Assembly: GCF_040958095.1 (NCBI RefSeq)
Contig: NC_091209.1
Coordinates: 13,195,424 to 13,259,423, forward strand
Direction of reading: 5' to 3'
DNA: 64,000 nucleotides
Source of the DNA: Procambarus clarkii
Taxonomy: Eukaryota; Arthropoda; Malacostraca; Decapoda; Cambaridae
Part shown: positions 1-64,000 of the stretch, in pieces
Layout: each line of letters starts with the position of its first letter
Position numbering within the stretch: position 1 is the stretch's first letter
Made by a program: the position numbers and the translations under genes
Notes under the pieces: model-generated
Database searches by the model: none
What the model was told of the DNA's origin: nothing
What the model saw: the letters and a program-made list of their open reading frames with translations, nothing else

Positions 1-571
1 TGGCAAGTAATCTGTATTAATTATCTATTTTTTTATCTAATAAAAGTGATGGTGTATTGCCACATGATGGTTTTAAGACTGTATTTGATTGCAGTTATTT
101 AAGTGTAGATAACAGTATTGTAACTGCAATATGTTGGCTTTTGTGGTATCAGAAGACATAAGTTACGACGAACATGTACTAACCAAAGGGTGTGTTAATA
201 GGCAAACACTCCTGCTGTGTCAGACATTTCCTAACAAGTATTAAATACATTCTCATTTTTATCGTAAGTTATTAATTTTTCGGTATCCTCCTTTTTTTCC
301 GCTCCCATTATGTATACTATTGACTTCCATTGCAGATGTTTCATCTTTGTAAATGTAGCTGCTTCATAGGTACTCTATTTTCAACATTTAAAAAGAGTAG
401 CAAATTGTTGGATATATTTTAAAAGACTTATAATACTGTAGGAAGTGTAGTGGAAAACTTCTTTGTTACGTATTTTATCATTTCTTATAAATATGTAAAT
501 AAAACATACAAAATTTTTATTTTATTTTATTTTCCAATACAAATATTAATGTGGAACTTTTGAACAATTGC
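1..571. other. AT-rich sequence without a recognisable gene
   Basis: No coding frame or repeat family is recognised. A plus-strand AATAAA at 498-503 lies in a T/A-rich stretch and could be the poly(A) signal of a plus-strand transcript starting outside the window, but nothing upstream confirms this. Confidence 0.3.
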
Positions 572-905
572 TGTACTCGCCTAGGTTGAGCTTCGGCTCT
601 TTGGTCCCGTCTCTCGACTGTCAATCAATCTGTGTACAGATTTCGGAGCCTATTAAGCTCTATCATATCTACATTTGAAACTGTGTATGGAGTCCGCCTC
701 CACCTCATCACTGCCTAATGCATTCCATCTGTTAACTATTCTTAACACTAAAAAAAGTTTTTTCTACTATCTCTGTGGCTCATCTGAGTACTCGGTTTCC
801 ACCTGTTTCCCGTGTTAAATAAATTGTGTTTATCTACCCTATCAATTCCTCTGAGGATCTTGTATGTGCTGATCATGTCTACCCTAACTTCTTTTTTTCC
901 AGCTA
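572..905 (-). mobile_element. LINE 3' fragment (CR1-like), decayed
   Basis: The stretch is clearly similar, piece by piece, to the low-coordinate part of the LINE fragment at 29341-30200 and lies in the same orientation. Both share the words tttggtcccg, ctacatttgaaactgtgtat and ctctgtggctcat. Read on the minus strand it corresponds to the C-terminal end of a LINE reverse transcriptase ORF and is full of stops. It is an old 5'-truncated copy. The family assignment rests on the longer copy. Confidence 0.55.
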
Positions 906-1062
906 TGTGAGATTTAGTTCCCCATAATCTCCCAATATTTTAGTCTTGTAGTCTGTGTGTGTGTGTGTGAGATGCATAATGTTATTGTGAACCAAGGGAT
1001 TACAGCATCACATTGTTGGAAACTGAAGGCCAGTTAAGCTTACCTAGGCCAACTACTGACCT

Positions 1063-1146
1063 TCCTAGGATACACTACAACAGTTGTCCAATACCTTGGT
1101 ACCTATTTTACTGCTAGGTGAACAGAGGTGTCAGGTGAAATGAAAC
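1063..1146 (-). mobile_element. tRNA-derived SINE body fragment
   Basis: The words cctagga, ggtacctattttactgctag, gtgaacag and caggtgaaa line up in order with the body of the SINE copies at 5719-5961 and 23611-23859. The tRNA-related head is missing, so only an internal fragment is recognised. Confidence 0.5.
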
Positions 1147-1334
1147 ATTGATCAAATGCTTTTGCCACTTAAAAAGTGGAAGAAGCACTGGAATTGGATT
1201 CAAGATTAATCTCAGTGGTAGGTGTTGGGCAATTATAAGTAAAACTTAATTTATAATTAAAGAAAAGCTAAGAAATGCAATTCTGGATGGTAGCGTACAG
1301 GCACTAATTATTGCCTTCAGCATGAACTTCGAGG

Positions 1335-1434
1335 TTAGATGTCACAGTGGCCTGTGGAGCAGACCTTCTCCAGTACCTCCACTGCCTGGGGCACCCCGTT
1401 GGAGGCGGCGTGTCTGATCAGCTTGTGCGCATCA
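1335..1434 (-). CDS. Sel1-repeat gene, exon 5 (terminal, with stop)
   Basis: The acceptor CTTCTACAG starts 33 codons that end at TAA (1337-1335). The encoded DAHKLIRHAASNGVPQAVEV helix pair looks like a C-terminal Sel1-like half-repeat, and the phase matches exon 4 exactly. Confidence 0.85.
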
Positions 1435-3586
1435 CTGTAGAAGAGCAACGTTTATAAATGGAGGTACAGTACCATAGTTATCAGTCACACTGAATGTCTT
1501 CACAACACAGCATGGCATATAGTAGTTCATCCCAGTGCTGGGCCTAGAGCAGACCATCCCAGTGCTGGGCCTAGAGCAGACCATCCCAGTGCTGAGCCTA
1601 GAGCAGACCATCCCAGTGCTGGGCCTAGAACAGACTATCCCAGTGCTGGGCCTAGAGCAGACTATCCCAGTGCAATTGCATTTTATGAAGTTGTTATACT
1701 GTATAAAATACTTTATTTCCTGAATTATTACTTTGTTAGCCAATGTTAAAATGGGCATAATTTTGATCAGCCAGAATAAATTTAGAGAACTCCATGTAAT
1801 AGTGTAAGGAAAAATATTTATACAAAATAGGGTAGCATTAATTGGAGTCTATATACAGTACTACCCAGTCCCTCCCCTCCTCTCCCTCTTTCCCCTGCCT
1901 CCCCTCTTCTTCCTTCTCTTCCTATACCTATTCATCTCTCTCTTCTTTTTGCTTTTCCTGTACATCCCCCTCCCTATCATGCCTTATCTTCTAGTATTTT
2001 CCCCTCCCGTCTTCCTCCTTCCTTCTCTCAGTACATCTCTTCCCTCTTCTTGCCTCACCGCACCTCACTAGGTGTCTCTCCCTCACCCTGGCTGCAGTCC
2101 GATATGATGGCCCTGGAGGTGACCAACAGCAACGTTGTACGAGGCCTCGGGATGACCCTGGTCGGCAGCCTTCTTGAACCATTCCATGGCTGCGGTGTGG
2201 TTCATCTCCACCCCCTTACCTGTAGACACCAGGTAAGTGGCTAATGGGTACTGTTATTCTGTCCTTTTCTTCTCCTATAACTTTTGAATTTAATGTCTAC
2301 ATGAATTAGTATACAGTACAGGTATTATGAAATTAATCATTCTAACAAAAACTGAATTGATATTATTCTTGTCATAATTTTTATTCTTATAATGGTTATT
2401 AGTTTTAAGAATTGTTTGTTAATTTTGCTTAAAATTGAAGAAAACAAAATCTGTAATTGGGTACTTAATTACAATTTAGAATTCTAGATGCATACACCTA
2501 TCATGCAGCATTATCACACATAATGTATTCTCTGTAGACAAAGATGTTATTAAATTGATTGACTGTATACATCAACGCCGTTGTCGACAGTGGTAACACA
2601 CTTGCCCCATGCTGGGTTCGAGTTCTGGACAGGGAGGATTGACAGGGTGCCCCTGCACACCCGGCAGTAATTATGGACTTGGGTGCCCCTGTTCACCCAG
2701 CAGTAATTAGGGCTCTGGGTGCCCCTGTTCACCCAACAGTAATTAGAGCTCTGGGTGCCCCTATTCACCCAGCAGTAATTAGGGCTCTAGGTGCCCTTTT
2801 TCACCCAGCAGTAATTAGGGTTCTGGGTGCCCCTATTCACCCAACAGTAATTAGGGCTCTGGGTGCCCCTATTCACCCAACAGTAATTAGGGCTCTGGGT
2901 GCCCCTATTCACCCAACAGTAATTAGGGTTCTGAGTGCAAACTGACAGGTGGATTTTGTTTCATGGTAAGGCTTAAGACGAGCTTTGGAATAGAGAGCTC
3001 TAGGCTAAGAAGACATCGTCAAGAATTAAAACACAGATTCGTTCAGGAACCCATCATGCTTACCATTGAGAAGCTTGTGGCCGACGGTGGCCTGGGCCTC
3101 ACGGTGACCCAGGTGAGCATACACCTTGGTGATGTGGTAGTGCATGTGGTCACCGTGGTACCATGCGTAGTACACCAGCCCCACTGATCCTGCTATTACC
3201 AGTACCTGCGGTGGTGGGTGGGTGTAGAGGTATGTGGTAGTTGTGGTGGGTGTAGTAGGAGGCATAGAGTTATGTGGTACAGTAGTTGTGGTGGGTGTAG
3301 AGTTATGTGGTAGTTGTGATGGGTGTAGTACACATAGAGGTTTGTGGTAGTTGTGGTTGGTGTAGTACACATAGAGGTTTGTGGTAGTTGTGGTTGGTGT
3401 AGTACACATAGAGGTTTGTGGTAGTTGTGGTGGGTGTAGTGGTGTTGGCACGTTATAATTATGGTAGTTGTGGTGTACAGATATTGTGATGGGGATATTG
3501 GTACACAGAGATTAAGAGGACGGTGGTGAACAGTAGGTGTGTGTGTTAAGAAAGAAAAAATATGAATATTATAATATATTATTATA

Positions 3587-3622
<36 letters not shown>

Positions 3623-4225
3623 GTTAAGTAGTGGTAATGTCTTCTCACAAAATATAATAACACAGGATAGTACTTGTGAGATTACAGGAAAACACGCAGA
3701 TATTTGTCACGTTAAGAGGCATGAGTAACCTGTAAGGCGACGCAGAACCAGCTATCCGGCAGCTTCCGTCTGGCCAGGAAGACCTTGCCGCCGTAGGGAA
3801 GAGAGTCGTCCCAGTCAGTAGGGACATACCTGGGCTGCTGCTGCGCCTTTTTGACCCGCTGGCGTACTCCTGAAGCAGGGGCAGCTGCAGGCACAGTGAG
3901 AAGAAGGTAAACATTCTTTAAACCCTGTTTAAAGCCTTGCCAATGTTATAACTGAAACTTAAAATGCAATATTGAGTGCTTATGTAAAAATATATATATA
4001 TGGTCAACTTGCACGTTTCTTGAAGCAACTGATACGTTAGACGAATGAATAATGGTTTGTCTCTTATAGAGTGGAGGTGTATATATAACGCGGTCACTGA
4101 CTAGGAAGAAGTGGCGTCTTGAGTCCTGAGTCCGTGACCACCTCCTTCAGGACCGTCCCGGGCTCCTCGACGACCCTGGCGCAGGTCGTCCTGCTGGGTC
4201 GTAGCTTCACCCCAAGCTTCCCCAT
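1335..4225 (-). CDS. Membrane-anchored Sel1-like-repeat protein, five exons
   Basis: The predicted protein has 217 residues. Coding exons on the minus strand are 4225-4102, 3884-3730, 3205-3064, 2219-2087 and 1434-1335; all junctions are GT/AG and all phases agree (654 nt in total). Residues 1-87 are basic and low in recognisable structure. Residues 88-106 are hydrophobic (about WFCVALQVLVIAGSVGLVYY) and should be one membrane segment, formed exactly across the exon 2/3 junction. Residues 119-172 hold Sel1-like repeats, with the typical AHLGHREAQ, NGKGVEMN and EWFKKAADQGHPEASYN blocks. A last half-repeat (DAHKLIRHAASNGVPQA) ends at residue 217. Sel1-like repeats are alpha-solenoid adaptors in other families; the partner here is unknown. 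Exons 3-5 are certain from the domain. Exon 2 fits well. Exon 1 is chosen from its ATG, GC-rich context and fitting phase, and its donor (GTCAGT) is weak. Introns 2, 3 and 4 carry minisatellites. Confidence 0.78.
1528..1673. repeat. 27-bp minisatellite, 5.4 copies
   Basis: Five tandem units of 27 bp begin with catcccagtgctgggcctag, followed by a partial sixth. Units differ by single substitutions only. The array lies in intron 4 of the Sel1-repeat gene. The period is a multiple of three, which is why both strands stay open; neither frame is a gene. Confidence 0.9.
2087..2219 (-). CDS. Sel1-repeat gene, exon 4 (canonical Sel1-like repeat)
   Basis: Acceptor TCTACAG, donor CCAGG|GTGAGG. It encodes KGVEMNHTAAMEWFKKAADQ followed by GHPEASYNVAVGHLQG, the clearest Sel1-like repeat in the gene, with the usual Ala, Gly and Tyr positions. 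Confidence 0.88.
2645..2932. repeat. 36-bp minisatellite, 8 copies
   Basis: Eight exact-length units begin at 2645 and then every 36 bp. Each reads gggtgcccctgttcacccag with a cagtaattagggctct tail. The first unit is the most divergent. The array lies in intron 3 of the Sel1-repeat gene, and the open frame through it is a consequence of the period. Confidence 0.9.
3064..3205 (-). CDS. Sel1-repeat gene, exon 3 (membrane segment and first repeat)
   Basis: Acceptor CCGCAG, donor AATG|GTAAGC. It encodes VLVIAGSVGLVYYAWY, a His-rich linker (HGDHMHYH) and the first Sel1-like helix pair (VYAHLGHREAQATVGHKLLN). Phase 0 at entry, phase 1 at exit. Confidence 0.85.
3211..3447. repeat. 37-bp minisatellite, degenerate at its left end
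   Basis: The core units (about 3300-3430) repeat tagtacacatagaggtttgt followed by ggtagttgtggttggtg with a 37-bp period. The left part is a shorter, diverged form. It abuts the exon 3 acceptor of the Sel1-repeat gene (intron 2). Confidence 0.85.
3578..3623. repeat. (TTA)n microsatellite
   Basis: About fourteen tandem TTA/TAT triplets in intron 2 of the Sel1-repeat gene. Confidence 0.9.
3730..3884 (-). CDS. Sel1-repeat gene, exon 2
   Basis: The acceptor CCTGCAG is preceded by a pyrimidine tract, and the exon runs 155 nt to CAG|GTTACT. It encodes a basic stretch, the PRYVPTDWDDSLPYGGKVF block and the first half of the membrane segment (SWFCVALQ). An in-frame GTG lies just upstream, but no ATG does, which argues that this is an internal exon. 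Confidence 0.7.
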
Positions 4226-4262
4226 CCCTGGGGCCACCTCCACCTTGTCCTAGCTCCAACAG
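4085..4262 (-). promoter_or_regulatory. GC- and CpG-rich island at the start of the Sel1-repeat gene
   Basis: This is one of two clearly GC-rich, CpG-containing stretches of the window; the other holds TMLHE exon 1. It contains exon 1 of the minus-strand gene, so promoter or 5' untranslated sequence is likely just above 4225. No TATA box was identified. A plus-strand donor-like CAACAG|GTATGA at 4262 might mark a divergent non-coding transcript. Confidence 0.4.
4102..4225 (-). CDS. Sel1-repeat gene, exon 1 (start codon)
   Basis: ATG at 4225-4223 opens 41 codons plus one base in a GC- and CpG-rich stretch. The donor CTA|GTCAGT leaves phase 1, which is what exon 2 needs. The encoded residues match no known domain, so this is the least certain exon. 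Use of another upstream exon would change only the N-terminus. Confidence 0.5.
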
Positions 4263-4658
4263 GTATGATTTTCGTATTTAGCGGATCTGCAGATTGAAAT
4301 TTAGCGTCTAAATCTACATCTAGATTATATAATATATAATTATAATGATTAGGTATCATGCTGTTAATATGTTTCGCTTATGTAAATAATATTTTGCAAT
4401 TCTGTGTAAAATAATTCAATTACAGTATAAACATTTATGAATCAAGTTTTCAATTTGAATTTAATTCATTGTAGTTGCTATAAAAGAAAGTATTTTAAGT
4501 TCATCTTATTCTCATAAGAATGAGCAATCAATTTGCTTACAAACCTAAACACAGTCTATCCAAAAAGCAAAATAAAAAGTCCCTATGAATCTGCAACCAT
4601 AAGATATACAAGATGAGGCTAATGCTTCAAAAAGTTGTCAAGTCCATAACTAGTTTTG

Positions 4659-4862
4659 AGAACTGGTACAGTCATGCGGGGTTGAAGGGAGCTTGTGATA
4701 AGACTATCACAGCACGACATAAGGTTATCGATGTAAGATGTCATACACCTCAAGATATATAGAACTGGTACAGTCATGCGAGGTTGAAGGGAGCTTGTGA
4801 TAAGACTATCACAGCACGACATAAGGTTATCGATGTAAGATGTCATACACCTCAAGATATAT
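4659..4862. repeat. 102-bp tandem duplication
   Basis: Two adjacent copies start at 4659 and 4761 with agaactggtacagtcatgcg. They are nearly identical (one G/A difference was noted), so the duplication is recent. The sequence belongs to no family I recognise. Confidence 0.9.
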
Positions 4863-5175
4863 TATGTGATAGAAGGTTATCTCTGGACTCGATAACACGG
4901 GCAGCCAAGGAAAACGGGAGACATAAAATGGCAATGTGTATGCCCCTCCAAAAATATATAACTAGAAAGTTCCACCTGTAGCTCGTATATTTAACTACAA
5001 TCTTTGCAAGTTAAAGACAGAGGTGGTAATGCATACATGACACTGTGAAGTAAATGTACCAAAAATGGAGCTTGGCACTATATATAAGGTTGTTCAGTGC
5101 AGGAGAGAGAAGGATTTGAGATTACATTATTACATGTGAAATTACAAAGAGCACTGATAATTTACCTAAATTTAC

Positions 5176-5470
5176 TTAAGGGGCCACTATGTCTCTAATG
5201 GCCACGACAGGGACAGGAAGCTGGCGGTTTCGCAAATATCTCTCCAATTGAAGTTGGAACTGCAGTATTGTCTTGTAATTTACGACTTCGGCAGGTAGGT
5301 GGTTCCGTGGGCTTATACTCCTTTGGGCTAATAAGTATCTCCTACATAGTGACTTGTTGAGCTTGATACCGTTGGCCCTTGTGTACGTCACATTTGACCT
5401 TTTAAAAATGTGGTCTGGACTAATATCCTCCAACTTGGTTAGTATTTTAAAGGTTTCTATGAGAGCAGCC
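5176..5470 (-). mobile_element. LINE ORF2 C-terminal fragment
   Basis: The minus frame encodes FKRSNVTYTRANGIKLNKS, RRYLLAQRSISPRNHLPAEVV and QLQLERYLRN. This is the usual tail of a CR1/L2-type LINE polyprotein (basic block, then a WN.LP-like block, then a terminal helix). It compares with FRKDLGKYWFSNRVVDLWNQ in the longer copy at 9000-9060. It is 5' truncated. Confidence 0.6.
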
Positions 5471-5596
5471 CTGTCATGTCTGGTGTGTTGTTAGCCCTGT
5501 GGTCCTCAACATTTCCTGATATGACTGTTGAATTCGTTCAGAAATTATTTTTGTCACTGTTGAATTTTTTTTTTTTTTCAAATCAAAAGAGATATG

Positions 5597-5718
5597 TCAT
5601 TTTGACCGTGAGGTCTCCATGCTTGAATACAGAAGTTCAGATGGGGGCTGCACCAGAGACTTGAACAGTTGAATAATCACCTTCTTTTCCTGGAAGTCAA
5701 AGATTGTTTTGAGTTCTC
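5597..5718 (-). mobile_element. LINE reverse transcriptase fragment
   Basis: The minus frame shows KKVIIQLFKSLVQPPSELLY, similar to the VLKLYLALVRPHLDYA block of LINE reverse transcriptases. It continues the fragment at 5176-5470 and is cut at its upper end by the SINE at 5719. Confidence 0.5.
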
Positions 5719-5961
5719 TTATCTTGAGATGATTTCGGGGCTTAGGCGGCCCGGTCCTTAACCAGGCTTCCTTTTTGTTACACACCCCTAGGAAGCAGCC
5801 CGTAGCAGCTGTCCAACTCCCAGGTACCTATTTACTGCTAGGTGAACAGGAGCATCAGGGTGAAAGAAACTCTGCCCATTTGTTTCCGCCTCCATCGGGG
5901 ATCGAACCCGGAACCTCAGGACTATGGATCCGAAGTGCTGTCCACTCAGCTGTCAGGCCCC
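5719..5961 (-). mobile_element. tRNA-derived SINE
   Basis: On the minus strand the element starts GGGGCCTGACAGC. It has a pol III A-box-like segment (AGCTGAGTGG) and the B box GGGTTCGATCC. It then runs through the body shared with the copy at 23611-23859 and ends in a tail containing CATCTCAAGATAAG. It lies inside old LINE sequence. Confidence 0.75.
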
Positions 5962-5974
5962 AGTCCCCTGTCAT

Positions 5975-6160
5975 GTGCATTGAAGTTCCTGAAGGAATTG
6001 GGGGACAAACCGATCGGCGCTACAAAAGACCAGAGAGGGAAAAGTTTCTTGTTCCAGCGCCTCAGTGTCGCGATTCAGTGGGGAAATGCCTGTTGCATCT
6101 TGGGTACGAGTCCAACTTCGGAGGAATTCGAAGAAGTGTCTGACTTGCAATAATGATCGA
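5975..6160 (+). other. Degenerate coding-like repeat fragment, unidentified
   Basis: A plus frame reads ALKFLKELGDKPIGATKD and FLFQRLSVAIQWGNACCI. It looks like a decayed repeat-encoded protein rather than a host exon because it lies between LINE pieces and has no splice context. The family is not recognised. Confidence 0.25.
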
Positions 6161-6434
6161 ATCTGTCCGTGACTTATCAATGTTTCCCATTGGCGTGTTT
6201 TTCATTTTACTTGTATTGGTTGTGTTGTGTATGTGTTAAGGCCACATTTTGTAATCATGTAATCTTGTACAATAAATTTCCCTATATACATAAATATATA
6301 AGGGGAGTGGGGTGGTAGAAAAAGACAATATGTGCCTGTGCACGAGAGAGGCTCTCCCGGGTGCTGCATATATTGTCTTCTTCGAGGCTTAAGGGTTGAC
6401 AACGACCGGTTCCTAAGGTTAATTGGTTGGCCTT

Positions 6435-6990
6435 TTAACGTGTAACATTCACTTTTTGTGCAGCTTTCAATGACTGGTGGATCCCAACTCCCAGGTCCTT
6501 TTCGTCATCGATCTGCTGCATGGTAATGTTGTTGATATAATAATAATGGTGATGTGCACTGTTATGCTCTATACGCAGTCTTGCATTTTTAATACTGAAA
6601 AGCATTTGCCAGTCTTCAACCATTAGTAGTTATTGTAGACCTCTTTGTTACGCCTCAATAGCGTTTTAGCTTCCTACTTTTACCATAGATCTTAGTGTCA
6701 TCTGCAAATGTTATAATGTGGTTTGTAATATTCTCATCTATATCATTGATATACTGTATGTGAAAAAAAGGGTTGGCCCCAAAATGGAATCCTGCGGTAC
6801 CACACTCACCACATTTCTTCAGATTAATTTCCATTTAGGACGACCCTTTGTTTTACTTGCTTTTGCCATTGTTTTATCCGTTCTAGTGTTTTAGTATTTA
6901 TTCGATGTGCTTGTAATTTCCTTGGTATCTTTCATGTGGTACTTTATGGAAAACTTTGGAGAAATCCATTTGCTATATCTACCGGAAGTC
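6435..6990 (-). mobile_element. Decayed LINE reverse transcriptase, inverted next to a younger LINE
   Basis: Read on the minus strand with several frame breaks, it shows FSKVFHKVPHE, INDID, IITFADDTKIYGKS, EDWQMLFSIKNARL and DEKDLGVGI. These are the ordered motifs A, C and E of a CR1/L2-type reverse transcriptase. It runs opposite to, and is far more mutated than, the LINE starting at about 7030. Confidence 0.7.
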
Positions 6991-7009
6991 TCATCTATTG
7001 TCTGAATAA

Positions 7010-9137
7010 TTGTCTGAATTGTCTGAATGTCTTTTTTTGGGTCAAATTGATTGGAAAGGCTTGGGTATGGGGTGTGGGCCGGTCTTGGAGCGAGACATGA
7101 ACCCAGCGATAGGTGACTTAAATGGGGATTTCGATGTGGATTCAATATATAACTTATTTAAGAATATTCTAAACAAAGCACAGGAACGTAGTATACCATA
7201 CAAATTGAATAGATCGTATACTAATGACCCAAAGTGGATAACAAAGAATTTGAAGAACCTTATAGGTAAAAAGAGAGCTTGGTACAAAAGGATTAAAAAT
7301 GGGGAGGTCACTTTAGAACAGGAATTCGTACAACTGGTTAGAAATGTTAAAAAAGAGATAAGGAAAGCAAAAAGAAACTATGAAGTTCGCATAGCAGGGC
7401 AAGCAAAGACAAATCCTAAAGGGTTTTTTCAGTTATATCGTACTAAGACTAGGGAAAGGATAGGTCCATTAAAAACTGAGACAGGTCAAATAACAGATAG
7501 TGATGAAGAGATGAGTAGTATTTTTAATAAATATTTTGTATCTGTATTTACTAAAGAGGAACTTAACAATATGCCTTCAGCCGAACAAGTCTATGTGGGT
7601 GGGGACGAGGACAGGTTGACGAGTTTAGCAGTTACCAGGGAGGATGTTCTTAAACAAATAGTAAAACTCAAACCAAACAAATCCCCAGGGCCGGATGAAG
7701 TGTTTGCTAGGGTGCTTAAAGAATGCAAAGAGGAGCTTTGTGACCCACTGTCAACCATATTTAATAAATCAATAGAGTCAGGCAGAGTGCCAGAGTTTTG
7801 GAAAGTTGCTAATGTGATACCAGTTTTTAAGAAAGGAGATAGATCACTTGCGTCTAACTATCGACCAATTAGCCTAACGTCTATTGTGGGAAAGTTACTC
7901 GAATCTATAATAGCAAATAAAATTCGTCTTCATCTTGAAAAACATAAATTAATAATTGAGTCGCAACATGGTTTTATAAATGGCCGTTCATGTTTAACAA
8001 ATTTGTTATCTTTTTATTCTAGCATTGTTGAGGCAGTTGATAGTGGTAAGGATTGCGATGTTGTATACCTTGACTTTAGCAAAGCTTTTGATACAGTGCC
8101 ACATGAAAGTGATTAAAAAAATAGAGTCTCATGGTATTGGGGGTGCTATATTAAGCTGGATTAGAGCATGGCTATACCAAAGGAAACAGAGAGTTAGTAT
8201 AAATGGAATCAAGTCAGAGTGGGAAAATGTTGTAAGTGGAGTGCCTCAAGGCTCTGTCCTGGGACCTCTGTTGTTTATAATATATATAAATGATTTAGAT
8301 TCAGGTTTGAGTAGCAACATTTGCAAATTTGCCGATGATACGAAAATCGGTAGGGTAATTAATTCGGAGGAGGACTCACTATCACTTCAAGTTGATCTAG
8401 ATAGGGTTTTGAAATGGTCAAAGGATTGGCAGATGCAGTTTAATGCTGATAAATGTAAAGTTCTGAGGTTAGGTAATGATGATAGAGTTACAAGATACGA
8501 GCTAGATGGTGTTGTGATTGCGAAGTCGGATTGCGAAAGGGATCTGGGAGTTATGATTAGTAAGAATTTAAAACAAAAGGATCAATGCATAAATGTTCGT
8601 AATAAGGCAAATCGGACACTTGGATTTATTAATCGCAGCGTTAGTAACAAGACACCTGGTGTGGTTCTCAAGCTATATCTTGCTCTAGTTAGGCCCCATT
8701 TAGATTATGCAGTTCAGTTTTGGTCGCCATATTATAGAATGGATATAAATTCACTTGAACGTGTCCAGCGTAGGATGACTAAGTTAATTCCCCAAATTAG
8801 AAATCTTTCATATGAAGAAAGATTAACAAAGCTTAAGTTGCATTCACTGGAAAGGCGAAGAGTTAGGGGTGACATGATAGAGGTTTACAAGTGGATGAAT
8901 GGACATAACCGGGGGGATATTAATAGGGTATTAAAAGTATCAACACAGGACAGAACACGAAACAATGGATATAAATTGGATAAGTTTAGATTTAGGAAAG
9001 ACTTGGGTAAATACTGGTTCAGTAACAGGGTTGTTGATTTGTGGAACCAATTGCCGCGTAACATTGTGGAGGTGGGGTCCCTCGATTGTTTCAAGCACGG
9101 GTTGGACAAGTATATGAGTGGGATTGGGTGGTTATAG
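7010..9137 (+). pseudogene. LINE ORF2 reverse transcriptase with one frameshift
   Basis: Two overlapping frames make one protein. 7010-8116 encodes the region before and at the start of the polymerase (KPNKSPGPDEV, NVIPVFKKGD, NYRPISLTS, SQHGFINGRSC and motif A YLDFSKAFDTVPHE). 8025-9137 carries on from IKKIESHGIGGAI through motif B (GVPQGSVLGPLLF), the catalytic motif C (KFADDTK), motif E (ERDLGVMIS) and the C-terminal basic and WNQLPRN blocks. The switch is just after VPHE at about 8107-8113 and fits a two-base loss. No other stop interrupts the roughly 700 codons. With no endonuclease domain and a frameshift, the copy cannot be autonomous. Confidence 0.85.
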
Positions 9138-9216
9138 AATAGGAGCTGCCTCGTATGGGCCAATAGGCCTTCTGCAGTTACCTTTGTTCTTATGTTCTTA
9201 TGTTCTTATGTTCTTA
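7030..9216 (+). mobile_element. CR1-like non-LTR retrotransposon, 5' truncated
   Basis: The element lacks ORF1 and the endonuclease domain. It contains the complete reverse transcriptase and C-terminal part of ORF2, then a short 3' untranslated region (gccaataggccttctgcagt) and four exact TGTTCTTA octamers (9185-9216). Ending in a short tandem octamer rather than poly(A) is a known property of CR1-type elements. It is the best-preserved LINE in the window, so it is probably the youngest. Its 5' edge is placed where similarity to LINE protein starts, so it is approximate. Confidence 0.85.
9185..9216 (+). repeat. Octamer 3' tail of the LINE, (TGTTCTTA)4
   Basis: Four perfect tandem octamers close the element. 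They mark the 3' end where target-primed reverse transcription would have started. Confidence 0.9.
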
Positions 9217-9312
9217 ATAGATGGTCACTATACCGACTATTCTAAGCTAGTTTAGTACGTTTATTATGTACCCCGTACTCAACCTCTGAGTGGTAGTAAA
9301 CGCTACAAAGGC

Positions 9313-9346
9313 ACAAATTGGGGTCAGAAACTGAACCCCAATTTGT
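9313..9346. repeat. Short hairpin, 12-bp perfect arms
   Basis: The arms acaaattggggt (9313-9324) and accccaatttgt (9335-9346) are perfect complements around a 10-nt loop whose ends (cag/ctg) could extend the stem by three pairs past one bulge. Confidence 0.85.
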
Positions 9347-10060
9347 AAACACCCTGAAGGCCGCAAGGAACAAGAGTAGTAATAAAAAACAGATACTAAA
9401 ATAACAGTAGGCTAGTAGTAAAAAGACTGGGACAAGTAAACAGACAACATTAAGAAATTTACATACGAGCTAGCAAGCAGTATGAGTACAAACAGGGCGG
9501 ACGAACAATAGAACTGAAGATAGCGCTGTCCAAGAAAAATGCTGAAGATATAATAGAGATAAATAGTAATCGAGACACTTGACTAAAAATCCAAAATACT
9601 TACCAGATCAGCAAGACGGCCAGGAGCCAGACAGACCACACAATCATCTAGCCTGTTGCACTAGTACACATAGATCAATACATACCAACACCACCAGCGT
9701 AGTATCCTGGCCAATTTAAAGCTTTATTAACACTGTACTGCTTACAGTACCTCCTGTACCTCGCAACTAATGAGGTCGAGATTCATAAATTCCATGGCAA
9801 GTAATTACGAAGTGAATATAACAACAGGGAGCTGAAACACGACTTACTAGTCCGGGGTTTAGAGACTGGTGTTGTGTCTGTTTGAAACTGGTTGCCAAGA
9901 AAACGCTCCCACATTCTTCCCTTCCACGCGCACCATTAATTAACCTCCTTTCCATTTGCTTCTATAAGCCCCTTCCACCCCCCATCCGTCCCTTTGGTCG
10001 GATGCACCATTTGCTCCCATTCCCGGGCGCTAGGGATACAATGGTCCTCAAATCAATTAG

Positions 10061-10123
10061 TATTTGATTTCATTAGGATATACAATATGATTATTTTATT
10101 TGATTTCATTAGGATATACAATA
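10061..10123. repeat. Tandem duplication, 27 bp repeated at 36-bp spacing
   Basis: The 27-bp stretch starting tatttgatttcattaggata occurs at 10061-10087 and 10097-10123 without a mismatch. Confidence 0.9.
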
Positions 10124-10818
10124 ACACATCCCATGGCGATCCTGCTCAAACCTTGTCCTGAAAATTAGGTATGAACATTAGGTATGAATTTGGTCAACAA
10201 ACAGCATTGTAAAAAATCGTAGACATGGGTTGACATTTAGGGGTGAGGTAGATTACATTGAGTTAATTAGGTGGTACTTAGTTTTTATCTTCAGTACTTA
10301 TCTTTTTATCTACCTCAGCTCCCTCCAACAAGATGAGAAGAGTATTACCTGTAATTGGGGAAAGGATTGTAGCTTCTGTAATTAGTGCTAATTAGTTATG
10401 CTATTAAGATAATGAGATAATGGAGCGAGTATAAGATTAACTCGCTACACACATAATTCAATAAAAGATTACAGGTGCAAAATTCTTATTTCTGCGGATT
10501 GGAAGAAAACGCTCACAGAGTGGGACTTAATTTATTTTTATAATAATAAATAATAATTAATTATTTATTAAATACAAATAATTAATTAATAATCATAAGT
10601 GATTAAGTAATTGATAATCCTTAAATGAAGAAGCATACTAGCTCATTATAACGAATAAATAGATAATTAAAGTGGATAATTAATTATGGTGACTAATAAT
10701 GATTAGTGAATAACCATAAATTATTATACTGAAATAATATTAATGGATAGCCGTTATAATGATGATTAAATCAAATACAGTGAAGTGACATCTCTAATTA
10801 GTTTTGGGGGTTCACTTT

Positions 10819-10873
10819 GGGGGTTCCGTCGGAGCACCCCCAATCCCGTGAGGGCCAGCGGCGCGGAACCCCC
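10819..10873. repeat. GC-rich inverted repeat
   Basis: gggggttccg (10819-10828) pairs with cggaaccccc (10864-10873) in an otherwise AT-rich region. The spacer is itself GC-rich. No function can be assigned. Confidence 0.6.
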
Positions 10874-11112
10874 ACCCCCGAAAAAATTCTTATATATCTC
10901 TCCAGAATATCATCAACCTTTCCTTTGTGACACATCCAAGCTATTTGTTCAGGAGCAGTCCTTATCTCAGTGTTTCTATATACATTAATAAACGGAATAA
11001 ATTTTAACTCGATTATAAACAATTTAGTAATTTAGAAAACGTGTTGATGGTCTTATAAAGTAGCGCCATCTGTTGACGGGACGCGGAGGTGACGCCCCTG
11101 CACCCTCTCCTG

Positions 11113-11113
11113 T

Positions 11114-11160
<47 letters not shown>
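11113..11160. repeat. (TTTA)12 microsatellite
   Basis: Twelve uninterrupted tetramers, directly followed by a copy of the interspersed repeat that recurs at 11387 and 27790. Confidence 0.95.
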
Positions 11161-11263
11161 TATATATACAAGAAGGTACATTGGGTTTGTGAGAATACAT
11201 TGGATAGTACAGTAATTACATTCTTGTAAAGCCACTAGTACGCGCAGCGTTTCGGGCAGGTCC
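11161..11263 (+). mobile_element. Interspersed repeat A, copy 1
   Basis: The copy shares gtacat..., attacattctt and the block aaagccactagtacgcgcag followed by cgtttcggg with the copies at 11387-11502 and 27790-27900. The common order of blocks shows one dispersed family of about 110 bp. No pol III promoter boxes were seen, so its class is undecided. Confidence 0.6.
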
Positions 11264-11386
11264 TTAATCTAGCAGATAATTTCAAGTAGGTAAGTTCAAT
11301 CAGAATTGATAAATGAAAGATAATAATATTATCATATTATAATAACTATATTATCATAGTATTATAGATATAGATTTAGATTTAGA

Positions 11387-11502
11387 TTTTTTATTCAGGT
11401 AAAGGTACATAGATTGAGTTACATACATAATGTTAGATTTAAAGATAGAGATAGTACATACAATACCTAAAGCCACTAGTACACATAGCGTTTCGGATAA
11501 GG
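11387..11502 (+). mobile_element. Interspersed repeat A, copy 2
   Basis: Starts ttattcaggtaaaggtacat and ends taaagccactagtacacata, then gcgtttcgg. It lies 120 bp from copy 1 in the same orientation and is more similar at its left end to copy 3. Confidence 0.65.
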
Positions 11503-11819
11503 TGAGGGGGGGGGGGGGAAGTAGTTTCATAGTAAATTTATCACTCACTGCATACCAATGCGGGACCAATGAGCCAAAGCTCAACCGCCACAAGCACAAC
11601 TAGGTGAGTACACCACCGCGGTTGAGCCAAACAACGATATCATGTGTATAAATTATCATAGGTAGAATTTTATGATATATTAACAAACCATAGTTACAGC
11701 CAGCAGTGTATTGCCCTCTTATAATATAGGTATGAGATGAGTACAGAGTATATATATATATAGGTCAAGAGTTATGTATATGTTGATGCAATAGGTCATA
11801 ATAGAGGAGGAGGTTAATG

Positions 11820-12000
11820 ATACATGGTAAGGGGCGGGTGTTACCAGGCGGGGCCATTGAGCCCGGCCAGTGTCTAGTGACCCCTTGACGACCATGGTGG
11901 TGGTGGGCGGCCGGTTGGTGGCCCGTGTGGCACGACTCCTCGTCGGCGGCGCCTTCGTCAGGTTCTCCCCCAGGGCTGGGCACCGCCTCCCTGCTGTGCT
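11820..12000 (+). promoter_or_regulatory. GC-rich island at TMLHE exon 1
   Basis: The stretch is sharply richer in G, C and CpG than its surroundings and contains the predicted TMLHE start codon in the context ACCATGG. A TATATA run at 11748-11761 is too far and too AT-repetitive to be called a TATA box. The promoter is inferred from position. Confidence 0.45.
11894..12000 (+). CDS. TMLHE: TMLHE exon 1, start codon and leader peptide
   Basis: ATG in ACCATGG opens MVVVGGRLVARVARLLVGGA and FVRFSPRAGHRLPAV, an arginine-rich amphipathic sequence without Asp or Glu. The donor GCT|GTGAGA leaves phase 2, completed by exon 2. An in-frame stop follows at once if unspliced. Confidence 0.7.
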
Positions 12001-15000
12001 GTGAGAATTATGGCTCGATATTCCTCCCGATTGATTTGATTGATTAAGATTCAGCCAAGCAGGTGGTGGCACGGGCATGAATAGCCCCTAAGATTCGTCA
12101 GGGTTTATGGTCACAAGTGGTATAATATTGGTATATCAGAAGTTGGGAAGGTAGTTGAGGTCCACAAAGATTATTCCACCCAAGGCACGGGCATGAATAG
12201 CCCGTAACTGGTAGATTTTTGTTTAGTAAATGTACATTTATGCCCTCGTGTGAGTGTGAGGGAAGGGAGGAAAAGGGTGTGTTCAGAACCCAGGTGCCCC
12301 AGGGGAAGATTCTACATCTGTACCCCCCCCCTTTCTCCTGTGGGATGCTGGGGGGGGGCTACTGGACTCTCTTATTTGGATGCCCTGGGGGGGGGGGTCA
12401 CATGCCCGGATGCCGTGTGTGGGATGGAGGGAGGGGGGGGGGAACTGGGTGTCCTTGGAAGATTCCACATTTGGGCATCAGGGGGGGGGGGGGCGTGCAT
12501 CCAGATGCCCGGGGAACCCCCGTCCTCCCCAAATTATTCAGATGTTCTTGCTCTAACGTGATGCAATTTTTTTTTTTTAAGGCTGATGTAAAAGAGAACA
12601 TTAAAGGAGTGCATGTTTAACGTTTGTTTTCAGTATTGAGAATAGTAAAAATTTGACAAAATATTCAAGATTTCATAGATTGATTGATAAAAATTAAGCC
12701 ACCCAAGAGGTGGCATGGGCATGAATAGCCCGTAAATTTCATAGATGGTTAATGGTAGTGTGTGGGGGAGGGGGGGTAAGTCTATCCAAGACAGGTGAAG
12801 CAGACATCATGGTCCAGTTGGTCAAGAAATTGTCCCCTACCCAATTCTTCTCCCCCCCCCCCCCTTCCCTAAGTATTCCAGTCAATCATGATCCATTCGA
12901 GCTAGAGCCCACTGTAATTTTATCATGTATATCTGGCAGATAATGGATGAATATGAACCTACTTAGTATTCAATTTTGTGCTTATGTATAGAAAATTAAA
13001 AATGCCAAATCAATTCTTTGTATTTTGTGTAATGGGTAGCATGATTCATTTGTGTAACAAATAATTTATTGGTGTATAAAACATGATAAGGTAAATTGAT
13101 TAAATCTGATTCAAAGTTAGATGCTCTTTGCATAAAAATGGCACTTGTTTATACTGGTACAGTACGTGAAAGGATGTCTTGACTCTTGATCTCCTTATAG
13201 TACTTGTTGGGTCGTACCATCCCTTCATAAATTTTTATTTTTAGACAGGTGAAGGCGAGGAAGAGGGAGTTCTGTACTCGTCCTCATGTAGGTAAGATAC
13301 TAATACTTTTTTCTAAATATTATTCTGACCTCTCTTTATTAAAGATAATGATCTTCTGCACTTGATAGGCTTGGGTAGAAAAAACATATGGCACAATTGT
13401 TAAAAGTTTTAAATATCCTTGTAAGACCTCTACTGGTGCTTGGGAATCACTGGAGAAATAGGTCTAGTTAACTAAGATGTTTAATCTAATATTCAAAAAG
13501 GTCTCCCTACAAGGTGAAAGAATTGTCACATGCATGATTGCCAATGGAAAGCTCAAAAGTCAAGATCAAAGCAGCAAACAGCTGCTACTCCCCCACACCA
13601 GGTGGTGGCACTGTGATCTGCCCTTGGTAATGTGATCTGTGCGGTTCTTTACGAATTTTGGTTTCATTTATCTGAAAGAACCTATTTTGTAATTTGCTCT
13701 TTTCTTTCCAACATAGTAATTCTTTATTATTTTCCTTGCTAATTTTTTTTGCAAAATTTCTTGCTACTGTAGTTTCATAAAGCAATTTTTAGGATTAGTA
13801 ATATATTAATTTTTGGTTTGCTTATACAGTACAAATATTTGTTCATGCTTTTCTTCCAATTAATCTTTAATGGTAAAAGGCATGATATGACGGTATAAAT
13901 ATATAGACGTATAGAAGTAAAAAAGTAACGCATAAACTGTAGTTACCTCTTACAGGAATACAGTACTGTAGTTGCCTAGTGACTGTTACCAAGATCATGT
14001 TTAAAGAACAATATCATTACTTTGCATTTTGAACTACATCATGGTCACGTCATCTACCACCAGAATACAGTAGTCCTATCTCAAATGACTATCCATCTTC
14101 TATATTTTATGGTTGCCAACTATACAGTACAGGTGCATGTATATAAAATGTCTTAATACCATAGAAAAGTCTGAGATTCTGGACAGTTTAAATTTTACAC
14201 AATTTCTCTTATGTCGAACATGATTTCCTCATCACTCTTCCTTAACTCTACCTATTTCGATGGTTTTACAGGTGTCCAGACTGTGCTATGTAACATATAA
14301 TGTAATGCAGTACTGTATTTTCCTCTGTTGACTTTGAAATATGTTGCTTTAGAAAGCAGTCTTTAACTACTGTACATACATCCAAAATGTCTTTCTTGGT
14401 TATTCCTTCTATATCTGTCTAGTTAATTTGAGTAATATTTAGTTGCTTTTAATGTAGATACATGCAGAAATCACAGTGTGATACAGTATATCAATGAGAG
14501 TCCACTAGGGCTGTGAGGTGGTGTAGCTATGATCAAAGCATTGCCAGCCACATACTCTACCTTATGCTGGCTGGCAATGCCTAGGTCGTAGGTTTGTGCC
14601 ACCCACCTCGGGGCCTTAGTGGATTTTCTCATTAATATAAATGCCATTATACCTAGATATTTGAGTGTAGATATTTCTGCTCAAATATGTCTTGCTTCCA
14701 TTTTATCCATGTTTTGTGGCATGTAAATACAGTATATCATAGAATATACAGTACTGTAAATACAGTATACAGTACGATATTTATAAGATAGCTTTGGCAC
14801 CCTTTCCACTACCGCCCACAAGATGGGTATGGGGTGCATAATAAATGAACTAAACTAACTAACTAACCTTACACACGTGCTTACAGTTCGAGTCTCTTAG
14901 AGCCCAGGTGAATGAAACAGTACAGTATATTAATTTTTGCCATTAGGCAGTTAAGATGTAGTAATGATAGTCCTGAAAAATCACAAAGGTAATGTATCAA

Positions 15001-17196
15001 TGTTCAATATTTATATTAAATTGCAGAAACCAGAGCCTTGGACTCCGGTACACGATTGGAGCTTCATCACTCCCTCTGGCCTCACAGTCTGTGTGTGCCT
15101 TACATCTGGCTGCGTGACCACTGTCGCTGCTCTCGCTGTTACAACCACAAAACATGCCAAAGAATTTTTGATGTCGGCAATATTCCGCTGAACATACGAC
15201 CAGCAGTTGTGAAGACGACTCAAGATGGATTACAAATACAGTGTAAGTGCGGTATTTGAGACATGTTATAATTTTTAATGGCAACACAGTGATGGGTTGA
15301 TAGAATATTAACACTGAACTACTGTAATTTGTTAGCCCTGGCAGGCATACCTTATGGTTTCATAATACTGTACTGTACTATATCTTTAATACTTTAAATT
15401 TTAAGTACTGTACTTATGGTTTAGCAATACAAAAAATGGCCAATATTGAAATTGAACAATGTAGCCTCAAGCAGTCTTTTTTTTTTCTTCTCTATTTGAT
15501 GTAATAACTTATTTACAGTATTGACTTTAAACAAACACTTGTACCATAAAACAAATGCAATTTGTTATAGTTTGTTCAGTATTTTAAACGCTTCAGTATC
15601 AGCCGTGTCTTGCTTGGTTTATAGTGCTGTTAGCCCAAGACCTTTTCTGGTACGAGTCGACTTAGTTCTGGGGGTGATTTTTGTCTCGCATTAAACTGTT
15701 GATAAAGCAGTTTTGGTCTTTTGAAGGTGAAGTCTCCATTCTTGGATGCAGTATTGTATTTCAAATACAGTAGGGATATACAAGAGATTTGTTCAGCTGA
15801 ATAATGTCTTTCATTGTCAAAGGCTCGTTTGATTGTTATTAATGTTTGGATTTATTTTTCCATGGCTGCTATTGTAAGTGGGTCATAATTCTTTTGATCC
15901 TTTTCTTGTAGTCTGATGCAGAATTATGTTGTTAAGGTGTTTTGCAAGTTGTAGAGTTCATGTACAAAAGATTATTTTGCAATGCTTTACTTTTTTGCTT
16001 CCCACTTTATCATGGATCTTTGTCATCTGCAAATTTGATGACATGGTATGCGAGTTTCTCATGTATGTCATAGATGTTTTATTACTAATACAGTAGCATG
16101 AACCATGGGCACTTGAGTTCTTGGAGGCCAGTGCAGGGTGGTGGCACAAGTTTAACAGACAGCATGATGTGGCACTATAAATACATTTTGTTTACCAAGA
16201 CCATCCTATGCTGCAAAAAGGCAAGTGAAAAGAATTTTTCTGTGGGGAGCTTTGTCGGCTCCCTGAAGCTATCCCACTGATATACGTGTAGTGCTATCCT
16301 ATTTGGGGTCATCAGAGTTCTTGTTGCCTACCAGGGATCAGTCAGAACCTGGCCCCCTCAGAGAGGCACAGGGAGCAAATAGTCTATGAACACTTTAAAT
16401 ATGAAGTGTTCATAGACTATTGCTCCCTGTGCCTCTCTGAGGGAGGTCAGGTTCTGGCTCTGGTGCCCGATAGGCAACAAGAACTCTGAAGACCCCATAT
16501 AGAATAGCACTATATCAGTGGGATACCTTCAGGGAGCCTCCAAAGCTTGTCCAGAAACTGGCATTTTATTACATTCAATGTTTTTTTTTATTTTTTAGTG
16601 AATGTACTGTATACTCATTACACAACCCAGCAAAATATTTTAAATTATTTGTATTCACTTGCAAAAACATGCTTTGTATCATTTGCTATAAAGAAAACAA
16701 AATTTTTTGAAGTAAATAGAGGGGAAAAAATGGCAATACAGGTATTTTGGAATTCTGGATTTCATGCAAATCAAAATCGGGGTCCGGTTGATATAATCTG
16801 GATTTTGGAAGTGCCACAGCATGGCCATCTGAATGAATTAGTAAATGATACAGGCAAGGAGTGGCAAGCAAGAAGTGTATGATCCAGAAATCCTCATATA
16901 ATGTGTTTTGGCATTCAACAGGGCCAGATGGACATGAATCGGAGTACGAGTACAAATTCCTCTGGCAGAATTCTTTTGATGGTTGTCGAACAGCACACAA
17001 AGTGTCTAGACATCTTTGGAAAGCTTCGACATTCCCTGCAGCACACTTGACTACGGTAATTTATTTTCATTTGTTTAATTAAAGACTTATGTACTGAAAT
17101 CCAGGTTTGATGAGTTTGTTAATGCAAATTGTTGGTACTGTACTAAGAAATAAGCATATTATTTGAATTAAATCCTCCCCAAACCCCCCACTTTTA

Positions 17197-17227
<31 letters not shown>

Positions 17228-20200
17228 TTTTAACTGAATCTGTGTAATGTTCATTGTTAAAAGTTCCTAGATTGAGGTTTACAGATGTAATGTGTGGGGT
17301 AATGACAGGGTACAGTATTCATGCATATGAACCTAGATCTGGATTGTACCTGGATGGAATTCTGGGAGTAGTTCATCACCTCAAGCCTGGTCCAGGGCTA
17401 GGCTTGCCTGAGAACTTGGTCCAACAGGCAGTTTCCTGAAGTGGCTGGCCAACATATCCACTTCCACCATGGACCTCTGATGTTGAAGCGGTGTTCTCTG
17501 TGCCTATGACACCTCTACTCTTCACTAGCTCTATTTTACATTTCCTTCCATATCACTCCAGTATGTTATACTGTGCGAATTTGGGACCTAGCCCTCCAGT
17601 ATTTACCATGTACTACATACAGTATATATTTTATTACCTTTCTCATCTCCTTTCTAAAGTATATTTTGAGAGCTTTGAGATGATCCCAATAGTTTGGCAT
17701 CTTTATCGTGTCTGTGTGCTGCTGTATGTGTTCCTCTGCATTTCCTTTATTTCGGCAATCTCTCCTGCTCTGAAGGGAAAGTGAGAAATGAGCAGTACTC
17801 AAGGTGGGACAGCACAGGGGACTTCAGTAGTATGAGCATTGTGATGGGATCCCTGGATTTGAAGGTTCTCATAATCCATCCTTATCATTTTTCTAGCTGA
17901 CGCTATATTTGCTTGGTTATGCTCCCTGAACATTAGGTTGTAAGACATCATTACACTGATCCTTTACATGTTGCTTTCCTACTATGGGCAGATGTGATTG
18001 TGTTTTGTGCTTTGTATTTTGTTTGAGGTCTTAATTTTTACCTTACCTAAGTACCTGGAATTTATCACTGTTAAACATGTTATTTTCTGCTGCCCAATTG
18101 AGAACTTTATTCATATTAGCATGTAGTTTTTCAATGTCTTCTACAGAAGAAATTTTCATGCAGATTTTTGTCATCTGCAAAAGATAACAAAGCTGTGACG
18201 TGTATTAATGTGTGTGTCTGATATGAGAATAAGGACAAACAGTGGTGAAAGAACTGTTCCCTGAGGTACAGAGCTTTTCACTGTGCTTGGACTTGATTTT
18301 ATTTTATTGACTTGCTGTCTGCATTCTGTTTGACACAGTTAATATCCATTGTCCTACTATACCTGTTAACCCACAAACTAAGGTCAATAGGAATATCATT
18401 CCATGGTCACATTTATCAAATGCCTTTGCAGAATCCATGTATACTACATCTGCATTCTGTTTTCTTCAAATGCATCAGTGATTTGGTAAAGTAGCTGCAA
18501 AAGGCATGATCTTCCGCGCTAATTCCATATTGGCCTGGGTTGCGGAGGTCATTGGCTTAAATAAAACTGAATCAGATTCCTGATAACTTTCTCAATTTAT
18601 TATATGGAATGTTAATGCAATTGGTCTATAATTCTTGGGCATTGCTTTGCTCCCTCCCTTGTGTAGGGGAGCTATATCTATTGAATTAAGCACTTCTGGT
18701 ATCTTCCCAGAGTCCAAGCTTTTCTCCACACTATACACTGAGTGCTTGTGCTACTGGCATGTTGCATTTCTTTATAAGCATTGAATTCCAGAAGTCTGGA
18801 CCTAGGGAGAGTGCATGGCCATGCTGTCGATTTCTCTTTTAAAAACCTGCCAAGTTTGTGTTATCAGATGTATTTTCAGGGGTTTGGATATCAAACATAA
18901 AGAAGCTGTCAGGATCTTCCACTTTTGTGCTGTTTATATGGGTGCTGAACATGTCCTATGTCCTTATATTGCTTATTTATTGGGATTTCACTAATTTCTT
19001 TGACGTCCTCTTGTGTATGAACCTTCACTTGTAAGCATAGGTCCAATACAGAGAGGCTTTTTTATTGATTTTGCATACATGAAGAAATATTTAGGATTTT
19101 TCTTTACCCCTTGTATGGCTTTCTGCTCTAATTAGTTTTCTTCATCCAATTATGATTGCTTTTGTCTGTGTTCTATTTCTTCAATCTCCATTTGTTATTC
19201 TCTCTTTGTAGGGGTAGTTGTGTGTGCTTAAACGTTTACTTTTCTCCCTTCTATAATACCATCTGCATTCTCTGTCTATGCTGGTTCTCTTTCTGACTTT
19301 CCATAAAGAAGCATGTTTGACACTATATATTTTGGCAATCGGTTGTTCTATTCCTTATTTGAGATTTTTAATGTACTGTATAAAGAATTTCGTAAGCAAT
19401 AATTTGGCTATTATCCAACAGGTTCCTCTGGAAGAGCTCTGTGATCCTGAAAAGAATGGTGCCAGAAAGCTTATGTATTCAATAATCCAAAATGGATTGG
19501 CTTTCATCTCGGAGGTATGTCTTGTACAGCAGGGTGCTGGTTTTTTTACTGCTTTGAAAATATATTCCCTCTTTTTTTTTCCCATTTTTCAATGGGCATG
19601 TGTTAATATTTTTTTTTAAATATTGTGACTGTAGGTCATGTTTTCATAATACATTAAGAACAAAATATGGTTTAATGTAAAGTCTATAGGTCTTCCTGTT
19701 CAAATTTTTTTATTAAAAAATTGAATTCCCTAGTTATAATAGGGTAAAATACAGTACAGTGTCCATATTGGGATGAGGTGTATGATGATATTGGCATGAG
19801 GTGTATGATGGTTTCTAGAGAGAGTTAAACAAAATTTATTATATTTATCAAAGTTGATTTATTATTTGTTCTATCTGCTAATACTGTATACTGTAACCTC
19901 AAAAATTCAAATTACAGTACCTGTATAGTATACTGTTCCAGGCCAAATTGGGATTTGTGAATAATCTACATTTACGGATATTTTGCATTTTTGGCCATTG
20001 ATAACTATTTCGGATTTTTTTTTATAACAGAATGCATCCTTGTGTGTATTTAAATATAAATATATAAATAATAAATTTTGAATATACAGTAAAGATAATA
20101 AAGTACTGTATTTGTTTGCCAGTGACCATGAGTATCCACATGCATTAACCCTTGTGTGGCTCCGGCTATTTAGCATTTGTCACCCTCGGGCGCATACTAA

Positions 20201-23200
20201 AAAAAAAAAGAAATTCTTCTAAACCTGTTAATTTGTGTTCTCTGATCATGGGAAAAATAATAAACAAATCGTAAGTGGCATATATTGCCCGCGATAGGGT
20301 GGGAAAGTCTGGCAAAAAACAGGTGCTGACTCAGTGTGCGTCCCAGACGGTCTGTTGCTCACCAGCTGTCGGGCAGGAGTTGCCACAGAGATAATTACCT
20401 AATTATTTCAATGTCTCTGATTGATTTTAAGTAGTTTTTTTGCTGTAATATTATTCAATAGTGTGTAGTGTTATATATAATAAAATGAGAGAATCATCAC
20501 TGTACTCAAAAATATGGTGTGCATATTGTTGAGTCGACTATGTTCATTAAGCAGTGAACAAATACTTTGTCGGTTATTACACTATAAACACAGGTTATAT
20601 ACAAGTATCTGCACGTTTTGTTCACCATAACGCACCACTAATTTGCTGTTATGAGTCAAAAAGCAACGAGGAGTGACCGCCACACACCAGCCAGCCACTC
20701 GTTGCCACTCACTCCCTCAACACCTCACTCGCTCACATTCTCCTCCCACCATACTGTTTTTGCTTTTATTCACTATATATAGACGTTATATATAAGTATC
20801 TACAATCGTGTTCACCATAACGAACCACTAAGTTGGCATGCTCAGTGGCAGCCAGCTCAACTCGCCTGACTCGCCCACATTCTCCTCCCACAATACTGTT
20901 TTTGCTTTTATTCACTATATACAGACGTTATATATAAGTATCTGCATGTTTTGTTCACCACAACTGTACAACTAAGTTGATATAGTTAGTTCAGGCACTA
21001 AGAGACGTCACTACACACAGCTGGCGGTTGTCTCCCTCACACATTCAAGGTCAGACGCACTAAAATTTCACCCCCAACAATACTGTGGTGTTATTACCCT
21101 ATATACAGACATTATATATAAGTATCTACATGTTTTGTTCACAATAACTGTTCAACTAAGCCGGTATAATGCCCAAAGAGCATAGTGGCCACCCCTACCA
21201 ACAGGACAAATCATGCACATGTTGTCACACCCATCACCAAAATGGCTTCTCCCCCACATTCCTTTTGCTGTTATTACACTGTATATAGACGTCATATATA
21301 AGTATCTACATTCGTGTTCCCCATAACGAACCACTAAGTTGGTATGCTGAGTGGCAGTGGCAGCCCGCCACTGGCTGCCACTCCCTCCCTCAACTCGCCT
21401 GATTTGCCACCATTCTCCTCCCACCATACTTTTTTTGCTTTTATATACAGACGTTATATATAAGTAACTGCATGTTTTGTTTACCATAGCGAACAACTAA
21501 GCTGGTATAGTGAATCCAGACAGTAAAAGGTGGTCACAGAGAGTCAGCAGACAATGCTACCTCCCTCCCCACCAAGATTACTCCTCCCACTACAGCACTA
21601 ATTGTCACAACAATCCTGCTATTATCAGAATCCTGGTCATTTTTATCAGTCAGGGGTTTTCTGTAATAATATCATTGCTAAATAATAGCATGCAAATGTA
21701 AATTATGGCATTTTTAGGCCATGTTGTGGTCACAAGCTGAACAGCAGTGCTGTGAGCTCATGCTGTGTGCATCAGGCTTGGTAGCTCACTCAATACCGAG
21801 GCCTCTCACACCCGGGAATTTGGCCCACGATTTTTTTTTTAAATGGCGTCTGTTTACTAGAGCCCTGATAAAGGTGTGGTGAACCCCCGTGTATCTGCGG
21901 GTCGTTTAAATTTTGTGTAGTACTCCAATACATCATATGATGTGGAGCGCAAGTTACTGCAAGTCACTGAACACATCATATGATGTGTTGTGCAGTTAAA
22001 GGGTTAAGTAGGATATCTTAATACAATAATTGTTTAATATTCATAATGGTATAATTTAGTACAGGGTATGAGGTTATCTGTTGAAGTACTCGGTCCGTGA
22101 GAAGGCAGTATTATTCACCGATTGGTCAGTAACGTGTAACCAGGTGATGCTGAATTATAAGTCCTGGCACACAAATAGGTTTCATATTTAATGATGTTTT
22201 GGGTTTAGGGTTTGAGATCTGAGGTGGTAAAGTGGGATTTGTATGTTGCTGGAATATGGATGGGAGGGATAAGTTGATAGAAAAGCAGGGCTGATAACAC
22301 CACACCTGGCTCCTAATAGTATTTTGTAAGCTCATTTGTGTCATTGGGAGAATGTAGTAAACTTGACCATCGCCTCTCACTTTTACCCTTCTCAGCATCA
22401 CCAAGTACAGAGAGGGGGATAATTGTTTCCCATTTTCATATTACTGTTTTCCCCATATGCAGGGGCCCCCATGGACCCTCCCGATACAATGATAATCCTA
22501 GTCCCACAACCTGACCCTACCCTTCAAACACCACCACAAACTTCCTCTGCTCACATATCAAAATGAAACTTCCTTATGGAAAAGGGCAGTGCTTATGAAA
22601 ACAAGCAATATACAGTGGTTGACCACTGCCCTAGAAGATGCATTTTTTGGAACTCTACGTCAAATTCGTCAAAATTTGTATTGGAAGATGACAGTTTAAT
22701 TAGAACACGACATTTGTTCATATGCATATGGGTCGACTGAGTATGTGGTGCTGGGGCGCACCGAGGCACTGTTTACCAGTGTAGTAGCGAACACGGACAT
22801 GCTTGAATTTTGTGAAAATTAACATTGTTTGCCTTTTTTTTTTTTTTTTTTTTTAACATAAAAGTTTTTATTATATATCACTTATGTGTCCCAAGAAAGT
22901 CAGTGGTAAAGTTCAATCTAAGGAAACAATTGAGGATGACTGTAGAGGAAAAAAACAAAAAAAAAAAAACAAAAAAAAAAAAGAGATCATTCGTAAACAT
23001 GAAAATGGTACACGGGTTGTGGCAAGAGGCAGCTGAAGAAATTTCTTCAGGGAAGGAGGAGGCAGAAGGAATTCCCTTCCTCAACACTTAAGAAATGGTG
23101 TACAACATGGGAAGAAATGCAGACTTTTGTTGAAAAGGCTCACCCAAATAGAGCTGTAGCAGCCAGTTGTGTTAACCTTTTTAATGACAATGTGATGTCT

Positions 23201-26200
23201 CGCTTCAGACAAGTGTTACAATGTAGGGAAAAAAAAAAGTGTTGCTAGACAGATTTTTAGTGAGAAAAGCAAGCAGTGAGCCACAAGCAGCTCTTAGTGG
23301 TATGCAGGCAAAATGTGCCAGAGAGTGTACCCAGAAAAGTCATCACTGCATGATGTTATAATGGAAGGGGATTTCCCTTCTAAACACTAACACCTCCCCT
23401 CCTTCCCTCCCCTCCCCCTCAGTCTTCCATACGCCAACAAGTCTTCATTCAAGGTAAGATAAACATACAGTATTGTATTGCAGTGTTATTCGGTATTAAA
23501 TGTATTGAGTCAATATTTTTGGGGGTGTGGAACGGATTAATTCAATTTACATTATTTCTTGTGGGAAGATTCGTTTTGTTTGACGTGTCTCTGGGAATGG
23601 ATTACGATCGTTATCTTGAGGTTATCTTGAGATGATTTCGGGGCTTTAGTGTCCCCGCGGCCCGGTCCTCGACCAGGCCTCCACCCCTAGGAAGGAGCCC
23701 GTGACAGCTGACTAACTCCCAGGTACCTATTTACTGCTAGGTAACAGGGGCATTCAGGGTGAAAGAAACTTTGCCCATTTGTTTCTGCCTCGTGCGGGAA
23801 TCGAACCCGCGCCACAGAATTACGAGTCCTGCGCGCTATCCACCAGGCTACGAGGCCCCTTTTAGTGAACAAAGGTGCCACTGTATATACTAGTATATGT
23901 ATTTTTTGTTGTTAGAAAAACTGGTATGTAAGTAGCGAGATCTGTAGATATGGAGAAATGTGAGATTTGATATCGGTGAAAGTATAAAATGTGAAGTGGG
24001 TGAAGTGCAATATTGTGTTAATTCAATCCTATAGGCACAAATAGTAGAAAATTATTAAACATTGAAATAAGGGGATTGTATGATAAAGGCAGATGATCAG
24101 AATCTTGGAAGGGAAGAGTGAAAAGTGTATAACAGAAAGGATAGTGCAGGGAGGGGGTTAGAGAACTGTAAAAGGTGAAATGCTTCTGTAGCAAGAGAAC
24201 CTCCTGGAAAGACTAATACTGTGGCCACCATGGGAAGCTCTCGGGAGGGAGTAAGGCATTGGGGAGATGGATGGATGTACAGTAATGGAAGGTATATGCA
24301 TGCTTCTGTGTACAGGTTCCAGCTGATGTTGAATCAACACGGGCAGCTGTAGAAAAGTTTTGCACAATTAAGAAGACATTTTATGGAGAACTGTATGTCA
24401 TGCATGGGACCAACTATGATCATCTTGACACTGCATATTCCACAGAATCTATTGGTGCTCACACCGATGGAACGTACTTTTCACAAGCAGCCAGGTCAGT
24501 TGATTTAAAAAAATTATCACGTCTACCTACGAGATGAAATTACAAAAAAACTGTACATGAATTGATGAATATATTTATGCAATCCTCTATACTCAGCATA
24601 CCATAAAGTATATTTTAACATTTTGCTCATCTTCAACAGAATACAAGTGTTCCACTGTTTACAAACAGCCACAGGTGGTGGTGAGAATTTGCTTGTTGAT
24701 GGATTCAATGTTGCCAAACAGTTCCACGAGAAGCATCCTGAAGGTTATGCATTTCTCTCGTCAGAAGCTGTGCCATCTGAATATATAGAGGATGGGTATC
24801 ACTTTATGTCGCTTGACACCATTTTTAAACACCATCCAGTCACGGGCAATATACAACAGATCAGGTTAGCTAAAAGGAAATGACTAATTGATGTGTGAAA
24901 GAGCTCCATTTGTGTGATCATATATTAATGTTTTCATTCTGTTTTCAAATAATTACACATGCAAAAAAAAATGATTTAAAAATTTGGAAAATCAGTTTAA
25001 AAAGCTAAACAAATGAAATACATGCTAAATTAAAACTACAGTGGAACCTCTATTAACGAGTGGCTCTATTAACGAGTTTTTCCAGTAACGAGCAAGCCAC
25101 TCGCAGCAAATTTGTCTCTATTGACGAGCTCGTCTCTATTAACGAGTGAAACCACATGGCGCTTCCTAGCGTCTCGCGGGTTCTCGCAAATTCTCGGACG
25201 CCTCCGACGCCAGTGTTGTTGTTGTATCTCACACGACAAGCATCCCTCTGGATTTATTTGCGCTTTTCTCTGTGTTTTTGTAGTTTGGTGACTGCAATTT
25301 GTAACGCACGATGTCGCCAAAGAAGCTGGTTGCTAAAGACAGTGTTGGCAAGGGGAAGAAAGCAACAATTACTGTTGAAGTGAAGAAGGAAATACAGTGG
25401 AACCTCTATTAACGAGTTTAATCCGTTCTGGCACCGAGCTCGTTACCTGGAAAACTCGTCTTTGGAAACAAATTTCCCCATTTAAAATAAAGGAAATAAA
25501 TTTAATCCGTTCCACTCCCAAAAACATCCATACTTGTATGACATTTTTTAATGTCAATATAATACTGCACATGTAATTATAAATGTTTTGTTGTACTGTT
25601 TTAACATTTACTTTACCTTATGAAGAGTCGTTGCTGGCTTGAGGGAGACGATGGGGAGGTGGGAAGGAGGAGAGGGGTTATGGTGTGGAAGGAGAATCCA
25701 CCTCTTGAGTCAGGTGGGCTCTCTCTTCTTGGGATTTTCACCCCACTGGGACCGGGTTGTGGTTCACTATCACTGGCTCTTCTTTTCTCTACTTTCGGAA
25801 AGAACTTTTCTATTGACAATTGCTTTTGTCTTTGTTTTAGGATGTCCCTAAAACGAAACAGTAAATTGTCATTAAACATGTTCACACATCGGGTTGTCAC
25901 TGCTTGATCAGGGTGATGTTTTTCTAAGAATGCGGTCACCTTTTCAAACATTCCTAGCACTTCCCTGATCTCACTTGAAGAGGCAGCAGCATCCTCCCGT
26001 ACCTCCTCCTCCCCTGATGAGAACTCTTGTGCCTCCTCTTGATTAATCTCCTTCTGAAGTTCCAGGAGTTCCTCAGTGGTCAGTTCCTCACTGTGCTCCT
26101 CCACTAACTCCTGCACATCAGCAGCATCCAACTCCAGACCCAAAGTTTGCCCCAGAGCAACAATATCATCCACTAGATGCACTTCTGGGTCTTCCACAGG

Positions 26201-29200
26201 TGCAGATGCAGATGCAGGTGCAGGACCGAAACCTTCAAAGTCTCGCTCAGGGACACCCTCAGGCCACAGGTTACGCCAAGCAGAGTTAAGGGTCCTCCTT
26301 GTCACTCCTTCCCAGGCCTTATCGATCAAACGTAAGGCACCCAGGATATTAAAGTGGTTCTTCCAGAATTCTTTGAGGGTCAGCCCTGTATTGTCGGTCA
26401 CATCAACACACCTCTCCAACAAGGCCTTCATGTAGAGTTTCTTAAAGTTTGCAATGACTTTCTGGTCCATAGGTTGGAGGAGTGGAGTGGTATTGGGAGG
26501 AAGGAACTTGATGGTGATGAACTGATTTTCAGGATACAATTCATCTCGCATCTGTGGAGGATGTGCAGGAGCATTATCAAGCACAAGCAAGGCCTTGAGT
26601 GGCAACTGTTTCTCTTCAAGATATTTCCTCACTGAGGGGCCAAAAACATCATTGATCCATTCAGTGAAGAATATCCGCGTGACCCAGGATTTCTTATTGG
26701 ACCTCCACATCACATTCAGTCGCGCCTTATACACTTTACATGCCTTGAACACGCGTGGATTTTCTGAGTGGTAGACCAGCAGCGGCTTGACCTTGCAATC
26801 GCCACTTGCATTGGCGCAGAGGACGAGAGTAAGCCGATCCTTCATCGGTTTGTGGCCAGGCAAAGATTGTTCCTCCTGTGTGATGTAGGTCCTCTTCGTC
26901 ATTTTCTTCCAAAACAGGCCAGTCTCGTCACAATTAAAAACTTGTTGGGGCAAGAACTCCTTTTCAGCAACAAATTCCTGGAACTCTGGTACAAATTTCT
27001 CAGCAGCAGCTTTATCAGAGCTGGCAGCCTCCCCATGTCGAACAACACTGTGGATACCGCTTCTCTTCCTAAATTTCTCAAACCATCCACGGCTTGCCTT
27101 AAATATCTCCTCCTCTTCAGACGACGCACCTGGTGTCTTCCTGACAAGGTCCACATACAACTTCTTGGCCTTTGCACAGACAAGAGCTTCAGAGACACTA
27201 TCGCCATGCAATTGCCTTTCATTCATCCAGACTAGCAGTAGCTTTTCAACCTCTTCTAGGATTTGTGGACGTTTCTTGTTAACCTTGGTAACTCCTTTAG
27301 CCACCTCAAGCGTCTTAAATTGTTCCTTCCTCTTCAGAATGGTACAAATCGTTGATGAGGTCCTGCCATACTCCCTGACGAGATCAACCACACGCACACC
27401 ACGCTCGTGCTTTGCTATTACAGTACTCTCTTGGCTAGAAAATATCACTTGTTCCTCACTTTTTTCATTTGTTTATAATATTCTCAGCCATGTTGCTGCT
27501 TTCTTTTGCTCACTCTTCAACACATCAGAATTAATTTGTATTCATCTTTTACTAGTTAATTTATAATAACTGTACTTATAAAGGCCACCACTTCAACAAG
27601 GGCATGCTTAAGAAATAGGAAAGCTTATATAAACTGCTTCTTTTGGATATACAGCACAGTGTATTTAGGTATATTCACAAATGGGTCTCCACACCTAATG
27701 GTACTCTACTCTAACTGGGATTCTCACTGGCACATCCATTTCATCCTATTTTTCTGGAAAGCTGGTTCTCTCAAATTAAGATAAGATAATGTTTATTCAG
27801 GTAAAAGTACATACATTCAAAATGAGTTAAAAAATAATGTTGGATTTCTAGATAGAGCTAGTACACACTATGCCTAAAGCCAGTAATACAGAGTTTTGGC
27901 CAAAAAGCACGTTTAATGCACACATTCACTGTCACACAACAGCACAAGTAATCTACTTTGTGATCTCTCTCAAACTTGACAAGTCTGATCTAATGAGGCA
28001 AGCGTCATGGCATGTTTTAGGCATCTGGGATAGCACCTTCTCAAAATTGCCATGCCTTACAGTAGGTTCTCCAGTCAAGGAGTCTGGGCCAAACTGAGGA
28101 CTTCTGGCCTGCTCCTGCCACAATACTTTCCTTGCGTTATCTACTCGCCTGACACAATGTATGACATTAGGACACTGATAATCCACATCATTGTGCCTCT
28201 GTTCATAACTTCTGGGAGCAACCAAGCCTTGGGGTCACGCCAATATTGTGGTCTATATTCTTAGATCACAATTGGGGCTCCTGGGTTCAATCCCAGGTTG
28301 GGCACATTACCTTTCATCTGAGCCCCCTCTTTACACCTAACAATTAATTTGTACTCTGATGTATATTGTGGGTTGCATCCTGGGGAAAGTCACTACGTAT
28401 TATGATCATTGGGGAACTTGATACTTCAATCCAACAGTCATCCCTATTGAATTTTGAACTTGAGTAGAGCTTTCTCTAAATTAAATTTGCCGATTCATTT
28501 TATAGTTTAAACTATTTACTATTGTAAATGGTAAGTGTAATGAAGTTCTTATTTTCATTACAAAAGGAGGAAATGAGTGTAGTTTTATTCATCATTCTTT
28601 GTTGGCCTAATTTTCATGTCCATGTGGTGGGGAGGCACCAACCTTGTAATATGAGAGCAAGATGGGGAAAACAAAATTACTGTACTTGGAGATGCCACAC
28701 CTACAATATTTGCTACTGTCTTTCACACTACTTGCTGCTATTATGTGATGCTTCAGTAATACTGTATTAATATTTTATTATTAATCTTATTACTATTAAT
28801 GAATGATATGTACAACACTCGTTTATTTATTGCAGATACAACATTTATGATAGAGCTCCTTTGTCGTCACTTCCCATGGAAAAGCTGCAAGAGTTTTATC
28901 TGCATTTTTGTAATCTTACAAAGATCATTAGAAATCCAAGGAATGAATATTCGCTTAAATTGGAACCAGGTAATGAATGGTTTAAGGAATATATAATTGC
29001 TATTAATTTGTTTGTGATATGATATTGTTGAGTTGCAATGTGAATCTGTCAGCATGTTAAAATTGGTTATGAAAGGGTACACAGAATATGCAACTTGTAG
29101 CATTAGTAGAAATTGTCATGATTTTAAAACTTTAACACTGAAGGAAATTGTGGATGTGAACTACTATTACCACTACTGTATCCCATTTTGATTAAATTCA

Positions 29201-30931
29201 AGCAAGAAAAATGCCAAATAATTTTAATATTGACTGTAAAGGGAATAAAAAATGCAGTGCAAGGGTTTTGATAGTGGTGGAAAGGCACAAGCTTGACAAT
29301 GGTGCCAAATTTTTAAGAGTAATGGGAAGGGTATTTAACCTGTACTTGCCTAGTTGTGCTTTGGCTCTTTGGTCCCGCCTCTCAATCGTCAGTCAACTGA
29401 TTTACAGGTTCTTGAGCCTACTGGGCTCTTATCAAATCTACATTTGAAACTGTGTATGGAGTCTGCCTCTACATCACTGCATTTGTTAACTACTAAACAC
29501 TGAAAAAATTCTGTCTCTGTGGCTCATTTGGGTACTAAGTTTCCACCTTTGTCCCTGCTCCACCCATGCTAAAGAGTTTCTTTCTCTGTCAATTCCCGAG
29601 AATTTCGTAGGTGGTTATCATGTCTCCCCGTACTCATCTGTTATCCGGGGACATGAGGTTCAACTCCCTTAGCTTTTCCTTGTAGCTCATACCTCTCAAT
29701 TCTGGGACTAATCTGGTGGCATACCTCAGAATCTTCTCTAACTTTGTCTTGTTTAACTAGGTATGGATTCCAGGCTGGAGCTGCATATTCCAGGATTGGT
29801 CTGACATAGGTGGTATACAAGGTCCTGAACACAAGTTTCTAAAGGCAGTTCTTATGTTGGCCAGTTCTAGCATATACCGCTGATGATATCCTTTTGATGT
29901 GGGCCTCTGGGGACAGGTTCGGTGTGATATCAACCCCCAGATCTTTCTCTTTATTTGACTCTTGCAGGATTTCACCTCCCAGATGGTACCTTGTGCTCAG
30001 CCTTCTGCTTCCTTTGCATAATTTCATTACTTTACACTTTCCTAAGTTGAAGTTTAGTAGCCAATTTTTAGACCATTCCTCCTGTTCGTCCAGGTCGTCC
30101 TGTAGAGTCTGTCTATCTTCACCTGTCTTGATTCTTATAATTTTTGCATCATCAGCAAACATTGAGATGAATGAGCATACCCTCTGGAAGATTATTTACA
30201 AATATTAGAAACAGGAACAATGTGCTGCATTGCCATTGTTATAAATGTTTCACTGTAATTTGGACGAATAATTTGAGTCTACCCCTTAAGCCTTGATTAT
30301 GTATTTCCTTGTTCTATAAGATTGATAGCACTGTAGCTTCAAATGGCAATTTGGAATAGAATTCTATTAAATGCTTCTCCATCCCACCCCCACCACCTTC
30401 ACAAACAAGAATGACCCTGGATAGGGAGGGATGATTGGTCACTTTCTCTTCACTGTTTGCTTGTGCACCTAGCAGTAAAGGCTGACTTCAAATGTAAAGA
30501 GTTTGGTGGCTCTTGTAGGGAAATGCTGTGCTAAATAATCCAACCAATTCCAGTACATGGCCTAAGATCTGAATCCCAACACAGAATGACCTCCTTCAGT
30601 AAGAGAAGTCATGGGCGTGGGAAATGTACCTGCAACCTTGTGTAGCTATCTGAAAGAGAATTTACAGTTCTCTCAAATAATTTTCTTTATAAATGTTGAA
30701 AGGAACAAAGTATTGTTTTAGGTATTTGAGGATAAGTTAGAGAACATTTGCTTGATGAATTTATTACTACTAATTTTTTCTTTATACAAAGGTACAGTGT
30801 TACTGATTGACAACTGGAGAGTGATGCATGGTCGTGCCAACTTCACTGGCACCAGGACTATGAGTGGCTGCTACCTGGATAATGATGAATTCACCAGCAA
30901 AGCACGAATTCTAAAGGTACAGATGGAGTAG
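11894..30931 (+). CDS. TMLHE: Trimethyllysine dioxygenase, nine exons, complete
   Basis: The predicted 424-residue mitochondrial enzyme hydroxylates N6-trimethyllysine, the first step of carnitine synthesis, using Fe(II), 2-oxoglutarate and O2. Coding exons: 11894-12000, 13245-13291, 15027-15242, 16922-17055, 19422-19514, 24316-24494, 24640-24864, 28836-28969 and 30792-30931. All junctions are GT/AG, and the phases close to 1275 nt. Residues 1-35 are rich in Arg, Val and Leu without acidic residues, as in a mitochondrial leader. Residues 76-92 (PYIWLRDHCRCSRCYNH) are the N-terminal Cys-rich domain of the TMLHE/BBOX1 family. The iron triad is H248 and D250 (GAHTDGTYF) with H391 (NWRVMHGR), and R400 in GTRTMSGCYL should bind 2-oxoglutarate. 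Human TMLHE has 421 residues, so length agrees. Exons 3-9 are firm from homology; exons 1 and 2 rest on phase, leader character and splice sites. Introns are packed with transposons. Confidence 0.9.
12030..12091 (+). mobile_element. Short interspersed repeat B, copy 1
   Basis: Shares ttgattgattaaga, a gccaagcaggtggtggca block and cgggcatgaatagcccctaa with copies at 12181-12208 and 12678-12735. The cgggc...gcccg ends form a small hairpin around atgaata. It lies in TMLHE intron 1. Confidence 0.65.
12181..12208 (+). mobile_element. Short interspersed repeat B, copy 2 (3' half only)
   Basis: Contains only ggcacgggcatgaatagccc and gtaa, the hairpin end of the family. It may have arisen by a local duplication of copy 1. 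Confidence 0.6.
12300..12510. repeat. G-run-rich low-complexity region
   Basis: Runs of 8-13 G occur at about 12350, 12387, 12433 and 12481 on the plus strand, plus a C run at about 12323, in TMLHE intron 1. Repeated phrases such as gaagattc(c/t)acat suggest a decayed tandem repeat. Guanine quadruplexes are possible in the nascent transcript. Confidence 0.6.
12678..12735 (+). mobile_element. Short interspersed repeat B, copy 3
   Basis: The most complete copy: attgattgat, aagccacccaagaggtggca, then gggcatgaatagcccgtaaa. A second small stem (gccacc/ggtggc) precedes the terminal hairpin. Confidence 0.65.
13245..13291 (+). CDS. TMLHE: TMLHE exon 2, 47-nt microexon-sized
   Basis: The acceptor ATTTTTAG lies after a T-rich tract, and the donor is GTAG|GTAAGA. 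The exon encodes QVKARKREFCTRPHV. The alternative AG four bases on (13248) breaks the phase with exon 1. The exon is short and unconserved, so it rests on splice signals and reading phase on both sides. Confidence 0.65.
13300..15020. other. TMLHE intron 2, no other gene found
   Basis: AT-rich with many TACAGTA/TACTGTA words (for example 14740-14775). It holds the small foldback at 14493-14635. No coding frame has recognisable content. Confidence 0.5.
14493..14635. repeat. Small foldback element
   Basis: The core arms gcattgccagcca (14538-14550) and tggctggcaatgc (14568-14580) are perfect. Outer arms pair imperfectly: aatgagagtccactagggc with gccttagtggattttctcatt, and gaggtgg with ccacctc. 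The outer boundary is where pairing fades. Confidence 0.7.
15027..15242 (+). CDS. TMLHE: TMLHE exon 3, N-terminal Cys-rich domain
   Basis: Acceptor AAATTGCAG, donor CAGT|GTAAGT. It encodes LELHHSLWPHSLCVPYIW and LRDHCRCSRCYNHKTCQRIF, the family signature of TMLHE and BBOX1, and ends within the codon of the conserved Trp of WPDGH. Confidence 0.92.
15640..16090 (-). mobile_element. Decayed LINE fragment in TMLHE intron 3
   Basis: On the minus strand the sequence around 16015-16060 reads YHVIKFADDK, a reverse transcriptase motif C. Flanking words match the order of the LINE relic at 6435-6720. It is heavily mutated. Confidence 0.5.
16239..16548. repeat. 300-bp near-perfect palindrome (foldback)
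   Basis: The left arm (16239-16392) and right arm (16403-16548) are reverse complements with few differences around a 10-nt centre. The innermost pairing is ctatgaacact/agtgttcatag. Shared outer words include tcagtgggata and cttcagggagcc. It lies in TMLHE intron 3, so the pre-mRNA should form a stem of about 145 bp. Confidence 0.85.
16922..17055 (+). CDS. TMLHE: TMLHE exon 4
   Basis: Acceptor TTCAACAG, donor ACG|GTAATT. It encodes (W)PDGHESEYEYKFLWQNSF, the strand-turn after the Cys-rich domain, and a linker ending AAHLTT. Confidence 0.9.
17190..17231. repeat. TTA/TTTA microsatellite
   Basis: Tandem TTA triplets pass into TTTA tetramers within TMLHE intron 4, just below exon 4. Confidence 0.8.
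17329..17472 (+). mobile_element. Decapod-type interspersed repeat fragment
   Basis: The order tacctggatggaattctggg, agtagttcatcacctcaagc, ctggtccagggctaggcttg, cttggtccaacaggcagttt resembles a repeat I recall as common in decapod genomes. That recollection is the only basis, so the class is open. A weaker relative may lie at 62838-62900. Confidence 0.4.
17560..19280 (-). mobile_element. Old LINE reverse transcriptase relic in TMLHE intron 4
   Basis: Read on the minus strand in several frames, it shows GGSKAMPKNYRPIALTFHI (about 18590-18660) and a motif A region around 18400-18440. Further reverse-transcriptase-like blocks run towards 17700. Stops and indels are frequent. It is a long but dead copy, older than the LINE at 7030. 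Confidence 0.6.
19422..19514 (+). CDS. TMLHE: TMLHE exon 5
   Basis: Acceptor TCCAACAG, donor GAG|GTATGT, 31 whole codons. It encodes VPLEELCDPEKNGARKLMY and SIIQNGLAFISE, the helix and strand entering the dioxygenase core (the LLYGIAFVENV region of the human enzyme). Confidence 0.92.
20149..22003. mobile_element. piggyBac-like non-autonomous element
   Basis: The 1855-bp stretch begins CCCTTGTG and ends TTAAAGGG. It is bordered on both sides by TTAA (20145-20148 and 22004-22007), the target duplication of piggyBac elements, whose ends are CCC...GGG. Near the right end the palindrome catcatatgatg occurs twice. The terminal identity is only about five bases, so the call rests mainly on the TTAA borders. 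There is no transposase frame. The interior is mostly a tandem array (20570-21500). Confidence 0.5.
20570..21500. repeat. Diverged tandem array, six copies of 140-190 bp
   Basis: The phrase agacgttatatataagtatc (with small changes) recurs near 20587, 20781, 20924, 21107, 21288 and 21449. Each time it is followed by a gtgttcaccataacgaacca-like block and then by a C-rich stretch with ctcctcccac. It lies inside the piggyBac-like element. Confidence 0.75.
22008..22610. other. TMLHE intron 5 stretch between two transposons, no gene found
   Basis: No recognisable coding content or repeat. It separates the piggyBac-like element from the Tigger relic. Confidence 0.4.
22889..23350 (+). pseudogene. 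Tigger transposase remnant without DDE domain
   Basis: ATG at 22889 starts MCPKKVSGK, matching the MSPKK start of Tigger transposases. An A-rich run (22950-22982) follows, then KKEIIRKHENGT from the DNA-binding domain. The frame then jumps to the Tigger C-terminus (VEKAHPNRAVAASCVNLFND). The PCNA-box position of the intact relative reads KKKVLLDRFL here and has lost its Gln. Confidence 0.65.
23611..23859 (-). mobile_element. tRNA(Thr)-like SINE inserted in the Tigger relic
   Basis: The minus-strand head (23859-23787, 73 nt) folds as a tRNA-like cloverleaf. It has A box TAGCCTGGTGG, B box GGTTCGATTCC and an anticodon loop CTCGTAA (CGT, threonine). The body shares blocks with the copy at 5719-5961 and ends in AAGATAACCTCAAGATAA. 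It is better preserved than the Tigger relic around it, so it inserted later. Confidence 0.85.
24316..24494 (+). CDS. TMLHE: TMLHE exon 6, iron-binding HxD motif
   Basis: Acceptor TGTACAG, donor CCAG|GTCAGT. It encodes TRAAVEKFCTIKKTFYGELY, HLDTAYSTESIGAHTDGTYF. HTD supplies two of the three iron ligands (H248, D250). Confidence 0.95.
24640..24864 (+). CDS. TMLHE: TMLHE exon 7
   Basis: Acceptor TTCAACAG, donor TCAG|GTTAGC. It encodes IQVFHCLQTATGGGENLLVD, GFNVAKQFHEKHPEGYAFLS, EYIEDGYHFMSLDTIFKHHP. The FHCL...GG..LLVDGF block is diagnostic for the TauD/TMLHE fold. Confidence 0.95.
25311..25394 (+). pseudogene. Tigger transposase, detached first 28 codons
   Basis: ATG TCG CCA opens MSPKKLVAKDSVGKGKKATI then TVEVKKEI, the standard start of Tigger transposases. 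The next residues of the family (IAKHERG) are found at 27418 on the other strand. The fragment runs straight into a terminal repeat. Confidence 0.85.
25613..27418 (-). pseudogene. Tigger transposase body, open frame without its start
   Basis: About 601 uninterrupted codons. From its first residues come a helix-turn-helix (IAKHERGVRVVDLVREYG), a CENP-B-type domain (LLLVWMNERQLHG), and a DDE domain with D in FNCDETGLFW, D in LLVLDNAPAH and D in LQPMDQKVI. An acidic region and a C-terminal QLSIEKFF PCNA-box follow. The upstream ten residues in frame (to 27448) are flanking DNA. Lack of stops suggests recent activity, but the native start codon lies on the opposite strand, so no normal protein can be made. 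Confidence 0.85.
27790..27900 (+). mobile_element. Interspersed repeat A, copy 3
   Basis: Begins tttattcaggtaaaagtaca and ends with cctaaagccagtaatacaga, then gttttggc. It has the same block order as the copies at 11161 and 11387. It lies in TMLHE intron 7. Confidence 0.6.
28210..28360 (+). mobile_element. tRNA-derived SINE fragment
   Basis: A B-box-like gggttcaatccc within cctgggttcaatcccaggtt is followed by ggcacattacctttcatctg and cacctaacaattaa, which fit the SINE body in order. It is a diverged, shortened copy. Confidence 0.5.
28836..28969 (+). CDS. TMLHE: TMLHE exon 8
   Basis: Acceptor TATTGCAG, donor ACCAG|GTAATG. It encodes (R)YNIYDRAPLSSLPMEKLQ, EFYLHFCNLTKIIRNPRNEY. RYN.YDRAP matches the conserved RYNNYDRA block of TMLHE. 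Confidence 0.93.
29341..30200 (-). mobile_element. CR1-like LINE fragment in TMLHE intron 8
   Basis: Read on the minus strand, it begins in the reverse transcriptase at MFADDAKIIRIKT (motif C), continues EEWSKNWLLNFNLGKCKVMK and EKDLGVDITPNLSPEAHI (motif E), then TTYVRPILEYAAPAWNPYL in another frame, down to the ORF end. It is 5' truncated just before the catalytic FADD. It belongs to a different subfamily from the LINE at 7030 but to the same one as the fragment at 572. Confidence 0.75.
30792..30931 (+). CDS. TMLHE: TMLHE exon 9, terminal, third iron ligand
   Basis: Acceptor TATACAAAG, ending with TAG at 30929-30931. It encodes TVLLIDNWRVMHGRANFTGT, RTMSGCYLDNDEFTSKARIL. H391 completes the iron triad. 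No AATAAA was seen before 34032, so the 3' untranslated region could be long and run through the foldback elements. Confidence 0.93.
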
Positions 30932-31259
30932 GGTTTATAACCGGCTTCCTCCTCCCTGTCTTCCACCAATCAATGTCTCCAGAAAGTTTCTATGTAAACA
31001 CCCCCCCCCCTCTCTGTGGGCAGTGAGGGGGAGGGGGCTGTTGTGCAACACCCACTGGTAGAAAGGGGTAACTGTCATCTCCTGCCTGTTGTGAGAGTGC
31101 ACAAGCTAAACATGCCTATGGGCTATGTATAGAGACCTGTGTTTGCCCTTATGTCCTTTCATCTGGGAGTTGAGCCCTCCCAGGGGTTGTGGGCAGGGGC
31201 AACACCCTTCTTTGGTAAGTGGATGGGTAAAACTGGAGATTCAGTGTGGCCCACCTGAA

Positions 31260-33010
31260 CCAGTCTGCTCATCTAATTAGACATTGGGTTAAGTGGCCAT
31301 TGTAGGGTTGGTGTTCCTATTGGTTCCTGCAATCAAGACTTGCATATCTGGCTCTGGTTACCCCTGGGGTTGCTTGCCCCTGTGCCTCCTATGGTGGGTG
31401 GGGGGGGGGGGGGTGCTGAACAGTGAAGTTTTGGTAACATCTGACCTAATTTCTCCTCAGATTTGTGGAGTGAGTGACCAGACTCTCTCCAGAGTCAGTC
31501 TGTACTGGACCAACCTGGCTCCATTGGGCCCAGACCAGGCTGTGTACCTGAGTGCTCCTTTCCCCTCCCCCTTCCATGGCTGGGTTGATCTTAAAAGCCA
31601 CAGTGGTGACTGCCTCGTCCCCTGGTGTGGCTCCTATTGCGACCAGTGCATCATTTACCACCCCTTCTTTGTAGGGATTCCTGATGGCATCCATGCACAC
31701 GCATGTTTGCTTCCTGCTTAAACTGCTACTTTCTCGATTTTGTTTGACTCTTACTTTATGGCCTAAGGATTATAATCTTTGTCACGAACGTACCCACCCT
31801 AATATGTACATCCATAGACAGGTTACTTTTAACCCCATCTGAACTGGCAAGTGTCGTTGCAGCACCATCGAGAGGCAGTTGCCCACCTACCCATCTTTGG
31901 TGAGATGCTCCAGTTTGGGTGTCCAAAATCACACAATGCCAGCATTGGCACTGTTGTTGTTCTGCATAATGTTGCAACTGGGTATAGAGAACTCAGACCC
32001 ATGGGGATATTAAATATATCCTTGAGGCGCAGGTCATTTTTATCCTCCAGATTGACTCCTCCGCTTGTCTTTCTTGTGGTCATTGTCATTGTTCTCTTTG
32101 TACTGTTAAGATCACTTTTGATGATAGAACTCTTCTGTTTTGTCAAAGTGATCTTAATAGTACAAAGGAACTGATGACAATGACCACAAGGAATACAAGT
32201 GGAGGAGTCAAACTGGAAGATTGAAATGACCTGGCCCTCAAGAATATATTTAATATTCCCCATGGCAGTCTTTGAGGTCTCTCTTTTCCCCAGTTGTAAC
32301 AGGGTTCAAAACAATGCCAATACTGCCATTCAACAGTGTATTTTTGGACACTCGTCCCAGGATTTCACTAAGACTGGACAAAGCAGCTAGGCAGGCAGCT
32401 CCCTCTCCTGAGAAAGGGCTGCTATAACACTTGTGCCAGTCTATAAATGTGCACAACAGGACATATGTTCATCCTGACAGATCAAAATATGTAGGTTATG
32501 AAGCAGGGCCAAACAAGTTTGGAAACCAGCAGAAAGCAAATATGTGGTAATGGCATCAAGGAACCCCCCCCACCCCCCCCCTACAAAGGAGGGGGGGAAA
32601 ACTGCACACTTGATGGAAGAACCAGCAATGCCATGGGATGAGGTAGTCACCACGTGGAGCTCAGAGCTCAATCCAGCCACAGAAGTGGGAGTGGAATGGA
32701 GTCAGTAGAGACAGAGTGCCTGGTCTGTACCTAATGGTGTAGAGACTAGTTAGCCCATCCTTCAAGCATGAGTTGACAACTCGTGGGTGGCCTAGTCGCC
32801 CACCCAATGAAACTGAGGAGAAACAAGGTTAAAAGTTAACACGAGAACTTTTGCTGTCCAGTGCCTCCACAGAGCCCACAAGGGCAAGTAACCCCAGGGA
32901 GAACCAGATATGTTGGTCATAATTGCAGGGAACAATAGGGGGTGTTAACCCTACCATGCTCATTTGACCCTGTGCCTAACTAGGTGGGCTAATTAGTTAT
33001 TGGTTTAGGT
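31260..33010. repeat. Long foldback element, arms of about 870 bp
   Basis: The left arm (about 31260-32122) and right arm (about 32140-33010) are diverged reverse complements. Matching blocks occur in mirrored order: gcaaccccag/gtaaccccag with ccagatatg; gcagtcaccac/gtagtcaccac with aacccagcca/aatccagcca; gtgccaatgc/atgccaatac; atattaaatatatcc/atatatttaatattcc; gatcacttttg/caaagtgatc at the centre. Identity falls outwards. Open frames inside (for example 31446-31700 minus) are not recognised. It lies just after the TMLHE stop codon. Confidence 0.75.
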
Positions 33011-33099
33011 GAGTTGTACTGGACCTCCTAGTCCCCCCCCCCATCCCTCCCCCTTTGTGCAGTGAGAGGGCTCTTGAGCACTGTTCCCAAGTAGGTTGT

Positions 33100-33839
33100 A
33101 GCTCCTGCTCCCCTCAACTGCCTGCTGTGTGACAGTGCACAAGCTAAACACATTACCACATGAAGAAATTAATCCACTATTTTGAAAACACGAAATGTAG
33201 GCTGTATATTTCGATCCCGGGATCCTCTTCAGCAGAGCTGTGGCTGCTTTTTTGTCGTATTACATCAGGTGTCCTGGTGCAAGAACTTTGGGTAAGAACC
33301 TCCTTGCTCACCAAATCTGGTAACCACTGCCCTGAGATATTAAAATTTGGATTACTGTTTATAAAAGTAGATTCTATTCCTGTATTCTTTTGAAGTCACA
33401 TTGTTGGGGATAAATTATACAAGAATTATCCCATTAAATTTTATAATCACTCATGGCCAGGTAGGCTCTGCTTTATATTAACATGAGTGATTATAAAATT
33501 CAATGGGATAATTCTTGTATAATTTATCCCCAACAATGTGACTTCAAAAGAATACAGGAATAGAATCTACTTTTATAAACAGTAATCCAAATTTTAATAT
33601 CTCAGGGCAGTGGTTACCAGATTTGGTGAGCAAGGAGGTTCTTACCCAAAGCTTACACCTCTCACCAGGACACCTGATGTAATACGACAAAAAAGCAGCC
33701 ACAGCTCTGCTGAAGAGGATCCCGGGATCAAAATATACAGCCTACATTTCGTGTTTTCAAAACAGTGGATTAATTTCATGTGGTAATGTGTTTAGCTTGT
33801 GCACTGTCACACAGCAGGCAGTTGAGGGGAGCAGGAGCT
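33100..33839. repeat. Long foldback element, near-perfect arms of about 356 bp
   Basis: The left arm 33100-33455 and right arm 33482-33839 pair almost base for base around a 26-bp centre. The outer ends agctcctgctcccctcaact/agttgaggggagcaggagct and the inner ends ttataatcactcatg/catgagtgattataa match exactly. A one-sided relative of the outer part occurs at 31075-31110 (gcctgttgtgagagtgcaca). The arms are far less diverged than those of the foldback at 31260. Confidence 0.9.
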
Positions 33840-34892
33840 GCTGCCGCCTACCTGTGGGCAGTAATTTTATAATTTTAGAGATATAGTATAAGTTGTTTTC
33901 ATTGTGTATACTACAGTGTATAAACACTTGGCTACTAGATTTGAGGTCATAGCTTGGGCTATTTGAACACACATGGTGAGCCCATGTGGCTCACCATTCT
34001 GGCATTGTAATTCTCAGCCCCCCCCCCTACAAATAAAGTTCTACATTTCAATACTGTTTTATATCACTCCTAAGCTTAGTGGCATTATACACACCATGCT
34101 GAAGAGAAAAAGGATAACTCCTTGGTCCAGGAGCTGAAGTCTTTAAAACACAAGATCATTTAACCTTGTGGATTAGTGGCTGGTTTGCATTATCCCTGAT
34201 GCCACACTATCCACAACCAGCACAGTATTTGAGGCTAACAAAAGCAGTGTATGAGGAAGCACGCACCTTGAGGTGTAACAGCTAAACTAATGTGGCTAGT
34301 GTGTGCCCACAAGTGCACCCTAAAAAAATAAAACAGTATGTACATATGGTGGTGGTAACCTCCTTTGTGATTAGCTGCCTGGCACAATGTGCCAGCATAT
34401 ACACACAAGGTTGTCTAAATTGTAGGTAAATGCACATACTCTGCATGAGTGTCTGGTCAAGAATACTGTCATATTGGATTTTTGCAACCTTCTGAAATTA
34501 TGAAAAATGTATTTTATTGAATTTTTATTTATATACTGTATAAATATTGAATACATTTAAAGTGCTGTGTATATATTAATGAATGAGACAATGTTGCCTG
34601 AAACTTGCTAGTTGATTCAAGCATAAACTATCAAACTTTTCAATATTTTATAAATATGTGTACTGATGGTGTCACATCTGGGCAACTTAATGTTATTATA
34701 TTGAAATAAACTTTTATACTATACTTTGAATGCTTTAATATCCACGTTTATTAATCTATTATCACATCTTATAAAACCTTAATTGTTTTATGAATGCTTT
34801 AACTTCTATTTACAAGCTTTATAATTTTTAGCACCACAAGTTTGTCCAGTTGCTCTGTCACTGAACTAATTGTCCTTATATCCCAAAATTAT
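33840..34892. other. AT-rich flank left of the satellite array, no gene found
   Basis: Plus-strand AATAAA motifs occur at 34032, 34327 and 34705; the first is the nearest found downstream of TMLHE. On the other strand this stretch may once have been the continuation of the 3' untranslated region of the SAM-domain gene, before the array inserted. Confidence 0.4.
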
Positions 34893-34924
34893 GTTAAACA
34901 TATCTGAAATTGTAACTAAGGTAT
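34893..34924. repeat. Left copy of the 32-bp direct repeat flanking the array
   Basis: The 32 bp from gttaaacatatctg to actaaggtat are identical to 62209-62240. Eight unique bases separate the copy from the first satellite base at 34933. Confidence 0.95.
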
Positions 34925-35359
34925 AATAACTAAATGTTATTTTGATTATCCATTTATTATTTAGCTCATTTTGATTATTATTACATTTTTTAAAACTCAT
35001 TTTCCTTAGTAATTTGTTGAGAAAACACGATGATAGGTTTGATATTTGAGGTGGCTGTATCTCAGTAAATATGGCTGTATAGGCGTTAATATTTAAAATT
35101 AGCAAAGAAAGCCTTTACAGAAAGGAAGGTAAATTGCTGTGGTAAACACAATGGTACCATTTTCAAAACGATTCTATGGCTGGTTTTGATTTTGAGTTTT
35201 GTGAAAAATGACGATTTCGACAGGGCTCGGATTCTTGGCAGGCGGCGGGCTGTATGTACCCCATCTTTGTCTTCGTCCGCTGGTCAAGTTTTTATTACTT
35301 GATTTAATCATTGTCTATCTTCTATATCTATAAAATACGGATGACTGTCTGTGTAAGGT

Positions 35360-35735
35360 AAAAGGTACGTAAGTACCATAGAGGTACGTAAGTACATAAG
35401 TACCAAACACATACCCATAAAGGTACCATACTCAATCCCATATAAGTGTCATACATATGCCCATATAAGAACAATACATATGCCCATTGAGGTACCATAC
35501 AAAAGCTCTTATAAGTAACATACATATGCCCAAAAAGGTACCATACTTATGCCCTTATAAGAACAATACATATGTTCTTATAAGTATCATACATATACCC
35601 TTATAACTACCATACATATGCCCTTATAAGTACCATAAATGCCCATATAAGTACCATTCATATGCCAATATAGGTACCATACAAATGCCTTTATAAGTAG
35701 CATACATATGCCCATATACGCACCATGCATAGTAG
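35360..35735. repeat. Internal subrepeat block of the satellite unit (first copy shown)
   Basis: About fifteen degenerate copies of a 22-25-bp motif, (t)atgcccttataagtaccat, follow one another; ggtacc, catatg and ttataag recur. The same block appears in every 831-bp unit, so the satellite itself grew from a smaller tandem repeat. Confidence 0.85.
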
Positions 35736-38700
35736 TCTCTAAATACATGAGGAATATTGATATAATGTTATTTTGATTATCCATTTATTATTTAGCTCAT
35801 TTTGACTATTATTACATTTTTTAAAACTCATTTTCCTTAGTAATTTGTTGAGAAAACACGATGATAGGTTTGATATTTGAGGTGGCTGTATCTCAGTAAA
35901 TATGGCTGTATAGGCGTTAATATTTAAAATTAGCAAAGAAAGCCTTTACAGAAAGAAAGGTAAATTGCTGTGGTAAACACAATGGTACCATTTTCAAAAC
36001 GATTCTATGGCTGGTTTTGATTTTGAGTTTTGTGAAAAATGACGATTTCGCCAGGGCTCGGATTCTTGGCAGGCGGCGGGCTGTATGTACCCCATCTTTG
36101 TCTTCGTCCGCTGGTCAAGTTTTTATTACTTGATTTAATCATTGTCTATCTTCTATATCTATAAAATACGGATGACTGTCTGTGTAAGGTAAAAGGTACG
36201 TAAGTACCATAGAGGTACGTAAGTACATAAGTACCAAACACATACCCATAAAGGTACCATACTCAATCCCATATAAGTGTCATACATATGCCCATATAAG
36301 AACAATACATATGCCCATTGAGGTACCATACAAAAGCTCTTATAAGTAACATACATATGCCCAAAAAGGTACCATACTTATGCCCTTATAAGAACAATAC
36401 ATATGTTCTTATAAGTATCATACATATACCCTTATAACTACCATACATATGCCCTTATAAGTACCATAAATGCCCATATAAGTACCATTCATATGCCAAT
36501 ATAGGTACCATACAAATGCCTTTATAAGTAGCATACATATGCCCATATACGCACCATGCATAGTAGTCTCTAAATACATGAGGAATATTGATATAATGTT
36601 ATTTTGATTATCCATTTATTATTTAGCTCATTTTGATTATTATTACATTTTTTAAAACTCATTTTCCTTAGTAATTTGTTGAGAAAACACGATGATAGGT
36701 TTGATATTTGAGGTGGCTGTATCTCAGTAAATATGGCTGTATAGGCGTTAATATTTAAAATTAGCAAAGAAAGCCTTTACAGAAAGAAAGGTAAATTGCT
36801 GTGGTAAACACAATGGTACCATTTTCAAAACGATTCTATGGCTGGTTTTGATTTTGAGTTTTGTGAAAAATGACGATTTCGCCAGGGCTCGGATTCTTGG
36901 CAGGCGGCGGGCTGTATGTACCCCATCTTTGTCTTCGTCCGCTGGTCAAGTTTTTATTACTTGATTTAATCATTGTCTATCTTCTATATCTATAAAATAC
37001 GGATGACTGTCTGTGTAAGGTAAAAGGTACGTAAGTACCATAGAGGTACGTAAGTACATAAGTACCAAACACATACCCATAAAGGTACCATACTCAATCC
37101 CATATAAGTGTCATACATATGCCCATATAAGAACAATACATATGCCCATTGAGGTACCATACAAAAGCTCTTATAAGTAACATACATATGCCCAAAAAGG
37201 TACCATACTTATGCCCTTATAAGAACAATACATATGTTCTTATAAGTATCATACATATACCCTTATAACTACCATACATATGCCCTTATAAGTACCATAA
37301 ATGCCCATATAAGTACCATTCATATGCCAATATAGGTACCATACAAATGCCTTTATAAGTAGCATACATATGCCCATATACGCACCATGCATAGTAGTCT
37401 CTAAATACATGAGGAATATTGATATAATGTTATTTTGATTATCCATTTATTATTTAGCTCATTTTGATTATTATTACATTTTTTAAAACTCATTTTCCTT
37501 AGTAATTTGTTGAGAAAACACGATGATAGGTTTGATATTTGAGGTGGCTGTATCTCAGTAAATATGGCTGTATAGGCGTTAATATTTAAAATTAGCAAAG
37601 AGAGCCTTTACAGAAAGAAAGGTAAATTGCTGTGGTAAACACAATGGTACCATTTTCAAAACGATTCTATGGCTGGTTTTGATTTTGAGTTTTGTGAAAA
37701 ATGACGATTTCGCCAGGGCTCGGATTCTTGGCAGGCGGCGGGCTGTATGTACCCCATCTTTGTCTTCGTCCGCTGGTCAAGTTTTTATTACTTGATTTAA
37801 TCATTGTCTATCTTCTATATCTATAAAATACGGATGACTGTCTGTGTAAGGTAAAAGGTACGTAAGTACCATAGAGGTACGTAAGTACATAAGTACCAAA
37901 CACATACCCATAAAGGTACCATACTCAATCCCATATAAGTGTCATACATATGCCCATATAAGAACAATACATATGCCCATTGAGGTACCATACAAAAGCT
38001 CTTATAAGTAACATACATATGCCCAAAAAGGTACCATACTTATGCCCTTATAAGAACAATACATATGTTCTTATAAGTATCATACATATACCCTTATAAC
38101 TACCATACATATGCCCTTATAAGTACCATAAATGCCCATATAAGTACCATTCATATGCCAATATAGGTACCATACAAATGCCTTTATAAGTAGCATACAT
38201 ATGCCCATATACGCACCATGCATAGTAGTCTCTAAATACATGAGGAATATTGATATAATGTTATTTTGATTATCCATTTATTATTTAGCTCATTTTGACT
38301 ATTATTACATTTTTTAAAACTCATTTTCCTTAGTAATTTGTTGAGAAAACACGATGATAGGTTTGATATTTGAGGTGGCTGTATCTCAGTAAATATGGCT
38401 GTATAGGCGTTAATATTTAAAATTAGCAAAGAAAGCCTTTACAGAAAGAAAGGTAAATTGCTGTGGTAAACACAATGGTACCATTTTCAAAACGATTCTA
38501 TGGCTGGTTTTGATTTTGAGTTTTGTGAAAAATGACGATTTCGCCAGGGCTCGGATTCTTGGCAGGCGGCGGGCTGTATGTACCCCATCTTTGTCTTCGT
38601 CCGCTGGTCAAGTTTTTATTACTTGATTTAATCATTGTCTATCTTCTATATCTATAAAATACGGATGACTGTCTGTGTAAGGTAAAAGGTACGTAAGTAC

Positions 38701-41700
38701 CATAGAGGTACGTAAGTACATAAGTACCAAACACATACCCATAAAGGTACCATACTCAATCCCATATAAGTGTCATACATATGCCCATATAAGAACAATA
38801 CATATGCCCATTGAGGTACCATACAAAAGCTCTTATAAGTAACATACATATGCCCAAAAAGGTACCATACTTATGCCCTTATAAGAACAATACATATGTT
38901 CTTATAAGTATCATACATATACCCTTATAACTACCATACATATGCCCTTATAAGTACCATAAATGCCCATATAAGTACCATTCATATGCCAATATAGGTA
39001 CCATACAAATGCCTTTATAAGTAGCATACATATGCCCATATACGCACCATGCATAGTAGTCTCTAAATACATGAGGAATATTGATATAATGTTATTTTGA
39101 TTATCCATTTATTATTTAGCTCATTTTGATTATTATTACATTTTTTAAAACTCATTTTCCTTAGTAATTTGTTGAGAAAACACGATGATAGGTTTGATAT
39201 TTGAGGTGGCTGTATCTCAGTAAATATGGCTGTATAGGCGTTAATATTTAAAATTAGCAAAGAAAGCCTTTACAGAAAGAAAGGTAAATTGCTGTGGTAA
39301 ACACAATGGTACCATTTTCAAAACGATTCTATGGCTGGTTTTGATTTTGAGTTTTGTGAAAAATGACGATTTCGCCAGGGCTCGGATTCTTGGCAGGCGG
39401 CGGGCTGTATGTACCCCATCTTTGTCTTCGTCCGCTGGTCAAGTTTTTATTACTTGATTTAATCATTGTCTATCTTCTATATCTATAAAATACGGATGAC
39501 TGTCTGTGTAAGGTAAAAGGTACGTAAGTACCATAGAGGTACGTAAGTACATAAGTACCAAACACATACCCATAAAGGTACCATACTCAATCCCATATAA
39601 GTGTCATACATATGCCCATATAAGAACAATACATATGCCCATTGAGGTACCATACAAAAGCTCTTATAAGTAACATACATATGCCCAAAAAGGTACCATA
39701 CTTATGCCCTTATAAGAACAATACATATGTTCTTATAAGTATCATACATATACCCTTATAACTACCATACATATGCCCTTATAAGTACCATAAATGCCCA
39801 TATAAGTACCATTCATATGCCAATATAGGTACCATACAAATGCCTTTATAAGTAGCATACATATGCCCATATACGCACCATGCATAGTAGTCTCTAAATA
39901 CATGAGGAATATTGATATAATGTTATTTTGATTATCCATTTATTATTTAGCTCATTTTGATTATTATTACATTTTTTAAAACTCATTTTCCTTAGTAATT
40001 TGTTGAGAAAACACGATGATAGGTTTGATATTTGAGGTGGCTGTATCTCAGTAAATATGGCTGTATAGGCGTTAATATTTAAAATTAGCAAAGAAAGCCT
40101 TTACAGAAAGAAAGGTAAATTGCTGTGGTAAACACAATGGTACCATTTTCAAAACGATTCTATGGCTGGTTTTGATTTTGAGTTTTGTGAAAAATGACGA
40201 TTTCGCCAGGGCTCGGATTCTTGGCAGGCGGCGGGCTGTATGTACCCCATCTTTGTCTTCGTCCGCTGGTCAAGTTTTTATTACTTGATTTAATCATTGT
40301 CTATCTTCTATATCTATAAAATACGGATGACTGTCTGTGTAAGGTAAAAGGTACGTAAGTACCATAGAGGTACGTAAGTACATAAGTACCAAACACATAC
40401 CCATAAAGGTACCATACTCAATCCCATATAAGTGTCATACATATGCCCATATAAGAACAATACATATGCCCATTGAGGTACCATACAAAAGCTCTTATAA
40501 GTAACATACATATGCCCAAAAAGGTACCATACTTATGCCCTTATAAGAACAATACATATGTTCTTATAAGTATCATACATATACCCTTATAACTACCATA
40601 CATATGCCCTTATAAGTACCATAAATGCCCATATAAGTACCATTCATATGCCAATATAGGTACCATACAAATGCCTTTATAAGTAGCATACATATGCCCA
40701 TATACGCACCATGCATAGTAGTCTCTAAATACATGAGGAATATTGATATAATGTTATTTTGATTATCCATTTATTATTTAGCTCATTTTGATTATTATTA
40801 CATTTTTTAAAACTCATTTTCCTTAGTAATTTGTTGAGAAAACACGATGATAGGTTTGATATTTGAGGTGGCTGTATCTCAGTAAATATGGCTGTATAGG
40901 CGTTAATATTTAAAATTAGCAAAGAAAGCCTTTACAGAAAGAAAGGTAAATTGCTGTGGTAAACACAATGGTACCATTTTCAAAACGATTCTATAGCTGG
41001 TTTTGATTTTGAGTTTTGTGAAAAGTGACGATTTCGCCAGGGCTCGGATTCTTGGCAGGCGGCGGGCTGTATGTACCCCATCTTTGTCTTCGTCCGCTGG
41101 TCAAGTTTTTATTACTTGATTTAATCATTGTCTATCTTCTATATCTATAAAATACGGATGACTGTCTGTGTAAGGTAAAAGGTACGTAAGTACCATAGAG
41201 GTACGTAAGTACATAAGTACCAAACACATACCCATAAAGGTACCATACTCAATCCCATATAAGTGTCATACATATGCCCATATAAGAACAATACATATGC
41301 CCATTGAGGTACCATACAAAAGCTCTTATAAGTAACATACATATGCCCAAAAAGGTACCATACTTATGCCCTTATAAGAACAATACATATGTTCTTATAA
41401 GTATCATACATATACCCTTATAACTACCATACATATGCCCTTATAAGTACCATAAATGCCCATATAAGTACCATTCATATGCCAATATAGGTACCATACA
41501 AATGCCTTTATAAGTAGCATACATATGCCCATATACGCACCATGCATAGTAGTCTCTAAATACATGAGGAATATTGATATAATGTTATTTTGATTATCCA
41601 TTTATTATTTAGCTCATTTTGATTATTATTACATTTTTTAAAACTCATTTTCCTTAGTAATTTGTTGAGAAAACACGATGATAGGTTTGATATTTGAGGT

Positions 41701-44700
41701 GGCTGTATCTCAGTAAATATGGCTGTATAGGCGTTAATATTTAAAATTAGCAAAGAAAGCCTTTACAGAAAGAAAGGTAAATTGCTGTGGTAAACACAAT
41801 GGTACCATTTTCAAAACGATTCTATGGCTGGTTTTGATTTTGAGTTTTGTGAAAAATGACGATTTCGCCAGGGCTCGGATTCTTGGCAGGCGGCGGGCTG
41901 TATGTACCCCATCTTTGTCTTCGTCCGCTGGTCAAGTTTTTATTACTTGATTTAATCATTGTCTATCTTCTATATCTATAAAATACGGATGACTGTCTGT
42001 GTAAGGTAAAAGGTACGTAAGTACCATAGAGGTACGTAAGTACATAAGTACCAAACACATACCCATAAAGGTACCATACTCAATCCCATATAAGTGTCAT
42101 ACATATGCCCATATAAGAACAATACATATGCCCATTGAGGTACCATACAAAAGCTCTTATAAGTAACATACATATGCCCAAAAAGGTACCATACTTATGC
42201 CCTTATAAGAACAATACATATGTTCTTATAAGTATCATACATATACCCTTATAACTACCATACATATGCCCTTATAAGTACCATAAATGCCCATATAAGT
42301 ACCATTCATATGCCAATATAGGTACCATACAAATGCCTTTATAAGTAGCATACATATGCCCATATACGCACTATGCATAGTAGTCTCTAAATACATGAGG
42401 AATATTGATATAATGTTATTTTGATTATCCATTTATTATTTAGCTCATTTTGATTATTATTACATTTTTTAAAACTCATTTTCCTTAGTAATTTGTTGAG
42501 AAAACACGATGATAGGTTTGATATTTGAGGTGGCTGTATCTCAGTAAATATGGCTGTATAGGCGTTAATATTTAAAATTAGCAAAGAAAGCCTTTACAGA
42601 AAGAAAGGTAAATTGCTGTGGTAAACACAATGGTACCATTTTCAAAACGATTCTATGGCTGGTTTTGATTTTGAGTTTTGTGAAAAATGACGATTTCGCC
42701 AGGGCTCGGATTCTTGGCAGGCGGCGGGCTGTATGTACCCCATCTTTGTCTTCGTCCGCTGGTCAAGTTTTTATTACTTGATTTAATCATTGTCTATCTT
42801 CTATATCTATAAAATACGGATGACTGTCTGTGTAAGGTAAAAGGTACGTAAGTACCATAGAGGTACGTAAGTACATAAGTACCAAACACATACCCATAAA
42901 GGTACCATACTCAATCCCATATAAGTGTCATACATATGCCCATATAAGAACAATACATATGCCCATTGAGGTACCATACAAAAGCTCTTATAAGTAACAT
43001 ACATATGCCCAAAAAGGTACCATACTTATGCCCTTATAAGAACAATACATATGTTCTTATAAGTATCATACATATACCCTTATAACTACCATACATATGC
43101 CCTTATAAGTACCATAAATGCCCATATAAGTACCATTCATATGCCAATATAGGTACCATACAAATGCCTTTATAAGTAGCATACATATGCCCATATACGC
43201 ACCATGCATAGTAGTCTCTAAATACATGAGGAATATTGATATAATGTTATTTTGATTATCCATTTATTATTTAGCTCATTTTGATTATTATTACATTTTT
43301 TAAAACTCATTTTCCTTAGTAATTTGTTGAGAAAACACGATGATAGGTTTGATATTTGAGGTGGCTGTATCTCAGTAAATATGGCTGTATAGGCGTTAAT
43401 ATTTAAAATTAGCAAAGAAAGCCTTTACAGAAAGAAAGGTAAATTGCTGTGGTAAACACAATGGTACCATTTTCAAAACGATTCTATGGCTGGTTTTGAT
43501 TTTGAGTTTTGTGAAAAATGACGATTTCGCCAGGGCTCGGATTCTTGGCAGGCGGCGGGCTGTATGTACCCCATCTTTGTCTTCGTCCGCTGGTCAAGTT
43601 TTTATTACTTGATTTAATCATTGTCTATCTTCTATATCTATAAAATACGGATGACTGTCTGTGTAAGGTAAAAGGTACGTAAGTACCATAGAGGTACGTA
43701 AGTACATAAGTACCAAACACATACCCATAAAGGTACCATACTCAATCCCATATAAGTGTCATACATATGCCCATATAAGAACAATACATATGCCCATTGA
43801 GGTACCATACAAAAGCTCTTATAAGTAACATACATATGCCCAAAAAGGTACCATACTTATGCCCTTATAAGAACAATACATATGTTCTTATAAGTATCAT
43901 ACATATACCCTTATAACTACCATACATATGCCCTTATAAGTACCATAAATGCCCATATAAGTACCATTCATATGCCAATATAGGTACCATACAAATGCCT
44001 TTATAAGTAGCATACATATGCCCATATACGCACCATGCATAGTAGTCTCTAAATACATGAGGAATATTGATATAATGTTATTTTGATTATCCATTTATTA
44101 TTTAGCTCATTTTGATTATTATTACATTTTTTAAAACTCATTTTCCTTAGTAATTTGTTGAGAAAACACGATGATAGGTTTGATATTTGAGGTGGCTGTA
44201 TCTCAGTAAATATGGCTGTATAGGCGTTAATATTTAAAATTAGCAAAGAAAGCCTTTACAGAAAGAAAGGTAAATTGCTGTGGTAAACACAATGGTACCA
44301 TTTTCAAAACGATTCTATGGCTGGTTTTGATTTTGAGTTTTGTGAAAAATGACGATTTCGCCAGGGCTCGGATTCTTGGCAGGCGGCGGGCTGTATGTAC
44401 CCCATCTTTGTCTTCGTCCGCTGGTCAAGTTTTTATTACTTGATTTAATCATTGTCTATCTTCTATATCTATAAAATACGGATGACTGTCTGTGTAAGGT
44501 AAAAGGTACGTAAGTACCATAGAGGTACGTAAGTACATAAGTACCAAACACATACCCATAAAGGTACCATACTCAATCCCATATAAGTGTCATACATATG
44601 CCCATATAAGAACAATACATATGCCCATTGAGGTACCATACAAAAGCTCTTATAAGTAACATACATATGCCCAAAAAGGTACCATACTTATGCCCTTATA

Positions 44701-47700
44701 AGAACAATACATATGTTCTTATAAGTATCATACATATACCCTTATAACTACCATACATATGCCCTTATAAGTACCATAAATGCCCATATAAGTACCATTC
44801 ATATGCCAATATAGGTACCATACAAATGCCTTTATAAGTAGCATACATATGCCCATATACGCACCATGCATAGTAGTCTCTAAATACATGAGGAATATTG
44901 ATATAATGTTATTTTGATTATCCATTTATTATTTAGCTCATTTTGATTATTATTACATTTTTTAAAACTCATTTTCCTTAGTAATTTGTTGAGAAAACAC
45001 GATGATAGGTTTGATATTTGAGGTGGCTGTATCTCAGTAAATATGGCTGTATAGGCGTTAATATTTAAAATTAGCAAAGAAAGCCTTTACAGAAAGAAAG
45101 GTAAATTGCTGTGGTAAACACAATGGTACCATTTTCAAAACGATTCTATGGCTGGTTTTGATTTTGAGTTTTGTGAAAAATGACGATTTCGCCAGGGCTC
45201 GGATTCTTGGCAGGCGGCGGGCTGTATGTACCCCATCTTTGTCTTCGTCCGCTGGTCAAGTTTTTATTACTTGATTTAATCATTGTCTATCTTCTATATC
45301 TATAAAATACGGATGACTGTCTGTGTAAGGTAAAAGGTACGTAAGTACCATAGAGGTACGTAAGTACATAAGTACCAAACACATACCCATAAAGGTACCA
45401 TACTCAATCCCATATAAGTGTCATACATATGCCCATATAAGAACAATACATATGCCCATTGAGGTACCATACAAAAGCTCTTATAAGTAACATACATATG
45501 CCCAAAAAGGTACCATACTTATGCCCTTATAAGAACAATACATATGTTCTTATAAGTATCATACATATACCCTTATAACTACCATACATATGCCCTTATA
45601 AGTACCATAAATGCCCATATAAGTACCATTCATATGCCAATATAGGTACCATACAAATGCCTTTATAAGTAGCATACATATGCCCATATACGCACCATGC
45701 ATAGTAGTCTCTAAATACATGAGGAATATTGATATAATGTTATTTTGATTATCCATTTATTATTTAGCTCATTTTGATTATTATTACATTTTTTAAAACT
45801 CATTTTCCTTAGTAATTTGTTGAGAAAACACGATGATAGGTTTGATATTTGAGGTGGCTGTATCTCAGTAAATATGGCTGTATAGGCGTTAATATTTAAA
45901 ATTAGCAAAGAAAGCCTTTACAGAAAGAAAGGTAAATTGCTGTGGTAAACACAATGGTACCATTTTCAAAACGATTCTATGGCTGGTTTTGATTTTGAGT
46001 TTTGTGAAAAATGACGATTTCGCCAGGGCTCGGATTCTTGGCAGGCGGCGGGCTGTATGTACCCCATCTTTGTCTTCGTCCGCTGGTCAAGTTTTTATTA
46101 CTTGATTTAATCATTGTCTATCTTCTATATCTATAAAATACGGATGACTGTCTGTGTAAGGTAAAAGGTACGTAAGTACCATAGAGGTACGTAAGTACAT
46201 AAGTACCAAACACATACCCATAAAGGTACCATACTCAATCCCATATAAGTGTCATACATATGCCCATATAAGAACAATACATATGCCCATTGAGGTACCA
46301 TACAAAAGCTCTTATAAGTAACATACATATGCCCAAAAAGGTACCATACTTATGCCCTTATAAGAACAATACATATGTTCTTATAAGTATCATACATATA
46401 CCCTTATAACTACCATACATATGCCCTTATAAGTACCATAAATGCCCATATAAGTACCATTCATATGCCAATATAGGTACCATACAAATGCCTTTATAAG
46501 TAGCATACATATGCCCATATACGCACCATGCATAGTAGTCTCTAAATACATGAGGAATATTGATATAATGTTATTTTGATTATCCATTTATTATTTAGCT
46601 CATTTTGATTATTATTACATTTTTTAAAACTCATTTTCCTTAGTAATTTGTTGAGAAAACACGATGATAGGTTTGATATTTGAGGTGGCTGTATCTCAGT
46701 AAATATGGCTGTATAGGCGTTAATATTTAAAATTAGCAAAGAAAGCCTTTACAGAAAGAAAGGTAAATTGCTGTGGTAAACACAATGGTACCATTTTCAA
46801 AACGATTCTATGGCTGGTTTGATTTTGAGTTTTGTGAAAAATGACGATTTCGCCAGGGCTCGGATTCTTGGCAGGCGGCGGGCTGTATGTACCCCATCTT
46901 TGTCTTCGTCCGCTGGTCAAGTTTTTATTACTTGATTTAATCATTGTCTATCTTCTATATCTATAAAATACGGATGACTGTCTGTGTAAGGTAAAAGGTA
47001 CGTAAGTACCATAGAGGTACGTAAGTACATAAGTACCAAACACATACCCATAAAGGTACCATACTCAATCCCATATAAGTGTCATACATATGCCCATATA
47101 AGAACAATACATATGCCCATTGAGGTACCATACAAAAGCTCTTATAAGTAACATACATATGCCCAAAAAGGTACCATACTTATGCCCTTATAAGAACAAT
47201 ACATATGTTCTTATAAGTATCATACATATACCCTTATAACTACCATACATATGCCCTTATAAGTACCATAAATGCCCATATAAGTACCATTCATATGCCA
47301 ATATAGGTACCATACAAATGCCTTTATAAGTAGCATACATATGCCCATATACGCACCATGCATAGTAGTCTCTAAATACATGAGGAATATTGATATAATG
47401 TTATTTTGATTATCCATTTATTATTTAGCTCATTTTGATTATTATTACATTTTTTAAAACTCATTTTCCTTAGTAATTTGTTGAGAAAACACGATGATAG
47501 GTTTGATATTTGAGGTGGCTGTATCTCAGTAAATATGGCTGTATAGGCGTTAATATTTAAAATTAGCAAAGAAAGCCTTTACAGAAAGAAAGGTAAATTG
47601 CTGTGGTAAACACAATGGTACCATTTTCAAAACGATTCTATGGCTGGTTTTGATTTTGAGTTTTGTGAAAAATGACGATTTCGCCAGGGCTCGGATTCTT

Positions 47701-47756
47701 GGCAGGCGGCGGGCTGTATGTACCCCATCTTTGTCTTCGTCCGCTGGTCAAGTTTT

Positions 47757-48256
47757 NNNNNNNNNNNNNNNNNNNNNNNNNNNNNNNNNNNNNNNNNNNN
47801 NNNNNNNNNNNNNNNNNNNNNNNNNNNNNNNNNNNNNNNNNNNNNNNNNNNNNNNNNNNNNNNNNNNNNNNNNNNNNNNNNNNNNNNNNNNNNNNNNNNN
47901 NNNNNNNNNNNNNNNNNNNNNNNNNNNNNNNNNNNNNNNNNNNNNNNNNNNNNNNNNNNNNNNNNNNNNNNNNNNNNNNNNNNNNNNNNNNNNNNNNNNN
48001 NNNNNNNNNNNNNNNNNNNNNNNNNNNNNNNNNNNNNNNNNNNNNNNNNNNNNNNNNNNNNNNNNNNNNNNNNNNNNNNNNNNNNNNNNNNNNNNNNNNN
48101 NNNNNNNNNNNNNNNNNNNNNNNNNNNNNNNNNNNNNNNNNNNNNNNNNNNNNNNNNNNNNNNNNNNNNNNNNNNNNNNNNNNNNNNNNNNNNNNNNNNN
48201 NNNNNNNNNNNNNNNNNNNNNNNNNNNNNNNNNNNNNNNNNNNNNNNNNNNNNNNN
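47757..48256. other. Assembly gap of exactly 500 N inside the satellite
   Basis: The unit is interrupted after caagtttt and resumes at atacttatgccc. In every complete unit these two points are 250 bp apart, so the real gap must be 250 bp or 250 plus a multiple of 831. The 500 N are a placeholder. Confidence 0.97.
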
Positions 48257-51200
48257 ATACTTATGCCCTTATAAGAACAATACATATGTTCTTATAAGTA
48301 TCATACATATACCCTTATAACTACCATACATATGCCCTTATAAGTACCATAAATGCCCATATAAGTACCATTCATATGCCAATATAGGTACCATACAAAT
48401 GCCTTTATAAGTAGCATACATATGCCCATATACGCACCATGCATAGTAGTCTCTAAATACATGAGGAATATTGATATAATGTTATTTTGATTATCCATTT
48501 ATTATTTAGCTCATTTTGATTATTATTACATTTTTTAAAACTCATTTTCTTTAGTAATTTGTTGAGAAAACACGATGATAGGTTTGATATTTGAGGTGGC
48601 TGTATCTCAGTAAATATGGCTGTATAGGCGTTAATATTTAAAATTAGCAAAGAAAGCCTTTACAGAAAGAAAGGTAAATTGCTGTGGTAAACACAATGGT
48701 ACCATTTTCAAAACGATTCTATGGCTGGTTTTGATTTTGAGTTTTGTGAAAAATGACGATTTCGCCAGGGCTCGGATTCTTGGCAGGCGGCGGGCTGTAT
48801 GTACCCCATCTTTGTCTTCGTCCGCTGGTCAAGTTTTTATTACTTGATTTAATCATTGTCTATCTTCTATATCTATAAAATACGGATGACTGTCTGTGTA
48901 AGGTAAAAGGTACGTAAGTACCATAGAGGTACGTAAGTACATAAGTACCAAACACATACCCATAAAGGTACCATACTCAATCCCATATAAGTGTCATACA
49001 TATGCCCATATAAGAACAATACATATGCCCATTGAGGTACCATACAAAAGCTCTTATAAGTAACATACATATGCCCAAAAAGGTACCATACTTATGCCCT
49101 TATAAGAACAATACATATGTTCTTATAAGTATCATACATATACCCTTATAACTACCATACATATGCCCTTATAAGTACCATAAATGCCCATATAAGTACC
49201 ATTCATATGCCAATATAGGTACCATACAAATGCCTTTATAAGTAGCATACATATGCCCATATACGCACCATGCATAGTAGTCTCTAAATACATGAGGAAT
49301 ATTGATATAATGTTATTTTGATTATCCATTTATTATTTAGCTCATTTTGATTATTATTACATTTTTTAAAACTCATTTTCCTTAGTAATTTGTTGAGAAA
49401 ACACGATGATAGGTTTGATATTTGAGGTGGCTGTATCTCAGTAAATATGGCTGTATAGGCGTTAATATTTAAAATTAGCAAAGAAAGCCTTTACAGAAAG
49501 AAAGGTAAATTGCTGTGGTAAACACAATGGTACCATTTTCAAAACGATTCTATGGCTGGTTTTGATTTTGAGTTTTGTGAAAAATGACGATTTCGCCAGG
49601 GCTGGGATTCTTGGCAGGCGGCGGGCTGTATGTACCCCATCTTTGTCTTCGTCCGCTGGTCAAGTTTTTATTACTTGATTTAATCATTGTCTATCTTCTA
49701 TATCTATAAAATACGGATGACTGTCTGTGTAAGGTAAAAGGTACGTAAGTACCATAGAGGTACGTAAGTACATAAGTACCAAACACATACCCATAAAGGT
49801 ACCATACTCAATCCCATATAAGTGTCATACATATGCCCATATAAGAACAATACATATGCCCATTGAGGTACCATACAAAAGCTCTTATAAGTAACATACA
49901 TATGCCCAAAAAGGTACCATACTTATGCCCTTATAAGAACAATACATATGTTCTTATAAGTATCATACATATACCCTTATAACTACCATACATATGCCCT
50001 TATAAGTACCATAAATGCCCATATAAGTACCATTCATATGCCAATATAGGTACCATACAAATGCCTTTATAAGTAGCATACATATGCCCATATACGCACC
50101 ATGCATAGTAGTCTCTAAATACATGAGGAATATTGATATAATGTTATTTTGATTATCCATTTATTATTTAGCTCATTTTGATTATTATTACATTTTTTAA
50201 AACTCATTTTCCTTAGTAATTTGTTGAGAAAACACGAAGATAGGTTTGATATTTGAGGTGGCTGTATCTCAGTAAATATGGCTGTATAGGCGTTAATATT
50301 TAAAATTAGCAAAGAAAGCCTTTACAGAAAGAAAGGTAAATTGCTGTGGTAAACACAATGGTACCATTTTCAAAACGATTCTATGGCTGGTTTTGATTTT
50401 GAGTTTTGTGAAAAATGACGATTTCGCCAGGGCTCGGATTCTTGGCAGGCGGCGGGCTGTATGTACCCCATCTTTGTCTTCGTCCGCTGGTCAAGTTTTT
50501 ATTACTTGATTTAATCATTGTCTATCTTCTATATCTATAAAATACGGATGACTGTCTGTGTAAGGTAAAAGGTACGTAAGTACCATAGAGGTACGTAAGT
50601 ACATAAGTACCAAACACATACCCATAAAGGTACCATACTCAATCCCATATAAGTGTCATACATATGCCCATATAAGAACAATACATATGCCCATTGAGGT
50701 ACCATACAAAAGCTCTTATAAGTAACATACATATGCCCAAAAAGGTACCATACTTATGCCCTTATAAGAACAATACATATGTTCTTATAAGTATCATACA
50801 TATACCCTTATAACTACCATACATATGCCCTTATAAGTACCATAAATGCCCATATAAGTACCATTCATATGCCAATATAGGTACCATACAAATGCCTTTA
50901 TAAGTAGCATACATATGCCCATATACGCACCATGCATAGTAGTCTCTAAATACATGAGGAATATTGATATAATGTTATTTTGATTATCCATTTATTATTT
51001 AGCTCATTTTGATTATTATTACATTTTTAAAACTCATTTTCCTTAGTAATTTGTTGAGAAAACACGATGATAGGTTTGATATTTGAGGTGGCTGTATCTC
51101 AGTAAATATGGCTGTATAGGCGTTAATATTTAAAATTAGCAAAGAAAGCCTTTACAGAAAGAAAGGTAAATTGCTGTGGTAAACACAATGGTACCATTTT

Positions 51201-54200
51201 CAAAACGATTCTATGGCTGGTTTTGATTTTGAGTTTTGTGAAAAATGACGATTTCGCCAGGGCTCGGATTCTTGGCAGGCGGCGGGCTGTATGTACCCCA
51301 TCTTTGTCTTCGTCCGCTGGTCAAGTTTTTATTACTTGATTTAATCATTGTCTATCTTCTATATCTATAAAATACGGATGACTGTCTGTGTAAGGTAAAA
51401 GGTACGTAAGTACCATAGAGGTACGTAAGTACATAAGTACCAAACACATACCCATAAAGGTACCATACTCAATCCCATATAAGTGTCATACATATGCCCA
51501 TATAAGAACAATACATATGCCCATTGAGGTACCATACAAAAGCTCTTATAAGTAACATACATATGCCCAAAAAGGTACCATACTTATGCCCTTATAAGAA
51601 CAATACATATGTTCTTATAAGTATCATACATATACCCTTATAACTACCATACATATGCCCTTATAAGTACCATAAATGCCCATATAAGTACCATTCATAT
51701 GCCAATATAGGTACCATACAAATGCCTTTATAAGTAGCATACATATGCCCATATACGCACCATGCATAGTAGTCTCTAAATACATGAGGAATATTGATAT
51801 AATGTTATTTTGATTATCCATTTATTATTTAGCTCATTTTGATTATTATTACATTTTTTAAAACTCATTTTCCTTAGTAATTTGTTGAGAAAACACGAAG
51901 ATAGGTTTGATATTTGAGGTGGCTGTATCTCAGTAAATATGGCTGTATAGGCGTTAATATTTAAAATTAGCAAAGAAAGCCTTTACAGAAAGAAAGGTAA
52001 ATTGCTGTGGTAAACACAATGGTACCATTTTCAAAACGATTCTATGGCTGGTTTTGATTTTGAGTTTTGTGAAAAATGACGATTTCGCCAGGGCTCGGAT
52101 TCTTGGCAGGCGGCGGGCTGTATGTACCCCATCTTTGTCTTCGTCCGCTGGTCAAGTTTTTATTACTTGATTTAATCATTGTCTATCTTCTATATCTATA
52201 AAATACGGATGACTGTCTGTGTAAGGTAAAAGGTACGTAAGTACCATAGAGGTACGTAAGTACATAAGTACCAAACACATACCCATAAAGGTACCATACT
52301 CAATCCCATATAAGTGTCATACATATGCCCATATAAGAACAATACATATGCCCATTGAGGTACCATACAAAAGCTCTTATAAGTAACATACATATGCCCA
52401 AAAAGGTACCATACTTATGCCCTTATAAGAACAATACATATGTTCTTATAAGTATCATACATATACCCTTATAACTACCATACATATGCCCTTATAAGTA
52501 CCATAAATGCCCATATAAGTACCATTCATATGCCAATATAGGTACCATACAAATGCCTTTATAAGTAGCATACATATGCCCATATACGCACCATGCATAG
52601 TAGTCTCTAAATACATGAGGAATATTGATATAATGTTATTTTGATTATCCATTTATTATTTAGCTCATTTTGATTATTATTACATTTTTTAAAACTCATT
52701 TTCCTTAGTAATTTGTTGAGAAAACACGATGATAGGTTTGATATTTGAGGTGGCTGTATCTCAGTAAATATGGCTGTATAGGCGTTAATATTTAAAATTA
52801 GCAAAGAAAGCCTTTACAGAAAGAAAGGTAAATTGCTGTGGTAAACACAATGGTACCATTTTCAAAACGATTCTATGGCTGGTTTTGATTTTGAGTTTTG
52901 TGAAAAATGACGATTTCGCCAGGGCTCGGATTCTTGGCAGGCGGCGGGCTGTATGTACCCCATCTTTGTCTTCGTCCGCTGGTCAAGTTTTTATTACTTG
53001 ATTTAATCATTGTCTATCTTCTATATCTATAAAATACGGATGACTGTCTGTGTAAGGTAAAAGGTACGTAAGTACCATAGAGGTACGTAAGTACATAAGT
53101 ACCAAACACATACCCATAAAGGTACCATACTCAATCCCATATAAGTGTCATACATATGCCCATATAAGAACAATACATATGCCCATTGAGGTACCATACA
53201 AAAGCTCTTATAAGTAACATACATATGCCCAAAAAGGTACCATACTTATGCCCTTATAAGAACAATACATATGTTCTTATAAGTATCATACATATACCCT
53301 TATAACTACCATACATATGCCCTTATAAGTACCATAAATGCCCATATAAGTACCATTCATATGCCAATATAGGTACCATACAAATGCCTTTATAAGTAGC
53401 ATACATATGCCCATATACGCACCATGCATAGTAGTCTCTAAATACATGAGGAATATTGATATAATGTTATTTTGATTATCCATTTATTATTTAGCTCATT
53501 TTGATTATTATTACATTTTTTAAAACTCATTTTCCTTAGTAATTTGTTGAGAAAACACGATGATAGGTTTGATATTTGAGGTGGCTGTATCTCAGTAAAT
53601 ATGGCTGTATAGGCGTTAATATTTAAAATTAGCAAAGAAAGCCTTTACAGAAAGAAAGGTAAATTGCTGTGGTAAACACAATGGTACCATTTTCAAAACG
53701 ATTCTATGGCTGGTTTTGATTTTGAGTTTTGTGAAAAATGACGATTTCGCCAGGGCTCGGATTCTTGGCAGGCGGCGGGCTGTATGTACCCCATCTTTGT
53801 CTTCGTCCGCTGGTCAAGTTTTTATTACTTGATTTAATCATTGTCTATCTTCTATATCTATAAAATACGGATGACTGTCTGTGTAAGGTAAAAGGTACGT
53901 AAGTACCATAGAGGTACGTAAGTACATAAGTACCAAACACATACCCATAAAGGTACCATACTCAATCCCATATAAGTGTCATACATATGCCCATATAAGA
54001 ACAATACATATGCCCATTGAGGTACCATACAAAAGCTCTTATAAGTAACATACATATGCCCAAAAAGGTACCATACTTATGCCCTTATAAGAACAATACA
54101 TATGTTCTTATAAGTATCATACATATACCCTTATAACTACCATACATATGCCCTTATAAGTACCATAAATGCCCATATAAGTACCATTCATATGCCAATA

Positions 54201-57200
54201 TAGGTACCATACAAATGCCTTTATAAGTAGCATACATATGCCCATATACGCACCATGCATAGTAGTCTCTAAATACATGAGGAATATTGATATAATGTTA
54301 TTTTGATTATCCATTTATTATTTAGCTCATTTTGATTATTATTACATTTTTTAAAACTCATTTTCCTTAGTAATTTGTTGAGAAAACACGATGATAGGTT
54401 TGATATTTGAGGTGGCTGTATCTCAGTAAATATGGCTGTATAGGCGTTAATATTTAAAATTAGCAAAGAAAGCCTTTACAGAAAGAAAGGTAAATTGCTG
54501 TGGTAAACACAATGGTACCATTTTCAAAACGATTCTATGGCTGGTTTTGATTTTGAGTTTTGTGAAAAATGACGATTTCGCCAGGGCTCGGATTCTTGGC
54601 AGGCGGCGGGCTGTATGTACCCCATCTTTGTCTTCGTCCGCTGGTCAAGTTTTTATTACTTGATTTAATCATTGTCTATCTTCTATATCTATAAAATACG
54701 GATGACTGTCTGTGTAAGGTAAAAGGTACGTAAGTACCATAGAGGTACGTAAGTACATAAGTACCAAACACATACCCATAAAGGTACCATACTCAATCCC
54801 ATATAAGTGTCATACATATGCCCATATAAGAACAATACATATGCCCATTGAGGTACCATACAAAAGCTCTTATAAGTAACATACATATGCCCAAAAAGGT
54901 ACCATACTTATGCCCTTATAAGAACAATACATATGTTCTTATAAGTATCATACATATACCCTTATAACTACCATACATATGCCCTTATAAGTACCATAAA
55001 TGCCCATATAAGTACCATTCATATGCCAATATAGGTACCATACAAATGCCTTTATAAGTAGCATACATATGCCCATATACGCACCATGCATAGTAGTCTC
55101 TAAATACATGAGGAATATTGATATAATGTTATTTTGATTATCCATTTATTATTTAGCTCATTTTGATTATTATTACATTTTTTAAAACTCATTTTCCTTA
55201 GTAATTTGTTGAGAAAACACGATGATAGGTTTGATATTTGAGGTGGCTGTATCTCAGTAAATATGGCTGTATAGGCGTTAATATTTAAAATTAGCAAAGA
55301 AAGCCTTTACAGAAAGAAAGGTAAATTGCTGTGGTAAACACAATGGTACCATTTTCAAAACGATTCTATGGCTGGTTTTGATTTTGAGTTTTGTGAAAAA
55401 TGACGATTTCGCCAGGGCTCGGATTCTTGGCAGGCGGCGGGCTGTATGTACCCCATCTTTGTCTTCGTCCGCTGGTCAAGTTTTTATTACTTGATTTAAT
55501 CATTGTCTATCTTCTATATCTATAAAATACGGATGACTGTCTGTGTAAGGTAAAAGGTACGTAAGTACCATAGAGGTACGTAAGTACATAAGTACCAAAC
55601 ACATACCCATAAAGGTACCATACTCAATCCCATATAAGTGTCATACATATGCCCATATAAGAACAATACATATGCCCATTGAGGTACCATACAAAAGCTC
55701 TTATAAGTAACATACATATGCCCAAAAAGGTACCATACTTATGCCCTTATAAGAACAATACATATGTTCTTATAAGTATCATACATATACCCTTATAACT
55801 ACCATACATATGCCCTTATAAGTACCATAAATGCCCATATAAGTACCATTCATATGCCAATATAGGTACCATACAAATGCCTTTATAAGTAGCATACATA
55901 TGCCCATATACGCACCATGCATAGTAGTCTCTAAATACATGAGGAATATTGATATAATGTTATTTTGATTATCCATTTATTATTTAGCTCATTTTGATTA
56001 TTATTACATTTTTTAAAACTCATTTTCCTTAGTAATTTGTTGAGAAAACACGATGATAGGTTTGATATTTGAGGTGGCTGTATCTCAGTAAATATGGCTG
56101 TATAGGCGTTAATATTTAAAATTAGCAAAGAAAGCCTTTACAGAAAGAAAGGTAAATTGCTGTGGTAAACACAATGGTACCATTTTCAAAACGATTCTAT
56201 GGCTGGTTTTGATTTTGAGTTTTGTGAAAAATGACGATTTCGCCAGGGCTCGGATTCTTGGCAGGCGGCGGGCTGTATGTACCCCATCTTTGTCTTCGTC
56301 CGCTGGTCAAGTTTTTATTACTTGATTTAATCATTGTCTATCTTCTATATCTATAAAATACGGATGACTGTCTGTGTAAGGTAAAAGGTACGTAAGTACC
56401 ATAGAGGTACGTAAGTACATAAGTACCAAACACATACCCATAAAGGTACCATACTCAATCCCATATAAGTGTCATACATATGCCCATATAAGAACAATAC
56501 ATATGCCCATTGAGGTACCATACAAAAGCTCTTATAAGTAACATACATATGCCCAAAAAGGTACCATACTTATGCCCTTATAAGAACAATACATATGTTC
56601 TTATAAGTATCATACATATACCCTTATAACTACCATACATATGCCCTTATAAGTACCATAAATGCCCATATAAGTACCATTCATATGCCAATATAGGTAC
56701 CATACAAATGCCTTTATAAGTAGCATACATATGCCCATATACGCACCATGCATAGTAGTCTCTAAATACATGAGGAATATTGATATAATGTTATTTTGAT
56801 TATCCATTTATTATTTAGCTCATTTTGATTATTATTACATTTTTTAAAACTCATTTTCCTTAGTAATTTGTTGAGAAAACACGATGATAGGTTTGATATT
56901 TGAGGTGGCTGTATCTCAGTAAATATGGCTGTATAGGCGTTAATATTTAAAATTAGCAAAGAAAGCCTTTACAGAAAGAAAGGTAAATTGCTGTGGTAAA
57001 CACAATGGTACCATTTTCAAAACGATTCTATGGCTGGTTTTGATTTTGAGTTTTGTGAAAAATGACGATTTCGCCAGGGCTCGGATTCTTGGCAGGCGGC
57101 GGGCTGTATGTACCCCATCTTTGTCTTCGTCCGCTGGTCAAGTTTTTATTACTTGATTTAATCATTGTCTATCTTCTATATCTATAAAATACGGATGACT

Positions 57201-60200
57201 GTCTGTGTAAGGTAAAAGGTACGTAAGTACCATAGAGGTACGTAAGTACATAAGTACCAAACACATACCCATAAAGGTACCATACTCAATCCCATATAAG
57301 TGTCATACATATGCCCATATAAGAACAATACATATGCCCATTGAGGTACCATACAAAAGCTCTTATAAGTAACATACATATGCCCAAAAAGGTACCATAC
57401 TTATGCCCTTATAAGAACAATACATATGTTCTTATAAGTATCATACATATACCCTTATAACTACCATACATATGCCCTTATAAGTACCATAAATGCCCAT
57501 ATAAGTACCATTCATATGCCAATATAGGTACCATACAAATGCCTTTATAAGTAGCATACATATGCCCATATACGCACCATGCATAGTAGTCTCTAAATAC
57601 ATGAGGAATATTGATATAATGTTATTTTGATTATCCATTTATTATTTAGCTCATTTTGATTATTATTACATTTTTTAAAACTCATTTTCCTTAGTAATTT
57701 GTTGAGAAAACACGATGATAGGTTTGATATTTGAGGTGGCTGTATCTCAGTAAATATGGCTGTATAGGCGTTAATATTTAAAATTAGCAAAGAAAGCCTT
57801 TACAGAAAGAAAGGTAAATTGCTGTGGTAAACACAATGGTACCATTTTCAAAACGATTCTATGGCTGGTTTTGATTTTGAGTTTTGTGAAAAATGACGAT
57901 TTCGCCAGGGCTCGGATTCTTGGCAGGCGGCGGGCTGTATGTACCCCATCTTTGTCTTCGTCCGCTGGTCAAGTTTTTATTACTTGATTTAATCATTGTC
58001 TATCTTCTATATCTATAAAATACGGATGACTGTCTGTGTAAGGTAAAAGGTACGTAAGTACCATAGAGGTACGTAAGTACATAAGTACCAAACACATACC
58101 CATAAAGGTACCATACTCAATCCCATATAAGTGTCATACATATGCCCATATAAGAACAATACATATGCCCATTGAGGTACCATACAAAAGCTCTTATAAG
58201 TAACATACATATGCCCAAAAAGGTACCATACTTATGCCCTTATAAGAACAATACATATGTTCTTATAAGTATCATACATATACCCTTATAACTACCATAC
58301 ATATGCCCTTATAAGTACCATAAATGCCCATATAAGTACCATTCATATGCCAATATAGGTACCATACAAATGCCTTTATAAGTAGCATACATATGCCCAT
58401 ATACGCACCATGCATAGTAGTCTCTAAATACATGAGGAATATTGATATAATGTTATTTTGATTATCCATTTATTATTTAGCTCATTTTGATTATTATTAC
58501 ATTTTTTAAAACTCATTTTCCTTAGTAATTTGTTGAGAAAACACGATGATAGGTTTGATATTTGAGGTGGCTGTATCTCAGTAAATATGGCTGTATAGGC
58601 GTTAATATTTAAAATTAGCAAAGAAAGCCTTTACAGAAAGAAAGGTAAATTGCTGTGGTAAACACAATGGTACCATTTTCAAAACGATTCTATGGCTGGT
58701 TTTGATTTTGAGTTTTGTGAAAAATGACGATTTCGCCAGGGCTCGGATTCTTGGCAGGCGGCGGGCTGTATGTACCCCATCTTTGTCTTCGTCCGCTGGT
58801 CAAGTTTTTATTACTTGATTTAATCATTGTCTATCTTCTATATCTATAAAATACGGATGACTGTCTGTGTAAGGTAAAAGGTACGTAAGTACCATAGAGG
58901 TACGTAAGTACATAAGTACCAAACACATACCCATAAAGGTACCATACTCAATCCCATATAAGTGTCATACATATGCCCATATAAGAACAATACATATGCC
59001 CATTGAGGTACCATACAAAAGCTCTTATAAGTAACATACATATGCCCAAAAAGGTACCATACTTATGCCCTTATAAGAACAATACATATGTTCTTATAAG
59101 TATCATACATATACCCTTATAACTACCATACATATGCCCTTATAAGTACCATAAATGCCCATATAAGTACCATTCATATGCCAATATAGGTACCATACAA
59201 ATGCCTTTATAAGTAGCATACATATGCCCATATACGCACCATGCATAGTAGTCTCTAAATACATGAGGAATATTGATATAATGTTATTTTGATTATCCAT
59301 TTATTATTTAGCTCATTTTGATTATTATTACATTTTTTAAAACTCATTTTCCTTAGTAATTTGTTGAGAAAACACGATGATAGGTTTGATATTTGAGGTG
59401 GCTGTATCTCAGTAAATATGGCTGTATAGGCGTTAATATTTAAAATTAGCAAAGAAAGCCTTTACAGAAAGAAAGGTAAATTGCTGTGGTAAACACAATG
59501 GTACCATTTTCAAAACGATTCTATGGCTGGTTTTGATTTTGAGTTTTGTGAAAAATGACGATTTCGCCAGGGCTCGGATTCTTGGCAGGCGGCGGGCTGT
59601 ATGTACCCCATCTTTGTCTTCGTCCGCTGGTCAAGTTTTTATTACTTGATTTAATCATTGTCTATCTTCTATATCTATAAAATACGGATGACTGTCTGTG
59701 TAAGGTAAAAGGTACGTAAGTACCATAGAGGTACGTAAGTACATAAGTACCAAACACATACCCATAAAGGTACCATACTCAATCCCATATAAGTGTCATA
59801 CATATGCCCATATAAGAACAATACATATGCCCATTGAGGTACCATACAAAAGCTCTTATAAGTAACATACATATGCCCAAAAAGGTACCATACTTATGCC
59901 CTTATAAGAACAATACATATGTTCTTATAAGTATCATACATATACCCTTATAACTACCATACATATGCCCTTATAAGTACCATAAATGCCCATATAAGTA
60001 CCATTCATATGCCAATATAGGTACCATACAAATGCCTTTATAAGTAGCATACATATGCCCATATACGCACCATGCATAGTAGTCTCTAAATACATGAGGA
60101 ATATTGATATAATGTTATTTTGATTATCCATTTATTATTTAGCTCATTTTGATTATTATTACATTTTTTAAAACTCATTTTCCTTAGTAATTTGTTGAGA

Positions 60201-62130
60201 AAACACGATGATAGGTTTGATATTTGAGGTGGCTGTATCTCAGTAAATATGGCTGTATAGGCGTTAATATTTAAAATTAGCAAAGAAAGCCTTTACAGAA
60301 AGAAAGGTAAATTGCTGTGGTAAACACAATGGTACCATTTTCAAAACGATTCTATGGCTGGTTTTGATTTTGAGTTTTGTGAAAAATGACGATTTCGCCA
60401 GGGCTCGGATTCTTGGCAGGCGGCGGGCTGTATGTACCCCATCTTTGTCTTCGTCCGCTGGTCAAGTTTTTATTACTTGATTTAATCATTGTCTATCTTC
60501 TATATCTATAAAATACGGATGACTGTCTGTGTAAGGTAAAAGGTACGTAAGTACCATAGAGGTACGTAAGTACATAAGTACCAAACACATACCCATAAAG
60601 GTACCATACTCAATCCCATATAAGTGTCATACATATGCCCATATAAGAACAATACATATGCCCATTGAGGTACCATACAAAAGCTCTTATAAGTAACATA
60701 CATATGCCCAAAAAGGTACCATACTTATGCCCTTATAAGAACAATACATATGTTCTTATAAGTATCATACATATACCCTTATAACTACCATACATATGCC
60801 CTTATAAGTACCATAAATGCCCATATAAGTACCATTCATATGCCAATATAGGTACCATACAAATGCCTTTATAAGTAGCATACATATGCCCATATACGCA
60901 CCATGCATAGTAGTCTCTAAATACATGAGGAATATTGATATAATGTTATTTTGATTATCCATTTATTATTTAGCTCATTTTGATTATTATTACATTTTTT
61001 AAAACTCATTTTCCTTAGTAATTTGTTGAGAAAACACGATGATAGGTTTGATATTTGAGGTGGCTGTATCTCAGTAAATATGGCTGTATAGGCGTTAATA
61101 TTTAAAATTAGCAAAGAAAGCCTTTACAGAAAGAAAGGTAAATTGCTGTGGTAAACACAATGGTACCATTTTCAAAACGATTCTATGGCTGGTTTTGATT
61201 TTGAGTTTTGTGAAAAATGACGATTTCGCCAGGGCTCGGATTCTTGGCAGGCGGCGGGCTGTATGTACCCCATCTTTGTCTTCGTCCGCTGGTCAAGTTT
61301 TTATTACTTGATTTAATCATTGTCTATCTTCTATATCTATAAAATACGGATGACTGTCTGTGTAAGGTAAAAGGTACGTAAGTACCATAGAGGTACGTAA
61401 GTACATAAGTACCAAACACATACCCATAAAGGTACCATACTCAATCCCATATAAGTGTCATACATATGCCCATATAAGAACAATACATATGCCCATTGAG
61501 GTACCATACAAAAGCTCTTATAAGTAACATACATATGCCCAAAAAGGTACCATACTTATGCCCTTATAAGAACAATACATATGTTCTTATAAGTATCATA
61601 CATATACCCTTATAACTACCATACATATGCCCTTATAAGTACCATAAATGCCCATATAAGTACCATTCATATGCCAATATAGGTACCATACAAATGCCTT
61701 TATAAGTAGCATACATATGCCCATATACGCACCATGCATAGTAGTCTCTAAATACATGAGGAATATTGATATAATGTTATTTTGATTATCCATTTATTAT
61801 TTAGCTCATTTTGATTATTATTACATTTTTTAAAACTCATTTTCCTTAGTAATTTGTTGAGAAAACACGATGATAGGTTTGATATTTGAGGTGGCTGTAT
61901 CTCAGTAAATATGGCTGTATAGGCGTTAATATTTAAAATTAGCAAAGAAAGCCTTTACAGAAAGAAAGGTAAATTGCTGTGGTAAACACAATGGTACCAT
62001 TTTCAAAACGATTCTATGGCTGGTTTTGATTTTGAGTTTTGTGAAAAATGACGATTTCGCCAGGGCTCGGATTCTTGGCAGGCGGCGGGCTGTATGTACC
62101 CCATCTTTGTCTTCGTCCGCTGGTCAAGTT

Positions 62131-62136
62131 TTTATT
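62131..62136 (-). promoter_or_regulatory. Candidate poly(A) signal for the SAM-domain gene, inside the satellite
   Basis: The minus strand reads AATAAA about 115 nt after the stop codon at 62251. It is the first such motif downstream and lies in the last satellite unit. Whether it is used is not known. Confidence 0.35.
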
Positions 62137-62208
62137 ACTTGATTTAATCATTGTCTATCTTCTATATCTATAAAATACGGATGACTGTCTGTGTAAGGTA
62201 AAAGGTAC

Positions 62209-62240
62209 GTTAAACATATCTGAAATTGTAACTAAGGTAT
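62209..62240. repeat. Right copy of the 32-bp direct repeat flanking the array
   Basis: Identical to 34893-34924. It overlaps the last satellite bases by two and ends 10 bp from the stop codon of the SAM-domain exon. Confidence 0.95.
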
Positions 62241-62250
62241 TTAGTTACCT

Positions 62251-62421
62251 TTAGGGTACAATTGCACTCATTTCAATTTCCTTCATTTCCTGGATATCTG
62301 CTTTGAGGCGTTGTTTGAGGATCTCCCGCCAAATGGCTTCAACATGTTCAGGATGCTTGATACCCATCCTCATTAGAGTCCCTTCACTCATCCGCACTAG
62401 GGCCTTCCCCGTTATGTCATG
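62251..62421 (-). CDS. ave: Last exon of an aveugle/SAMD10/SAMD12-type SAM-domain protein
   Basis: The acceptor GGTCCCACAG starts 56 codons that end at TAA (62253-62251). The peptide HDITGKALVRMSEGTLMRMG, IKHPEHVEAIWREILKQRLK, then ADIQEMKEIEMSAIVP is the second half of a SAM domain. It includes the HDITG.AL turn and the REAIWREI.KQRLK.DI.E block that mark Drosophila Aveugle and vertebrate SAMD10/SAMD12. Aveugle links CNK and KSR in Ras/MAPK signalling and has little beyond its SAM domain, so a short terminal exon fits. Upstream exons were not found in the remaining 1.6 kb and probably lie beyond it. The exon entry is in phase 0. The family call is from memory of conserved residues, without a search. 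Confidence 0.78.
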   Translation of the reverse strand, partial: HDITGKALVRMSEGTLMRMGIKHPEHVEAIWREILKQRLKADIQEMKEIEMSAIVP

Positions 62422-64000
62422 CTGTGGGACCATAATGTTGAACACATTTAGAGGGGTACAATGGCAGATAAATTACTGTACTAGTTACAACTAAAAAAAA
62501 ATGCATAGACAAATATACCTTGTAAGTAATTATCAAAACAAGACACCAAGCTGGGAAGGCTACGTAGCATCAAATGTGTGGAATAATTAGAGGGTGCTAA
62601 ATATCACTAAGAAATATATGTAGCCTTTTTTTTTTATAAAAAAAAGGGGGGGGGGGGAAGTTAACTTGGCATTCTGGGATGCTCTCAGTAGCTCTCTAAT
62701 ATTCACCAAACTACCAGGCTTTTCAACTTGTAAATCTAACAAACACCAGGACCAGAATCTGGTGTCATCATAAGAGGTAAGGGGGGGGGGGGAGCATACA
62801 GACAAGAGATGTTACCTTAATGTGTTTCCAAGGATCAATATCCCTACTGGAACCAGGTCTCCTGGTTGGTGGTCTGGTCAACTAGGCTATTAAATGTTGC
62901 TGAATATAGTCTTACATGAATCACAGTCCAGTTGATCAGGTACACTTTGAATGTGTTTAGCAAAGTTACCTTTTGAACAACAGAAGTGGTCTGCTAGTTA
63001 CTATATATCCCCATATAGTTTGAGGGAGGGTGTAAGAGACTTTGGCCATTAGTGTTTATGGAATTGTCTTTTATAGTACCTACTGTGTTGCCAATCTTCA
63101 TTGGTTCTACTTTGCACCTTCTGTCATGCCTCCTGGTTTTCTATGAAATTACTTCAATGTGCCAATTTGGGACCAGTTCCTAATAATAGTTTTCCCAAGT
63201 GTAAATTATGGTTCCTGTCCTGCCTCGGTGCTCCCTAGAGCACCGAGGGATTTTAAGCAGTCCCAAATAATTTTGATCAGTCAGTAGTTTATTGAATGGA
63301 TACAGGTACACTAGTAAGTTACCTGAACATTCTTCAGGTCTCCAGCTATGGACTTTTTAGTGTGGAACATTAGTACACTTTAGATAACACTGAAATACAG
63401 TACTATCACTAATTTAGAATCTCTTGTTTGAAAAGTTTTGTTATTCATTCTGTAATTTTTCTAGTGGTTTGAAGGATACTTAAATGTATTTTTAAAAGTA
63501 AGGTCTTCTGACATGATTGCTCGACAGGTCTTATGTTGCACTTTCTATAATATGGTTTGCATTTTATGTGGTTCCCATTTTTATTTCTTCATTATTGCTG
63601 GAACTTGCCTTACCTGATCATCATTGGATTGGATTCTTTACTTTTTGTCCTCGCCCCTATTTTTTTTGCATCCTCCAATCAAAGAATTCTTTTTTTCAAT
63701 GTATGGTTTCAGGTAGTCACGTTTGCAAAGTTTATGCTCTTTGCTGCAAGAAAGGGTTTTGTTAATTTTGTTCTAGCAAACCCTCTTCTGCCTTTTCTGT
63801 CCTTCTCTGGGTGTGATCCACCTGGTTGTCAATTTCCGTAGTGCAATGTCCTAGGCTAGGTTTTCTCAGGTTACACATTGGGTGGATCAGCGATGTGTAA
63901 ACATGTACATACGATGTGCACAATGTTGCTATTTCTACCTTCTTTACTAGTGTTCAGTAGGTCTGTTTTTCAGCTTCTGTTCAAGATCAATTCAATAGTA
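62422..64000. other. Presumed intron of the SAM-domain gene, no other exon found
   Basis: Contains G runs and C runs at about 62647 and 62779, a degenerate repeat at 62838-62900 (tctcctggttggtggtctgg) and the hairpin at 63223-63248. The open frames at 63517-63841 have no recognisable content and no codon-like composition. Confidence 0.45.
63223..63248. repeat. Perfect 11-bp hairpin with 4-nt loop
   Basis: cctcggtgctc (63223-63233) pairs with gagcaccgagg (63238-63248) around ccta. Confidence 0.9.

Follow-up and report, generated by a model that had tools for sequence, protein, structure and literature searches.

The satellite array and the exon beside it

The window, the stretch of 64,000 nucleotides of the Procambarus clarkii genome analysed here, holds a long satellite array next to the terminal coding exon of an orthologue of aveugle, which we take to be a MAPK-pathway adaptor gene. 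Its features are the following.

7010-9137, + strand: RVT_1 (reverse transcriptase) domain divided between two frames that overlap
23786-23856, - strand: tRNA-Thr (CGT) gene or tRNA-derived repeat, the sole RNA family match at gathering level in the window
25613-27472, - strand: long open frame (619 aa between stops) encoding the DDE_1 and HTH_Tnp_Tc5 domains of a transposase
34893-34924, + strand: left copy of a 32-bp direct duplication (putative target-site duplication), an exact match to the right copy
34924-34932, + strand: 8-9 nt of filler separating the array from the left copy of the duplication
34933-62210, + strand: satellite array of 831-bp units, starting at unit phase 1 and ending at phase 438
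35369-35763, + strand: 23-bp-repeat half of a unit (example); copies about 74% alike within the unit, whole units 99.9% alike
47757-48256, no strand: assembly gap of 500 N within the array; the interrupted unit has 581 of its 831 bp present
62209-62240, + strand: right copy of the 32-bp direct duplication, its first 2 bases compatible with the array end
62421-62251, - strand: terminal coding exon of the aveugle orthologue (second half of the SAM domain), with its acceptor at 62421 and its TAA at 62253-62251

The transposase frame is presumably of the Tigger/pogo type and the RVT_1 region of the LINE type. A near-perfect long palindrome, which could be break-prone, occupies 33100-33839, 1.1 kb to the left of the array (arms of 170, 115 and 65 nt, 98-100% complementary, with a 26-nt centre), and a second palindrome (85%) lies at 32003-32260.

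The open frame at 62251-62472 (- strand) matches the SAM domain of Drosophila aveugle. A phmmer comparison with PDB 3bs5 gave an E value of 4.1e-16 over chain residues 38-102 of 106, Pfam SAM_2 matched the exon above its cut-off, and the splice acceptor at 62421 reads CCCACAG/CATGAC; together with the TAA, these results support the terminal coding exon of the original prediction as real. The aveugle-type SAM domain ends the protein, which identifies the gene as an aveugle orthologue, and a simple motif look through the rest of the window found no upstream aveugle exons. In the original prediction the satellite ended some 40 bp beyond the stop of this exon; we measured 40-41 nt from the TAA to the array edge, the final base of the array (62210) being compatible with the flank too.

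The array itself, announced as 27 kb long, was recovered as a very homogeneous series of 831-bp units, its length being corrected to 26.8 kb of satellite sequence and a run of 500 N; this figure counts assembled satellite only and is a lower bound owing to the gap, which was absent from the earlier description. In each unit a unique half of about 437 bp is joined to a half made of degenerate 23-bp repeats, about 394 bp long. The array contains 33 unit starts spaced 831 bp apart, except for two steps of 830 bp and one of 1081 bp, the latter across the 500-N gap. Complete units number 31 of the 33 and fall into 11 distinct sequences with 12 variable columns; their pairwise differences average 0.89 (0.11%), although consensus polishing could mask some variation. 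Over the gene-side 10.3 kb the periodicity is perfect, with no variants (9479 bp of self-match at lag 831). At the edges, the last partial unit shows no difference and the first shows two, which makes it, with one other unit, the most divergent of the 31 (two differences each). Some variants are common to non-adjacent units, namely u02/u05 and u19/u21. Since the 23-bp copies have diverged while the units are near-identical, the unit is an old composite that was copied recently. Long head-to-tail arrays of such near-identical units occur at several loci, as expected of a satellite DNA family.

Searches for a known relative of the unit gave little. Outside the array, the window matched the unit over stretches of 19-22 bp and no longer; exact unit pieces (29 and 24 bases) had no match in viral and prokaryotic collections; and no CENP-B-like box was found. 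For two unit ORFs no family scored above cut-off, a single weak DUF808 row (E 0.21) being returned, and the six Rfam rows for 34800-37500 were all sub-threshold miRNA families far under their gathering scores. A hammerhead retrozyme was rejected, as a scan of 34800-37500 against Rfam gave no ribozyme with an E value of 5 or below, and no CTGANGA core was found.

Junctions and integrity of the array

Both flanks of the array carry the 32-bp duplication, which the original prediction had missed. Its 30-bp core occurs at two places in the 4.03-Gb genome, both of them here (up to 2 mismatches allowed; reversed control, 0), and none of 200 shuffles matched the 32-bp duplication. Judged from the sequence, we read it as a target-site duplication and thus as a sign of insertion. 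An empty third copy of the target site was not found in the genome; the assembly therefore shows no allele without the insertion. At the left junction, templating of the filler from local sequence was not significant (0.13 and 0.19; the best match, of 8 nt, was equalled by 13% of shuffles).

The 500-N gap interrupts the array, leaving 12.8 and 14.0 kb of sequenced satellite on its two sides, and N runs also lie within or border other arrays of the family. Scaffolding might therefore have fused two satellite-ended contigs from different places. We consider such an artefact extremely improbable: the flanks have in common a 32-bp duplication whose core was found nowhere else in the genome, which is unexpected of unrelated contigs, and each junction is embedded in continuous sequence. 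The duplication would thereby link both flanks across the gap. It likewise makes unlikely a misassembly at 62209, the fault by which the original prediction might have fallen. No variant is common to units left and right of the gap, so that the halves probably do not represent the same units assembled twice.

Sister arrays and their edges

A 32-base piece of the unit, searched with up to 3 mismatches, occurs 1393 times in the genome (707 + 686; control, 0). Genome searches returned 27 matches elsewhere in one case and 40 in another; among the matches listed, the satellite is present on at least 12 contigs, and C60, the scaffold to which the window belongs, carries at least three arrays. The original prediction named heterochromatin as the usual seat of homogeneous satellites; the arrays whose edges were examined are located inside contigs of 30-45 Mb. 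Unit spacing varies slightly from array to array, from about 823 bp in C35 and 831 bp in the window to 834-835 bp in C55. At C41:17394936-17419778, exact matches to one unit variant are irregularly spaced (about 0.9, 1.9-2.1 and 2.9-4.0 kb, partly alternating 0.9/2.05), perhaps a higher-order repeat.

We compared 93 units of 800-860 bp without N, of which 31 came from the window, 1 from C73a, 9 from C73b, 6 from C70, 29 from C60b (C60:17.107-17.138 Mb) and 17 from C68. The majority unit of the window is that of C60b, on the same scaffold; it is one base apart from that of C68, with no fixed difference, and shows four fixed differences from each of C73b and C70, two arrays that are near-identical internally (all nine complete units of C73b are identical). 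C60b units differ from one another by 3.82 on average and from window units by 2.58, with no fixed difference from the window, the diversity of C60b and C68 being taken from part of each array. Since C60b varies more internally than against the window, it could, on this comparison, be an older donor of the window array. Eleven of the 12 window variants are absent from the 61 units of C60b, C68, C73b and C70, the exception being a one-base T deletion; the array thus resembles copies of one monomer that mutated afterwards.

Both edges were read in seven arrays, and two of these have a flanking duplication, of 32 bp in the window and of 19 bp in C73b (C73:25460857-25469286); C73a and C60:15.37 (border gaps), C38 (left edge), C41, C42 (two places), C48, C53 and C55 stand outside this count. 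C73b reads as duplication, filler of 6-7 nt, array and duplication, so that its filler sits at the same end of the array as that of the window. Reverse-complemented, this filler matches a portion of the 19-bp duplication exactly; 0.9% of shuffled fillers occur in the duplication on either strand. C70, C60b, C68, C32 and C35 have no common edge stretch of 12 bp or more, and so the duplication, missing in five of the seven arrays, is no rule for the family. The edges of C60b give an 11-base match that lies within the array's own repeat motif, and 3.5% of shuffles reach it. The combination of target duplication, filler or microhomology and arbitrary insert ends that marks a staggered break was found at the window and C73b only.

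Two gapped loci were also inspected. C73a, which borders a 5352-N gap, is inverted and lies about 130 kb from C73b (C73:25.326-25.469 Mb), and the right flank is common to both; either the assembly may present a single insertion in two copies, or the locus may truly have been duplicated. In the ungapped piece left of this gap the 19-bp duplication was not found, the left array edge lying inside the gap. Similarly, the ungapped left piece of C60:15.37 has no 10-mer in common with the right flank, and its left array edge is inside a gap.

The unit phases at the edges bear on whether the family is a mobile element with defined ends, either framed by direct terminal repeats (A-B-A) or Helentron-like with central tandem repeats. 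The window array opens on the unique half and stops at the onset of the 23-bp repeats, as such an element might, and long target duplications are seen at two loci. However, other arrays end at different phases: starts fall at 1, about 470-490, about 500, 693, 213, 343 and 764, and ends at 438, about 577-587, 766-776, 540, 557, 551, 612 and 428, phases inside the 23-bp repeats being uncertain by multiples of 23. This scatter leaves no fixed termini and therefore no fixed-end element. The unit ORFs without a family and the absence of a ribozyme family match also speak against this explanation, as do the oyster HINE elements, which lack target duplications in the available text of their description (PMC7492417). 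We therefore regard a defined-end element as very unlikely. Right-hand ends of five of the eight arrays (C73b, C60b, C68, C32 and C35) fall within 72 bp of unit phase, while left ends are scattered (simulation, 0.012); this clustering was noticed post hoc and is excluded from the evidence.

Two specific candidates were rejected. LTR/TRIM-type elements have constant terminal repeats and a target duplication of 4-6 bp; here the duplications are 32 and 19 bp and the ends are not constant. A Helentron or HINE is contradicted by the 32-bp (window) and 19-bp (C73b) duplications and by the non-constant ends, five other arrays having no duplication. HINE elements resemble the window family in their tandem repeats dispersed genome-wide, and differ from it, in the portion of the report at hand, by fixed flanking modules, short central arrays and the lack of target duplication (PMC7492417).

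Proposed insertion of the array and the aveugle 3' end

The reading to which we give a slightly better than even chance is that satellite DNA was inserted recently into the 3' flank of aveugle, where a staggered break had occurred, and probably came as a ready-made multimer. The break would have opened about 40 bp downstream of the stop codon, and end joining would have inserted a satellite segment, in all likelihood a preformed multimer built from a single monomer type. Fill-in of the staggered ends would have duplicated 30-32 bp of target, one junction gaining 8-9 nt of filler and the other using 1-2 nt of microhomology. Such a multimer might have been produced by a rolling circle or an extrachromosomal circle, or might have broken off one of the sister arrays of this scaffold. 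We infer the multimeric state at insertion, as well as the circle intermediate and the donor; arrival as a multimer is favoured because the units are uniform, the edges undecayed and the sister arrays long. Against this reading, the two differences in the left edge unit point weakly to ordinary edge decay, five of the seven arrays lack a duplication, and the window filler is not significantly templated.

The main rival is the insertion of a short satellite piece, of one to a few units, with target duplication, whose copy number later grew at the site through unequal exchange or replication slippage. It accounts for the target duplication equally well, as in-situ expansion of a smaller insertion gives identical flanks; the private variants equally fit growth from one unit, and the variants shared by u02/u05 and u19/u21 point to some exchange after insertion. 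The edges, however, carry no strongly decayed units, the gene-side 10.3 kb are free of variants, and a long donor-like array already exists on the same scaffold. Amplification in place thus appears to us possible and rather less probable than insertion as a multimer. A broader proposal, that the family moves as multi-kb blocks by a repeatable joining route, with target duplications of 19-32 bp and hairpin-templated filler, and so rewrote the aveugle 3' end, we hold to be doubtful.

Insertion of a satellite block would have moved the former post-stop sequence, including its AATAAA, about 27 kb away in the assembly. With the flanks rejoined, this AATAAA lies 183 nt past the stop. In the present allele, neither AATAAA nor ATTAAA occurs between stop and array edge, and the AATAAA that the original prediction had put about 115 nt after the stop was located at 115 nt, with another at 453 nt, both in the first satellite unit. 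With the former 3' sequence displaced, the transcript would therefore end before the array, end within the first satellite units or run through. The original prediction put the array in the 3' UTR; the UTR may in fact close ahead of the array, within it or past it. That the satellite now acts as the 3' end of aveugle, as a source of poly(A) sites or a control on expression, would be a consequence of the insertion compatible with the other readings. The two AATAAA motifs and the interval without one fit this idea, whereas motif counts are at chance level (3 in the occupied allele against 2.44 expected, reached by 45% of shuffles; 4 in the rejoined flanks against 2.47, not above chance) and the downstream context at +115 is U-poor (10% U), that at +453 being better (36% U). 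The predicted polyadenylation in the satellite thus keeps its AATAAA and is permitted by the sequence, with the context and the motif count against it. Such effects of the satellite on aveugle mRNA are at this stage our inference, and we rate a satellite-supplied 3' end as tentative and somewhat unlikely.

The Drosophila 1.688 satellite spreads by circular DNA, and its arrays are generally short, unlike that of the window. In the source text available, this euchromatic satellite resembles the window family in that its tandem arrays are scattered through regions containing genes. Satellite repeats dispersed close to genes are already known from Tribolium castaneum, where the euchromatic TCAST repeats share with the window this nearness to genes and where spread by rolling circles and circular DNA was proposed; the accessible parts of these reports describe repeats that are mostly solitary, form tetramers at most and very rarely overlap exons (PMC3411249, PMC5844308). 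The window differs in that its assembled satellite amounts to at least 26.8 kb, lies some 40 bp from a stop codon and has a target duplication of 32 bp. Work on bivalve satellite junctions discusses insertion and recombination of satellites into new surroundings; in its available sections, target duplications flank sequences that have entered satellite monomers, or serve to define MITEs, rather than bounding satellite arrays in single-copy DNA (PMC5139131). Crayfish satellitomes contain macrosatellites with family-mean units of about 200-620 bp beside more numerous minisatellites, and the excerpted text, likened to our family by description and not by sequence, names no 831-bp family or gene-adjacent insertion (PMC13130569). 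A long satellite array with a preserved flanking target duplication was not found in the literature searched, as far as the texts were available.

The routes by which satellite arrays come to occupy new sites have long been in question, and array edges are usually uninformative. Here, two young arrays retain both junctions, with target duplication, filler and uniform units, so that insertion of a block or circle becomes testable at base level. The duplicated target on both sides suggests that satellite DNA is able to land beside a gene as a discrete insertion. The copy in the window splits the stop codon of a conserved gene from its former 3' sequence, and would thus offer a natural test of how a satellite 3' end is tolerated.
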